A stretch of 49,735 nucleotides of DNA, taken from positions 1-49,735 of the forward strand of contig JAEESS010000010.1 of assembly GCA_016286445.1 (NCBI GenBank). Direction: 5' to 3'. How positions within the stretch are numbered: the first letter of the stretch is position 1; each line of letters opens with the position of its first letter. Below, in pieces: positions 1 to 49,735 of this stretch. The position numbers and the translations under genes are program-made. The stretch is from Bacillota bacterium. GTDB taxonomy: Bacteria; Bacillota; Clostridia; Christensenellales; CAG-138. Under the pieces are notes generated by a model, which was given only the letters and a program-made list of their open reading frames with translations, was not told where the DNA came from and did not search any database.

Positions 1-991
1 CGTCGATGACCTTGCCGACCTTGCCTTTTTTCAGCATTTCGACCATCGGTCCGCAGATGCCGCCGATCGCCCAGCCCATCTTGATGCCGCGCTCGTCCAT
101 ATATTTTTCGAGGAACAGGTTCGCCGCTAAGCTCGGACCGCCGACGCCGGTCTGGAACGAGAAGCCGTCCTTGAAATACGGCGTCGCCGCAATGACCTTC
201 GCGACGTTCTCCGCCATCATCAGGTCGCGCGGGTTCTGCGAGATGCGCGCCGCCGCGGAAGCGATCTTCTTCGGGTTGCCGATCGAATCGACGACGACGA
301 CCGCGTCCACGTCGATCGCTTCGATCGAGGCGGGCATGTTCGGGAAGTCCACGAGGCAGTCGGTGACGACGACCACATGATCCGCATACTTCGCGTCGGT
401 CATGGCATAGCCCATCGAGCCGCAGTTGCTCTTTCCGCCGATGCCGCGGCAGTTGCCGACGCAGTCGGAGGTCGGCGCCGCGACGAACGCGATGTCGATA
501 TGCACTTCGCCGCCCTCGATCGCGCGGGGACGACCGCCGTGGCTCCGCACAATCGCGGGGGTCTTCAGAAGACCCTTGGAAACGACCTCACCGATCTTGC
601 CGCGGATGCCGCTGGTCTGGATGCCGACGACCTTGCCCTCGGCGATGTATTCCGCGACCGGGTCGTGCGCCGCGCCGAGGCTTGTCGCCGCGATCGTGAG
701 GTTGTCGAGACCGAGCTCCTCGATCGCCGCCTTCATGACCATGTTGACCACGAAGTCGCCGTCGCGCAGATGGTGGTGGAAGGAGAACGTCATGCCGCTC
801 TTTGCGCCGCACTGACGCAAAGCGTCCGCAAGCGTTTCGACGATCTTGCTCTCCTGCGGCTTTTCATAACGGCGGGTACACGGCGAAGCCTTCTTTAAGT
901 ACTTGCCGTCCATGTAATTCTTGCCCTGATAGACTTCCTTGCCGTTTTGAAGCAGGTAGTCCGGGATATCTCTTCCGACGTAGTTTTTCAT
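1..991 (-). CDS. citF: Citrate lyase alpha subunit (citrate:acetyl-ACP transferase), 3' end missing
   Basis: Alpha subunit of citrate lyase, which exchanges the acetyl group on the CitD acyl carrier for citrate during anaerobic citrate cleavage in the cytoplasm. I translated the minus strand by hand. The frame opens with MKNYVGRDIPDYLLQNGKEV and stays open to the window edge, giving about 330 residues of a family usually near 510, so the C-terminal third lies outside. CitF-like features are the KSGMTFSFHHHLRDGD stretch, the SGIRGKIGEVVSKG segment and the FQTGVGGPSLAANLFLE segment. The start ATG (991-989) overlaps the citE stop in an ATGA, showing translational coupling in a citD-citE-citF operon. 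Any citC, citX or citG genes would lie to the left of the window. The family assignment is secure; the missing end is only a window effect. Confidence 0.95.
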   Translation of the reverse strand, partial: MKNYVGRDIPDYLLQNGKEVYQGKNYMDGKYLKKASPCTRRYEKPQESKIVETLADALRQCGAKSGMTFSFHHHLRDGDFVVNMVMKAAIEELGLDNLTIAATSLGAAHDPVAEYIAEGKVVGIQTSGIRGKIGEVVSKGLLKTPAIVRSHGGRPRAIEGGEVHIDIAFVAAPTSDCVGNCRGIGGKSNCGSMGYAMTDAKYADHVVVVTDCLVDFPNMPASIEAIDVDAVVVVDSIGNPKKIASAAARISQNPRDLMMAENVAKVIAATPYFKDGFSFQTGVGGPSLAANLFLEKYMDERGIKMGWAIGGICGPMVEMLKKGKVGKVID

Positions 992-1902
992 ACCAGATCC
1001 CCCTCCCAAAGTCCGCAGGCACGGGCGAGCTTCAAGGTGCGCTCCGCGCCGGGAATGAATGCGATGTCGATCATCTTGCCGTCAACAGTAAAGACGCCGA
1101 CGCCGGCCGCGCTCTGCTCGCGATAGGCGCGCAGGATCTTTTCCGCCTGCAGGATCTCTTTCTCGGTCGGCGCAAACAGCTCGTGCACGAGACGGATCTG
1201 CTTCGGATTGATGAGGCTCTTGCCGTCGAAGCCCATTGCCTTGTTCTGGCGCACTTCGGCTTCATAGCCCGCCATGTCGTCAAGGTTCGTATAGACCGTG
1301 TCGAAGCACTGTACGCCTGCGGCGCGCGCCGCGATCAGCATCTGACCGCGCGCAACGACCATGTCGATGCCGTCCGCGGTCGGCTTGGTCTGCATGCACT
1401 TTCTAAAGTCGCCGCCGGAGATCGCCACGCCGAACATACGGTCGCTCGCCGCGCAGATCTCGTATGCGTTCAGGATGCCCTTGGGGCTTTCGAGCGCCGC
1501 CATGAGAAGCGTTCTGCCGACTTCGACGCCGAATTCCTTCTCGGCGGCTTCGGTCGCCGCTTCGACGGTCTTGACGTCCTGCGCGCTTTCGCACTTTGCG
1601 ATGCGGATACCGTCCGCGCCGCCCGCGACGCACACGCGGATGTCCTCCTGCCAGTGCGGGGTGTCAAGCCCGTTGATGCGGACGATGACCTCGGTGTCGC
1701 CGTAGTCGATCGTCTTCAGCGCATGGTACAGTGAGAATCTTGCCGCGTCCTTCTGATTCTCCGCAACGGCGTCTTCAAGGTCGAGCATGATGCTGTCGCA
1801 GCCGTAGATATACGCGTCCTTGATGAGACCGGGTTTCTGCGCATTCATAAACATCATGGTCCGGCGCAGGCGGAACCGTTCGGGTTTCGGTCTCGGGATC
1901 AT
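988..1902 (-). CDS. citE: Citrate lyase beta subunit (citryl-ACP lyase)
   Basis: Beta subunit of citrate lyase. It splits citryl-ACP into oxaloacetate and acetyl-ACP. The 304-residue product begins MIPRPKPERFRLRRTMMFMN, and the RRTMMFMNAQKPG opening, the DLEDAV motif (acidic Mg-binding region) and the RINGLDTP segment are typical of the HpcH/HpaI-CitE aldolase family. The frame is open farther upstream, to 1965, but the ATG at 1902 overlaps the citD stop in an ATGA and gives the usual CitE N-terminus, so I chose it. The gene also overlaps citF by four bases. It is full length for the family. There is no sign of degradation. Confidence 0.95.
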   Translation of the reverse strand: MIPRPKPERFRLRRTMMFMNAQKPGLIKDAYIYGCDSIMLDLEDAVAENQKDAARFSLYHALKTIDYGDTEVIVRINGLDTPHWQEDIRVCVAGGADGIRIAKCESAQDVKTVEAATEAAEKEFGVEVGRTLLMAALESPKGILNAYEICAASDRMFGVAISGGDFRKCMQTKPTADGIDMVVARGQMLIAARAAGVQCFDTVYTNLDDMAGYEAEVRQNKAMGFDGKSLINPKQIRLVHELFAPTEKEILQAEKILRAYREQSAAGVGVFTVDGKMIDIAFIPGAERTLKLARACGLWEGDLV

Positions 1903-2201
1903 CTCACCACACCTCCCCAGGGAATGTCCTTTTCGGACGCGTCCGCGCTTCTGAACACCGCGCATTCCACACGCGCTTTGATCGTGCAGTCCAATGCGCC
2001 CTTGTCCACGACGTTGATTTTCACATTGTCGACGTCCAGCCGCTTCAGCGTTTCCAGAACGGTCTCCTTGATTTGACGACCGTACTGGTTCATCACGCTC
2101 GAAGTCAGGGTCAGCTCGATCCCGCCGTTTCCCGGCTCGACCGAAACCAGCGCGTCGCTGGATTCCACCGTGCCGGCCTGTGCCGGCTTTTGAATTACCA
2201 T
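1899..2201 (-). CDS. citD: Citrate lyase gamma subunit (acyl carrier protein)
   Basis: Small acyl carrier protein of citrate lyase (100 residues). It carries the phosphoribosyl-dephospho-CoA arm. The N-terminal segment MVIQKPAQAGTVESSDALV matches CitD, with the modified serine expected in the GTVESSD motif. Two ATGs lie near the start. The upstream one (2207) abuts the AGGAGG with no spacer, while the one at 2201 sits six bases downstream of it, so 2201 is preferred. It is the first gene of the citDEF operon, transcribed away from the divergent M16 protease gene. The 3' end overlaps citE. The enzymes that make and attach the prosthetic group are not visible here. Confidence 0.93.
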   Translation of the reverse strand: MVIQKPAQAGTVESSDALVSVEPGNGGIELTLTSSVMNQYGRQIKETVLETLKRLDVDNVKINVVDKGALDCTIKARVECAVFRSADASEKDIPWGGVVR

Positions 2202-2246
2202 GTGCATCCTCCTTCTTTTACAGGGAGTCCCCGTATTCTGTTATAT

Positions 2247-2275
2247 ATCATATCACGAGCCGCCGCATTTTGAAA
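2247..2275 (-). promoter_or_regulatory. Possible promoter of citDEF
   Basis: Read on the minus strand, TTTCAA (2275-2270), a 17-base spacer and TATGAT (2252-2247) precede citD by about 45 bases. The -10 is good and the -35 is poor, so this is a tentative sigma-A-type promoter that may need an activator. No operator was recognised. Confidence 0.4.
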
Positions 2276-2373
2276 GACCCAATTTGCATTTTTATCGAAA
2301 AAAGCAACGATTGCGCGAAATGCGGATTCGGCGCCGAAACAGCGGGATTCGCCTGTTTTTTTGCGCGTGCGTC

Positions 2374-2402
2374 TTTACAAACGCATACGGGGTTTGTATA
2401 AT
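2374..2402 (+). promoter_or_regulatory. Promoter of the M16 protease / carbonic anhydrase pair
   Basis: TTTACA (2374-2379), a 17-base spacer and TATAAT (2397-2402) form a near-consensus sigma-A-type promoter about 50 bases upstream of the ATG at 2454. It lies in the divergent intergenic region shared with citDEF. Confidence 0.8.
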
Positions 2403-2453
2403 TATAAGTAAGCTGTTTTCGACACAGTCATGGTGAAACGGAGGAAACAACAT

Positions 2454-5342
2454 ATGCAGATAAACGATGTCGTCAAAGGGTTCCGCGTGGTGCGCGTCCG
2501 ACCGATCGAAGAGCTTCACGCTTCGCTTTGGGAAATGGTCCACGAGAAGACCGGCGCCGCGCTTTGCTGGGTCGACCGGAAGGACGCGAACAAGGCGTTT
2601 TCGATCGCGTTCAAGACGCTGCCGGAGGATTCGACCGGCGTATTCCATATCATCGAGCATTCGGTGCTGTGCGGTTCGGACAAATATCCGGTCAAGGAAC
2701 CGTTCGTTGAGCTTCTGAAAAGCTCGGTACAGACGTTTTTGAATGCGTTCACCTATCCCGACAAGACGGTCTATCCGGTCTCGAGCCGCAACGACCGCGA
2801 CTTTCTGAACCTGATCGACGTATATCTCGACGCAGTTCTGCATCCGCTGATCTATCATAAGCCGGAGATCTTCCGGCAGGAGGGCTGGCGATACGAGGGC
2901 GAGGGGGACAGCCTCTGCTATCAGGGCGTCGTATTCAATGAAATGAAGGGCTCGTTCGCATCTCCGCAGACGGTCATGTACAACGCGCTGGAACGGATGC
3001 TGTTTCCGGACAACTGTTACCGACACGTGTCCGGCGGCGATCCGAAATGCATTCCGGATCTGACCTACGAACAATTCATCGCGAGCCACAAAAAGTATTA
3101 TCATCCCTCCAACGCGCGCATTTCGCTCGTCGGCAGCATTGACGTCGACGCGGTCCTTGAAAAGATCGACGGGTTCCTTGCGCCGTTCGGACGGCTGGAG
3201 GCGGACTTCACGATCCCGATGCAGACGCCGATCGCGCAGGTGACGGAGGAGGTCCCGTTTGAGATCGGACAGGACGAGCCCGAAGAGAACCGCGTGATCA
3301 TCGCCTCCGCGTCCACGGTCGGGCGCTTCGACGAGCGTGAACGCCTTTATGCGTACGAGGTACTGGCGGATTATCTCGCAGGCGACAACGACGCGCCGCT
3401 GAAGCGCGCGATCATCGACAGAAGCCTGGCGCAGGATTTCTCGATCTTTCTGGACGACAGCGTGCAGCAGCCGGTCTTCTTCTGGCAGGCGATGAACACC
3501 GACGCCGGTAAGCGCGAAGCGCTGGAGACGACGATCCGCGAAACGGTCGAAAAGATCGTCGCGGAGGGACTCGACCGGGAACGGCTCTCGGCCTGTTACA
3601 GAAGCTTCGCCTTCCGTCTGCGCGACAGGGAGAGCATGGCGTGGCTGCCGAGAAGCCTCAACGAAGGACTGTCCATGCTCGATACGTGGCTGTACGGCGG
3701 CGATCCCATGGACGGGCTTACGGTGGAAACGCCTTTGAATGCGCTCGAAGCGAAGCTCTCCGGCGATTTCTTTGAAAAGTGCATCCGCGAGCTGTTCCTC
3801 GAAAACACGCATACGGCGACGGTCGTGCTCGTCCCGTCCAAAACGCTGGGCGGCGAGAAACGGAAGGAGGAAGCGGCGCGGGTCAGGGCGGAGAGCGCGG
3901 CATGGACGGACGCGGATCTGGCGCGGGTCAAGGCGCAGACGGAATCGCTCAAGGCGTTCCAGGAGACGCCGGACAGCGCGGAAGCGCTGAAGACGATCCC
4001 GATGCTGAAGCTTTCCGATCTCAACGACAAGCCCGAACCGCTGCAGACGGAGCGGATCGAACGGAACGGCGTGACTGTCCTCCGGCATACGGTCGACACC
4101 GATCTTGCAATGTTCAAGGCGCATTTTGCGGCGGACGATCTCAGCGTCGACGAGCTGCCGGCGCTGTCGATCCTGTGCCGTGTTCTCGGGAGCATGGCGA
4201 CGAAGCGGCACAGCCGCGCAGCGCTGCCGCTTGCAGTCAAGAACACGATCGGCAAGCTGGATTTTACGCCGACGGTGCTTGCGGGCAAGGACGCCGACCA
4301 TTGCCGCGTACTGCTTTCCGCGTCGGTCGCGTGCCTCACAGAACAAACGAAAAACGCCGTCGCGCTGCTTTCCGAGCTCTTGAACGAGACGGTGTTCGAC
4401 GACGCGGATCTGCTGCGTGAGATCGTACAGCAGGTCGCGGTCGGCGCGAAGCTTTCGCTGCCGTCGGACGGACATCGCTATTCTTTGATACGGTTCAGCT
4501 CATACGTTTCGGCGTACGGCGTGGCAAACGAGCGCATCGGCGGCGTTTCCTTCATCCAATGGCTGAACGCGATCGGCGAAGGCGACGACGAAACGGTCCG
4601 CGCGCTGCTGGAAACGATGGAGAAGCTCGTCGATCGGATCGTGACGAAGACGCGGCTGACGGTCTCCTGCTCGGAGACGGTCGGGGATGATGCGATCGAC
4701 ATGCTGACCGGCGCGTTCCCCGCGAAAGGCAGCATGCCCGCCGAGGCGTCTTATGAAGCGGCGGGGACCCGGCGCGAGGGCATCGTGATCCCGGCGCAGG
4801 TCGGATTTGCGGTCAAGGGCGGACATCTCGATCGGATCGGCGTTCCGTTTACGGGCAGCATCCCCGTGCTTGCGAACGTGCTGAACTTCACGTATCTCTG
4901 GAATTCGATCCGCGTCCAGGGCGGCGCGTACGGCTGCGGCTTCATCGGACGCGAAACCGGCGAGCTCGGCTTCTATACCTACCGCGATCCGAAGCCCGCG
5001 CGTTCGCTCGGCGTCATGCGAGAGGCGGCGGCGTTCATCCGCAAGTTTGCGGAGGAGGATCCGGATCTGACCGGATTCATCCTGAGCTCGGTCTCGACCG
5101 CGGATCCGCTGCGTACCGCCGCGTTAAAGCTCTCCGCGGGCGACGTCCGGTATTTCCGCGGCGTCACGGAGGAGATGATCGTCGAGCGCTACCGTACGAT
5201 GATCCGCACGACGCCGAAGGACCTTGTCGACCTCTGCGTCATACTGGAAAAGATCGCTGCGGATCCGTCTGTGTGCGTGACGGGCGGCAAGGATCTGCTT
5301 GCAACGTGCGGCGATGAGATCACGGATCTTCTCAGCGTGTAG
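2454..5342 (+). CDS. M16C family zinc metalloprotease (presequence protease-like)
   Basis: 962-residue insulinase-superfamily peptidase of the M16C type (PreP/Cym1/HypA-like). These proteases degrade short peptides inside a closed two-lobed chamber. The inverted zinc motif HXXEH is present as HIIEH at residues 65-69 (in VFHIIEHSVLCGSDKYPVKE), and the distal glutamate ligand is in VVFNEMKGS. The length and the HSVLCGS block match the single-chain M16C family and not the half-length M16B peptidases. There is no signal peptide, so a cytoplasmic role is expected. The frame is open to 2430, but the ATG at 2454 has GGAGG ten bases upstream and is chosen. The carbonic anhydrase gene follows after 14 bases, suggesting co-transcription, although no shared function is obvious. 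Confidence 0.93.
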   Translation: MQINDVVKGFRVVRVRPIEELHASLWEMVHEKTGAALCWVDRKDANKAFSIAFKTLPEDSTGVFHIIEHSVLCGSDKYPVKEPFVELLKSSVQTFLNAFTYPDKTVYPVSSRNDRDFLNLIDVYLDAVLHPLIYHKPEIFRQEGWRYEGEGDSLCYQGVVFNEMKGSFASPQTVMYNALERMLFPDNCYRHVSGGDPKCIPDLTYEQFIASHKKYYHPSNARISLVGSIDVDAVLEKIDGFLAPFGRLEADFTIPMQTPIAQVTEEVPFEIGQDEPEENRVIIASASTVGRFDERERLYAYEVLADYLAGDNDAPLKRAIIDRSLAQDFSIFLDDSVQQPVFFWQAMNTDAGKREALETTIRETVEKIVAEGLDRERLSACYRSFAFRLRDRESMAWLPRSLNEGLSMLDTWLYGGDPMDGLTVETPLNALEAKLSGDFFEKCIRELFLENTHTATVVLVPSKTLGGEKRKEEAARVRAESAAWTDADLARVKAQTESLKAFQETPDSAEALKTIPMLKLSDLNDKPEPLQTERIERNGVTVLRHTVDTDLAMFKAHFAADDLSVDELPALSILCRVLGSMATKRHSRAALPLAVKNTIGKLDFTPTVLAGKDADHCRVLLSASVACLTEQTKNAVALLSELLNETVFDDADLLREIVQQVAVGAKLSLPSDGHRYSLIRFSSYVSAYGVANERIGGVSFIQWLNAIGEGDDETVRALLETMEKLVDRIVTKTRLTVSCSETVGDDAIDMLTGAFPAKGSMPAEASYEAAGTRREGIVIPAQVGFAVKGGHLDRIGVPFTGSIPVLANVLNFTYLWNSIRVQGGAYGCGFIGRETGELGFYTYRDPKPARSLGVMREAAAFIRKFAEEDPDLTGFILSSVSTADPLRTAALKLSAGDVRYFRGVTEEMIVERYRTMIRTTPKDLVDLCVILEKIAADPSVCVTGGKDLLATCGDEITDLLSV

Positions 5343-5356
5343 CGGAGGGAACGGCC

Positions 5357-5878
5357 TTGAACGGACAAGACAGATTGATCACCGGCAACCGTCTGTTTCT
5401 TACCGAGGACGGCGCGATCCGTGAACGTACGGCGAGGGACGGACAGACGCCCTATGCGGTCGTGGTCTGCTGCTCGGATTCACGTGTGATCCCCGAGCGG
5501 ATCTTTCACGCGGAGATCGGCGATCTGTTCGTGATCCGCGTGGCAGGGAATGTTTTGGACCGGCATCAGCTCGGCAGCATCGAATACGCCGCGGAGCATC
5601 TTCACTGCCCGCTTGTTCTGATCCTCGGGCACACCGGCTGCGGCGCGGTCGCGGCGGCGCTTTCAAACCATGCGGAGGGGCTTGTCGCCTGCATCACGGA
5701 GGATATCCGAAAAGCGATCGGCATGGAGACCGATCCGGACGCCGCGTGCCGGAAAAACGTCCTGTTCGGCGTCAAAACGGTACGGGAAGCGTTTTGCGGC
5801 ACGGATCTTGCGGTCCTCGGCGCGGTATACGACATCGCATCCGGCGCAGTCGAATGGTTATACCCCCCGGATTTGTGA
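5357..5878 (+). CDS. Beta-class carbonic anhydrase
   Basis: 173-residue beta-carbonic anhydrase that interconverts CO2 and bicarbonate, probably in the cytoplasm. The zinc ligands and catalytic dyad are visible: Cys39-Ser-Asp41-Ser-Arg43 (CSDSR) and His92-x2-Cys95 (HTGC). The VIRVAGN segment is also typical. The start is a TTG preceded by GGAGGG with a seven-base gap. No better ATG exists, because the conserved N-terminus begins close by. The protein is at the short end for the family but has all metal ligands. It lies 14 bases after the M16C protease stop. Downstream, 159 bases separate it from the surface-protein gene; no clear terminator or convincing promoter was seen there. Confidence 0.92.
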   Translation: MNGQDRLITGNRLFLTEDGAIRERTARDGQTPYAVVVCCSDSRVIPERIFHAEIGDLFVIRVAGNVLDRHQLGSIEYAAEHLHCPLVLILGHTGCGAVAAALSNHAEGLVACITEDIRKAIGMETDPDAACRKNVLFGVKTVREAFCGTDLAVLGAVYDIASGAVEWLYPPDL

Positions 5879-6037
5879 CCTTTATCTGTGACGATGACAG
5901 CGAACAAACCGAGCTCCGCTCAATCGGGTGAACGTTTCTGCAACGGTAAGGGCGAGTTTCTCATTTGGCACTATCGCTGTACAGCTGTGTTTCGGAGTCT
6001 GTAAATACGTTTTTTGATCTAAGGAAGGAGTTCTGTT

Positions 6038-9000
6038 ATGAAAAATCGCTTGGTATCTCTGTTGCTTGCATGCCTTATGCTGCTTTCTTTGCTGCCTGCA
6101 ACGGTTGCGGATGGAAAAGACGATGTCGATTCCACTGCGCAGGATGACGTGCAAAACAATAATATGACTGAAGGATCAGACGAGGTTGATGTAATCAATG
6201 ACTCTGTGAAGATAGATCAAGCGCAGATTTGCGGCGAAGATTTACACTGGTCATTCGACGAGTCTACGTTTACGCTTATGATAACCGGCAGCGGTGCGAT
6301 GACGGACTATACGGCCGGAACAGCGCCGTGGTATGGGATTCGTGAACAAATCGAACGCGTAGTTTTTTCGGATGCTCTAACGAGTATCGGGGAATATGCA
6401 TTTTACGAATGCACAGCATTGGGAACAATCGACCTTGGTACGGGACTGACAAGCATCGGGCAGTATGCGTTTTACAACACCGGCTTGACGTCGGTTGTGC
6501 TGCCGGACGGCGTGGCGACATTGGGAAGCTATGCGTTTGGCTATTGCCGCAGCTTGACGTCGTTTACATTTGGAACGGGGTTCAGCAACTTTTGGGTTCA
6601 AGGCGAAGGCGATACCTATCCGCTGGTGAGCAGCAGTACGCTGCGGGAAGTCACCTTTACGGGAATGACGCCGCCGGCGAATCCGGGAGCCTCAGGATTT
6701 AGCAGTAGAGACTCTTTGGAGATGGTATATGTACCGAGCGAAGCATATGAGGCATATGTCGCTGCGTTCAGAGACTATTTGCCGGATAACGTGGTGATTC
6801 GTCCCATCGGACTTGTCGGAGATTTTGTAATTGACGATGGCGTGTTGATCGCCTATATCGGCAAAGATGCGGATGTTACTGTTCCGAATACGGTTGTTGT
6901 AATTAAAGAGAAAGCGTTTTACAGGAATAGTACAATACAGTCGGTTCATCTTCCGATCGGCGTCATATCGATCGGAAATGAGAGCTTTTACGGCTGTTCG
7001 GCATTACATACCGTAAACCTTCCCTCCGGTCTTCAGCAGATCGGTGATTCCGCATTCAGAGACTGCACTTCCCTCAAGAACATCACATTGCCGATCGGTT
7101 TGCTCACCGTCGGCGGCCTTGCCCTTGCGGAATGCACTTCGCTGGAACAAATCTATTTGCCTGCTGCGGAGTATCAGGAAGGTGTGCTGGAGGGATGTAC
7201 GGCGCTGCAAAGCATTACAGTATCCGAAGCCACGGAGCTGAACTGTCAAGCCCTCTTTGCGCGGAACAGCACCTATCGTTGGAGCAGCAGTAACCCTGCA
7301 GCGGCAGCCATCACAAGCGATGGCATCTTAACGGCTATTGCATGCGGGGACGCTGAAATCACAGCACAATTTGCGGATGATACCGTAATTCTGTCGTTTA
7401 CAGTTCATGTGACCGAATCCAGCCAACTGAACGATCGGATAATCATCATCGGCAAAGCAGAAGGTGTTCGAGGCGATACGGTGGAGCTCAAGGCGTCACT
7501 CAACAACCTTGATATTCCTGCCGGCGGCGAGTTTACATTGTTCTATGACGCAGCACGCTTTACCGTCACAACGACGCAGGCGGGAGATGCCCTGCAAGGG
7601 GCGTATGAGATTCGTTCCGACGCCGAGACAGGTACGATTCGATTGCTGTTTGCCGGCGTGAATGCATCGGCAAACGACAGGACAATGCTGACAGTACGTT
7701 TCCGGATCAATGAGAACGCGAGATTCGGCACGGGCACTGTGTCGGCAGCGAACGTCATCTTTTATGAGGCAAACGGAGAGAAGCAATACGGAAGATCGCA
7801 CAACGGCGCGCTGACAGTTTTGTATGCCGCAACGGACGAACAGCTGGCGATTTCGTATGACCGTGTCACCTTAAGCCGGGACTACAATCAAAAGCAGGAC
7901 ATCCGCGTCACGAACTTTACGGAACGTCCGGTCCATTACTACCTGCAGGCCGAAAATCCGTATGAGGACATCTTCCTGAACTTTGTGGACAGCGGTTCCG
8001 AAGTCGAGCCGTTGGTTATTCTGCCTGGCGAAACGCAGACGATCCAACTCAGTATTTCGCTGCAGAACGCTATGCAGGAGGAATATGAGATTTCAGTGGG
8101 CGCATACCTTGCGGTCGGAGAGGAATACGTCAAAAATGTTACAAGCGCCGTGAAACTGTATTGCCATATTCCAAGATATGAAATCATCTTTGATTGGATT
8201 GAAACGAATACAAAAACGCTTGCGACTACATACCAGCTTTTCAACAATGCAGATTCTTTCACGGATCTTACGCTGCGCGTAAGCGAGAATCTGCAGGACT
8301 GTGTTTCGTTCGCAAACGGATACGAGAATTATCAGTTCTTTTCCGGCGTATCGATCAACGTCACGCTGATTCCCGACTTGGTGTATATGAAGCAAAACAA
8401 CATTGAGCGACTGGAAGGACAACTGATTGCAACAGGCGCAGACAACGAACTGACTTGGGATATAGCATTTGATTTGGAGGGCAGAACGATCGTTCTGGAG
8501 GATGCATATCGAATTGCACTGTATGAAGACGGAAACCCATATTACAGCATTGTCGAATCCAATTCTGCATCCAACGTCACGGATTTTTCAGATAAAAATT
8601 TGGATGCCATTTTTGAAGACGACGGCTCCTTCAAACTCTGTATCGATAACGAGTATACTTATGGAGAGGGCGTTGCTGATATCAGGACAGAGATTCACTA
8701 TTATCCTTATCAAACGAGAGAGATTGAAAAGATGGTTCTTGAAACCAATCCGTTCACAGGAGAAATAACGGCGCATTTGTACGGCGAAATCGACAAAGAA
8801 ACGGATATGAAAGCGATTTCAATCTTTTTGAATCAAATGGGGGATGCATATGACATTCAAAATGAGATCCAAAGAATGATTGATCTCTATGAGACGTCTA
8901 CAGGCGGAAAAGTCGAGATGAAGGTGACGGTAAAGGATACTACCGTCAAAGAAGTCATCGGGATGGGGATTGATGGTTTTAAATACGTCATCAAGCTCAA

Positions 9001-12000
9001 AGATGCAGTTGATGCGTTCAACAAGATCCGAGGGATATTTGACAATATCAATGACACAAAGAGCATATGGGCAAATCCGGAGATCAAAGAGGATCAGAAA
9101 ATTGCTTATTCGCTTTTACAATTTGCAAAATCCCTATTAGCTTTTACACCGGATCCGACGGGTGGGTTGTTTTCTTCAGGGTGGAAAACAGGTATCAATC
9201 TGTTAATCAATATGTACTCGACAAGCATCGGGGAAGGTCCGCTCAGCCAACTCAGCAATGACGAACTCGGCAATTGGCTCCTGCAGCCGGTCAAAGGCAG
9301 CCAGTGTACCAATGCGCATAAGGTGGATACCGCATTCACATTGAGAAACGGATTGCGCTTTTTGTTCGGCATGTTTGAGATCTATCATCGCCTTGGCAGC
9401 GGGCAGTTGAACGGAGAGGATATCCTCGGTTGGACTTCATCGTCTTCCGGAGGTTCCGGCGGCTCCGGATCAAGGTGCGGATTTGTTGTGGCGACAGCCA
9501 GAATGTACGGCAGAAGCGACAAATATGTTGAGACAAACAACGAAGCATACCGCATTTATCTCAACGACACATATCTCGGTAATATCAAAAGCGACGGCTT
9601 AACGGAGGTTTCCACTTTCGCCATCTGTTCCGACCTGTTCAGGGAGGGAAGCAACAAAATCAAGCGAGTATTCAGCACCAATCCGGGGAGCCATCAAGTG
9701 ATCACGGATACGGAAATCAATATCTTTGTTCCGGATGACTACAGGGTTGCATATGTCGGCGATTACGGTGAGTTCGAAGAGATCCGTCCGTTACCGGACT
9801 TTGCGGTGTATACCGAAAACATTTATGTCAATAGGGATGCGGAGGCCCCAAAGACGGTATTTGTCGGAGAGGAGCAGCAGATTCGAGCGAATGTTTATAA
9901 CCGCGGACCGCGAGGCGGATGGGTCGACGTCATCGTAAGCGATGGTTCGCAGGAGATCTATCGGGAAGAGAACCGCTACATAGCAGCATTCGGCTCTGCG
10001 GCGATCACATTCCACTGGACGCCGATGCGGGAGGATAACACGCTCACCGTTCTGCTGGTGAATAAAACAATCGGCATTGAAGAACGAAAGAACGATAACA
10101 ATCAGGCAATGGCTTCGATTTTTGCAAAGGAACGGGAGAAGCCGGAGATTACTTCGCTTACAGAAGGAGAGATCCAATTTGACAGCATGCATCCGACAGC
10201 ATATCTGATTGCCGATGCGAAAAACTGCGAGGCGGTTGTAGCGGCGGAGTTCTGCATCGACGGCGAAGTAATTGAAACGCAGATTTCGTATACCGGAGAT
10301 GGTTCCGCACGAAGATATATCACAACCGTAACAGCGGATGACTTGATTCTCGGGAACCATCAGTTAACGTTCCGGCTGCGGTATCAATCTGCCGGAGAAC
10401 TGTATGCGGAACGAACATCTTCCATTCGCTTCTTCCTTTACGATTGCGAAGTTTCCGGCCATGATTTGGAGTATCAATCCGGAGAGGTGTGCGTTTGCCA
10501 TTATTGCGGAAACACCTTTATTGATATCGGAACCGCGAGGGTGGAGCTGGAATATGAAAGTACGCAATACGACGGATCTGAAAAAGAGCCGGGGATCGCC
10601 GTTTTCAGAAACAATACAGAGCTGGCGGTGCATGACGATTTTGAAACGGAATACTGCAACAATGTTGATTGCGGAATTGCGGACGTCATCGTATCGGGGG
10701 TCGGAACATACGTCGGTTCGCTCACGCTGCATTTCGTGATTTATCCGGAACCGGTTCCGGAATGCGCAGAACACACGGTTGTGACCGATCCGGCGGTTTC
10801 ACCGACATGCTCCTCCGTCGGTTATACGGAGGGGAGCCACTGTGCCGTATGCGGAAAGGTCTTTGTCTCACAGCAAATGATTCCCATGATACCGCATACA
10901 CCGATCGTCAACGCAGAGATACCGCCCACATGTACACAATCCGGCAAGACGGAGAGTTCAGTATGTGCTGTTTGCGGGATGATTTTGGAGGATTCGGAGA
11001 CGATTCCTGCAACCGGTCATAGCTGGTCAGAATGGTGTGTGACGCAAGCTCCGACATGCACTGAGCCGGGGATAGAAACAAGGACCTGTATACATGACGA
11101 TGCGCATACGGAAACGCGCGAGATTGCAGCGAAAGGACATACACCCGATGCGGCAAAAACAGAGAATCAATCCGAACCGACATGTACACAAGACGGTTGT
11201 GATGATTTGGTTGTATGCTGTCTCGAATGCGGTATAGAGCTGCTGCGCAATTCCGTAAGCATTCCGGCGCTGGGGCATACTCCCGGCGAGCCTGCGCGTG
11301 AAAATGAAGTCGCGCCGACGTATACGGAGGAGGGACACTATGACGAAGTCGTATACTGCACGCGCTGCGGCTTGGAACTCGAAAGGCATACGCACGATAT
11401 CAGTCGTTTGCCGGTCGAAGCTGCGATCGAATGGAACAAGGATGACGTGAAGTTCAAGGGCAAAACCGCATATGTGATCGCAAACGGCAAGCCGCAGACG
11501 CCGCGGTTTACAGTGAAGAACAAGGCGGACGGCAGTGTGATCCCTGCAAAGAACTACGATTTCGAGTACAGGGAAAATACCAAAGCGGGCACCGGATATG
11601 TGTTCTTGACATTTAAGGAAGATTATACCGGTACCTGCCGCGGAACGTTCAAAATCTATTTACAACAGACCGCAACCACGACTGTCGCAAACATCAAGGA
11701 CGGCATCAAGCTGACCTGGAGCAAGGTCACAGGCGCGGACGGCTACGTCATTTATCGCAGAGCATGGAGCTCCACGACCAACGGCTGGACGGACTTTGTG
11801 CGTTGGAACAATACGACCGCACTGAACTGGACGGATACGAAGGTCTATGCCGGCACGCGCTACCAGTATGGCATCAAAGCGTATTTTAACCGCCGCTTAG
11901 ACCCGATCAGCAATACATGGATCGGCGGCAACGTCGGCGATAACTTCAACCTCGGCGAGGTCGGACCGCTGAAGACGACTGTGCGCATTACGACGCGTAC

Positions 12001-12274
12001 GCTGAACAGCGTAACGGCAGGTAAGAAGCAGATGACGGTAAAGTGGAGCGCAAGCTCGCAGTTTACAGGCTATCAGGTCCAGTATGCAACAAACAGCGCG
12101 TTCACGCAGAACATGAAAACAGTCAAGATCACAAACCCGAAGACCGCGTCGACCGTGATCAAGAACCTCCTAAGCGGCAAGACCTATTATGTTCGCGTCC
12201 GTTCGTATCATGTGTTCAACGGCATGACTTACTTCGGCGGCTGGTCGAACACAAAGAATTGTAAGGTGAAATAG
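6038..12274 (+). CDS. Very large secreted mosaic surface protein (BspA-type leucine-rich repeats, CARDB-like and Fn3 domains)
   Basis: 2078-residue secreted protein of unknown binding target. Residues 1-25 form a signal peptide. After it come BspA-type (LRR_5) leucine-rich repeats at about 110-175 and 290-390 (for example LTSIGEYAFYECTAL), a Big2-like Ig segment at about 410-455, a cohesin-like beta-sandwich at about 465-600, and a long unrecognised region at 600-1150. A Ser/Gly linker near 1140 is followed by a CARDB-like domain at about 1250-1360. Four to five short modules at about 1470-1790 carry CxxCG pairs (HCAVCGKV, SVCAVCGMI, VCCLECG, YCTRCG). Two fibronectin type III domains close the protein (about 1880-2077). 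No LPXTG motif, dockerin or S-layer domain was seen, so attachment is unclear. GGAAGGAG precedes the ATG. Codons are markedly more AT-rich than in the neighbours until about 11400, after which composition approaches that of the host. Adhesin or host-glycoprotein binding is an inference. Confidence 0.85.
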   Translation: MKNRLVSLLLACLMLLSLLPATVADGKDDVDSTAQDDVQNNNMTEGSDEVDVINDSVKIDQAQICGEDLHWSFDESTFTLMITGSGAMTDYTAGTAPWYGIREQIERVVFSDALTSIGEYAFYECTALGTIDLGTGLTSIGQYAFYNTGLTSVVLPDGVATLGSYAFGYCRSLTSFTFGTGFSNFWVQGEGDTYPLVSSSTLREVTFTGMTPPANPGASGFSSRDSLEMVYVPSEAYEAYVAAFRDYLPDNVVIRPIGLVGDFVIDDGVLIAYIGKDADVTVPNTVVVIKEKAFYRNSTIQSVHLPIGVISIGNESFYGCSALHTVNLPSGLQQIGDSAFRDCTSLKNITLPIGLLTVGGLALAECTSLEQIYLPAAEYQEGVLEGCTALQSITVSEATELNCQALFARNSTYRWSSSNPAAAAITSDGILTAIACGDAEITAQFADDTVILSFTVHVTESSQLNDRIIIIGKAEGVRGDTVELKASLNNLDIPAGGEFTLFYDAARFTVTTTQAGDALQGAYEIRSDAETGTIRLLFAGVNASANDRTMLTVRFRINENARFGTGTVSAANVIFYEANGEKQYGRSHNGALTVLYAATDEQLAISYDRVTLSRDYNQKQDIRVTNFTERPVHYYLQAENPYEDIFLNFVDSGSEVEPLVILPGETQTIQLSISLQNAMQEEYEISVGAYLAVGEEYVKNVTSAVKLYCHIPRYEIIFDWIETNTKTLATTYQLFNNADSFTDLTLRVSENLQDCVSFANGYENYQFFSGVSINVTLIPDLVYMKQNNIERLEGQLIATGADNELTWDIAFDLEGRTIVLEDAYRIALYEDGNPYYSIVESNSASNVTDFSDKNLDAIFEDDGSFKLCIDNEYTYGEGVADIRTEIHYYPYQTREIEKMVLETNPFTGEITAHLYGEIDKETDMKAISIFLNQMGDAYDIQNEIQRMIDLYETSTGGKVEMKVTVKDTTVKEVIGMGIDGFKYVIKLKDAVDAFNKIRGIFDNINDTKSIWANPEIKEDQKIAYSLLQFAKSLLAFTPDPTGGLFSSGWKTGINLLINMYSTSIGEGPLSQLSNDELGNWLLQPVKGSQCTNAHKVDTAFTLRNGLRFLFGMFEIYHRLGSGQLNGEDILGWTSSSSGGSGGSGSRCGFVVATARMYGRSDKYVETNNEAYRIYLNDTYLGNIKSDGLTEVSTFAICSDLFREGSNKIKRVFSTNPGSHQVITDTEINIFVPDDYRVAYVGDYGEFEEIRPLPDFAVYTENIYVNRDAEAPKTVFVGEEQQIRANVYNRGPRGGWVDVIVSDGSQEIYREENRYIAAFGSAAITFHWTPMREDNTLTVLLVNKTIGIEERKNDNNQAMASIFAKEREKPEITSLTEGEIQFDSMHPTAYLIADAKNCEAVVAAEFCIDGEVIETQISYTGDGSARRYITTVTADDLILGNHQLTFRLRYQSAGELYAERTSSIRFFLYDCEVSGHDLEYQSGEVCVCHYCGNTFIDIGTARVELEYESTQYDGSEKEPGIAVFRNNTELAVHDDFETEYCNNVDCGIADVIVSGVGTYVGSLTLHFVIYPEPVPECAEHTVVTDPAVSPTCSSVGYTEGSHCAVCGKVFVSQQMIPMIPHTPIVNAEIPPTCTQSGKTESSVCAVCGMILEDSETIPATGHSWSEWCVTQAPTCTEPGIETRTCIHDDAHTETREIAAKGHTPDAAKTENQSEPTCTQDGCDDLVVCCLECGIELLRNSVSIPALGHTPGEPARENEVAPTYTEEGHYDEVVYCTRCGLELERHTHDISRLPVEAAIEWNKDDVKFKGKTAYVIANGKPQTPRFTVKNKADGSVIPAKNYDFEYRENTKAGTGYVFLTFKEDYTGTCRGTFKIYLQQTATTTVANIKDGIKLTWSKVTGADGYVIYRRAWSSTTNGWTDFVRWNNTTALNWTDTKVYAGTRYQYGIKAYFNRRLDPISNTWIGGNVGDNFNLGEVGPLKTTVRITTRTLNSVTAGKKQMTVKWSASSQFTGYQVQYATNSAFTQNMKTVKITNPKTASTVIKNLLSGKTYYVRVRSYHVFNGMTYFGGWSNTKNCKVK

Positions 12275-12324
12275 ATGTTCTGAGGGACGACAACATCCCG
12301 CATTGACCTGCTTCAAATCGTATC

Positions 12325-12370
12325 GCGGCTTCCTGTCGGACTTGTTTCTGCCGGGAAGCCGCTTCTTTAC
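12325..12370 (+). terminator. Rho-independent terminator of the surface-protein gene
   Basis: GCGGCTTCC (12325-12333) pairs with GGAAGCCGC (12354-12362), with a possible inner CGG/CCG pairing, and TTCTTT follows. It lies about 50 bases after the stop codon and separates this gene from the P-type ATPase. Confidence 0.7.
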
Positions 12371-12420
12371 TCGCATGCAGACGGATGACATTTTTCGTGT
12401 CCGGGGGTGCGGAAACGGCG

Positions 12421-12449
12421 TTGTTTTTTTCGCGCCGGTGTATTATACT
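12421..12449 (+). promoter_or_regulatory. Promoter of the P-type ATPase operon
   Basis: TTGTTT (12421-12426), a 17-base spacer and TATACT (12444-12449) lie 28 bases upstream of the ATPase ATG. The AGGAAGG ribosome binding site is between them. Confidence 0.65.
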
Positions 12450-12477
12450 GTAGGCAAACCGAAACAGGAAGGAACGC

Positions 12478-14880
12478 ATGAAAAGACACGCGACCGCACA
12501 AAAACAGGATACCGCTGCGCTGCGGATCCCGATCGCCCCGCCCGAGGGGACGGTCCCGACGCCGCCGGAAGGGCTTTCGGACGCGGAAGCGGCAAAGCGC
12601 GCCGCCGCGGGGCAGGACAACCGGCAAACGGAGCAGCCCGGCAAGAGCGTCATGCGGATCGTTTCGGACAACCTGTTCACCCTGTTCAATCTGCTGAATT
12701 TTGCCCTGGCGGCATGTCTTGCGCTGGTCGGCTCGTGGCGCAACATGTTGTTTTTGGGCGTCGTCTTTTCCAATACGCTGATCGGCACGATCCAGGAGCT
12801 GCGCGCCCGCGCCATGCTGAACAAGCTGCGGCTTCTCAACAACAGGACCGTCCGCGTGATCCGCGGCGGCAGGGAGCGGAAATGCGCGCCGGAGGAGCTG
12901 GTGCTCGGCGATCTTGCGGTGCTTTCGATCGGCGATCAGATCCCCGCGGACGCAGTCATCACCGAGGGCGTGTGCGCTGCGGACGAATCGCTGCTGACCG
13001 GCGAGAGCGAGCCGGTCACGCGCAAGCCCGGCGAGCTTTTGATGTCCGGGAGCTTTCTCACCGAAGGACGGGTCACGGCACAGCTCATCGCGGTCGGCGA
13101 CGACGCCTACGCCGCGCGGCTGATGCGGGACGCAAAGCGCATCCGCTCGCCCAAGTCCGAGCTCATGACCGAGCTCAACAGGCTCGTTTCGCTCGTCAGC
13201 AAGCTGCTCGTTCCGATCGGGGTCATTCTGTTTCTCGAAGAATATTTCCTTTTGAAAGCGCCGATCGCCGACGCTGTTCCGAAGGCGGTCGCAGCCATGA
13301 TCGGCATGATCCCGGAGGGACTGATCCTTTTGACCTCCGTTGCGCTCATGGCGGGCGTGATCAAGCTCGGACGGCGGAAAACGCTTGTGCAGGAGCTGTT
13401 CGGCATTGAGACGCTTGCGCGCGTCGATCTCCTCTGCATGGACAAGACCGGTACGCTGACCACCGGCGAGATGACGTTCGGCGGCGTCGTTCCGCTCGAA
13501 GCGGACGAAGCAGAGCTCAGGGAAAAGGCGGGGCGGTTTGTTTCCGTGTTTGAGACGAGCTCCGGAACGCTCCGCGCGATCGCGGGGACGTTCTGCAGAA
13601 AGACGGACAAGCCGACGGCGCTCTTGCCGTTTTCCTCTACACGCAAAAAATCCGCGGCATCGTTTTCGGACGGCACAACGCTGATCCTCGGCGCGCCGTC
13701 GTTTGTAACGGACAAGCCCGTTTCGGAGGTCGAACGCGCGACCGGGGAAGGGTATCGCGTGTTGCTGCTTGCGGAGGCGGACGGAACGATCGAGGGGGAA
13801 ACGCTTCCGCCCGTCACGAGGCTTCTGGGACTGATCCTGCTTCGGGAAACGCTTCGCGAAAGCGCAAAGGAAGCGCTTGCCTGGTTTGAGCAAGAGGGCG
13901 TTTCGGTGCGGATCATGAGCGGTGACGATCCGCGTACCGTCGCGGCGGCGGCATGCGCGCTGGGACTTCCCGGGTGCGATCGGATCGTGGACTGCGCAGC
14001 GCTTTCGGATGAAGCGCTGTGCGCTGCCGCAAAGGACGGCGTGATCTTCGGAAGACTGACGCCGGACCGGAAGCGCATGCTTGTGGAAGCATTGAAGCGT
14101 GCGGGATATCACGTCGCCATGACGGGAGACGGCGTCAATGACATCCCGTCTTTGAAGGCGGCGGACTGCTCCGTTGCGATGGCGGGCGGCGCGGAGGCGA
14201 CCGAGCACGCGGCGCAGCTTGTGTTGCTGAACAATGATTTTCATTCCCTGCCCGCCGTGGTCGCGGAGGGACGCAGGGTCATCGGCAACATCACGCGGAC
14301 CGCGTCGCTGTTTCTGCAGAAGACGCTTTATTCCTTTGCGCTGAGCCTGCTCAACATCCTCATCGCGCTGTTTCTGCCGCTGCATTATCCGTTCCAGCCG
14401 ATCCATCTGACGCTGATCAGCATGGTGTCCGTCGGCGCGCCGTCGTTCTTCCTTGCGCTGGAGCCGAGCAGCGAGCGCGCTGCGGGACAATTTTTGCGGC
14501 GCGTTCTTCTGAAAGCGGCGCCGGGCGCGGCGGGCGTGGTGTGCTGCGCGCTGTCCGCTATGCTTGCAAACTATTTCGGCACGCCGGACGGGATCGCATC
14601 CACGATGGCGGTGCTGTCGGCGGGCGTCATCGGGCTCGGCAATCTGATTCTGACCTGCCGTCCGTTCTCAAAGCTGCGCATTGCCGTATGCGCGGCGATG
14701 TGCGCCGCCTTTGCCGCGGCAGTCGCGTTCCTGCCCGACATGTTTGCGCTTTCCGTGTATGAAATGACGGCGAGGCACTGGATCATGCTGTCCGCAATCA
14801 CGGCTGCGGGCGTTGCCGTGCTGATCCTCGGCACGCTGCTTGTAAAGCCGATGCTGAAAAAACTGGACCTGAAACGATAA
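12478..14880 (+). CDS. P-type (E1-E2) cation-transporting ATPase, CtpE-like
   Basis: 800-residue P-type ATPase of the plasma membrane. The actuator loop has TGES at 174-177, the phosphorylation motif DKTGTLT starts at Asp322, the membrane helix 4 motif is PEGL, and the hinge is GDGVND (550-555). I count about ten hydrophobic segments: two before the actuator domain, two before the phosphorylation domain and six after it. No N-terminal CxxC metal-binding domain exists, and PEGL replaces the CPC of heavy-metal pumps, which argues against copper or zinc export. The overall pattern recalls the CtpE-type ATPases linked to calcium uptake, but the ion cannot be read from the sequence with certainty. 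The N-terminal ~50 residues are Pro/Ala-rich. A TfoX-N gene starts 11 bases downstream, probably in one transcript. Confidence 0.9.
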   Translation: MKRHATAQKQDTAALRIPIAPPEGTVPTPPEGLSDAEAAKRAAAGQDNRQTEQPGKSVMRIVSDNLFTLFNLLNFALAACLALVGSWRNMLFLGVVFSNTLIGTIQELRARAMLNKLRLLNNRTVRVIRGGRERKCAPEELVLGDLAVLSIGDQIPADAVITEGVCAADESLLTGESEPVTRKPGELLMSGSFLTEGRVTAQLIAVGDDAYAARLMRDAKRIRSPKSELMTELNRLVSLVSKLLVPIGVILFLEEYFLLKAPIADAVPKAVAAMIGMIPEGLILLTSVALMAGVIKLGRRKTLVQELFGIETLARVDLLCMDKTGTLTTGEMTFGGVVPLEADEAELREKAGRFVSVFETSSGTLRAIAGTFCRKTDKPTALLPFSSTRKKSAASFSDGTTLILGAPSFVTDKPVSEVERATGEGYRVLLLAEADGTIEGETLPPVTRLLGLILLRETLRESAKEALAWFEQEGVSVRIMSGDDPRTVAAAACALGLPGCDRIVDCAALSDEALCAAAKDGVIFGRLTPDRKRMLVEALKRAGYHVAMTGDGVNDIPSLKAADCSVAMAGGAEATEHAAQLVLLNNDFHSLPAVVAEGRRVIGNITRTASLFLQKTLYSFALSLLNILIALFLPLHYPFQPIHLTLISMVSVGAPSFFLALEPSSERAAGQFLRRVLLKAAPGAAGVVCCALSAMLANYFGTPDGIASTMAVLSAGVIGLGNLILTCRPFSKLRIAVCAAMCAAFAAAVAFLPDMFALSVYEMTARHWIMLSAITAAGVAVLILGTLLVKPMLKKLDLKR

Positions 14881-14891
14881 GGAGGTCAAAC

Positions 14892-15212
14892 ATGGCGTCT
14901 TCAAAAGACTTTTTACAGTTTGTGCTCGAACAGCTTTCTCCGCTTGGGGACGTGTCGGTCCGTCCGATGATGGGAGAATACGTTCTGTATCACCGCGAAC
15001 GGGTCGTGGGCGGGATCTATGACGATCGGCTGCTCTTGAAGCCGACGCCGTCCGCGCGGCTTTTGATGCCTGACGCGGAGAGGGACATTCCGTACGATGG
15101 CGCGAAGGAGATGCTGGTCGCAGACGTCGACGACGCGGCGCTGACCTGCCGTGTGATCGAGGCGATCGCCGCGGATCTGCCCGAACCGAAACGAAGGAAG
15201 GGACGCGTATGA
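14892..15212 (+). CDS. TfoX N-terminal domain protein
   Basis: 106-residue stand-alone TfoX/Sxy N-terminal domain protein. The VRPMMGEYVLYHRERVVGGI and DRLLLKPTPSARLL stretches are typical. In gamma-proteobacteria the domain is part of the competence regulator Sxy. In Clostridia it is usually a short single-domain protein without a proven role, so no competence function should be assumed. AAGGAGG lies seven bases before the ATG. The stop overlaps the next start in an ATGA, so it is translationally coupled to the Nudix gene. Confidence 0.85.
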   Translation: MASSKDFLQFVLEQLSPLGDVSVRPMMGEYVLYHRERVVGGIYDDRLLLKPTPSARLLMPDAERDIPYDGAKEMLVADVDDAALTCRVIEAIAADLPEPKRRKGRV

Positions 15213-15769
15213 CGGAAACGAAAGAGTTGCTTTGGGAATACACGGATACGGAGTGGCAGTTTGTCGGTACGGATCACGACCGGATGATCGTGCGGGCGAT
15301 CGTATTTGACGACGCGGGGTATTTCTACTTTGTGCGCGCGGTGCGGAACGACGAATTCGGACCCGCGACGCTGATCGAAACGTCCGGCGGCGGGGTCGAG
15401 CCCGGCGAGGATCTTGTTTGCGCCATTCACCGCGAGCTTCGAGAGGAGCTCGGCGCGGAGGTGGACGTACTTGCGAAGATCGGCGTCGTCAGCGATTACT
15501 ATAACCTGATCCGCCGTCACAACATCAACAACTATTATCTCTGCAGGATCCGATCCTTCGGGGAGAAGCATCTGACGCCGGACGAGATCGAGTGCTTCCA
15601 TCTGTCCACGCTGCGGCTTTCGTTTGAGGACGCCGCCGCGGAATATGAACGCTGTGCCGATTCCCGGCTCGGGAGGCTTGTCAGACAGCGCGAACTGCCG
15701 GTGCTGATGCGCGCAAAGACGCTTTTGGCGGAACGCGGGATCCTAACATCGGAAACGCAGCGGGACTGA
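15209..15769 (+). CDS. Nudix hydrolase
   Basis: 186-residue Nudix-family hydrolase, which would cleave a nucleoside diphosphate linked to another moiety. The full Nudix box G-x5-E-x7-REL-x-EE-L-G-A is present at residues 61-83 (around GGGVEPGEDL and HRELREELG). The fold region before it begins at about residue 25 (RMIVRAIVFDDAGYFYFV). No additional domain identifies the substrate. It is coupled to the TfoX-N gene by a four-base overlap. The promoter of the cobalamin operon begins about 54 bases after its stop, and no clear terminator lies between. Confidence 0.88.
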   Translation: MTETKELLWEYTDTEWQFVGTDHDRMIVRAIVFDDAGYFYFVRAVRNDEFGPATLIETSGGGVEPGEDLVCAIHRELREELGAEVDVLAKIGVVSDYYNLIRRHNINNYYLCRIRSFGEKHLTPDEIECFHLSTLRLSFEDAAAEYERCADSRLGRLVRQRELPVLMRAKTLLAERGILTSETQRD

Positions 15770-15822
15770 CGCCCGGAGGGAAATCATGCGCCGTCTGCCG
15801 CGGTATATTTCATGTCGGAATC

Positions 15823-15851
15823 TTGACAGCGTGTGAGAGCGGGGATATAAT
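15823..15851 (+). promoter_or_regulatory. Consensus promoter of the cobalamin operon
   Basis: TTGACA (15823-15828), 17 bases, then TATAAT (15846-15851): a perfect sigma-A consensus promoter. Transcription should start near 15858, just before the first base pair of the riboswitch aptamer. Such strength suits a promoter whose output is set downstream by the riboswitch. Confidence 0.92.
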
Positions 15852-15866
15852 ATCGATAATTGAATA

Positions 15867-16040
15867 AAGCAGTCGGTGCCTTTGCTCCGAAAGGAACGAA
15901 GGGTAAAAGGGAAACAGGTGAAACGCCTGTGCGAACTCGTCACCGTATGCGGTTCGACACTGTCATGCACAAGCAGCCACTGAGCGATCGGGAAGGCGAC
16001 AGCGTCCTATGCCGCAAGCCGGGAAACCTGCCGAATGCTT
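15867..16040 (+). promoter_or_regulatory. Cobalamin (B12) riboswitch aptamer
   Basis: The 174-base segment has the hallmarks of the cobalamin aptamer. The P1 helix is AAGCA..CGG (15867-15876) against CCG..TGCTT (16031-16040). The conserved core AAAAGGGAA followed by AGGTGAAACGCCT is at about 15905-15928, ATGCCGCAAGCC is near 16009-16020, and the B12 box GCCGGGAAACCTGCC is at 16018-16032. It sits directly after a consensus promoter and before an operon of cobalamin genes. By family knowledge it binds adenosyl- or other cobalamins and represses expression when occupied. Confidence 0.95.
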
Positions 16041-16142
16041 GGTACGGAAAAAATCACGAGGGACTGATTGTGTACCATGCTCCGCGTTTCGGGGCAACTT
16101 TCGTACGCAGTCTCTTTACCGGTTCGGTAAGGGACTTTTTTC
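16041..16142 (+). terminator. Riboswitch expression platform with antiterminator element and intrinsic terminator
   Basis: The terminator stem is AGTCTCTTTACC (16109-16120) against GGTAAGGGACT (16126-16136), followed by T6. The sequence AGGGACT of its 3' arm also occurs at 16059-16065, where it can pair with the same 5' arm (16109-16116) as an antiterminator. That copy sits in the loop of a hairpin formed by GGTAC/GTACC (16041-16045/16072-16076) and AATCA/TGATT (16052-16056/16065-16069), in the position of the P13/L13 stem-loop of B12 riboswitches. Ligand binding would hold this loop and free the terminator, which makes it an OFF switch. Confidence 0.88.
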
Positions 16143-16224
16143 GTGCCGCAGAATGTGCTGATGAAAGGTTCACATACATCAGGCGGACGGAAGCGTCCGA
16201 AAGAATCATAAGGAGGGAACAGAC

Positions 16225-18531
16225 ATGAAAAAGACAATTGCTTTGCTTCTGGCGATCGCAATGTTTGCGGCAGTCGCGGCGGCGTGCGCAGGCACGACGA
16301 ACCCGCCGGCAGAGCCGACGGCGGAACCTGCTGCGGAACCCACGGCGGAACCGGAAGCGCCCGTTGACACCGCGGCGACGGACAAGATGGCGGCGGACCG
16401 CGTTGCGGCGCTGATCGACGCGATCTATGTGCAGGAGCGCAACGAGAACACCGACGAGCTGTGCGCGGCGGCAAAGGCGGCGTGGGACGCGCTGACCGAT
16501 GCGCAGAAGGAACTCGTGGAGGGCGAGGAAGCCGATCCCGATTACTTCGGCAGAGACACCGGTGACGCGTCGAAGGACGATCCGAGAAACGCGGATGAGA
16601 TCGGCGAAAACGAGCTGCTGGTCGTAAGCTTCGGCACGTCGTTCAACGACAGCCGCGCCGAGGACATCGGCGGCATCGAGGCGGCGCTTGCCGCGGCGTA
16701 TCCGGACTGGTCGGTGCGCAGAGCGTTCACCGCGCAGATCATCATCAACCACGTCCAGGCGCGCGACGGCGAATTTATCGATAACATGGATCAGGCGCTG
16801 GAGCGCGCTGTGAAGAACGGCGTCAAGAACCTCGTGGTCCAGCCGACGCACCTGATGCAGGGCGCGGAATACGACGAGCTTTGCGCTGCGGTCGAAGCCT
16901 ATCAGGACAAGTTCGAGACTGTGAGGATCGCGCTGCCTCTGCTCGGCACCGTCGGCAAGGATGCGGCGGAAGTCAATGCAGACAAGGAAACCGTCGCAAA
17001 GGCGGTCGTCGATGCGGCAGTGGAAGACGCGGCGTTTGAAAGCCTTGCGGCGGCAGACGAAGCGGGTATTGCGTTCGTGCTTATGGGACACGGCACCTCG
17101 CATAACGCGAAGGTCACCTATACGCAGATGCAGAACATGATGAACAACCTCGGCTATAAGAACGTCTTTATCGGTACCGTTGAGGGAGAGCCGGAGGAGA
17201 CCTCCTGCGAGAACGTCATCAAGGCAGTCAGTGAAGCCGGTTATAAGTATGTGATCCTGCGCCCGTTGATGGTCGTTGCGGGCGATCATGCGAACAACGA
17301 TATGGCGGATCCCGACGATCCCGAATCCTGGTACTCTATGTTCTCCGCGAGCGGTCTCTTTGACGAGATCGCGACCCAGATCGCAGGTCTCGGACGGATC
17401 GAGGCGGTCCAGGCGCTGTATGTGGCGCACACTGCGGACGCGATCCCGAACCCGGACAAGGAAGCGGCGGACAACGTTGCGGCGCTGATCGACGCGATCT
17501 ATGTGCAGGAGCGCACCGAGAATACCGACGAGCAGTGCGCGGCGGCAAAGGCTGCGTGGGACGCGCTGACCGATGCGCAGAAGGAGCTCGTTGAGGGTGA
17601 GGAAGCCGATCCCGATTACTTCGGCAGAGACACCGGCGACGCGTCGAAGGACGATCCGAGAAACGCGGATGAGATCGGCGAAAACGAGCTGCTGGTCGTG
17701 AGCTTCGGCACGTCGTTCAACGACAGCCGCGCCGAGGACATCGGCGGCATCGAGGCGGCGCTTGCCGCGGCGTATCCGGATTGGGCGGTGAGACGTGCGT
17801 TCACCGCGCAGATCATCATCAACCACGTCCAGGCGCGCGACGGCGAGTTTATCGACAACATGGATCAAGCGCTGGAACGCGCCGTGAAAAACGGCGTCAA
17901 GAACCTCGTGGTCCAGCCGACGCACCTGATGCAGGGCGCGGAGTACGACGAGCTTTGCGCTGCGGTCGAAGCCTACAAAGATAAATTTGAGAGCGTCAAG
18001 ATCGCGCTGCCGCTGCTGGGCGAAGTCGGCAAGGACGCGGCGGAAGTCAACACGGACAAGGAAACCGTCGCAAAGGCGATCACGGCGGAAGCGGTAAAGA
18101 CCGCGGGCTATGAGTCGCTCGAAGACGCAGCTGCGGACGGCGTTGCGTTCGTGTTCATGGGACACGGCACCTCGCATAAGGCGAAGGCCACCTATACGCA
18201 GATGCAGAAGCAGATGGAAGAGCTCGGCTATAAGAACGTATTCATCGGCACCGTCGAGGGTGAGCCGGAGGAGACCGCATGCGAAGCGGTCATCGAGGCG
18301 GTCCATGCGGCAGGCTATGACAAGGTCGTTCTGCGTCCGCTGATGGTCGTTGCGGGCGATCACGCGAACAACGACATGGCGGATCCCGACGATCCCGAAT
18401 CCTGGCTCCGTCAGTTCAAGGACGCCGGTCTGTTCTTTACGGTTGACGTGCAGATCGCCGGTCTCGGCAGAATTGCGGACGTGCAGGCGCTCTATGTTGC
18501 GCACACCGCGGAAGCGATGAAAGCGGAATAA
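16225..18531 (+). CDS. Exported lipoprotein with two tandem CbiK-type (sirohydrochlorin cobaltochelatase) domains
   Basis: 768 residues. The N-terminus (MKKTIALLLAIAMFAAVAAACAG) is a lipoprotein signal followed by an Ala/Pro/Glu-rich linker, so the protein should be anchored outside the membrane. Each half has a short helical module ending in DALTDAQKELVEG, then a complete CbiK domain beginning ELLVVSFGTSFNDSR. Residues equivalent to the metal ligands of CbiK/CbiK-P are present in both halves: His289 (GHGTSH), Glu320 (GTVEGEP) and His355 (GDHANND), and His647, Glu678 and His713. Typical CbiK is one cytoplasmic domain of about 260-300 residues; here it is exported and duplicated. Exported CbiK relatives exist: Desulfovibrio CbiK-P is periplasmic, and Porphyromonas IhtB is a haem-binding surface lipoprotein. 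It is the first gene after the B12 riboswitch. Capture or metal exchange of a tetrapyrrole or cobalt outside the cell is my inference. Confidence 0.9.
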   Translation: MKKTIALLLAIAMFAAVAAACAGTTNPPAEPTAEPAAEPTAEPEAPVDTAATDKMAADRVAALIDAIYVQERNENTDELCAAAKAAWDALTDAQKELVEGEEADPDYFGRDTGDASKDDPRNADEIGENELLVVSFGTSFNDSRAEDIGGIEAALAAAYPDWSVRRAFTAQIIINHVQARDGEFIDNMDQALERAVKNGVKNLVVQPTHLMQGAEYDELCAAVEAYQDKFETVRIALPLLGTVGKDAAEVNADKETVAKAVVDAAVEDAAFESLAAADEAGIAFVLMGHGTSHNAKVTYTQMQNMMNNLGYKNVFIGTVEGEPEETSCENVIKAVSEAGYKYVILRPLMVVAGDHANNDMADPDDPESWYSMFSASGLFDEIATQIAGLGRIEAVQALYVAHTADAIPNPDKEAADNVAALIDAIYVQERTENTDEQCAAAKAAWDALTDAQKELVEGEEADPDYFGRDTGDASKDDPRNADEIGENELLVVSFGTSFNDSRAEDIGGIEAALAAAYPDWAVRRAFTAQIIINHVQARDGEFIDNMDQALERAVKNGVKNLVVQPTHLMQGAEYDELCAAVEAYKDKFESVKIALPLLGEVGKDAAEVNTDKETVAKAITAEAVKTAGYESLEDAAADGVAFVFMGHGTSHKAKATYTQMQKQMEELGYKNVFIGTVEGEPEETACEAVIEAVHAAGYDKVVLRPLMVVAGDHANNDMADPDDPESWLRQFKDAGLFFTVDVQIAGLGRIADVQALYVAHTAEAMKAE
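16390..17463 (+). repeat. Internal gene duplication, copy 1 (1074 bp)
   Basis: First unit of a direct in-frame duplication inside the CbiK-type lipoprotein gene. The offset to copy 2 is 1074 bases (358 codons), and long stretches are identical or nearly so at DNA level, for example the ends of the helical module and the first 130 codons of the chelatase domain. Confidence 0.9.
17464..18531 (+). repeat. Internal gene duplication, copy 2
   Basis: Second unit of the duplication. It differs from copy 1 mostly at third positions and in the middle of the domain (around the YESLEDAAADG segment), while the ligand motifs GHGT, VEGEP and GDHANND are kept. The ends of the domain have also diverged (WLRQFKDAGLF against WYSMFSASGLF). 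Confidence 0.9.
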
Positions 18532-18558
18532 TCCAAAAAAGAAAAGGAAACCACAGAC

Positions 18559-19116
18559 ATGAAACGTATTTTTGCAGCATGCTTTGCGCTTCTGATGCTG
18601 GCGGCGTTTGCCGCCTGCGGCACGAAGCCGGAGCCCTCGCCCGCGCCGCTGCCCGACGCCGTCCCGACGGAAGCGCCGGAAGCCGAGCCGGAAGCGACCG
18701 AAATACCCGCGCCCACCGAGGAGCCCGAAACCGAATCGAAGATCGATCTTCCGGACGGCGTCTACACGGCGGAGTTCAAAACGGACAGCTCCATGTTCCA
18801 CGTCAACGAGGCGAACAAGGGCATGGGCGTTCTGACCGTCAGCGACGGCAAGGCGACCATTCACATCAGCCTTGTCGGTAAGTCGATTCTGAACCTGTTC
18901 CCGGGTCTTGCGGAGGACGCGCAGAAGGACGGCGCGGCGCTCCTGGAGCCGACGACGGATACCGTGACTTACGACGACGGCGAGACGGAGGAGGTCTACG
19001 GCTTCGACGTGCCCGTCCCGGTCATCGGCGAGGAGTTCGATCTGGCGCTGATCGGCAAGAAGGGCAAGTGGTACGATCATAAGGTGATCGTTCTGAATCC
19101 GGTTCCGCAAAACTGA
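18559..19116 (+). CDS. Lipoprotein of the B12-regulated surface module (function unknown)
   Basis: 185-residue predicted lipoprotein with lipobox near Cys20 (LAAFAACGTK) and a long Pro/Glu/Thr spacer (residues 22-60). A compact beta-rich domain follows, starting DGVYTAEFKTDSSMFHVNEA and ending with GKWYDHKVIVLNP. I do not recognise a named family with proven function. Similar domains occur next to iron- or cobalt-type ABC transporters of gut Clostridia as far as I recall. It lies 27 bases after the chelatase lipoprotein and belongs to the same riboswitch-controlled transcript, so binding of a corrinoid, haem-like ligand or metal at the surface is a reasonable guess. An AAAGGAAA site precedes the ATG. 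Confidence 0.75.
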   Translation: MKRIFAACFALLMLAAFAACGTKPEPSPAPLPDAVPTEAPEAEPEATEIPAPTEEPETESKIDLPDGVYTAEFKTDSSMFHVNEANKGMGVLTVSDGKATIHISLVGKSILNLFPGLAEDAQKDGAALLEPTTDTVTYDDGETEEVYGFDVPVPVIGEEFDLALIGKKGKWYDHKVIVLNPVPQN

Positions 19117-19119
19117 CGC

Positions 19120-19148
19120 TTGCGGTTCCTGCAAAAGATGTGTAGAAT
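19120..19148 (+). promoter_or_regulatory. Possible internal promoter in the B12 operon
   Basis: TTGCGG (19120-19125), 17 bases and TAGAAT (19143-19148) lie in the 104-base gap after the first small lipoprotein gene. It would give the transporter and cbi genes some riboswitch-independent transcription. Confidence 0.4.
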
Positions 19149-19158
19149 GAAAGTACGG

Positions 19159-19199
19159 ACGGCGGCACGGCGCACACAAAAAAAGTGCCGCGCCGCCGG
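19159..19199 (+). other. Strong GC-rich hairpin in the leader of the second small lipoprotein gene
   Basis: GGCGGCACGGC (from 19161) faces GCCGCGCCGCC (to about 19198) around an A-rich loop, with an alternative CGGCAC/GTGCCG pairing. No T-run follows, so it is not a standard terminator. It could stabilise a processed mRNA end or act as an attenuating structure just before the ribosome binding site (GGAGGGG, 19211-19217). Confidence 0.5.
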
Positions 19200-19220
19200 T
19201 TGTGTTTAGCGGAGGGGTTT

Positions 19221-19625
19221 ATGAAAAAGAGGATTTTGGTTTCGGTTCTTGCAGCGGTGCTGTTGCTTGTTTCGATCGGCTGTGCAAAGAACGCACTGCC
19301 GAAGGAAGGCACCTATCTCGTGGACGTCACGCTGGAAGGCGGTACCGGAAAGGCGAAGATCCAGTCGCCGGCGCAGCTGACCGTTTTTCAGGACGGAAAA
19401 GCGACGCTGATTGTGATCTGGAGCAGCGACAAGTATGATTACATGCTCGTCGGCGGCGAGCGGTATGAGCCCGCGATCCGGGACGGACACGCGATGTTCG
19501 CGATCCCGGTTGAAACGATTTACGAGCCGCTGAAGGTGATCGCGGATACCGTAGCGATGAGCGCGCCGCATGAGATCGAATACACGATCACGTTTGACGC
19601 GGCGTCCTTAAAACCCGCGGCATGA
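19221..19625 (+). CDS. Small lipoprotein, ABC-transporter-associated beta domain
   Basis: 134-residue predicted lipoprotein (MKKRILVSVLAAVLLLVSIG, then Cys21). One beta-rich domain follows, containing DVTLEGGTGKAKIQSPAQLT, WSSDKYDYMLVGGERYEP and ADTVAMSAPHEIEYTITFD. These motifs recur, to my recollection, in small unnamed proteins encoded beside metal or tetrapyrrole ABC transporters in gut Firmicutes. No biochemical function is known to me. The reading frame is open from 19185, but the ATG at 19221 follows GGAGGGG and starts a proper signal peptide. The stop overlaps the start of the substrate-binding protein gene in an ATGA, which ties it closely to the transporter. It could pass ligand to that protein. 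Confidence 0.78.
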   Translation: MKKRILVSVLAAVLLLVSIGCAKNALPKEGTYLVDVTLEGGTGKAKIQSPAQLTVFQDGKATLIVIWSSDKYDYMLVGGERYEPAIRDGHAMFAIPVETIYEPLKVIADTVAMSAPHEIEYTITFDAASLKPAA

Positions 19626-20779
19626 GGCGGCAGATCGCAGAAAAGATCGGCGCACTGCTTTTGTGCGCTGCTTTTTGCGTTCTGAGCTTTGCCTGCGGCG
19701 GGGCAAAAACCGACGGATCGGAGCATCCGGCGGGTCCCGCATGGGAAACGCTCGAAGTGCTTTCCGAAACGCCGGTGCGCTACGCGACCGAGTTTTCGAT
19801 CCGGCAGCTTTCCGACGGCTATGAGCTGATCGAGATCCCGGCGACCGGGAAGCTGCTTCTCGTGCCGGAGGGCATGGGAAAGCCCGCGGGATTGCCGGAG
19901 GACGTTTCCGTTCTGTACCGTCCGGTCGATCGGATCTATCTGGCGGCGACGAGCGCGATGGACTTTTTCCGCGCGCTGGACGGGATCGGTGCGGTGCGGC
20001 TGTCCGGCACAAAGGCGGACGGCTGGTCGGTCAGGGAGGCGGCGGACGCGATGGAGCGCGGCGACATGCTGTTTGCCGGCAAGTACAGCGCGCCGGATTT
20101 TGAGCTCATTCTGAAGGAACGCTGCAGCCTTGCGATCGAATCGACGATGATCTACCATTCGCCTGCGATCAGTGAGAAGCTCCGCGATTACGGGATCCCC
20201 GTGCTGATCGAGCGGTCGAGCTACGAACAGGATCCTTTGGGACGCATGGAATGGATCAAGGTGTACGGCGCGATCCTCGGAAAAGATGCCGAGGCGGAAG
20301 CCGCGTTCGACGCGGAGGTCAGATCGGTCGAGGAGATCGGCGATATTCCGAAGACGGGCAAGACCGTCGCGTTCTTCTATGTCACCGGCGCCGGCAGCGT
20401 GAACGTGCGCAAGAGCGGCGATTACGTTGTCAGAATGATCGAGACCGCGGGCGGCGCGTACGCGTTCCCGGATCTTTCGGACGGCAGCGCGCTTTCCACC
20501 GTGAACATGACGATGGAAAGCTTTTATACCGGCGCGAAGGACGCCGATATTCTGATCTACAACAGCACGATCGACGGCGAGATCTATTCGATATCCGAGC
20601 TTTTGGACAAAAGCCCGCTGTTTTCCGAGTTCAGGGCGGTGAAAAGCGGCGACGTGTGGTGCACGGGCAAGAACCTGTTTCAGGAGCCGATGGGCATCGG
20701 CAAACTGATCGCGGATTTTTACCGGGTGCTGTCGGGAGAGGGGACCGACGCGCTCGTATACTTACACAAGGTTGACTGA
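19622..20779 (+). CDS. ABC transporter substrate-binding lipoprotein (FepB/BtuF type)
   Basis: 385-residue class III-type solute-binding protein for iron-chelate or corrinoid uptake. It has a lipoprotein signal (lipobox LSFAC near residue 25), an N-lobe with the VDRIYLAATSAMDFFRAL segment, a connecting long helix region (PLGRMEWIKVYGAILGKDAE) and a C-lobe (GKTVAFFYVTGAGSVNVRKS). Its place directly before a FecCD permease and ATPase, under a B12 riboswitch, suggests corrinoid, cobinamide or another tetrapyrrole as substrate. The sequence alone does not separate this from siderophore binding. It is translationally coupled to the small lipoprotein before it. Confidence 0.88.
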   Translation: MRRQIAEKIGALLLCAAFCVLSFACGGAKTDGSEHPAGPAWETLEVLSETPVRYATEFSIRQLSDGYELIEIPATGKLLLVPEGMGKPAGLPEDVSVLYRPVDRIYLAATSAMDFFRALDGIGAVRLSGTKADGWSVREAADAMERGDMLFAGKYSAPDFELILKERCSLAIESTMIYHSPAISEKLRDYGIPVLIERSSYEQDPLGRMEWIKVYGAILGKDAEAEAAFDAEVRSVEEIGDIPKTGKTVAFFYVTGAGSVNVRKSGDYVVRMIETAGGAYAFPDLSDGSALSTVNMTMESFYTGAKDADILIYNSTIDGEIYSISELLDKSPLFSEFRAVKSGDVWCTGKNLFQEPMGIGKLIADFYRVLSGEGTDALVYLHKVD

Positions 20780-20794
20780 CGGAGGCGAGATCGG

Positions 20795-21838
20795 ATGCAG
20801 ACCCCCGGAACCGAACGGAATATTCAGAGAACACGGCAGGCAAGGACGATATTCGGCTTTGTACTGCTGTTTGTCGCTTTGCTCGGGTTTGCGTTCTGGA
20901 ACATCGCCGCGGGCAGCACGCCCATGTCGCTGCCTGAAGTGTTCGACGGGCTGCTGGATCCTTCGAGCCCGCACCGCGTGATCGTGATGGACGTACGCAT
21001 GGTGCGCATCGTTCCGGCGATCCTTTTAGGCGGCGCGCTGGCGCTCTCCGGCTTTCTCCTGCAGACTTTCTTCAGCAACCCGATCGCGGGTCCGTTCATC
21101 CTGGGCATTTCATCCGGGGCGAAGCTTGTGCTGTCGGTCACGATGATCGCGTTTTTAAGCCGCGGCGCAGCTATAGGCTCGGTCGTGCTGATCGCCGCCT
21201 CGTTCGCCGGCGCGATGCTTTCGATGGGATTTGTGCTCGCGATCTCGCACAAGGTCAAGCGCATGTCGATGCTCATCATCTGCGGCGTCATGATCGGGTA
21301 TATCTGCTCGGCGATCACGGAGTTTGTGATCCGGTTTGCCGACGATTCCAATATCGTCAAGCTCCATGACTGGGCAATGGGCAGCTTCGCAAGCATCAAG
21401 TGGGACAATGTGATCGTCATCGCGGCGGTCGTGCTGCCCGCGCTGGTGCTCGCGTTTCTGCTTTCAAAGCCCATCGGCGCGTATCAGCTCGGCGAGGTCT
21501 ACGCAAAGAATCTCGGCGTGAACATCACGGCGTTCCGGATCGCGCTGATCCTGCTTTCCGGCGTCCTTTCCGCATGCGTCACGGCATTTGCGGGACCGAT
21601 CTCCTTCGTCGGCGTTGCGGTGCCGCATCTGATGCGAAGGCTCTTTAGGACCGCAAAGCCGATCGTGATGATCCCCGCGTGTTTTTTGGGCGGCGCGGTA
21701 TTCTGTCTCTTCTGCGATCTCATCGCGCGTACGGCGTTTGCGCCGAATGAGCTTTCGATCAGCTCGGTAACCGCCGTGTTCGGCGCGCCGATCGTCATCC
21801 TCGTGATGCTCAAACGGCAGAAGGAGGACGGCAGATGA
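20795..21838 (+). CDS. ABC transporter permease, FecCD/BtuC family
   Basis: 347-residue inner-membrane permease with about nine to ten hydrophobic helices, typical of the FecCD family. Motifs include RMVRIVPAILLGGALALSGF near the second helix, NPIAGPFILGISSGAK, and GPISFVGVAVPHLMRRLF in the cytoplasmic coupling region that contacts the ATPase. GGAGG stands nine bases before the ATG. The gene overlaps the ATPase gene by four bases. It would function as a homodimer. Confidence 0.93.
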   Translation: MQTPGTERNIQRTRQARTIFGFVLLFVALLGFAFWNIAAGSTPMSLPEVFDGLLDPSSPHRVIVMDVRMVRIVPAILLGGALALSGFLLQTFFSNPIAGPFILGISSGAKLVLSVTMIAFLSRGAAIGSVVLIAASFAGAMLSMGFVLAISHKVKRMSMLIICGVMIGYICSAITEFVIRFADDSNIVKLHDWAMGSFASIKWDNVIVIAAVVLPALVLAFLLSKPIGAYQLGEVYAKNLGVNITAFRIALILLSGVLSACVTAFAGPISFVGVAVPHLMRRLFRTAKPIVMIPACFLGGAVFCLFCDLIARTAFAPNELSISSVTAVFGAPIVILVMLKRQKEDGR

Positions 21839-22965
21839 ACGATACCTACTACATTTCCGCAAACGGCATGACCGTCGGCTACGACGGCAAACCGCTGATC
21901 GAAAACATCTCCATCGGGGTCCGCCGCGGCGAGATCCTGACGCTGATCGGACCGAACGGCTCGGGCAAGTCCACGATCCTCAAAAGCATGATCAAGGAGC
22001 TTCGGCTGATCGCGGGCACGGTCGTGCTCGACGGACGCGATATGGAGGGGCTTCGGGAGCGCGACGTCGCGAAAAAGCTTGCGATCGTGATGACCGAACG
22101 GATCCGGGCGGAGCTTTTGACCTGCTGGGACATCGCTGCGACCGGGCGCTATCCGTACACCGGACACCTCGGACTTCTGTCGAAGGAGGACCGCGCGATC
22201 GTCGACGCGGCGCTCGAAACGGTGCATGCGAAAGACTTTGCGGATCGCCCGTTTGCCCGCATCTCGGACGGACAGCGCCAGAGGGTCCTGCTTGCCCGCG
22301 CGATCGCGCAGCAGCCGGAGATCATCGTGCTCGACGAGCCGACGTCGTTCCTCGACGTCCGGCATAAGCTGGAGCTTCTGGACATCCTGAAAACCATGGT
22401 GCGCGAAAAGAACGTTGCGGTCATCGTTTCGCTGCACGAGCTCGACCTTGCCGAAAAGATCTCGGACCGCGTCGTATGCGTGGCAAACGGCAGAATCGAC
22501 CGGTATGATACGCCGGAAAACATTTTTACAGACGACTATATCTGCTCGCTCTACGGCATCGAGCGCGGGAGCTTCCACGCGCTGTTCGGCAGCGTGGAGC
22601 TTCCCGCGGTTTCGGGCGAGCCGCAGGTTTTTGTGATCGGCGGCGGCGGCAGCGGCATACCCGCGTACCGCGCGCTGCAGCGGGCGGGGATCCCGTTTGC
22701 GGCGGGGATCCTGCCCGAAAGCGATCTCGATTTTCCGGTCGCAAAGGCGCTTGCGGCGGAGTTATACGCGGTTCCCGCCTTTTCGATCTCGAAGGACGCG
22801 GGGACAGAGAACGTGATCGGGCGCATGCTGGCGATCGGCAGCGCCGTTTCGACCGTACCCGCTTTCGGCGAGACCAATGCGGCAAATTTGAAATTGTATG
22901 AAGCGGCAAGATCGGCAGGGATCCTCACCGAGCTTGACGCGCTGATCGGGAGGACGGACGCATGA
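21835..22965 (+). CDS. ABC transporter ATPase (FecE/BtuD type) with extra C-terminal domain
   Basis: 376 residues. The first ~250 form a normal ABC ATPase: Walker A GPNGSGKST at 39-47, a signature region in which ISDGQRQR replaces LSGGQ, Walker B IIVLDEPTS, D-loop FLD, and switch His in VSLHELDLA. Residues from about 258 make an added Rossmann-like domain beginning QVFVIGGGGSGIPAYRALQR, of unknown job. The usual length of such ATPases is 250-270 residues. The extension recurs, to my knowledge, in ATPases beside cobalamin genes of Firmicutes and may sense a nucleotide or a pathway intermediate; that is inference. Overlaps permease and cbiB by four bases each. Confidence 0.9.
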   Translation: MNDTYYISANGMTVGYDGKPLIENISIGVRRGEILTLIGPNGSGKSTILKSMIKELRLIAGTVVLDGRDMEGLRERDVAKKLAIVMTERIRAELLTCWDIAATGRYPYTGHLGLLSKEDRAIVDAALETVHAKDFADRPFARISDGQRQRVLLARAIAQQPEIIVLDEPTSFLDVRHKLELLDILKTMVREKNVAVIVSLHELDLAEKISDRVVCVANGRIDRYDTPENIFTDDYICSLYGIERGSFHALFGSVELPAVSGEPQVFVIGGGGSGIPAYRALQRAGIPFAAGILPESDLDFPVAKALAAELYAVPAFSISKDAGTENVIGRMLAIGSAVSTVPAFGETNAANLKLYEAARSAGILTELDALIGRTDA

Positions 22966-23951
22966 CGCTTTGGCAGCTGACGCTTTTATCCGTCCTTTCC
23001 GGCTTTCTGATCGACTGCGCGATCGGCGATCCCGCATGGCTTCCGCATCCCGTGGTTCTGATCGGCAAGCTGATCTCACTTTCCGAAAAGGGTCTGCGGC
23101 ACATCTTTCCGAAAACCGACCGCGGCGCATTCCGGGCGGGGCTTGTGATGGCGATCCTTGTGCCGCTCCTGTCCGCGGGCGTAAGCTTCGGGATCCTGTT
23201 CGGGCTGTATCTGCTCTCTCCGTGGGCGTATTTTGCGATGAGCTCGATCATGTGCTGGCAGTGCTTCGCGGCAAGATGCCTTGCGAAGGAGGCGGGCAAG
23301 GTCGTAAAAGCGCTTGAAACGGACGGGCTTGCAGCGGGCAGAAAGCAGGTTTCGATGCTCGTCGGACGCGATACGGAGCGCTTATCCGAAGCGCAGGTGC
23401 TGAAGGCGACGGTGGAGACCGTGGCGGAAAACGCGTCGGACGGCGTGATCGCGCCGATGCTGTTTATGCTCCTGTTCGGCGCGGTCGGCGGGTTCTTCTA
23501 TAAGGCGATCAACACGATGGATTCGATGGTCGGTTATAAAAACGACCGGTATCTTTATTTCGGGCGCGCCGCGGCAAAGCTGGACGACGCGGCAAATTTC
23601 CTTCCGGCAAGGCTCTCCGCGCTTGCGATGATCGCTGCCGCGCCGATCCTGAAGCTCGATGGCAGGAACGCGTTCCGCATTTGGAAGCGCGACCGAAGAA
23701 AGCATGCAAGCCCGAACTCGGCGCAGACCGAATCGGTCGCGGCGGGCGCGCTGCACATTGAGCTTGCGGGGCCGGCAAGCTATTTCGGGAAGGTCCTGGA
23801 AAAGCCGACGATCGGCGACAGCGACCGTCCGATCGAACCGGCGGACGTCCGCCGCACATCAAAGCTGATGTACGGCGCGAGCGTTCTGCTTCTTGTACTA
23901 TCAGAAGCGGTCCTTCTGCCGCTCGCGTTTTTCGGAGGGCTCGGACTGTGA
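22962..23951 (+). CDS. cbiB: Adenosylcobinamide-phosphate synthase
   Basis: 329-residue integral membrane protein of the CbiB/CobD family. It attaches aminopropanol phosphate (or aminopropanol) to adenosylcobyric acid. Family motifs include IDCAIGDPAWLPHPVVLIGK, the ATVETVAENASDGVIAPM block, and NTMDSMVGYKNDRY. Four to five hydrophobic segments are visible. The length is normal. It overlaps both neighbours by four bases (ATGA at the start, GTGA at the end), so translation is coupled through the operon. Confidence 0.96.
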   Translation: MTLWQLTLLSVLSGFLIDCAIGDPAWLPHPVVLIGKLISLSEKGLRHIFPKTDRGAFRAGLVMAILVPLLSAGVSFGILFGLYLLSPWAYFAMSSIMCWQCFAARCLAKEAGKVVKALETDGLAAGRKQVSMLVGRDTERLSEAQVLKATVETVAENASDGVIAPMLFMLLFGAVGGFFYKAINTMDSMVGYKNDRYLYFGRAAAKLDDAANFLPARLSALAMIAAAPILKLDGRNAFRIWKRDRRKHASPNSAQTESVAAGALHIELAGPASYFGKVLEKPTIGDSDRPIEPADVRRTSKLMYGASVLLLVLSEAVLLPLAFFGGLGL

Positions 23952-24997
23952 TTTTGGGAAATTACGCACATGGCGGCGACGTCTATAAAAACCGTGTCAC
24001 GCTCGATTTTTCGGCGAACGTGAATCCGTTCGGCACGCCCGGACCCGTCAAGGCGGCGATCCGCGCCGCGGCGGAGGACGCGGCACGCTATCCGGACCCG
24101 TACTGCCTGCAGCTTCGTGAAAAGCTTGCGGCGCTGCACGGCGTTTCACCCGAGACGATCCTCTGCGGCAACGGCGCGGCGGAGCTGATCTTTTCGTTTG
24201 CGCAGGCGCTCCGTCCGAACAGCGCGCTGCTGCCCGTTCCGTCGTTTGCGGAGTACGAGACCGCGCTTCGTTCCGTCGGCGTTGAACCGGCGTTTTACGC
24301 GCTTCTCAGGGAGAATGGCTTTGCGCTTACGGAGGACATTCTTGACGCGATCACGCCGGATACGGACGTTCTGATGCTCTGTTCGCCGAACAATCCGACC
24401 GGGCGAAGCATTGCGCCGGAGCTGCTATTGCGCATCGTCGACCGCTGCAGAGAGACCGGGACGTGGCTGCTTTCGGACGAGTGCTTTCAGGATCTGTGCG
24501 ACGAGGACAGGTCGTTTTCGCTGATCGGTTCTTTGAAGGACGGCGACCGCGTGCTGATCCTCAGAGCGTTCACCAAAACGTACGGCATGGCGGGCGTGCG
24601 GCTTGGGTATGCGGTCTCGCAAAACCGCGAACTGCTTATGAAAATGTCCGAGACCGTGCAGCCGTGGAACGTTTCGAACGCGGCGCAGAAGGCGGGACTT
24701 GCGGCTTTGGACTGTCCGGATTGGGCAAAGGACGCGCGGACGCTGTTCCGGGCGGAGAAGGCATTTTTGATGAAGGAGCTTTCCGCACGCGGCATTTCCG
24801 TGCTGTACGGGGACGCGAACTATCTGCTGCTGTCCGACGTGCCGGGACTGTATGAAAAGCTTCTTGAAAGGGGGATCCTCGTCCGCGACTGCGGAAACTA
24901 TCGCGGGCTGGGACCGGGCGACGTGCGGATCGCGGTGCGCACGCATGCGGAAAACGCCGCGCTGATCGCGGCGATCACGGAGGTGCTGCATGGCTAA
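23948..24997 (+). CDS. cobD: L-threonine-O-3-phosphate decarboxylase
   Basis: 349-residue PLP-dependent aminotransferase-fold enzyme (class I/II) of the CobD type. It makes (R)-1-amino-2-propanol phosphate for the nucleotide loop, the partner substrate of CbiB just upstream. The N-terminus has GNYAHGGDVYKNRVTLDFSA and NVNPFGTP, typical of CobD. The PLP lysine is Lys210 in AFTKTYGMAGVRLGY. Histidinol-phosphate aminotransferase is the close relative, but the N-terminal HGG motif and position beside cbiB favour CobD. The start is GTG, overlapping the cbiB stop. Confidence 0.93.
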   Translation: MILGNYAHGGDVYKNRVTLDFSANVNPFGTPGPVKAAIRAAAEDAARYPDPYCLQLREKLAALHGVSPETILCGNGAAELIFSFAQALRPNSALLPVPSFAEYETALRSVGVEPAFYALLRENGFALTEDILDAITPDTDVLMLCSPNNPTGRSIAPELLLRIVDRCRETGTWLLSDECFQDLCDEDRSFSLIGSLKDGDRVLILRAFTKTYGMAGVRLGYAVSQNRELLMKMSETVQPWNVSNAAQKAGLAALDCPDWAKDARTLFRAEKAFLMKELSARGISVLYGDANYLLLSDVPGLYEKLLERGILVRDCGNYRGLGPGDVRIAVRTHAENAALIAAITEVLHG

Positions 24998-26132
24998 AAC
25001 CGGCATTGAGGACCATTATATCGAGAAGGACGGCAAGCGTCTGCGCTTCGGCTATACGACCGGCGCCTGCGCCGCAGCGGCGGCAAAAGCGGCGGCGATC
25101 CTGCTTTTTTCCGGCACGGCGCCCATGACCGTTCCGCTGCATACGCCGAAGGGGATCGACCTTGATCTTCCGGTGCTGGAGCCGGTCAAGGGGGAAGGCT
25201 TTGCGTCCTGCGCGATCCGGAAGGATTCCGGCGACGATCCCGACGTTACGAACGGCGTGCTGGTCTATGCGCGCGTCGCATTTTCGGATAAACCGGGCAT
25301 TTCGATCGACGGGGGCTTAGGCGTCGGGCGGGTGACCAAGCCGGGGCTCAAGCAGGCGATCGGCGAGGCGGCGATCAATCCCGTCCCGCGTGAAATGATC
25401 CAAAACGCGGTCGAAACGATCGCGGAGGAATATGAAGCCGCGAGGGGGCTTTCGGTCGTGATCTCGATCCCCGAGGGCGTCGCGCTTGCGGAAAAGACGT
25501 TCAACCCGCGGCTCGGCATCGAGGGCGGGATCTCGATCCTCGGCACGAGCGGCATCGTTGAACCCATGAGCGAGGACGCGCTTGTCGACAGCATCGTGCT
25601 GGAGATCCGGCAAAGAAAAGCGCTCGGAGACAAGCGGTTGATCCTTACGCCCGGCAATTACGGCGCGGACTTTCTTGCCGAGCGGTACGGGATCCCGGAC
25701 GAACGGATCGTCAAATGCTCGAATTACATCGGCAAGGCGATCGAAGCGGCGATCGAAGCGGGCTTTTCGGAAGCGCTGCTCTGCGGGCACATCGGCAAGT
25801 TCGTGAAGCTCTCCGGCGGCATGATGAACACGCACTCGAAGGAGGGCGACTGCCGTGCGGAGCTGATGGCTTCCGCGGCGCTGCGCGCAGGCGCGGACGC
25901 GGACACGGCGCGCGCCCTGTTCGACTGCGTCACGACCGACGAGATGCTTCGCATCATAGAAGAAACAGGACTGCTTTCCGGTACGATGGACGCGCTGCGG
26001 GAACGCATTGCGTTTTCGCTGAACGCGAGGTTCAAGGGCGCGATCACATTCGGAGTGATCGTCTTCACCGGCAAAAACCGGGAGCTTATCAAGACCGAAA
26101 CGGCAAGCGCATGGACGGAGGAGGGCGTATGA
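24990..26132 (+). CDS. cbiD: Cobalt-precorrin-5B C1-methyltransferase
   Basis: 380-residue CbiD, which methylates C1 of cobalt-precorrin-5B in the anaerobic route. Typical motifs are LRFGYTTGACAAAAAKAA near the start, IRKDSGDDPDVTNG, the SIDGGLGVGRVTKPGL stretch, and GHIGKFVKLSGGMMNTHS near residue 265. The anaerobic pathway marker CbiD and the absence of CobG-type genes identify the early-cobalt-insertion route. It overlaps cobD by eight bases and cbiL by four. Confidence 0.96.
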   Translation: MAKTGIEDHYIEKDGKRLRFGYTTGACAAAAAKAAAILLFSGTAPMTVPLHTPKGIDLDLPVLEPVKGEGFASCAIRKDSGDDPDVTNGVLVYARVAFSDKPGISIDGGLGVGRVTKPGLKQAIGEAAINPVPREMIQNAVETIAEEYEAARGLSVVISIPEGVALAEKTFNPRLGIEGGISILGTSGIVEPMSEDALVDSIVLEIRQRKALGDKRLILTPGNYGADFLAERYGIPDERIVKCSNYIGKAIEAAIEAGFSEALLCGHIGKFVKLSGGMMNTHSKEGDCRAELMASAALRAGADADTARALFDCVTTDEMLRIIEETGLLSGTMDALRERIAFSLNARFKGAITFGVIVFTGKNRELIKTETASAWTEEGV

Positions 26133-26809
26133 ACGGCATTCTGTACGGCGTCGGCGTCGGACCCGGCGATCCGGAGCTTTTGACATGCAAGGCGGCGCGG
26201 CTCATCGGGGAATGCGACGTGCTTGCGATCCCGCATCGGGATCCCGAAAAATGCTTTGCGTACAGGATCGCACGCGGCGCGGTTCCGGAGGCAAAGGACA
26301 AGCCGCTTCTTTGCATCGACATGCCGATGACGCACGATCAAGCGGTTCGCGAGGCGGCGTATGAAGCGGGCGCGGAACGGATCGCGGCGGCGCTCGCGAC
26401 CGGCGAGACCGTCGTATTCCTCACGCTCGGCGATCCTTCGGTCTATTCAACGTTCGCCTATCTTGCGGCGAAGGTCTCAGCGAAGGGATACGACGTCAAG
26501 TGGGTCCCCGGCGTGACCTCGTTTTGCGCGGGGGCGGCGGCTTTGGGAGAGCCGCTTTGTCTCGACCGCGATGAACTGCACATCCTGCCGGGCAGCGCAA
26601 ACGCCGCGGAAGCGCTGAAATATCCCGGCACCAAGGTTTTTATGAAGGGCGAGCTCGGTCCGCTTCTCGACGCGATCGAACAGAGCGGCAGGGAAGCGTG
26701 CGCGGTCGAAAACTGCGGCACGGAGGACGAGCGCGTGTACCCGACGCGTTCGGATATTCCGAGGGACGCGGGGTATTATCTGGTAACCGTCGTAAAGGAG
26801 GAAGTATGA
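26129..26809 (+). CDS. cbiL: Cobalt-precorrin-2 C20-methyltransferase
   Basis: 226-residue tetrapyrrole methylase (SAM-dependent) that methylates C20 of cobalt-factor II/precorrin-2. It starts MNGILYGVGVGPGDPELLT, with the GVGPGDPEL motif characteristic of CbiL/CobI, followed by LGDPSVYSTFAYL and the PGVTSFCAGAAALG motif. The frame is open farther upstream but that part only shadows cbiD in another frame. The ATG at 26129 overlaps the cbiD stop. Length is normal for the family. Confidence 0.94.
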   Translation: MNGILYGVGVGPGDPELLTCKAARLIGECDVLAIPHRDPEKCFAYRIARGAVPEAKDKPLLCIDMPMTHDQAVREAAYEAGAERIAAALATGETVVFLTLGDPSVYSTFAYLAAKVSAKGYDVKWVPGVTSFCAGAAALGEPLCLDRDELHILPGSANAAEALKYPGTKVFMKGELGPLLDAIEQSGREACAVENCGTEDERVYPTRSDIPRDAGYYLVTVVKEEV

Positions 26810-27564
26810 TCCGTTTTGTAGGCGCAGGCTGCGGCGCAGCCGATCTTATCACCGTACGGGGACAGCGGCTTTTGCAGGAAGCCGACGTCATCATCTATGC
26901 GGGGTCCTTGGTGAACCCCGCGCTGCTCGAAGTCAAAAAAGACGGCTGCAGGGTATATAACAGCGCGGAGATGACGCTTGAGGAGGTGCTCTCCGTGATG
27001 TACGACGCGGAGGCGCAGGGGCTCATGACCGTGCGGTTGCACACCGGCGATCCTTGCCTTTTCGGGGCGATCCGCGAGCAGATGGATGCGCTTGATGAGA
27101 AGGGCATTGCATACGATTACACGCCGGGCGTCAGCTCGTTCTGCGGCGCGGCGGCGGCGCTCAATATGGAATACACGCTCCCCGGCGTCTCGCAGAGCGT
27201 CGTCATCACGCGCATGGCGGGCAGAACACCGGTCCCGGAGCGCGAGAGCGTTCGCGCGTTCGCGCAGCATCGGGCGACGATGGTGCTGTTCCTAAGCACC
27301 GGACTTTTGGAAAAAACGCAGGAGGAGCTGATCGCGGGCGGATATCCGTCCGATACGCCCGCGGCGATCGTCTATAAGGCGAGCTGGCCGGACGAGCGCA
27401 CGTTCCTCTGCACGATCGGTACACTTGCCGCCTGCGCAAAGGAGAACGGCGTGAAAAAAACCGCGCTGATCATCGTGGGCGATACGGTAAGGCAGAGCGG
27501 CTATGCACGCTCGGAGCTCTACAACCCGACGTTTGCGACGGAGTTCCGTCCCGCGAAGGAGTAA
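26806..27564 (+). CDS. cbiF: Cobalt-precorrin-4 C11-methyltransferase
   Basis: 252-residue SAM-dependent tetrapyrrole methylase, CbiF/CobM type, acting at C11. Recognisable stretches are FVGAGCGAADLITVRGQRLL, DVIIYAGSLVNPALL, LHTGDPCLFGAIREQMD, PGVSSFCGAAAALN and the C-terminal SELYNPTFATEFRPA. The ATG at 26806 overlaps the cbiL stop and is preceded by AAAGGAGG, which sets the start. Upstream open sequence in this frame belongs to the cbiL region. cbiG follows after three bases. Confidence 0.95.
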   Translation: MIRFVGAGCGAADLITVRGQRLLQEADVIIYAGSLVNPALLEVKKDGCRVYNSAEMTLEEVLSVMYDAEAQGLMTVRLHTGDPCLFGAIREQMDALDEKGIAYDYTPGVSSFCGAAAALNMEYTLPGVSQSVVITRMAGRTPVPERESVRAFAQHRATMVLFLSTGLLEKTQEELIAGGYPSDTPAAIVYKASWPDERTFLCTIGTLAACAKENGVKKTALIIVGDTVRQSGYARSELYNPTFATEFRPAKE

Positions 27565-27567
27565 CGC

Positions 27568-28596
27568 ATGGAGGTTCGGATCGTTTCCTATACCGCGCGC
27601 GGACGCGATACGGCGGAGCGCGTCAGGGACGCGCTGCAAAACGCGGGGCACGTCTGCCGGACGTTTGCACTGGAAAAATTCTGCAGGCACGGCGATGAGC
27701 CGCTGACCGGGTCCGCATCGGATTGGGCGGGGGACGGCTTTCAAAACGCCGACGCGCTGGTTTTCGTTTGCGCCGCAGGCATTGCGGTCCGTGCGATCGC
27801 GCCGTGGGTGAAGAGCAAGACGACCGATCCCGCGGTGCTCGTGCTCGACGAAAAGGCGACGTTCGTGATCCCGCTGCTCTCCGGGCATATCGGCGGTGCG
27901 AACGCGCTTGCGCAAACGCTTTCCGAAGCGATCGGGGCAACGCCGGTCATTACGACGGCGACCGATCTTTCGGGGCTTTTTGCCGTCGATGTGTTTGCGA
28001 AGAGGAATCGGCTGAAGATCACGGACATGGGGCTTGCAAAGGAGATCTCCGCGGCGATCCTTGCGGGCGAACCGATCGGCTTTTCATCCGATCTTCCCGT
28101 GACCGGCGCGCTACCGAAGGGACTGACAGCGGGGGATGCGCAGATCGGCGTGCAGATCGGCGTCTCCGGAAAAATGCCGTATCCGAAAACGCTTCGGCTG
28201 ATCCCGCAGCGTTACGCGATCGGCGCCGGCCTTAGACGCGGCAAGGATCCGAACGCGCTCGACGCGTTTTTGCTGCGCGAGCTTGATCGCGCAGGCGTTT
28301 CGCCGGACGAGGTCCTGTGCCTTGCGAGCATCGATCTCAAGAAGGATGAACCGGGACTTCTGGCGTTTTCTGAAGCGCACGGGCTTCCGTTTCTGACATT
28401 TACCGCGGATGAGCTGAATGCGGTGCCCGGCGATTTTTCCTGCTCGGCGTTTGTGAAGGAAACGACGGGCGTTGACTGCGTATCGGAGCGCGCGGCGGTC
28501 AAAGCCGCGCAAGGCGAACTGGTCGTACATAAGGTCGCGGAGGACGGCATGACCTTCGCGCTGGCTGCAATAAAGGAGGGGATCTCGTTTGAATAA
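27568..28596 (+). CDS. cbiG: Cobalt-precorrin-5A hydrolase
   Basis: 342-residue CbiG, which opens the delta-lactone of cobalt-precorrin-5A and releases acetaldehyde. The N-terminal domain contains FVCAAGIAVRAIAPWVKSK and PLLSGHIGGANALAQTLS. The C-terminal domain (from about residue 210) contains RYAIGAGLRRGKDP and LASIDLKKDEPGLL. Length is normal. AAGGAG overlaps the preceding stop and serves as ribosome binding site. The 3' end overlaps cbiH by eight bases. Confidence 0.95.
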   Translation: MEVRIVSYTARGRDTAERVRDALQNAGHVCRTFALEKFCRHGDEPLTGSASDWAGDGFQNADALVFVCAAGIAVRAIAPWVKSKTTDPAVLVLDEKATFVIPLLSGHIGGANALAQTLSEAIGATPVITTATDLSGLFAVDVFAKRNRLKITDMGLAKEISAAILAGEPIGFSSDLPVTGALPKGLTAGDAQIGVQIGVSGKMPYPKTLRLIPQRYAIGAGLRRGKDPNALDAFLLRELDRAGVSPDEVLCLASIDLKKDEPGLLAFSEAHGLPFLTFTADELNAVPGDFSCSAFVKETTGVDCVSERAAVKAAQGELVVHKVAEDGMTFALAAIKEGISFE

Positions 28597-29320
28597 GCTG
28601 TATGCGGTGGGATTGGGTCCCGGCGGCGCGGACGGCATGACGCTCCGCGCAAGGGATGCGCTGGAAAAAAGCGACGTGATCGTGGGCTACACGGTCTATA
28701 TCGATTTGATCCGCGAGCAGTTTCCGGACAAGGAATACCGCTCAACACCGATGCGGAAGGAGGTCGACCGCGTGCGCCTCGCGCTTTCGATCGCTTCGGA
28801 GGGAAAGACCGTCGCCATGGTCTGCTCCGGCGACGCAGGCGTGTACGGCATGAGCGGGCTTTGCGAGGAGCTTCTTTCCGAATATCCGGGCGTGACGTTT
28901 GAGACGGTCCCCGGCGTGTCCGCGGTGCTTTCCGGCGCTGCGATCTTAGGCGCGCCGCTGATGCACGACTTTGCGGTGATCAGTCTTTCCGATCTTCTGA
29001 CCCCGTGGGAAAAGATCGAAAAGCGGCTCCTTATGGCGGCGGAAGCGGACTTTGTGATCTGCCTGTACAATCCTTCGAGCCATAAGCGGCACGACTACCT
29101 GCAGCGCGCATGCGAGCTGGTGCTGCGGCATCAGTCCCCCGAAACCGTCTGCGGCGTTGCAAGGAACATCGGAAGAGAGGGCGAGTCAACGCAGGTCCTG
29201 ACGCTCAGGGAACTGCGGGATACGGAGGTCGACATGTTTTCGACCGTGTTCATCGGCAATTCCCAGACGAAGGTTTTGAATGGCAGAATGGTCACGCCGA
29301 GAGGATATCTGTATGAATAG
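28589..29320 (+). CDS. cbiH: Cobalt-precorrin-3B C17-methyltransferase
   Basis: 243-residue SAM-dependent methylase of CbiH/CobJ type, responsible for C17 methylation and ring contraction. It starts at a TTG (28589) giving MNKLYAVGLGPGGADGMTLR, preceded by AGGAGGGG; no ATG fits. Motifs: VIVGYTVYIDLI, CSGDAGVYGMSGL, PGVSAVLSGAAILGAPL, LYNPSSHKRHDYL and the final FIGNSQTKVLNGRMVTPRGY. All are family-typical. It overlaps cbiG and cbiJET by eight bases each. Confidence 0.95.
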   Translation: MNKLYAVGLGPGGADGMTLRARDALEKSDVIVGYTVYIDLIREQFPDKEYRSTPMRKEVDRVRLALSIASEGKTVAMVCSGDAGVYGMSGLCEELLSEYPGVTFETVPGVSAVLSGAAILGAPLMHDFAVISLSDLLTPWEKIEKRLLMAAEADFVICLYNPSSHKRHDYLQRACELVLRHQSPETVCGVARNIGREGESTQVLTLRELRDTEVDMFSTVFIGNSQTKVLNGRMVTPRGYLYE

Positions 29321-31277
29321 CATTCTTTTGTTCGCGGGTACGACCGAGGGACGCGAGATCGCGGAAGCTCTGACCGGCGCGCCGGTCTCGGTCACGGTCA
29401 GCGTCGCCACGGAGTACGGCGAAACGCTGATCGCGCCTGCCGAAAACATCACGGTGCTCCACGGCAGAAAAAACGCGGAGGAGATCGAAGCGCTGCTCAA
29501 AGAAACGCGGGCGGAGCTTTTGATCGACGCTACGCATCCGTATGCGCAGGAAGTCACAAAGACGCTCAGGACCGTCGCCGAACGGACCGGAACGGAGTAT
29601 CTTCGCGTACTGCGCGGAAGGGAGACCGCCGAGGGCTGTGTGTTCGTTGCGGACACGGACGCGGCGGTGGAATATCTGAATCATACGCAGGGCAATGTGC
29701 TGCTGACCGTCGGCAGCAAGGAGCTTGCCCGCTACACGGAAGTCAAAGATTTTGAAACGCGGCTCTTTGCCCGCATCCTGCCGGTAAAGGAATCGGCGGA
29801 CGCGGCGTTTCGGCTCGGCTTTTCCGGAAAGAATCTCATCTGCATGCAGGGACCGTTTTCCGAAGAACTGAACGCGGCGATGCTGCGCGCGGTCGACGCC
29901 AAGTACCTTGTCACGAAGGACACCGGCGCGTCCGGCGGCTTTGCGGAAAAGATCCGGGCGGCGAAGACGCTGGGCGTCACGCCGATCGTTATCCGCCGCC
30001 CTGAAGAGGAGGGCATCTCCGAAGCGGACTGCCTGCGCCTTCTTTCCGAACGGTTTGGAATAAAGCCGAAACAGCAGGTCACGATCCTCGGCGTCGGCAC
30101 GGGAAGCGAAGGCATGCTGACCGAAGCGGCGCGGACGGCGATCCGGAACGCCGATCTTCTGATCGGGGCAAAACGCGTGACCGACGCGCTTGCGGCGTAC
30201 GGCAAACCTGCCGTAAACGCGATCGCATCCGCCGAGATCGAACGCGTCATCCGCAACAGCACGGCGAAACGCATCGTCGTCGCCATGTCCGGCGACACCG
30301 GCTTTTTCAGCGGCGCAAAACCGCTTCTGGAACGGATCGGCGATCTTGCGCCCGAAATCATTCCAGGCGTTTCGTCGGTCGTGTATCTTGCGGCAAAGTG
30401 CCGCACGTCGTGGGACGACGCGGCGCTTGCGTCTGCGCACGGCAGGGAAGCGAACGTCACCGCGCTCGTAAAGCGCAATCCGAAGCTGTTTCTGCTGACC
30501 GGCGGCAGGCTCGACGCCGCCGCGATCCTTGCCATATTGACGGAATACGGGCTTGCGGACGTCAGAGTGACCGTCGGCGAGAACCTGTCCTATGAAACCG
30601 AACGTATCACGACCGGCACGGCGGCGGAGCTTGCGGAACACACGTTCGATCCGCTTGCGGTGCTGCTGATCGAAAACCCGCGGGCGGAAAAGCGCGCCGT
30701 CCACGGAAGAAGCGACGGGGACTTTCTGCGCACCGAGGTGCCGATGACCAAATCCGAGGTCCGCGCGGTCACGCTTTCGAAGCTTGGGCTGAAGCGAGAC
30801 GCGATTTGCTGGGACGTCGGCGCGGGCACCGGCTCGGTGTCGATCGAGATGGCGGAGGCGGCGGAGAAAGGGATCGTGTACGCCGTCGAGCGGAACACGG
30901 ACGCCTGCGCGCTGATCGAACGAAACAAGCGGCATCTCGGCGTCATGAACGTCACGGTCGTCGAAGGCTCGGCGCCGGAAGCGCTTTCCGACCTTCCCGC
31001 ACCGACGCATGTCTTTATCGGCGGCAGCGGCGGAAATCTCAAAGAGATCATCGAAGCCGCACTTCTGAAGAATCCGCGCGCGCGCATCGTTTTGAACACG
31101 GTGACCGCGGAGACCTTTGCGGAGGCGACGGCGGCGATCAAGGCGCTGCGTCTGAAAAACGAGGAGATCGTCGAACTGAACGTGTCGCGCGGCAGAAAGG
31201 TCGGCGCGTATCACCTGATGACCGCGCTGAATCCGGTCTATATCATTTCGTGCGAAGGGGGCGGGGAGGATGCATAG
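29313..31277 (+). CDS. cbiJET: Fused precorrin-6A reductase / C5,C15-methyltransferase-decarboxylase (CbiJ-CbiE-CbiT)
   Basis: 654-residue three-domain protein. Residues 1-248 are CbiJ, reducing cobalt-precorrin-6A (ILLFAGTTEGREIAEAL, DATHPYAQEVTKTL, VTKDTGASGGFAEKI). Residues about 252-450 are the CbiE methylase for C5 (VTILGVGTGSEGMLTEAA, MSGDTGFFSGAKPLLE, PGVSSVVYLAAK). Residues about 465-654 are CbiT, the C15 methylase and decarboxylase (FLRTEVPMTKSEVRA, CWDVGAGTGSVSIEMAE). CbiE-CbiT fusions (CobL-like) are common, but adding CbiJ at the N-terminus is less usual. The three steps are not all consecutive with the operon order but act on neighbouring intermediates (6A, 6B, 7). The start at ATG 29313 overlaps cbiH; the open frame upstream of it is cbiH shadow. 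Confidence 0.93.
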   Translation: MNSILLFAGTTEGREIAEALTGAPVSVTVSVATEYGETLIAPAENITVLHGRKNAEEIEALLKETRAELLIDATHPYAQEVTKTLRTVAERTGTEYLRVLRGRETAEGCVFVADTDAAVEYLNHTQGNVLLTVGSKELARYTEVKDFETRLFARILPVKESADAAFRLGFSGKNLICMQGPFSEELNAAMLRAVDAKYLVTKDTGASGGFAEKIRAAKTLGVTPIVIRRPEEEGISEADCLRLLSERFGIKPKQQVTILGVGTGSEGMLTEAARTAIRNADLLIGAKRVTDALAAYGKPAVNAIASAEIERVIRNSTAKRIVVAMSGDTGFFSGAKPLLERIGDLAPEIIPGVSSVVYLAAKCRTSWDDAALASAHGREANVTALVKRNPKLFLLTGGRLDAAAILAILTEYGLADVRVTVGENLSYETERITTGTAAELAEHTFDPLAVLLIENPRAEKRAVHGRSDGDFLRTEVPMTKSEVRAVTLSKLGLKRDAICWDVGAGTGSVSIEMAEAAEKGIVYAVERNTDACALIERNKRHLGVMNVTVVEGSAPEALSDLPAPTHVFIGGSGGNLKEIIEAALLKNPRARIVLNTVTAETFAEATAAIKALRLKNEEIVELNVSRGRKVGAYHLMTALNPVYIISCEGGGEDA

Positions 31278-32619
31278 CCCGCGCGTGCTGTTCGCCGCGC
31301 CTTCCTCCGGCAGCGGCAAGACCACGATCGTCTGCGGCGTGCTGCGCGCGCTCAAAAACCGCGGCAGGAACGTTTCCGCGTTCAAGTGCGGACCGGATTA
31401 CATCGATCCGCTGTTCCACGAGCGCGTCGTCGGCGTAAAGTCCGGCACGCTGGATCTGTTCTTCTCCGACAAAGATACGCTCAGGCGCCTGTTCGCGCAA
31501 AACGCAGCAGATGCGGACTGCGCGGTGATCGAGGGTGTGATGGGCTACTACGACGGTTTGTCCGCCGCAAGCGACGAGGCGAGCACCTATGCCGTCGCAA
31601 AGACGCTTTCCGCGCCGGTCGTGCTGATCATAGACAGCCGCGGGCAAAGCCTTTCCGCACTTGCGACGCTCAAAGGCTTTCTGGATTTCCGTCCGGACAG
31701 TCAGATCAGAGGCGTTATCTTCAACCGCATGAGCGAGCATGTATACCGCACGCTGAAGCCGGAAGCCGAAGCGCTGGGCGTCGTGCCGGTAGGATTTGTG
31801 CCGAAGTCCGACGCGCTGATGCTTGAAAGCAGGCATCTGGGACTTGTCATGCCGGATGAGGTCAAAAACCTTTCCGAAAAGCTCGACGCGCTGGCTGCGC
31901 TTCTTGAGAAAACGCTCGATTTCGATGCGCTGGAACGCATCATGCGATCCGCGCCGGATCTCGATGTGCAGGAAGCGCCACAAGCGCCCGACATGCCGAA
32001 AACCGTGATCGCCGCGGCAAGGGACGAGGCGTTCTGCTTCCTCTATCGCGACAACCTTGCGCTTTTACGGCGGTATAATGCAGAGATCCGGTTTTTCTCG
32101 CCGCTTTCCGATCCGGCGCTTCCCGCGGGGACGCAGGGGCTTTTGCTTCCCGGCGGATATCCGGAGCTTTACGCAAAGCGGCTGTCCGAAAACACCGCGA
32201 TGCGGACGGCGATCCGGGAAGCGATCGAAAACGGTATGCCGTGCCTTGCCGAGTGCGGCGGGTTTCTGTATCTTCACGATACCCTGTCCGACATGGACGG
32301 CACCGCGTACCCGATGTGCGGCGTGATCCATACGGACGCATACCGTACGCAGAAGCTCGGCAGATTCGGTTATATCACGCTCTCAGCAAAGGACGATTCG
32401 GCGTTCTTCCGGGCGGGTGAAGCGATCCGCGCGCACGAGTTTCACTACTTTGAGAGCGGCGATCCCGGCGCGGCGTTTGCCGCCGTCAAGCCGAACGGAC
32501 GCGAATGGACGTGCATACACGCGCAGAAAAACCTGCTGGCGGGCTTTCCGCATCTCTTCTATGAATCGAACCCGAAGCCGATCGAGCGCTTTTTGCGGCT
32601 TGCGGCGAAGGAGGTATAA
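31270..32619 (+). CDS. cbiA: Cobyrinate a,c-diamide synthase
   Basis: 449-residue glutamine-dependent amidase that amidates the a and c side chains of cobyrinate. The N-terminal ATP domain has the P-loop APSSGSGKTTIVCG (residues about 9-22) and KCGPDYIDPLFH; VIEGVMGYYDG follows. The C-terminal class I amidotransferase domain has LLLPGGYPELYA and the nucleophile Cys in CLAECGGFLYL. These signatures separate it from CbiP. It overlaps the end of cbiJET by eight bases and directly abuts cbiP. Confidence 0.95.
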   Translation: MHSPRVLFAAPSSGSGKTTIVCGVLRALKNRGRNVSAFKCGPDYIDPLFHERVVGVKSGTLDLFFSDKDTLRRLFAQNAADADCAVIEGVMGYYDGLSAASDEASTYAVAKTLSAPVVLIIDSRGQSLSALATLKGFLDFRPDSQIRGVIFNRMSEHVYRTLKPEAEALGVVPVGFVPKSDALMLESRHLGLVMPDEVKNLSEKLDALAALLEKTLDFDALERIMRSAPDLDVQEAPQAPDMPKTVIAAARDEAFCFLYRDNLALLRRYNAEIRFFSPLSDPALPAGTQGLLLPGGYPELYAKRLSENTAMRTAIREAIENGMPCLAECGGFLYLHDTLSDMDGTAYPMCGVIHTDAYRTQKLGRFGYITLSAKDDSAFFRAGEAIRAHEFHYFESGDPGAAFAAVKPNGREWTCIHAQKNLLAGFPHLFYESNPKPIERFLRLAAKEV

Positions 32620-34119
32620 ATGGCGAAAAGCATTATGATCCAGGGGACCATGTCCAACGCAGGCAAAAGTCTCATTGCGGCGGGACTCTGCCGCGTGTTT
32701 TGTCAGGACGGGCTGAAGGTCGCGCCGTTCAAGGCGCAGAACATGGCGCTGAACTCATTTATCACAAAGGAAGGGCTCGAAATGGGACGCGCCCAGGTCG
32801 TGCAGGCGGAGGCGGCGTGCGTCGAGCCGTCGGTGCTGATGAACCCGATCCTTTTGAAACCAACGAGCGATATGGGCTCGCAGGTCATCGTCAACGGCGA
32901 GGTGCGGGCGCAGATGAGCGCGCGCGAGTATTTCAGGATCAAAAAAACGCTGATGCCGGAAGTCATGAAGGCATACGGCATGCTGTCGGAAACGCACGAC
33001 GTCATCGTGATCGAAGGCGCCGGCAGTCCCGCGGAGATCAATCTGAAGGACGCGGACGTGTTTGTGAACATGGGCATGGCAAAGGCGGCGAAGGCACCGG
33101 TAATGCTCGTCGGCGATATCGACCGCGGCGGCGTGTTCGCGCAGCTTTACGGCACGACCGCGCTCCTCGATCCCGACGAACGCGCGATGGTCAAGGGCTT
33201 GATCATCAACAAATTCCGCGGCGACGAATCGATCCTGACGCCGGGCTTAAAACAGCTTGAAGCTTTGACAGGCATTCCGGTCGTCGGCGTCGTGCCGTAT
33301 GTGCATCTCGATATCGACGACGAGGATTCGCTTTCCGAACGGCTCGAAAACAAACCTGCGGCGCTTGTGGATATTGCGGTCATGCGGCTGCCGCGTCTTT
33401 CTAACTTTACCGATTTTCGGACGCTGGAGGCGATCGACGGCGTGTCCGTGCGCTATGTCTCCTCGGTGCGGGAGTTCGGCGAACCGGACCTTGTGATCCT
33501 GCCCGGCACGAAGAATACGATGGCGGATCTTTTGTGGCTCCGAAGCGGCGGGCTTGAAGCGAAGATCCTGCGCTTTGCCGATTCCGGCGGCGCGGTGTTC
33601 GGGATCTGCGGCGGCTATCAGATGCTGGGGAAGGAATTGAACGATCCGCACGGCGTGGAGCACGGCGGCACCCTGCGCGGCATGGGACTTTTGCCGGTCA
33701 AAACGACGTTTGCCGGGCAGAAGACAAGAACGCGCGTTACCGGCGCGTTCGGAACGCTTTCCGGCGCGTTTTCCGCGCTTTCAAAACTGCCCTTCGAGGG
33801 CTATGAGATCCACATGGGCGTCACGGAAAGCGGCGCGCCGATCGCGGAGATCGTCGATGCGGTCACCGGCGCGGCGAAGCAGGACGGCGCCGTGCACGGA
33901 AACGTGTGCGGAAGCTATGTCCACGGCATTTTGGACGGCGATGCGGTCGCAGGCGCGCTTGTGCGCGCGCTTGCCGACCGGAAGGGCGTCGATCCCGACC
34001 TGCTCGGTAAGATCTCGGGCGAGACGCATAAACAGGAGCAGTACGATCTGCTGGCGGATACGATCCGCGGCCATTTGGACATGAACGCGGTTTACCGCAT
34101 CTTAAAGGAGGGCGTATGA
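32620..34119 (+). CDS. cbiP: Adenosylcobyric acid synthase
   Basis: 499-residue glutamine-dependent amidase for the b, d, e and g side chains. The N-terminus [20 protein letters not shown] carries the P-loop, followed by [13 protein letters not shown] and [11 protein letters not shown]. The GATase domain contains [13 protein letters not shown] with the nucleophile Cys and the catalytic His in [11 protein letters not shown]. Length and motif order are those of CobQ/CbiP. Its ATG directly follows the cbiA stop, with AAGGAGG inside the end of cbiA. It overlaps cbiC by four bases. Confidence 0.95.
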
Positions 34120-35021
34120 CAGAGATCCGAAAGATCGCGCCGATGGAGATCGAGCGCGAAAGCTTCCGCATCATCACGGAGGAGCTCGGCGATCGGGCAT
34201 TGGACCCGGAAAAGGCGCCGATCATCAAGCGCGTGATCCACACGACGGCGGACTTTGATTACGCTGACAATCTGTATTTTTCCGAAAACGCGGTGCAGCT
34301 TGCCAAGGACGCGCTGAAGGGCGGCGCGGCGGTCGTCACCGATACGCAGATGGCGCTTGCGGGGATCAACAAGCGGACGCTTGAAAAGCTCGGATGCGAG
34401 GCGTTCTGCTTCATGTCCGACGCGGACGTCGCAAGGGAAGCGAAGGAGCAGGGCGTGACCCGCGCGCGCGTCAGCATGGACAAGGCGGCGAGGATGGGCG
34501 AGAACGTGATCTTTGCGGTCGGCAACGCGCCGACGGCGCTGATCCGGCTGCGGGAGCTGATCGACGGCGGCTACCGTCCGAAGCTCATCATCGGCGTGCC
34601 GGTCGGCTTTGTGAACGTCGTCGCGTCGAAGGAGCTCATCATGGAGACCGACGTGCCCTGCATCGTTGCCCGCGGCAGAAAAGGCGGCAGCAACGTCGCC
34701 GCGTGCATCGTGAACGCGCTTTTATACAGCATCGACGAAACAAGAGGAGCAGCAAACATGAACAGCGATTCTTTTATCAACAACATTGACTGCAAATATT
34801 TCCCGTGCCACAAAACGGCGCATCCCGAGGATTTCAACTGCCTGTTCTGCTATTGCCCGCTGTATATGCTGGGCGATAAGTGCGGCGGCAACTTTACCTA
34901 CACGGAAACCGGGATCAAGAACTGCACGGACTGCATGGTGCCGCACAGCCGCAACGCGGTGCAGTACATCATCAGCCGCTGGCCCGAGATCGCCGAGCGG
35001 GCGAAGAAAACGGAGGAATAA
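34116..35021 (+). CDS. cbiC: Cobalt-precorrin-8 methylmutase fused to a cysteine-rich small domain
   Basis: 301 residues. Residues 1-210 are CbiC, which moves the C11 methyl group to C12 to give cobyrinate; the catalytic His is His42 in [13 protein letters not shown], and [12 protein letters not shown] is also typical. From about residue 215 an in-frame domain begins [20 protein letters not shown] with seven or more Cys ([21 protein letters not shown]) and matches the 'cysteine-rich small domain' family often encoded next to cobalamin genes. An internal ATG at 34758 has GAGGAG eight bases upstream, so the Cys-rich part may also be made separately. It is the last gene of the operon. Confidence 0.92.
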
Positions 35022-35028
35022 CGCAGGA

Positions 35029-35054
35029 ACGGCAGGAGCAAGAGCTCCTGCCGT
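35029..35054. terminator. Hairpin between the cobalamin operon and the Feo operon
   Basis: ACGGCAGGAGC (35029-35039) pairs perfectly with GCTCCTGCCGT (35044-35054) around a four-base loop, eight bases after the cbiC stop. There is no T-run on either strand, so it is a weak intrinsic terminator or an mRNA 3'-end stabiliser. It lies between convergent operons and could serve both. Confidence 0.6.
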
Positions 35055-35096
35055 ACAGGATAGGCGGTTCATTTCAGCGTGCAGCGGGAAGGGGGG

Positions 35097-35285
35097 TCAT
35101 TTCTTTTCCGCCGCAGTCTGCTGATGACATTTTCCCGCCATCGGGCAGTGCGCGCAGCCGCCTGCGCAGGAGGAACGCCCCTTTCTTTTGCTGCGGATCA
35201 GTGAGACAATAATCGCAGAAACCGCTGCCGCGAGTACAAGAAGAATCCCGATCGTCAGAAGATTTTCCCGGATCCAATCAAACAT
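35097..35285 (-). CDS. FeoB-associated cysteine-rich membrane protein
   Basis: 62-residue protein with one N-terminal transmembrane helix (about residues 9-30, LLTIGILLVLAAAVSAIIVS), a basic stretch and a Cys-rich tail (SSCAGGCAHCPMAGKCHQ). This is the small membrane protein commonly encoded right after feoB in Firmicutes; its job is not established, but iron delivery or insertion near FeoB is suspected. AAGGGAG lies eight bases upstream of the ATG at 35285. A GTG at 35294 in frame abuts that site and is less likely. It is the last gene of the feo operon. Confidence 0.87.
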   Translation of the reverse strand: MFDWIRENLLTIGILLVLAAAVSAIIVSLIRSKRKGRSSCAGGCAHCPMAGKCHQQTAAEKK

Positions 35286-35349
35286 ATCGCGCACTCCCTT
35301 CTTTCATGAAATTGCCGCCGCCCCGCAGATCGGAACGGCGGCTTTGCTT

Positions 35350-37857
35350 TTACTTGATGCGGACTTTCTGTGTCAGCGTCGTCGCCTCTTTGTACTTCTT
35401 GAAGAAGAGCATGTAGACGAACAGCCCGAGCACGAGGATCGCGGCGATCAGACCGATCACACTGACGCTGCCGGTGAAGATGCGTCCGAACTGATAGATC
35501 ATCAGCGAGATCGCATAGGCGAACAGGCACTGATAGCCGATCGCGAACCACGTCCACTTGGCGCTGTTCATTTCGCGGCGGATCGCGCCGATCGCGGCGA
35601 AGCACGGTGCGCACAGCAGGTTGAACACGAGGAAGGAGAAGCCGATCACGCCGGGCATTGCCGCGCCGAGCGCCGCATAGGCTTCCTTGCCGCCGTAGAG
35701 AACGCCCATTGTGCCGACGATGTTCTCCTTCGCGATGAGACCCGTGACGGACGCGACGACCGCGCGCCATTCACCCCAGCCGAGCGGTGCAAACAGCCAC
35801 TGGACGGCTCTGCCGACGGTGCCGAGGATCGAGTACTCGATCGCGTCCTCCGCGAGCATGCCGAACGCGTGCGTTTCGGGATTGACGCCGAAGCGGGAGA
35901 GGAACCAGATGACGATCGTGGAAAGCAGGATGATCGTGCCCGCCTTCTTGATGAACGACCAGCCGCGCTCCCACATCGAACGGAGGACATTGCCGAGGGT
36001 CGGCCAGTGATACGCGGGCAGCTCCATGACGAACGGCGCCGGGTCGCCCGCGAACATCTTTGTCTTCTTCAGCATGATGCCGGAGACGATGATCGCCGCC
36101 GCGCCGATAAAGTACGCGGAAACGGAGATCCAGGGCGAGCCGTGGAAGATCGCGCCCGCGATCATGGCGATGAACGGCAGCTTTGCGCCGCAGGGGATGA
36201 AGGTCGTGGTCATGATCGTCATACGGCGGTCGCGCTCGTTTTCAATCGTACGCGACGCCATGATGCCCGGAATGCCGCAGCCCGCGCCGATCAGCATCGG
36301 GATAAAGGATTTGCCGGAAAGACCGAATCTCCGGAAGATACGGTCGAGCACGAACGCGATACGCGCCATGTAGCCGCATGCTTCTAAGAACGCGAGCATC
36401 AGAAACAGAACGAGCATCTGCGGGACGAAGCCGAGCACGGCGCCGACGCCGGCGACGATGCCGTCCATAATAAGCCCGTACAGCCATTCGGGAACGCGCA
36501 GTTCGCCGTCCTCTTTGACCAGCAGCTTGTCGATCAGCGCCGGAATGCCGGGCACCCAAACGCCGTAATCGGCGGGATCGGGCTCGTCAAAACCCTTCTC
36601 CTCAAAGTAGCCGATCGCGTCCTTGAAGGACATCGCGTTGACGTCCTCGTCCGCGTCTTCGGGAACCTCGTCAAAGTATACGGTCACGTCGGACAGCGCA
36701 AGGGTCTCCTCGTCCTGCACCTCGACGACAGCGGTTTTCTCGTCGGTCGTAAACGCCTTGAGCTCCGAGATCAGCGCGTCGCCGTCGAAGGCTTCGTCCT
36801 CGGTATCGAACTCAAAGCCGTATGCTTCGAGCGCGTTGGACGCCGCGGAAAAATCGTCTGCGGCTTCTTCCGCCTGCTTGTCGCCGATGCCGATGAGATG
36901 ATACCCGTCGCCGAACAGTCCGTCGTTCGCCCAGTCGGTTGCAGGCGCGCCGACGCCGACCATGGCGACCCAGTAGACGATGACCATCACGATCGCAAAG
37001 ATCGGAAGTCCGAGCCAGCGGTTGGTCACGATGCGGTCGATCTTGTCCGAGGTCGAGAGCTTGCCGGCGCCTTTCTTCTTGTAGCAGGTCTTGATGACCG
37101 TGCCAATCCAGACGTAGCGCTCGTTGGTGATGATGCTTTCCGCGTCGTCGTCCAGCTCCTTCTCGGCGGCTGCGATATCCTTCTCGATATGCGCTTTCGT
37201 CGCTTCCGGAATGTTGAGCTGTTCCATGACCTTGCTGTCACGCTCGAAGACCTTGATCGCGTACCAGCGCTGCTGCTCTTCCGGCAGTCCGTGCACGACC
37301 GCTTCTTCGATGTGCGCAAGCGCGTGCTCGACCGGACCGGAGAACGAATGCTGCGGCACCGTTTTGGTGCCCTGCGCCGCTTTGATCGCTTCCTCGGCGG
37401 CTTCCGTGATGCCCGTGCCCTTCAGCGCGGAGATCTCGACGATCCTGCAGCCGATCTGTTCGGAAAGGCGTTTCGTGTCGATTTTGTCGCCGTTCTTTTT
37501 CACGACGTCCATCATGTTGATCGCCACGACCACCGGAATGCCGAGCTCCACGAGCTGGGTGGTGAGGTAGAGATTGCGCTCTAAGTTCGAGCCGTCTACA
37601 ATGTTCAGGATCGCGTCGGGACGTTCGTTGATCAGATAATTTCTGGCAACGACCTCCTCCAGGGTGTACGGGGACAGGGAATAGATGCCGGGAAGGTCGG
37701 TGATGATCACATCGTTGTGACCCTTCAGCTTGCCTTCCTTTTTTTCGACCGTAACGCCCGGCCAGTTGCCAACGAACTGGTTCGAGCCGGTCAGCGCGTT
37801 GAACAGGGTCGTTTTGCCGCTGTTCGGGTTGCCCGCGAGGGCAATGCGAATACTCAT
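35350..37857 (-). CDS. feoB: Ferrous iron transporter FeoB
   Basis: 835-residue Fe(II) transporter with an N-terminal GTPase domain (G1 GNPNSGKT at 9-16, G3 DLPG at 54-57, G4 NMMD, G5 SAL) and a C-terminal polytopic membrane domain with the two Gate-type halves. Motifs include MLIGAGCGIPGIMASRTIEN and FIPCGAKLPFIAM. The protein is longer than usual. Residues about 310-437, between the first and second membrane segments, form a strongly acidic insertion (runs such as DEVPEDADEDVN) that should face the outside. The ATG at 37857 has GAGGAGG upstream; the open frame extends to 37890 but gives an atypical start. It is downstream of two feoA genes with an operator-like palindrome in the gap. Confidence 0.95.
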   Translation of the reverse strand: MSIRIALAGNPNSGKTTLFNALTGSNQFVGNWPGVTVEKKEGKLKGHNDVIITDLPGIYSLSPYTLEEVVARNYLINERPDAILNIVDGSNLERNLYLTTQLVELGIPVVVAINMMDVVKKNGDKIDTKRLSEQIGCRIVEISALKGTGITEAAEEAIKAAQGTKTVPQHSFSGPVEHALAHIEEAVVHGLPEEQQRWYAIKVFERDSKVMEQLNIPEATKAHIEKDIAAAEKELDDDAESIITNERYVWIGTVIKTCYKKKGAGKLSTSDKIDRIVTNRWLGLPIFAIVMVIVYWVAMVGVGAPATDWANDGLFGDGYHLIGIGDKQAEEAADDFSAASNALEAYGFEFDTEDEAFDGDALISELKAFTTDEKTAVVEVQDEETLALSDVTVYFDEVPEDADEDVNAMSFKDAIGYFEEKGFDEPDPADYGVWVPGIPALIDKLLVKEDGELRVPEWLYGLIMDGIVAGVGAVLGFVPQMLVLFLMLAFLEACGYMARIAFVLDRIFRRFGLSGKSFIPMLIGAGCGIPGIMASRTIENERDRRMTIMTTTFIPCGAKLPFIAMIAGAIFHGSPWISVSAYFIGAAAIIVSGIMLKKTKMFAGDPAPFVMELPAYHWPTLGNVLRSMWERGWSFIKKAGTIILLSTIVIWFLSRFGVNPETHAFGMLAEDAIEYSILGTVGRAVQWLFAPLGWGEWRAVVASVTGLIAKENIVGTMGVLYGGKEAYAALGAAMPGVIGFSFLVFNLLCAPCFAAIGAIRREMNSAKWTWFAIGYQCLFAYAISLMIYQFGRIFTGSVSVIGLIAAILVLGLFVYMLFFKKYKEATTLTQKVRIK

Positions 37858-37872
37858 AATACCTCCTCTATC

Positions 37873-37888
37873 GTTAGCATACGCTAAC
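37873..37888. promoter_or_regulatory. DtxR-type operator-like palindrome, copy 1 (upstream of feoB)
   Basis: GTTAGCATACGCTAAC is a perfect inverted repeat lying 16 bases before feoB, at the position of its leader. It is the same element as the copies upstream of the operon, and suggests separate iron control of feoB or a roadblock. Confidence 0.75.
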
Positions 37889-37898
37889 ACATTCTTTG

Positions 37899-37922
37899 AA
37901 AAAATAAGGCGTTTGCCTTTTT
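37899..37922 (-). terminator. Attenuator-like hairpin between feoA and feoB
   Basis: On the minus strand, AAGGC and GCCTT enclose a four-base loop, with A-run before and ATTTTTT after. It sits just after the feoA stop. It is a short intrinsic-terminator-like structure that may lower feoB transcription relative to feoA. Confidence 0.55.
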
Positions 37923-37929
37923 GTTCCGA

Positions 37930-38154
37930 TTATTCTTCGATCTCGATCATTTCGGCGTCCGCTTTGCGAAGCGAAAGTTCATATCCGCGCACCGTGACCT
38001 CGACCGGATCGCCGAGCGGCGCAACCTTGCGGACATACACCTCGATCCCTTTGGTGATGCCCATGTCCATGATGCGGCGCTTTACCGCGCCTTCGCCCGT
38101 GAGCTTTTTGACCTTGACCATTTCGCCGATCTTTGCGTCTCTCAATGTTTTCAC
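37930..38154 (-). CDS. feoA: FeoA family protein
   Basis: 74-residue SH3-like FeoA protein, a cytosolic partner of FeoB. The sequence runs from MKTLRDAKIGEMVKVKKLTG through RRIMDMGITKGIEVYVRKVA to GYELSLRKADAEMI, which is the classic FeoA layout (metal-off/on loop with DMGI). The start codon is GTG at 38154; AAGGAGG lies about ten bases upstream. It is the second of two adjacent feoA-like genes in the operon. Confidence 0.92.
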   Translation of the reverse strand: MKTLRDAKIGEMVKVKKLTGEGAVKRRIMDMGITKGIEVYVRKVAPLGDPVEVTVRGYELSLRKADAEMIEIEE

Positions 38155-38169
38155 TGCCGTTTGTCCTCC

Positions 38170-38382
38170 TTAAATCATAATTTTCTGCGCCATCTTTTCG
38201 TCGATGGCAACGCGGCTTTCCTTGACGTTGACGATCACGTTGCCGCCCAAGCGGGAAATGATCTGTACCGTGCCGCCGACCACAAAGCCGAGATTGCTGA
38301 GATGGTGACGGATCTCATCCGTCCCCTTGATCTGGCGGATCACATTGATCTCGCCGTCGTCTGCAAATACCAAAGGCATCAT
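38170..38382 (-). CDS. FeoA-like protein, first gene of the feo operon
   Basis: 70-residue FeoA-domain protein. The HHLSNLGFVVGGTVQIISRL segment and the KESRVAIDEKMAQKIMI end are typical of the shorter, divergent FeoA paralogue often placed before a second feoA. The ATG at 38382 has GGGAGG six bases upstream. Two FeoA proteins plus FeoB and the Cys-rich membrane protein form a complete Firmicutes Feo set. The exact role of each FeoA is not known. Confidence 0.88.
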   Translation of the reverse strand: MMPLVFADDGEINVIRQIKGTDEIRHHLSNLGFVVGGTVQIISRLGGNVIVNVKESRVAIDEKMAQKIMI

Positions 38383-38399
38383 TGTATTCCTCCCTGCTT

Positions 38400-38415
38400 G
38401 TTAGCAAACGCTAAC
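38400..38415. promoter_or_regulatory. DtxR-type operator-like palindrome, copy 2
   Basis: GTTAGCAAACGCTAAC, inverted repeat of GTTAGC with four central bases. On the feo transcript it lies roughly 37-52 bases downstream of the predicted start and just before the first ribosome binding site. Confidence 0.8.
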
Positions 38416-38434
38416 TCTGTAGCGAAAAGAATTG

Positions 38435-38450
38435 GTTAGCATTCTCTAAC
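38435..38450. promoter_or_regulatory. DtxR-type operator-like palindrome, copy 3
   Basis: GTTAGCATTCTCTAAC, one mismatch from a perfect palindrome. It covers the predicted feo transcription start (about +2 to +17), so a bound regulator would block initiation. Confidence 0.8.
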
Positions 38451-38458
38451 CGACTGCT

Positions 38459-38487
38459 ATTATAGTTAGCATACGCTAATTTGTCAA
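38459..38487 (-). promoter_or_regulatory. Consensus feo promoter with operator copy 4 in its spacer
   Basis: On the minus strand: TTGACA (38487-38482), 17 bases, TATAAT (38464-38459), a perfect sigma-A consensus. The 17-base spacer is almost entirely the palindrome GTTAGCATACGCTAAT (38465-38480), the fourth copy of the element. Repression by an iron-loaded DtxR-type regulator fits. Confidence 0.93.
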
Positions 38488-38524
38488 GCGTCATTTTCAA
38501 AAAGATTTGCAATATACGATCCGC

Positions 38525-38553
38525 TTGCATTTTTTTCGCGGTTTCGGTATAAT
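38525..38553 (+). promoter_or_regulatory. Promoter of the DtxR-type regulator gene
   Basis: TTGCAT (38525-38530), 17 bases and TATAAT (38548-38553), divergent from the feo promoter about 40 bases away. No copy of the GTTAGC palindrome overlaps it, so autoregulation is not evident. Confidence 0.75.
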
Positions 38554-38584
38554 CAGTTTATCATAAATGAAAGAGGAAACGCGT

Positions 38585-38959
38585 ATGTCCCTGCTGGAAT
38601 CCGGAGAAATGTATCTTGAGACGATCCTTGTGCTGTCTCAGAAAAAGAAAGCCGTACGTTCGATCGACGTGGCGGAATACATGCAGTTTTCCAAGCCGTC
38701 GGTTTCCCGCGCGATGGGCATTCTGAAAAGCAACGGCTATATTGAGATCGACACGCTCGGACATATCACGCTGACCGATACCGGCAGGGAAGCGGCGGAG
38801 CGCATCTATGAACGGCACAGAGTTTTGTCCGAGATCCTGATGCGCCTCGGCGTGGATGAGAAGACCGCGACGGAGGACGCCTGCAAGATGGAGCACTACA
38901 TCAGCGATACCTCCTTTGCGGCGATCAAGGAGCATCTGAGAACGCATCCCATGGATTGA
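38585..38959 (+). CDS. DtxR/MntR family metal-dependent transcriptional regulator
   Basis: 124-residue repressor with an N-terminal winged helix-turn-helix (about 22-66, SIDVAEYMQFSKPSVSRAM) and a short helical dimerisation and metal domain. Candidate metal ligands are Glu8, Glu12, His78, Cys100, Glu103 and His104. The DACKMEH motif keeps a Cys at the position found in DtxR/IdeR (Cys102 in ACRWEH), where MntR has Glu, which points to iron rather than manganese sensing. It lacks the C-terminal SH3-like domain. GAGGA precedes the ATG at 38585 by nine bases; an upstream in-frame ATG at 38567 overlaps that site and is rejected. Divergent from the feo operon it is likely to control. Confidence 0.9.
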   Translation: MSLLESGEMYLETILVLSQKKKAVRSIDVAEYMQFSKPSVSRAMGILKSNGYIEIDTLGHITLTDTGREAAERIYERHRVLSEILMRLGVDEKTATEDACKMEHYISDTSFAAIKEHLRTHPMD

Positions 38960-38966
38960 AGGTATG

Positions 38967-39000
38967 AAAGACGCGCGAAAGACGGCGTCTTTCTTCTTTT
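38967..39000 (+). terminator. Terminator of the regulator gene
   Basis: AAAGACGC (38967-38974) pairs with GCGTCTTT (38985-38992), followed by CTTCTTTT. It starts seven bases after the stop codon. Confidence 0.8.
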
Positions 39001-39045
39001 GGAAACCCGGCGCAGACGAAAAACGGCGGATTGTCGATTCGGTCC

Positions 39046-39074
39046 TTGTGTTTTGTCGGCAAATCATGTAAAAT
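39046..39074 (+). promoter_or_regulatory. Possible promoter of the GH32 gene
   Basis: TTGTGT (39046-39051), 17 bases and TAAAAT (39069-39074), about 35 bases upstream of the GH32 start. No cre or LacI-type operator was recognised. Confidence 0.5.
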
Positions 39075-39109
39075 CATATATCATAATACGGAACGATAGG
39101 AGGATGCGC

Positions 39110-40576
39110 ATGAGAACTTGGACGAAGGAACAGCGCTATCGCGTACTGCAAAGCGCGGAGGAGGTTCGGGCGCTGCATGAGAGCATCGAGCGGTCGGATT
39201 ATCGGCAGTACTATCACATTCAGCCGGTCACGGGGCTGTTGAACGATCCCAACGGTTTTGTGTTTCATGACGGCGTTTGGCATCTGTTCTATCAGTGGTG
39301 TCCGTGGGGCGCGGTGCATGGGCTGAAATACTGGTATCATACCGTTTCGAGGGATCTGGTGATGTGGAAGAATCTGGGCGTCTGCATCCGTCCGGATACG
39401 GAGTACGACAACAAAGGCGCATATTCCGGTTCCGCGCTGCCGACCGCAGATGCGGTGTGGCTCTATTATACGGGCAACCATCGGGATGAGGACTGGACGC
39501 GGAAGTCCTATACCTGCGCCGTAAAGCTCGGGGACGACGGCACGGCGGAAAAGCTGCCGCCGCTGTTCGGACCGAATCCGCTCTATACCGAGCATCAGCG
39601 CGATCCGAAGATCATTTACAATCGGGAAAACGGCAGGTATTACCTTGTGATCGGCGCGCAGACAAAGGAGAAGAAGGGCTGTGTGATCGTCTATTCCTCC
39701 GAAAAGCCGACGGAGGACTGGCAGTTTGCGGGACAGCTGAAGGTGCCCGGCTTTGAGGATTTCGGCGACATGTGGGAGTGTCCGTCGATTGAAACGATCA
39801 GCGATTACGACGTGCTGCTCTTCTGCCCGCAGCACCTGAAGCTTCCGGGCAGGGGGGAGAGCGTGCATCACAACGGCTATCTGCTCGGACACATGGATTG
39901 GGAGACGCTTACCTTCCGTCCGGACAATACGCGGTTCCATGTGCTCGATTTCGGCTTTGATTCCTACGCCGCCGAATGCGCCGCGAACCCGTACGACCGG
40001 AACAAGGCGACGCTGGTTGCATGGATGGGACTGCCGGACGCGTCCTATCCGACGGACGAGGAGGATTGGTCCGGCTGTCTGACGCTGCCGCGTGAGCTGC
40101 GCGTCAGAGACCGCCGCCTGATCCAGCAGCCGCTGGACGCGCTGCGCGCGCTTCGCGGAAACAAGGTCGATCTGGAATCCACCGACCTGCTGCCGCGCGT
40201 GTGCGAACTGGAGCTGATCAGCCGCGGCGGCAGTCTGGAGCTCAGGCTCTTTGCCAGGGCGGACGGCACGGGAGGGCTTTGCATCCGCTACGACGACGCG
40301 AAAAAGGAGATTACGGTGGACCGCTCGCAGATGACGAAGCGCTTCAACATCGAACAGGGCGAAGCACGCACGCGTCCGCTGCCGAAGGGGCTGTTTCACC
40401 TGCGCATTTTCATCGACCGCAGCTCGATCGAGATCTTTGTCAACGACGGCGACGCGGTCTTCTCGTCCCGCATCTTTCCGACGCCGGGGGAAAAGCGGAT
40501 GTTTGCGTACGGCGACGCCTCGATCCATCTTTGGGAGCTCAAACGCGCGGTCACGGACGATTTCAAGATCGAATGA
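39110..40576 (+). CDS. GH32 beta-fructosidase, probably sucrose-6-phosphate hydrolase
   Basis: 488-residue intracellular glycoside hydrolase family 32 enzyme, expected to split sucrose 6-phosphate into glucose 6-phosphate and fructose. The three GH32 catalytic signatures are present: nucleophile Asp46 in LLNDPNG, Asp165 in RDP (HQRDPKI), and acid/base Glu223 in WECPS. A five-bladed propeller region is followed by a beta-sandwich from about residue 360 (containing IDRSSIEIFVNDGD). There is no signal peptide. Two ATGs lie in frame at 39104 and 39110; AGGAGG ends directly before the first, so the second, with a six-base gap, is preferred. The sugar kinase and the sucrose-type PTS downstream support a sucrose role. 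Confidence 0.92.
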   Translation: MRTWTKEQRYRVLQSAEEVRALHESIERSDYRQYYHIQPVTGLLNDPNGFVFHDGVWHLFYQWCPWGAVHGLKYWYHTVSRDLVMWKNLGVCIRPDTEYDNKGAYSGSALPTADAVWLYYTGNHRDEDWTRKSYTCAVKLGDDGTAEKLPPLFGPNPLYTEHQRDPKIIYNRENGRYYLVIGAQTKEKKGCVIVYSSEKPTEDWQFAGQLKVPGFEDFGDMWECPSIETISDYDVLLFCPQHLKLPGRGESVHHNGYLLGHMDWETLTFRPDNTRFHVLDFGFDSYAAECAANPYDRNKATLVAWMGLPDASYPTDEEDWSGCLTLPRELRVRDRRLIQQPLDALRALRGNKVDLESTDLLPRVCELELISRGGSLELRLFARADGTGGLCIRYDDAKKEITVDRSQMTKRFNIEQGEARTRPLPKGLFHLRIFIDRSSIEIFVNDGDAVFSSRIFPTPGEKRMFAYGDASIHLWELKRAVTDDFKIE

Positions 40577-40590
40577 TCTGTACATGAAAT

Positions 40591-40637
40591 AAGCACGCAG
40601 CGTGCTTCAGACCACCGCAAAAGGCGGTCTGATCTTA
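40591..40637 (+). terminator. Double hairpin terminator after the GH32 gene
   Basis: AAGCACGC-A-GCGTGCTT (40591-40607) is followed by CAGACC..GGTCTG (40608-40631, one internal mismatch, loop GCAAAA) and ATCTTAT. The T-run is weak but two stacked hairpins directly after the stop argue for termination. Confidence 0.6.
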
Positions 40638-40706
40638 TGCGGCGAGGATTTCAGACATGATACAAATCGGGATTTACCGGAATAATCTTGCATACGGAGG
40701 CGCCCT

Positions 40707-41264
40707 GTGAGCATTTATGAATTATGCCCGACATTTGAGAGCGAGAAATTCATCATCCGATTGTTCAAAGACGAGGACTGCGATGATCTGCTGAAAGTAT
40801 ACAACGATAAAAATGCGCTGCCGTTTTTTAACAGCGATAATTGTGACGGCGACAATTTTTATTATTCCACAAAGGAAAAAATGTCGGAGGCGATCGACTT
40901 CTGGCATATGTCCTATGAAAACGGCTGGTTTGTCAGGCTTTCGATCGTCGACAAGGCAGCGGCAAGCATCATCGGGACGGTTGAATTATGCCTGCGGGAG
41001 TCGGATGACGCGTTTGATCATATGGGCGTTTTGCGCGTGGACGTCCGAAGCGATTACGAGGAGGAGCATGCGTTATATGACATTTTCGCGCTGATTACAC
41101 CGAAGATCCATGATCTGCTGGGCTGCAAAGGCGTTCTTACAAAAGCTCCGATCTATGCGGTTGAAAGAATCAAGGCGATTCAAAAAGCAGGCTTCACAAA
41201 ATCCGAACACCTGTTGATCGGAAAAACCGGGTATGCCTATGACGGATACTGGACATTTGCATAA
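40707..41264 (+). CDS. GNAT family N-acetyltransferase
   Basis: 185-residue GNAT-fold protein of the RimJ/RimL-like type. The N-terminus ESEKFIIRLFKDEDCDDLLK and the VDKAAASIIGTVELCLRE strand pair fit the fold; the acetyl-CoA loop is weak, so activity and substrate are uncertain. The start is GTG at 40707, six bases after GGAGG. Base composition is clearly more AT-rich than in the GH32 gene. It opens the small-gene block that splits the sucrose genes. A 58-base repeat begins two bases after its stop. Confidence 0.75.
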   Translation: MSIYELCPTFESEKFIIRLFKDEDCDDLLKVYNDKNALPFFNSDNCDGDNFYYSTKEKMSEAIDFWHMSYENGWFVRLSIVDKAAASIIGTVELCLRESDDAFDHMGVLRVDVRSDYEEEHALYDIFALITPKIHDLLGCKGVLTKAPIYAVERIKAIQKAGFTKSEHLLIGKTGYAYDGYWTFA

Positions 41265-41266
41265 AA

Positions 41267-41324
41267 GCGACAAATGCCGTTTTGTGAAACAGATGCCGCA
41301 TCCCTGCCGTTTTGCCGCACAGTT
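41267..41324 (+). repeat. 58-bp dispersed repeat, copy R1
   Basis: Begins GCGACAAATGCCG right after the stop of the first GNAT gene and ends near GCCGCACAGTT. It aligns without gaps with copy R2 (43259-43316) at about 42 of 58 positions, including the identical 13-base start and the shared TTGT and GCCGCAT blocks. No integron-type core site was recognised. Confidence 0.75.
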
Positions 41325-41350
41325 ATCGTTTTTTGATTTGTGAGGATGAT

Positions 41351-41917
41351 ATGGGTAAAAAACTCTCGGATATGTCATTGGAAGAACTGTGGGAATTGTT
41401 TCCGATCTTCCTTGTTCCACACGATGACAAGTGGAACGAGTACTACCGTGAAATGGAGGGCTTGATCAAAAGACTGTTGTCGGATTACCCGGTGGACAGG
41501 ATCAGCCACATCGGAAGCACGGCGATCCAAAACATTTGGGCGAAAAACATCGTGGATGTGATGGTTGAGATCCCTCAAGGCGTTGACCTCAAGGAGATTG
41601 CCCGCGTTCTGGAGCAAAACGGATTCATCAGGATGTCCGGCGAGGCGAACAGGATCTCGCTCAATATGGGATATACCGAAAACGGATTTGCGGACAAGGT
41701 GTATCATGTCCATCTGCGATACACCGGGGACAATGCCGAACTGTACTTCCGTGATTATTTGAACGAGCATCCCGACGCGGCAAAAGAATATGAAGCATTG
41801 AAGCTTCGGCTATGGAAACAATATGAACATAACCGGGACGCCTATACAGATGCGAAGACGGATTTCATCTCGAAATGGACGGCGGAAGCACGAAAGGAAT
41901 ACGGAGACAGATACTGA
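41351..41917 (+). CDS. GrpB family protein (nucleotidyltransferase superfamily)
   Basis: 188-residue GrpB-domain protein. The family signature is the DRISHIGSTAIQNIWAKNI stretch followed by VDVMVEIP, corresponding to the nucleotidyltransferase GS..D.D core; here the second acidic residue is replaced by Met (VDVMVE). VYHVHLRY and the LYFRDYLNEHPDAAKEYEAL segment near the C-terminus are also typical. The biochemical role of GrpB proteins is not settled. GAGGA lies six bases before the ATG at 41351; open sequence upstream belongs to the repeat. It is the first of four closely packed genes. Confidence 0.85.
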   Translation: MGKKLSDMSLEELWELFPIFLVPHDDKWNEYYREMEGLIKRLLSDYPVDRISHIGSTAIQNIWAKNIVDVMVEIPQGVDLKEIARVLEQNGFIRMSGEANRISLNMGYTENGFADKVYHVHLRYTGDNAELYFRDYLNEHPDAAKEYEALKLRLWKQYEHNRDAYTDAKTDFISKWTAEARKEYGDRY

Positions 41918-41940
41918 CAAACCCGTTTATGAGGACGATC

Positions 41941-42408
41941 ATGAAAATTGTATTATGCGAGGATACCGAGTGGCTGCTGTCGGAAGAAGCATTCTCGATC
42001 TATGCTTCTTGCATGTATCATCCGACATACAGGGAATACCGGGCACAGATGGAAGACTGTTTACACGATCCGTCGGTGAAAGTATTTGTCTGTGAGAATC
42101 TCGGCAGGAAAACAGGCATGATGGTTATCAAGCGTTCGGGCGCTGCTGCGGAGATTATCGGAATTGCCGTATCTGACGATACTCGCCGTAAAGGGATCGG
42201 GAAAAAGCTGATCCAAAACGTCATAGAGTCGGAGGGAACAGAACGGATCAAAGCACAGACGGACGACGATTCGATCGGTTTCTACCGCAAATGCGGTTTT
42301 TCTGAGGAAAAAAAGAGAATTGACTATCCTGACGGATCAGTCGTCCGGTATACCTGCATCCTCTGCAAACAGACGGCTTCCTCCGGTTCGAAGAAAGGGA
42401 AACAATGA
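41941..42408 (+). CDS. GNAT family N-acetyltransferase
   Basis: 155-residue GNAT acetyltransferase. The acetyl-CoA-binding motif A is clear: IIGIAVSDDTRRKGIGKKLI (R-x-x-G-x-G/A pattern RRKGIG), followed by the IGFYRKCGFSE motif B. The N-terminal half is less conserved and the substrate is unknown. GAGGA lies five bases before the ATG at 41941; an in-frame ATG at 41929 overlaps that site. The stop overlaps the VOC gene start in an ATGA. The last residues (SSGSKKGKQ) may be a non-conserved tail. Confidence 0.85.
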   Translation: MKIVLCEDTEWLLSEEAFSIYASCMYHPTYREYRAQMEDCLHDPSVKVFVCENLGRKTGMMVIKRSGAAAEIIGIAVSDDTRRKGIGKKLIQNVIESEGTERIKAQTDDDSIGFYRKCGFSEEKKRIDYPDGSVVRYTCILCKQTASSGSKKGKQ

Positions 42409-42767
42409 AACTGAAAAACGTACTGATCGTCGTGAAAAATATCGAGAGATCCAGACAGTTCTACCGCGATCTGTTCGGTCTTGAGATGATCCTTGACAAC
42501 GACGGAAATATGATCCTGACGGAAGGATTGGTCCTTCAGGAAGAAAAATACTGGAAAGCGTTCCTCGGTAAGGAGATCATTCCGGAGAACAATTCTTGCG
42601 AGCTCTATTTTGAGGAATCCGACATAGAAGGCTTTATCGAAAAGCTTGAAACATATGATCCGGAAGTAAAATACGTCAACAGACTCATGACGCACAGCTG
42701 GGGACAGAAGGTCATCCGCTTCTATGATCCGGACGGGAATCTGATCGAAGTGGGGACGCCGATGTAA
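42405..42767 (+). CDS. VOC family protein (glyoxalase/bleomycin-resistance fold)
   Basis: 120-residue vicinal-oxygen-chelate fold protein with two beta-alpha-beta modules. The start MKLKNVLIVVKNIERSRQFY and the end IRFYDPDGNLIEVG are typical, and the terminal Glu in NLIEVG matches a usual metal-ligand position. The chemistry cannot be derived; metal-dependent detoxification or thiol transfer are usual in the family. Coupled by overlap to the GNAT gene and followed without gap by the phosphatidyltransferase gene. Confidence 0.87.
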   Translation: MKLKNVLIVVKNIERSRQFYRDLFGLEMILDNDGNMILTEGLVLQEEKYWKAFLGKEIIPENNSCELYFEESDIEGFIEKLETYDPEVKYVNRLMTHSWGQKVIRFYDPDGNLIEVGTPM

Positions 42768-43259
42768 ATGGCAAATATCATCACCGGAATCAGAATCGTG
42801 CTCAGCGTCGCTTTGCTGTTCTTTCCGGCATTGTCTCCGGCTTTTTTTGCGCTTTATATCACTGCCGGGATCACCGATATGATCGACGGCGCGGTGGCAA
42901 GGAAAACCGGTACGGTCAGCGCGTTCGGTGCAAGGCTGGACACGATCGCGGATATCGTATTCACTGCGGCTTGCCTTTTTAAGCTGCTTCCAGTACTGGA
43001 TGTTCCGGTCTGGCTCTATGTATGGATTGCCGTCATCGCGTTCGTGAAGGCGGCGAATATCGCAGCAGGATATATCCGACAGAAAGCGTTTCCATCGGTG
43101 CATTCCGTATTCAACAAGGTGACCGGAGGGCTGTTGTTCGTTTTCCCGCTGACGCTTGCATGGATCCATTTCAAATACAGCGCGGCAGTCGTCTGTGCGG
43201 TCGCAACAATCGCGGCTGTTCATGAAGGATATCTCATTCAAGCGGGAAGAACGGTTTAG
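42768..43259 (+). CDS. CDP-alcohol phosphatidyltransferase family protein
   Basis: 163-residue membrane enzyme with about four to five helices. The full signature D-G-x2-A-R-x8-G-x3-D-x3-D is present (Asp40, Gly41, Ala44, Arg45, Gly54, Asp58, Asp62), in which the Asp residues bind two metals. Phosphatidylglycerol-phosphate synthase (PgsA) or a related phospholipid synthase is likely; the protein is a little short for PgsA. The ATG directly follows the VOC stop. A repeat (R2) begins at its stop codon and a terminator follows. Confidence 0.9.
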   Translation: MANIITGIRIVLSVALLFFPALSPAFFALYITAGITDMIDGAVARKTGTVSAFGARLDTIADIVFTAACLFKLLPVLDVPVWLYVWIAVIAFVKAANIAAGYIRQKAFPSVHSVFNKVTGGLLFVFPLTLAWIHFKYSAAVVCAVATIAAVHEGYLIQAGRTV

Positions 43260-43316
43260 CGACAAATGCCGGCTTGTAAAGCAAGCGCCGCATTCTTTCT
43301 GCTTCGCCGCTTCGTT
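43259..43316 (+). repeat. 58-bp dispersed repeat, copy R2
   Basis: Starts at the last base of the phosphatidyltransferase stop codon with GCGACAAATGCCG. It matches R1 at about 42 of 58 positions. Read on the minus strand both copies encode a similar phrase (CGxCFTxRHLSL), which suggests a common origin, perhaps from a mobile or cassette-type element. That interpretation is uncertain. Confidence 0.75.
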
Positions 43317-43346
43317 CGGCAAGCAGGATATTTTGCAAAAAATGTC

Positions 43347-43375
43347 AAAAGCCGGGGTTGATCGCCTCGGTTTTT
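43347..43375 (+). terminator. Terminator of the small-gene block
   Basis: AAAAGCCGGGG (43347-43357) pairs over 11 positions (two G-T) with CCTCGGTTTTT (43365-43375), loop of seven bases, ending in T5. Confidence 0.82.
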
Positions 43376-43717
43376 GCCTGAATGGACGCCCTAATCCCGT
43401 TATCGCAGATTGCAAGCGATCGCCTCCGGTCGACCGGAAAAGAAGAGCTTGACGCGCCGCTTGTTCGGATGGACAGCGCCGACGTCGGCGAGCCCTGTTC
43501 TGTATTTTTATTGATCTATGTGATTTTATAAAAGCAGAGCGCTTTTCTGCGGACAAGCGGAATGCAGGATACTGCGCACAGATGATTGTTTCAGCGGAAA
43601 TGCGGAACCGTGCGGATTTTCCTTGCATTCACAGACGCTATACGGTATACTGAATTATCAGTATAACTATGATCCTGCTTGATCGGCATATCAGCGAAAG
43701 AGGGGAAAAGCATAAAT
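43376..43717 (+). other. Non-coding stretch before the sugar kinase gene
   Basis: 342 bases without a supported gene. It contains two short perfect palindromes, CCGGTCGACCGG (near 43427) and GCCGACGTCGGC (near 43480), the sugar-kinase promoter at 43624-43651 and an AGGGG ribosome binding site. No homology to known elements was recognised; it may include remnants of what brought the gene block in. Confidence 0.5.
43624..43651 (+). promoter_or_regulatory. Promoter of the sugar kinase / GH13 / HAD operon
   Basis: TTGCAT (43624-43629), 16 bases and TATACT (43646-43651), about 65 bases before the kinase ATG. The inverted repeat GTATACTGAATTATCAGTATAAC-like segment over the -10 (roughly 43645-43666) could be an operator. 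Confidence 0.6.
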
Positions 43718-44653
43718 ATGAAGATCACGACCATCGGAGAGATCCTGATTGACATGACGCAGACGGGAACGGACGCAAACGGAAACGCGGTCTTTGCAGC
43801 GATTCCCGGCGGCGCGCCGGCAAACCTTGCGGTAGCCGCGCGCAAGCTCGGCGTGGAAACCGCGTTCGTCGGCTGCGTCGGAGACGATCCGTTCGGCGCT
43901 ATCCTGAAAAAGACGCTGCTGCATTACGGCGTCGATACGAGCGGACTGCAGACGACGGACTGCGCCGATACGACGCTTGCCGTCGTGACCGTCGATCCGC
44001 ACGGCGAGCGCAGCTTTGCGTTCTGCAGAAAACCCGGCGCGGACACGCAGATCAACCGCGCGCGCGCACTGGAAGCCGCGTCGCATGCCGATATGCTGCA
44101 TTTCGGCAGCGTTTCGCTTGCGGCGACCGCCTGCCGCGAAACGATCATTTCCGCAGTGCGCCGCGCAAAGGAGAGCGGCGCGCTGATCACATACGATCCG
44201 AACTATCGCGCGTCGCTGTGGAACAGCGAGGGCGAAGCGATCGGGATCATGCGATCGGTTCTGCCGCTGTGCGACATCGTGAAGATCAGCGAGGAGGAAA
44301 CGCTGCTGCTGACGGGGCGCGAAGCGCCGGAGGAAGCCGCCGAGGTGCTGATGGAGCGCGGCGTGAAGCTCGCGGTCGTAACGCTCGGCGCGAACGGCGC
44401 TTACTGGAAATACGGGAAGGATTCCGGTACGGTCCCGGGATTCAGGGTCAAGGTCGCAGACACGAACGGCACGGGCGATACATTCTTCGGCGCGTTTTTA
44501 AGCCGCATCGCAAAGCACGGCGGTCTGAGCCATCTGACGCCGGAACGGATCGAATGCTATGTGCGCTACGCAAACCGCGCGGCGTCGATCACCGCGAGCC
44601 GTCCGGGCGCGATCCCTGCCATGCCGACCGAAGATGAATTGACGGAGGAATAA
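43718..44653 (+). CDS. PfkB family carbohydrate kinase, probably fructokinase
   Basis: 311-residue ribokinase-type kinase. N-terminal signature: TIGEILIDMTQTG, GGAPANLAVAARKLG. C-terminal signature NGTGDTFFGAF with the catalytic base Asp254. The length is typical for fructokinase (ScrK) or 2-keto-3-deoxygluconate kinase. With GH32 and a sucrose-type PTS nearby, fructose is the most likely substrate. The ATG at 43718 is chosen although the AGGGG site is 12 bases away; the open frame upstream (to 43679) is atypical sequence. The GH13 gene begins four bases after the stop. Confidence 0.88.
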   Translation: MKITTIGEILIDMTQTGTDANGNAVFAAIPGGAPANLAVAARKLGVETAFVGCVGDDPFGAILKKTLLHYGVDTSGLQTTDCADTTLAVVTVDPHGERSFAFCRKPGADTQINRARALEAASHADMLHFGSVSLAATACRETIISAVRRAKESGALITYDPNYRASLWNSEGEAIGIMRSVLPLCDIVKISEEETLLLTGREAPEEAAEVLMERGVKLAVVTLGANGAYWKYGKDSGTVPGFRVKVADTNGTGDTFFGAFLSRIAKHGGLSHLTPERIECYVRYANRAASITASRPGAIPAMPTEDELTEE

Positions 44654-44657
44654 GCAA

Positions 44658-46508
44658 ATGATGGAACGCGAGCATTGGGCACAGGAGTTTACCAGACGTT
44701 ATGTGCTTCGCGAGGACGAGCTGAAATGGCTCTACTGCGAGCTGTACCACAACGACATGAAGGCGTATCGGTATTTTGTCGATATGCTGTACCGCGCCTA
44801 TGAGGCGCGTCCCGAATCCTTGAAAAACATGGACCGCGCGCGGGAAGAATATCCCGAATGGTATCGCGGTCACGACCTGGTCGGCATGCTGATGTACGTC
44901 AACGCCTTTGCGGGAACACTGAAGGGCGTACAGAAGAAGATCGACTACATCACCGACTGCGGCGTCAATTATCTGCATCTGATGCCGCTTCTCGAAAGCC
45001 CGAAGGGAAGAAGCGACGGCGGCTATGCGGTAAGCGATTTCCGGAAGGTGCAGCCGGAGCTCGGCACGATGGACGACCTCTTTGCGTTGGCGGAGGCATG
45101 TCACGAGCGCGGCATCGCCGTGTGTCTCGACTTTGTCATGAACCATACGAGCGAGGATCACGAATGGGCAAGACGCGCGCGTGCCGGTGATAAGGAATAT
45201 CAGGACCGGTATTTCTTCTACGACAACTGGGAGATCCCGAACGCCTACGAGCAGACCGTGCCGCAGGTGTTCCCGACGACCGCGCCCGGCAACTTTACCT
45301 GGTGCGAGGAAGCGAAAAAGGTCGTCATGACGACGTTCTATCCCTATCAGTGGGACCTGAACTACGCGAATCCGACCGTGTTCAACGATATGACGGACAA
45401 CATGCTCTACCTCTGCAACCACGGCGTGGACATCATCCGGCTCGACGCGGTGCCGTACATCTGGAAAGCGCTCGGCACGCAGTGCCGCAACCTCAAAGAG
45501 GTCCATACGCTTGTGCGCATGATGCGCATCGTGTGCGAGATCGTCTGTCCGGGCACGCTGCTTTTGGGCGAGGTCGTTATGGAGCCCTCCAAGGTCGTTC
45601 CGTACTTCGGCACGGTCGACAAGCCCGAATGCCATCTTCTCTACAACGTCACGACGATGGCGTCGATCTGGCACACGGTCGCAACGAAGGACGTGCGGCT
45701 TTTGAAGCATCAGATGGAACAGGTGTTCGCGCTGCCGAAGGAATACACGTTTTTGAACTATCTCCGCTGCCACGATGACATCGGCTGGGGACTCGATTAC
45801 GCGTTCCTGCGTTGGTTCCAGCAGGAGGAGGTCCCGCACAAGAAGTATCTCAACGACTACCTCACCGGCAAATGGCACGGCAGCTTTGCGCGCGGCGAGC
45901 TCTATAACGACGATCCGCGGCTCGGCGACGCGCGGCTGTGCGGCACGACGGCTTCGCTGTGCGGCATTGAGGCGGCGGAGCAGAGCGGCGACAAGGCGGC
46001 GCTTTCCGACGCGATCCGCAGAGATACGATGCTGCATGCGCTGATGTTCACGATGAGCGGCGTCCCGGTGCTGTACAGCGGCGACGAGATCGCGGCGGAG
46101 AACGATTACGGCTATCACGACGATCCCTTGAAGGCGGAGGACAGCCGGTACCTGCACCGCGGGAATCTCGATTGGACAAAGGCGAAGCGCAGAACGCTGA
46201 AAACCTCGACCGAGGGCAAGGTCTTCCGCGCGATCAAGCGGCAGGAGGAGCTTCGCGCGCAGTACCGCGTGTTCGACGACGCGGCGGATACCTGGGCGCT
46301 GGAAACGCACAACGATCATGTGCTCGGCATCGGACGCTATTACCAAAAGGAAAAACTGCTTGCGCTGTTCAATTTCTCGGATGAGCCTGAGATCGCATGG
46401 GTGCAGGATCTTTCGCTGTTCACCGATCTCATCACCGGCGAACGGCGCGACGCAGGCGCCGTACAGCTTCCGGCGGGCGGATACATCTGGCTTTGGCAAA
46501 CGCTTTAA
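44658..46508 (+). CDS. GH13 amylosucrase-like alpha-glucosyl enzyme
   Basis: 616-residue GH13 (alpha-amylase clan) enzyme, closest by motif to subfamily 4 amylosucrases and sucrose hydrolases. Catalytic residues are nucleophile Asp263 (IIRLDAVPYIWKAL), acid/base Glu305 (LLLGEVVMEP) and transition-state Asp374 (RCHDDIGWG). Helical N-terminal domain: about 1-90, then a (beta/alpha)8 barrel and a C-terminal beta domain from about 540. Length fits amylosucrases (about 630). It would use sucrose to make alpha-1,4-glucan plus fructose, or hydrolyse it, in the cytoplasm (no signal peptide). The neighbouring kinase can take the fructose. A trehalose synthase-type GH13 is less likely given the HDDIGW motif. 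Confidence 0.85.
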   Translation: MMEREHWAQEFTRRYVLREDELKWLYCELYHNDMKAYRYFVDMLYRAYEARPESLKNMDRAREEYPEWYRGHDLVGMLMYVNAFAGTLKGVQKKIDYITDCGVNYLHLMPLLESPKGRSDGGYAVSDFRKVQPELGTMDDLFALAEACHERGIAVCLDFVMNHTSEDHEWARRARAGDKEYQDRYFFYDNWEIPNAYEQTVPQVFPTTAPGNFTWCEEAKKVVMTTFYPYQWDLNYANPTVFNDMTDNMLYLCNHGVDIIRLDAVPYIWKALGTQCRNLKEVHTLVRMMRIVCEIVCPGTLLLGEVVMEPSKVVPYFGTVDKPECHLLYNVTTMASIWHTVATKDVRLLKHQMEQVFALPKEYTFLNYLRCHDDIGWGLDYAFLRWFQQEEVPHKKYLNDYLTGKWHGSFARGELYNDDPRLGDARLCGTTASLCGIEAAEQSGDKAALSDAIRRDTMLHALMFTMSGVPVLYSGDEIAAENDYGYHDDPLKAEDSRYLHRGNLDWTKAKRRTLKTSTEGKVFRAIKRQEELRAQYRVFDDAADTWALETHNDHVLGIGRYYQKEKLLALFNFSDEPEIAWVQDLSLFTDLITGERRDAGAVQLPAGGYIWLWQTL

Positions 46509-46520
46509 CGGAGGAGAACC

Positions 46521-47345
46521 ATGAAGCAAAAACTGATCTTTCTGGACATTGACGGCACACTGACTCCGGCGGGCAGCAACACGCCTCCCGAAAGCGCAAT
46601 GAAGGCGATCAAAGCGGCGCAGAAGAACGGGCATCTGGTCTTTCTCTGCACGGGACGCAATCCCGCCATGCTCGCGCCGGTGCTGGCGCTCGGCTTTGAA
46701 GGCGCGGTCGCGGCAGCGGGCGGCTATGTGTTTGCGGGCGATAAGGTGCTCTTCGACTGTCCGATGACGCCGGAGCAGCTCGAAACCGGCATGCGGCTTT
46801 TGAAAGAGAACGGCGTGTTCCGCACAATCGAGGCGAAGGACGCGACCTGGGGCGACGAGGACCTCGGCGATTTTCTTGCAAGCGCAGGGGAGGGCAACAG
46901 CGAGCTCGTGCGCTGGCGCAAGGCGCTCGCCGAGGAGCTCAACATCCTGCCGATGCATGAATATGACGGCAGACCGGTCTATAAGATCGTGTTCATGTGC
47001 ACCGAGGCGAAACAGCTCGTGCCCGCGCGGGAAGCGCTGGAGAAGGATTTCAAGTTCGTCGTGCAGGACGTCGCCGCGCACCACTGTCTGAACGGCGAGC
47101 TCATCAACCGCAATTTCGACAAGGGCAAGGGCGTGCGCATCGTTGCGGACGCGTTCGGGATCGCGATCGAGGACACGATCGGCTTCGGCGACAGCATGAA
47201 CGATCTCGAGATGATCGAGACCGTCGGAACCTCGGTCTGCATGGACAACGGCAGCCCGAAGCTCAAGGAACTGAGTGACATCGTCTGCCCCGCGGTGGAC
47301 GCCGACGGGCTGGCAATCGCCTTTGAACAGCTCGGACTGATATAA
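46521..47345 (+). CDS. HAD superfamily phosphatase (Cof type)
   Basis: 274-residue Cof-type HAD hydrolase with a C2 cap. Motif I is FLDIDGTLTP (nucleophile Asp9, acid/base Asp11), motif II is in LCTGRNP, motif III Lys in the KGKGVRIV region, and motif IV is GDSMNDLEMIE. Such enzymes dephosphorylate sugar phosphates, flavins or nucleotides; sugar phosphate is suggested by the operon. GGAGGAG lies five bases before the ATG and the gene begins 12 bases after the GH13 stop. A terminator follows. Confidence 0.9.
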   Translation: MKQKLIFLDIDGTLTPAGSNTPPESAMKAIKAAQKNGHLVFLCTGRNPAMLAPVLALGFEGAVAAAGGYVFAGDKVLFDCPMTPEQLETGMRLLKENGVFRTIEAKDATWGDEDLGDFLASAGEGNSELVRWRKALAEELNILPMHEYDGRPVYKIVFMCTEAKQLVPAREALEKDFKFVVQDVAAHHCLNGELINRNFDKGKGVRIVADAFGIAIEDTIGFGDSMNDLEMIETVGTSVCMDNGSPKLKELSDIVCPAVDADGLAIAFEQLGLI

Positions 47346-47349
47346 TGCG

Positions 47350-47376
47350 AAAGGACTGCACTGCGCAGCCCTTTTT
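47350..47376. terminator. Bidirectional terminator between HAD phosphatase and acylphosphatase genes
   Basis: AAAGGACTGC (47350-47359) pairs with GCAGCCCTTT (47365-47374; one mismatch), loop of five bases, T5 on the plus strand. The convergent acylphosphatase gene ends at its edge, and the same hairpin can serve it. Confidence 0.8.
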
Positions 47377-47669
47377 CATTCGACGGTATCGCGGACGCTG
47401 AAGCGACGTTCGCCGGGATCCGGTTCGATCACGGTGATCGTACAATGCGTGATCCGGATGTGCGGCTGACTTTTGAGCTGCAGCACAAACCGGCGCAAGT
47501 CCGTAACGCCGCCCTGCACCTCGGCTTCCACGCGTCCGTCCTCGAGATTTCGGACCCAGCCGGACAGCGCGAGCTTTCGCGCGATGAGCCGCGCGGTATA
47601 GCGAAAGCCGACGAACTGTACGTCGCCTTCAAACAGAATATGCCATCTGGTCGGTACGCGATCTTCCAT
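47376..47669 (-). CDS. Acylphosphatase
   Basis: 97-residue acylphosphatase, hydrolysing acyl phosphates. The signature loop is GDVQFVGFRYTARL (usual form GxVQGVGFR); the catalytic Arg in GFR and Asn in WVRNLEDGRVE are kept, but the loop Gly is replaced by Phe. Such substitution could alter the phosphate cradle, though the enzyme is otherwise complete. AAAGGAG lies seven bases before the ATG on the minus strand. It is a single gene, convergent with the sugar operon. Confidence 0.9.
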   Translation of the reverse strand: MEDRVPTRWHILFEGDVQFVGFRYTARLIARKLALSGWVRNLEDGRVEAEVQGGVTDLRRFVLQLKSQPHIRITHCTITVIEPDPGERRFSVRDTVE

Positions 47670-47769
47670 GCGCCGCTCCTTTCACGGTTCAGTATAGCAT
47701 GAGAAGCGGCAAAAGAAAAGCGAAAAGAGGGCAAATAACCGCTTTTTTGCATGGAAACAGAAATAGCAT

Positions 47770-47798
47770 TTGCGTTTTGTGAAAACATGCGATATAAT
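47770..47798 (+). promoter_or_regulatory. Promoter of the PTS gene
   Basis: TTGCGT (47770-47775), 17 bases and TATAAT (47793-47798), about 64 bases before the PTS start. I did not find a convincing antiterminator (RAT) site or cre box in the leader. Confidence 0.75.
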
Positions 47799-47862
47799 GT
47801 ATAAGAATACAGGCTTCTTTCAGCCTTGAAGGGAGTTTGAATACAAAAGGGGGTAGCAATCT

Positions 47863-49701
47863 ATGGCACTGGATTACCGCAAGTGCGCTGAAGAGATCGC
47901 CAAATATATCGGCGGCGGCAGCAATGTCATCAGCGCGGCACACTGCGCGACCCGACTCCGTTTGGTGATCGCAGACAACAGTAAGCTCGATAAGAAAGCG
48001 CTGGAAGACGTCGAAGGCGTCAAGGGCATGTTTGAGTCGAACGGTCAGCTGCAGCTGATCATCGGAACGGGCACCGTCAACAAGGTGTACGACGAATTCC
48101 TCGCCGTCACCGGCGTATCCGCAGCAACCAAGGCGGACGTCAAGGCAGCCGCCGCATCGAAGATGCCGTGGTGGAAAAAGATCTTAAAGACCCCGGGCGA
48201 TATCTTCGTTCCGATCCTTCCGGCGATCGTCGCATCCGGTCTGATGATGGGTATCGTCGAAGCGATCCCGAAGTTCTGGCCGGCGTTCGGCGATACCGAC
48301 TGGTATTCCTTCCTCGACCTTGTCGCAAACACCGCGTTTGCGCTGCTGCCGGTTCTGGTCGCAATCTCTGCGGCGCGCGTGTTCGGCGGCAATATCTTCC
48401 TCGGCGCCGTCATCGGTTTGATGATGGTCCATCCGGCGCTGATCAACGCATGGACGGTCGGCACCGCGGAAACCATACCGCAATGGCATATCTTCTTCTA
48501 TCCGATCAATCAGGTCGGCTACCAAGGACACGTCATACCCGTCATATTAGCCGTCTTACTCATGTCAAAGCTTGAGAAGCTGCTGCACAAGATCGTGCCG
48601 GAGATGATCGACCTGTTCGTGACGCCGCTCGTTACCGTTCTTGTCACCGCGTTCGCCACGTTCACGATCATCGGACCGGTCTTCTCCGTCCTCGAGAACT
48701 ATGTGCTGAAGGGCGCAGAGTGGCTTGCGGGGACCCCGTGGGGCGCGACCGTCATGGGCGCGATCTATCCGTGGACCGTCTTCTTGGGCCTGCACCATAT
48801 GTATAACGTCATTGAGGCCGGCATGATCGCGCAGACAGGATTGAACACCTGGATGCCGATCGCATCCGCCGCAAACTTCGCGCAGTTCGGCGCGTGCCTT
48901 GCGGTCGCGGTCAAGGTCAAGAACGCAAAGACCAAGTCCGTCGCTCTGCCCGCGTCGCTGTCCGCGTCCCTGGGCATCACGGAGCCTGCGATTTTCGGTA
49001 TCAACTACCGCTTCATGAAGCCGTTCCTCTGCGGCATGGCGGGCGGCGCGGTCGGCGCGCTGTTCGGTGCGCTGTTTAAGCTGGGCGCGCCGGTATACGG
49101 CGTCACCGGCATTCCGGCGATCCCGGCGGTCAACAATATCCCGCTGTATCTCGTTGAGCTGCTGATTGCGGCAGGCGTTGCGTTCCTGCTGACCACCTTC
49201 ATCTGGAAGGAAGACAAGCCGGAGGAGAAGGCGGCAGAGCCTGCGCCCGAAAAAGCGCCGGAGCTTCCGACGGTCTCCGTCATCCGCTGCGCGGCGGGCG
49301 CGGTCATGCAGCCGGTCGCGGGCAACGTCATCGCGCGCGAAGCGATCCCGGACGACACCTTTGCGTCCGGCGTGCTCGGCGACGGCGTCGGTGTTGAACC
49401 GACGGCAGAGCTTGTCGTTGCGCCGTTTGACGGCACGATCAGCTCGGTCGCCGAAAGCAAGCATGCCGTCGGCATCGAGTCGAACGGCATGGAGCTTCTG
49501 ATCCACGTCGGCGTCGATACCGTCAATATGCAGGGCGACGGCTTCGAGTGCCTTGTAAACGAAGGCGACGCGGTCAAGCTCGGTCAGCCGTTGATCCGTT
49601 TCAGCCGCGAAAAGATCAAGGCGGCGGGCTACAGCGACACCGTTGCGGTGCTTCTTACCAACTCCGACGACCTTGAAGGCGTCGAATGCGGTGCAAAATA
49701 A
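47863..49701 (+). CDS. PTS transporter EIIBCA, sucrose type
   Basis: 612-residue fused phosphotransferase system permease. The N-terminal EIIB domain (1-85) has its phosphorylated Cys28 in AAHCATRLRL. EIIC (about 105-450) has about ten membrane helices and the SLGITEPAIFGINYRFMKPF motif of the glucose-sucrose family. A Pro/Glu/Ala linker (465-480) leads to an EIIA of the Crr type with the active-site His548 in LLIHVGVDTV. The MVHPALINAW and GLHHMYNVIEAGM stretches favour sucrose or a related disaccharide over beta-glucosides. It would deliver sucrose 6-phosphate to the GH32 enzyme. GGGGG stands about nine bases before the ATG. Confidence 0.92.
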   Translation: MALDYRKCAEEIAKYIGGGSNVISAAHCATRLRLVIADNSKLDKKALEDVEGVKGMFESNGQLQLIIGTGTVNKVYDEFLAVTGVSAATKADVKAAAASKMPWWKKILKTPGDIFVPILPAIVASGLMMGIVEAIPKFWPAFGDTDWYSFLDLVANTAFALLPVLVAISAARVFGGNIFLGAVIGLMMVHPALINAWTVGTAETIPQWHIFFYPINQVGYQGHVIPVILAVLLMSKLEKLLHKIVPEMIDLFVTPLVTVLVTAFATFTIIGPVFSVLENYVLKGAEWLAGTPWGATVMGAIYPWTVFLGLHHMYNVIEAGMIAQTGLNTWMPIASAANFAQFGACLAVAVKVKNAKTKSVALPASLSASLGITEPAIFGINYRFMKPFLCGMAGGAVGALFGALFKLGAPVYGVTGIPAIPAVNNIPLYLVELLIAAGVAFLLTTFIWKEDKPEEKAAEPAPEKAPELPTVSVIRCAAGAVMQPVAGNVIAREAIPDDTFASGVLGDGVGVEPTAELVVAPFDGTISSVAESKHAVGIESNGMELLIHVGVDTVNMQGDGFECLVNEGDAVKLGQPLIRFSREKIKAAGYSDTVAVLLTNSDDLEGVECGAK

Positions 49702-49722
49702 ATCACACAGGAGGACATTACC

Positions 49723-49735
49723 ATGAAGTCATTTG
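49723..49735 (+). CDS. Start of a further gene, cut by the window edge
   Basis: AGGAGG (49709-49714) followed eight bases later by ATG AAG TCA TTT. Only four codons (MKSF) are present. A start like this, directly after a PTS permease, would suit HPr, but so little sequence cannot show it. Confidence 0.45.

Follow-up and report, generated by a model that had tools for sequence, protein, structure and literature searches.

The window, a 49,735-nucleotide stretch of contig JAEESS010000010.1 from a member of the Clostridia, carries a gene for a tandem CbiK lipoprotein (P0001) at the head of a corrin operon. The leader and this first gene comprise the following features.

15823..15851, + strand: promoter consensus TTGACA-17-TATAAT, assigned by a 12/12 consensus match only
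15857..16049, + strand: cobalamin riboswitch aptamer RF00174 (94.5 bits, E 2.3e-22)
16113..16133, + strand: terminator-like hairpin followed by a T run, likely the expression platform (pattern match)
16225..18531, + strand: exported-type tandem CbiK lipoprotein P0001 (768 aa; signal at residues 1-20, Cys21; domains at about 131-407 and 489-765)

P0001 is the first gene behind the riboswitch, as the earlier note had proposed, and aaggagg precedes its ATG. Cobalamin riboswitches as a family turn their operons off once B12 suffices, and the parts of this leader would fit a stop of transcription when B12 is plentiful.

The P0001 protein scored 452.9 bits against the Pfam CbiK model (PF06180; cut-off, 26.2) over two matching stretches, and its N-terminus (MKKTIALLLAIAMFAAVAAAC), judged by sequence only, fits a lipobox with Cys21. 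The lipoprotein signal and the two complete CbiK domains with intact ligand sets stand exactly as first claimed, residue for residue (His289/Glu320/His355 in the first domain and His647/Glu678/His713 in the second), and the DALTDAQKELV module described with them was recovered ahead of both domains. By hand count on the alignment, the first triad corresponds to His145/Glu175/His207 of Salmonella CbiK (1qgo). The two halves are identical at 301 of 355 positions (85%), and within the gene 300 nt are repeated at 95% with a spacing of 1074 nt. A structure was predicted for the tandem protein (mean pLDDT, 78.9), and its four best PDB matches are Salmonella CbiK (TM 0.89 on target and 34% identity with 1qgo), FetB of Porphyromonas gingivalis, and Desulfovibrio CbiK-P. 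The score against NF047852, the NCBIfam sirohydrochlorin cobaltochelatase equivalog, is 360.2 bits, below the curated cut-off of 400. As far as can be told at this level, P0001 is exported, doubled, and under B12 control.

The genes that follow encode two further lipoproteins, an importer, and a corrin pathway.

18559..19116, + strand: P2-domain lipoprotein P0002, NEAT-like via the fold of a relative
19221..19625, + strand: P3-domain lipoprotein P0003, NEAT-like via relatives (start reassigned to the ATG of MKKRILV)
19622..20779, + strand: BtuF-like substrate-binding lipoprotein (PF01497)
20795..21838, + strand: BtuC-like permease (FecCD, PF01032)
21835..22965, + strand: ABC ATPase (Pfam), BtuD-like by position
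22962..23951, + strand: CbiB (PF03186)
23948..24997, + strand: class I/II aminotransferase, CobD-like by position (name from context)
24990..26132, + strand: CbiD (profile match)
26129..26809 (start approximate), + strand: CbiL, C20-methyltransferase (TIGR01467, 175.5 bits; cut-off, 163.25)
26809..27564 (start approximate), + strand: CbiF (TIGR01465, 325.2 bits; cut-off, 259.65)
27568..28596, + strand: CbiG (profile match)
28589..29320, + strand: tetrapyrrole methylase, CbiH by position and the remaining pathway gap
29280..31277 (ORF start approximate), + strand: CbiJ-CbiE-CbiT fusion (profile matches)
31270..32619, + strand: CbiA (CbiA and GATase_3 domains; A versus P by gene order)
32620..34119, + strand: CbiP (same domains as CbiA; named by gene order)
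34116..35021, + strand: CbiC carrying the cysteine-rich small domain PF04071 at its C-terminus (profile match)

The families of P0002 and P0003 appear NEAT-like by predicted fold. Neither window protein matched the NEAT model PF05031 at E <= 1, and P0003 had no Pfam match of any kind; 38 of 41 members of the P2/P3 families matched PF05031 at that threshold (best, 4.5e-8). The beta-sandwich fold was judged on one relative, L057, whose P2 and P3 were modeled with a pLDDT of 85.4 and returned NEAT proteins as the 23 best PDB matches, and whose PF05031 score is 26.6 bits, under the cut-off of 32.8. A PDB sequence search with a P2+P3 profile returned no match. Gene content further along (PF01497, PF01032, and an ABC ATPase, consecutive in the window) is that of a BtuFCD-type importer; the BtuF-like protein used as a query in a PDB sequence search gave no match, and no TonB-dependent receptor was seen among the scanned operon proteins.

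The wider gene content was surveyed in 53 genomes of the window's family, 22 of them positive and 31 negative for CbiD as corrin marker. HemC belongs to the route to uroporphyrinogen III, which CobA methylates to precorrin-2. HemC was found in none of the 53 family genomes (11 of 14 in the control set), and CobA scored above its cut-off in none of the 22 corrin-making ones, so the lineage shows neither HemC nor CobA but retains the corrin steps that begin with CbiL. As judged on HemC and CobA, this is the gene content of a salvager, in which corrin genes persist although early ring genes are gone. Siroheme synthase (PF13241, SirC) was considered as a substitute chelatase; its matches were weak in 22/22 and resembled other Rossmann proteins, and all 14 controls matched. 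The corrin genes have dN/dS values of 0.12 to 0.47, which indicates purifying selection. The host, a relative of rumen and gut Clostridia, appears unable to build the B12 ring de novo.

Exported CbiK follows CbiD closely, at 20/22 CbiD-positive versus 0/31 CbiD-negative family genomes (Fisher p 1e-12, uncorrected for kinship and with both genes in one operon). G031 and G028 contain corrin operons that lack the exported module, with HemC and CobA also absent, which counts against the salvage reading favored below. The distribution of CbiK bears on a reading in which BtuFCD takes up finished or late corrinoids (cobinamide, cobamides) with the help of extra surface binders. In these families, a B12 riboswitch together with BtuFCD-like genes usually signals such uptake, but CbiK of any kind is missing from all 31 CbiD-negative genomes, where the need for salvage should be greatest, and it would be left unexplained why selection maintains a corrin pathway in genomes that lack HemC and CobA. 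We consider late-corrinoid uptake distinctly unlikely.

The absence of the cobalt importer CbiM (0 of the 22 CbiD-positive genomes) would suit a plain Co(II) scavenger, in which CbiK holds cobalt and the ion passes to BtuF without a ring. NEAT-like partners and FecCD-type importers are nevertheless known from tetrapyrrole or chelate systems, and such a scavenger does not account for the missing ring supply; this makes it highly improbable. Acquisition of haem or iron, the role suggested for P. gingivalis IhtB and familiar from NEAT proteins, agrees with the NEAT-like fold, with FetB (haem-binding by its PDB name) as the second-best fold match, and with the inability of HemC-less genomes to make haem as well. 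It sits poorly with the B12 riboswitch, the corrin operon, and the tie to CbiD. In addition, two histidines of CbiK-P, 96 and 103, which we take to be its haem ligands, are replaced by Asp217 (in 117/117 domains) and, in the window, by Glu224. We therefore regard a haem or iron function as very unlikely. Collectively, the NEAT-like partners, the BtuFCD genes, and the missing HemC and CobA point to salvage of an early ring over haem or plain cobalt scavenging, and salvage of a sirohydrochlorin-level ring is well supported. The role first proposed for P0001, handling a tetrapyrrole and/or its metal at the cell surface before uptake, stands as likely from its sequence, while its haem and plain-cobalt variants fit less well given the loss of HemC and CobA.

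Where cobalt enters the ring is a separate matter. The earlier note had asked whether a cytosolic CbiK or CbiX is also present, and neither a cytosolic CbiK nor a separate CbiX was found in 17 of the 20 family genomes with exported CbiK; across all 53, CbiX matches fell only inside CbiK frames. The His/Glu/His triad is moreover invariant, kept in 117/117 long-form exported-type CbiK domains (some loci counted twice). Both observations weigh against a capture-only role, in which exported CbiK would bind and hand over an early tetrapyrrole (free, or siroheme stripped of its iron) and a cytosolic CbiK or another enzyme would insert the cobalt inside. Such a role is favored by the iron removal proposed for IhtB (PMC10913741), and by three relatives without HemC (L029, L034, and L088) that encode a cytosolic CbiK directly after BtuD. 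In those relatives cobalt insertion may take place inside, which argues against outside insertion as a general rule. We judge the capture-only role rather unlikely for the window, where the exported CbiK probably inserts cobalt outside the cell.

The arrangement is widespread. Among 79 long-form exported-CbiK loci, a P2-like domain lies nearby in 76, 32 of the loci having P2 and CbiK fused in one protein, a P3-like domain lies nearby in 57, and BtuF, BtuC, and BtuD are all present in 47. A riboswitch or B12 box stands at the start of 68 of the 74 loci with at least 450 bases upstream; three of the remaining six were negative, and three without a box lay outside the riboswitch scan. HemC is present in 17 of 50 exported-CbiK genomes. 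In 11 exported-CbiK genomes from elsewhere, picked by HemC status, CobA occurs in 6/6 with HemC and 0/5 without. Lachnospiraceae bacterium RM5, with cbiP at its locus, has exported CbiK and showed neither HemC nor CobA. L020 and L022 combine tandem CbiK, P2, and corrin genes with neither BtuFCD nearby nor HemC. Like the exported-CbiK genomes that do have HemC, these two loci speak against the salvage reading.

The tandem form is neither peculiar to P0001 nor required by the system. Two CbiK stretches were counted in 27 of the 79 loci and one in 52, with loci at contig ends included, and single-domain exported CbiK occurs in the same operon in the window's own genus (L114 and L154). In one quick FastTree, the two halves of a given protein group with each other in several separate branches (L020, L022, L026, L027, L030, and L035). 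The suggestion that the doubled protein is a bidentate clamp for one ligand is unneeded, because doubled proteins are found repeatedly and a single domain is enough in the window's genus, and we reject it as a general function. The window's genome bin holds, on contig C55, a second row (riboswitch-CbiK-P2-P3-BtuFCD-CbiB-CobD-CbiD) that is 77-93% identical. We did not accept it as a true paralogue, given that the bin has a completeness of 81.7% with 5.56% contamination and that the C55 CbiK halves share 97 and 99% identity with those of other species; the bin is possibly chimeric.

An ABC-2 ATPase and permease lie beside CbiL and NEAT-like genes at eight loci (L033, L090, L156, L157, L159, L160, L162, and L163), with NEAT-like genes and no CbiL seen at L035 and L161, with neither at L158, and at L164 adjacent to a cytosolic CbiK. 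The NEAT-like proteins next to them match the NEAT model below its cut-off in L162 and L090 and not at all in L163 and L159. A tetrapyrrole exporter, which would send the ring out for loading at the surface, was excluded from the window's system, since the pair is commoner with HemC (9 of 17 exported-CbiK genomes with HemC versus 4 of 33 without; p 0.005, 50 genomes) and occurs in G028 only among the 53 family genomes.

We propose that the lipid-anchored CbiK would catch a sirohydrochlorin-level ring outside the cell and, with its intact chelatase site, may put Co(II) into it. The two NEAT-like lipoproteins would then pass the product to the BtuF-like protein, and BtuCD would bring the ring in, where CbiL, an enzyme that acts on the CbiK product, would methylate it. 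Cobalt would thus enter already within the ring, making a CbiMNQO importer unnecessary; the riboswitch would silence the operon at sufficient B12, and the second CbiK copy may add dose or avidity and be dispensable. Chances are about even that this gene opens a route to cobamides by tetrapyrrole salvage, with surface CbiK, a NEAT-like relay, and BtuFCD import. More tentatively, and somewhat short of an even prospect, the cobalt-insertion step of B12 synthesis may have been moved outside, with surface CbiK loading salvaged sirohydrochlorin or swapping siroheme iron for cobalt and the NEAT-BtuFCD system importing cobalt-sirohydrochlorin for CbiL, so that the ring and its metal would come from one system; Porphyromonas IhtB and Desulfovibrio CbiK-P may work in the same way. 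Such a route would join cobalt supply with ring supply, and exported CbiK proteins discussed as haem proteins gain another possible reading. If true, microbes of the gut and rumen would trade early tetrapyrroles as building blocks for B12.

Several known systems resemble parts of this locus. Salmonella CbiK, a cytoplasmic protein, shares the fold and the triad but is a single domain, whereas the window protein is doubled and predicted to be exported. The Isd-type relay of Gram-positive bacteria, which runs from surface NEAT domains to a lipoprotein and on to an importer, likewise joins NEAT-like surface domains to a substrate-binding lipoprotein and a FecCD-type importer; the window differs in having CbiK in place of haemoglobin receptors, a B12 riboswitch, a corrin operon, and P2 and P3 proteins that the Pfam NEAT model does not recognize. 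P. gingivalis is said to have a functional corrin pathway (attributed to Roper, 2000), and its FetB (9b86) is presumably IhtB. Passages on the Iht system describe a lipoprotein resembling CbiK that is accompanied by a periplasmic binding protein, a permease, and an ATPase, and name no tandem form or NEAT-like proteins (PMC10913741). That system is filed under haem/iron uptake and has a TonB-dependent receptor, unlike the window operon. The steps that lead to precorrin-2 are missing from P. gingivalis according to the 2018 study that defined tetrapyrrole precursor salvagers, mostly Firmicutes that keep the corrin pathway and have lost early ring steps (PMC6461909). Its passages on these salvagers cover tests of 5-aminolevulinic acid in three species and describe no uptake route (PMC6461909); in the window's family HemC and CobA are also among the genes lost, we propose an import system, and the locus offers these salvagers a concrete, widespread, and testable route for ring uptake. 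A further likeness is to Desulfovibrio CbiK-P (2xvx/2xvz; TM 0.89 on target, 33-34% identity), an exported CbiK fold with which P0001 shares predicted export and a B12 riboswitch. CbiK-P differs as a single domain in a Gram-negative periplasm that carries the two additional histidines, and we know of no NEAT-like partners for it. Control of Desulfovibrio CbiK by a B12 riboswitch is described in two reports (PMC11124144, PMC545781), the second of which places cbiK-cbiL and btuCDF under one B12 element and notes cbiK genomes without a known cobalt transporter, leaving unstated there which cbiK is exported. An exported, B12-regulated CbiK is therefore already known from Desulfovibrio, and it is the NEAT-like partners and the salvage context that appear to be new.

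The operon opens with an apparently exported tandem CbiK protein, followed by two small lipoproteins whose domains (P2 and P3) gave no informative Pfam match:

16225-18531, + strand, exported tandem CbiK protein of 768 residues, with a lipobox-type signal and two CbiK units
18559-19116, + strand, lipoprotein with P2
19221-19625, + strand, lipoprotein with P3

The two CbiK domains described in the earlier note, with their His/Glu/His sets and a helical module before each, were confirmed in the window sequence, and its lipoprotein signal and B12 riboswitch correspond to a putative lipobox-type signal and a predicted upstream cobalamin riboswitch. Each unit comprises a short helical module and a full CbiK domain, the two halves are 85% identical, and His145, Glu175, and His207 of Salmonella CbiK align with the first of the two ligand sets. 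A consensus promoter, the riboswitch, a terminator-like hairpin, and a ribosome site lie 5' of the gene. The best four PDB matches of the AlphaFold2 model (mean pLDDT 78.9; below 50 for residues 1 to 46) are Salmonella CbiK, P. gingivalis FetB, and two Desulfovibrio CbiK-P entries. P2 and P3 are followed by BtuF-, BtuC-, and BtuD-like genes, CbiB, an aminotransferase (CobD-like), and the corrin genes CbiD, L, F, G, H, J-E-T, A, P, and C, with the names CbiH, CbiA/CbiP, BtuD, and CobD resting partly on position. The operon is an anaerobic corrin pathway from CbiL onward and holds no cytosolic chelatase. CbiJ, CbiE, and CbiT form a triple fusion (29280-31277), and CbiC is joined to a cysteine-rich small domain (PF04071; 34116-35021) that is possibly a metal or redox site. 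Elsewhere in the window, positions 6038-12274 encode a protein of 2078 residues that combines BspA-type leucine-rich repeats with one cohesin-like and one fibronectin type III domain.

The survey of the window's family covered 53 genomes, 52 at least 90% complete and the window's own at 81.7%. CbiD, the corrin pathway marker, occurs in 22 of them, and CbiK in 21 of these 22 and none of the 31 CbiD-negative genomes. When loci were read individually, exported CbiK was present in 20 of the 22, including genome G036, which was counted from its operon (only the gene's last stretch lies at a contig end, with the signal unseen). The gene is split between frames in G025, and the protein is shorter and lacks the helical module in G015, G018, and G046. 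The link between CbiD and exported CbiK has a p value of 1e-12, which overstates independence because genes sharing an operon are acquired and lost as a unit. The survey for cytosolic CbiK or CbiX suggested in the earlier note found the former in 4 of the 22 (G025, G028, G039, and G046) and no separate CbiX in any of the 53, matches falling only within CbiK frames; 17 genomes carry only the exported form, 3 carry both, G028 only the cytosolic form, and G031 neither.

HemC was found in 0 of the 53 genomes, and the same search was positive in 11 of 14 control genomes. Neither CbiM nor CobA above its cut-off was detected in the 22 CbiD-positive genomes, in which the best CobA matches reach 136-153 bits and CbiF (window 26809-27492) accounts for the case checked. 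Among 11 more exported-CbiK genomes, picked by HemC status, CobA is present in 6/6 with HemC and 0/5 without. The corrin genes show no decay: dN/dS (Nei-Gojobori) is 0.12-0.47 for CbiB, D, F, G, H, J-E-T, the CobD-like gene, and CbiL, compared with up to three relatives (one for CbiL; CbiA, P, and C left out).

The best-supported function of the exported CbiK system is salvage of tetrapyrroles for B12 synthesis, with cobalt probably being inserted at the cell surface. Ring building is lacking, the corrin enzymes are kept from CbiL onward, and in front of them stand a chelatase at the surface, NEAT-like binding proteins, and an importer; salvage of a sirohydrochlorin-level ring is the simplest reading of this set. 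Gene content, predicted folds, operon order, and intact sites are direct results of the analysis, and the ligand, direction, outside insertion, and relay order are inferred: the ring would be salvaged from outside, cobalt would be put into it there by exported CbiK, and import would follow. Since the CbiL substrate is the CbiK reaction product, outside insertion plus import would complete the pathway with neither CbiM nor a chelatase in the cytosol.

Several loci argue against this as a general rule. In L034 (14117-14917), L088 (13107-13904), and L029 (12616-13244), a cytosolic CbiK directly follows the BtuD of an exported CbiK-P2-BtuFCD row, uniting both chelatase forms, and HemC is absent from these genomes too. 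HemC is present in 17 of 50 exported-CbiK genomes (from the best 80 of 288 loci), and BtuFCD is not nearby in L020 and L022. HemC, CobA, and the exported module are all missing from G028 and G031, which hold corrin operons (L104 and L164 in G028; L105 in G031). The cytosolic CbiK of G028 adjoins an ABC-2 transporter. As a separate observation, a row of CbiL, ABC-2 ATPase, ABC-2 permease, and NEAT-like protein recurs in L090 (792-7404), L033 (3036-9884), L156, L157, L159, L160, L162, and L163, with HemC and CobA-HemD near it in L033, L090, L159, L160, and L163, and is possibly a tetrapyrrole efflux or trafficking system.

The wider scan used one genome per species and retained the best 80 of 288 matching loci, whose record titles name Clostridia, Lachnospiraceae, and Oscillospiraceae, genera such as Butyrivibrio, Dorea, and Agathobacter, and single Muribaculaceae and Christensenella bins. 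Of these 80, 79 are long forms that carry the helical module; nearby are P2 (76), P3 (57), all three Btu genes (47), and a cbi gene (53), short contigs being scored as misses. A B12-box pattern lies near the start in 54 of the 74 loci with at least 450 upstream bases, and Rfam placed a cobalamin riboswitch directly upstream in 14 of 17 checked among the remaining 20. The total is 68/74, with neither element detected in L030, L072, and L081, and with L031, L059, and L077 (no B12 box) outside the Rfam scan. In the same operon setting, L095, L097, and L098 have exported CbiK proteins that are shorter (about 290-305 aa) and lack the helical module.

Fused relatives place P2 and P3 behind exported CbiK; P2 lies within the CbiK protein in 32 of the 79 long-form loci, several being CbiK-P2-P3. 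A model of the P2+P3 part of L057, which shares 72% and 56% identity with P2 and P3 of the window, was built using 41 sequences and has a mean pLDDT of 85.4. Its 23 best PDB matches, including all 8 at E <= 0.001, are NEAT proteins (IsdH, IsdB, IsdX1, IsdX2, Hal, and Hbp2). The top match is two-domain IsdH (E 1.5e-7), with a large rmsd across both domains; single-domain chains among the 23 reach a TM of 0.40-0.73 on the target, the best at 2.4 A. Sequence matches agree with this fold: PF05031 is matched at E <= 1 by 38 of 41 family members, with a best E of 4.5e-8, vs 16 of 41 for the runner-up, a bacterial Ig-like domain (best 4.6e-4). For NEAT, L057 itself scores 26.6 bits, below the cut-off of 32.8. 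P2 and P3 of the window gave no NEAT match themselves, so their NEAT-like assignment rests on relatives. The WYDH motif of P2 (Tyr 40/41, His 37/41) and the HxxxY motif of P3 (His 38/41, Tyr 41/41) are presumably similar to the YxxxY motif with which NEAT domains bind haem.

CbiK doubling is recurrent and dispensable. Two CbiK stretches occur in 27 and one in 52 of the 79 long-form loci; within the window's genus, the same operon holds a single unit in G032 and G035 and two in G037, G038, and the window. In a quick tree, the N half of a protein often groups with its own C half. The interpretation in the earlier note stands in part: a surface tetrapyrrole role fits the salvage context, whereas a bidentate clamp is not supported as a general function. 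Higher local dose or avidity is a modest explanation for the doubling. The window's bin holds a second row, on contig C55 (L093 1-9666, - strand; riboswitch-tandem CbiK-P2-P3-BtuFCD-CbiB-CobD-CbiD), 77-93% identical to the window and either a paralogue or the product of a chimeric bin.

Among the open-access text retrieved, we found no paper joining exported CbiK, NEAT-like partners, and HemC/CobA loss. In the excerpts consulted, Desulfovibrio relatives have CbiK-P under B12-riboswitch control (PMC11124144), cbiK-cbiL and btuCDF share one B12 element, and cbiK-bearing delta-proteobacteria are described as having no known cobalt transporter (PMC545781). A 2025 rumen study, in its excerpted part, reports the chelatase alongside BtuFCD in one set of contigs and, in a different set, corrin genes that lack the early ones, with no link drawn between them (PMC12654859). 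IhtB of P. gingivalis, a CbiK-like lipoprotein, belongs to an importer system (PMC10913741), and the species is reported, in the portion seen, to lack the steps to precorrin-2 (PMC6461909); P. gingivalis also pairs such a lipoprotein with loss of those steps.
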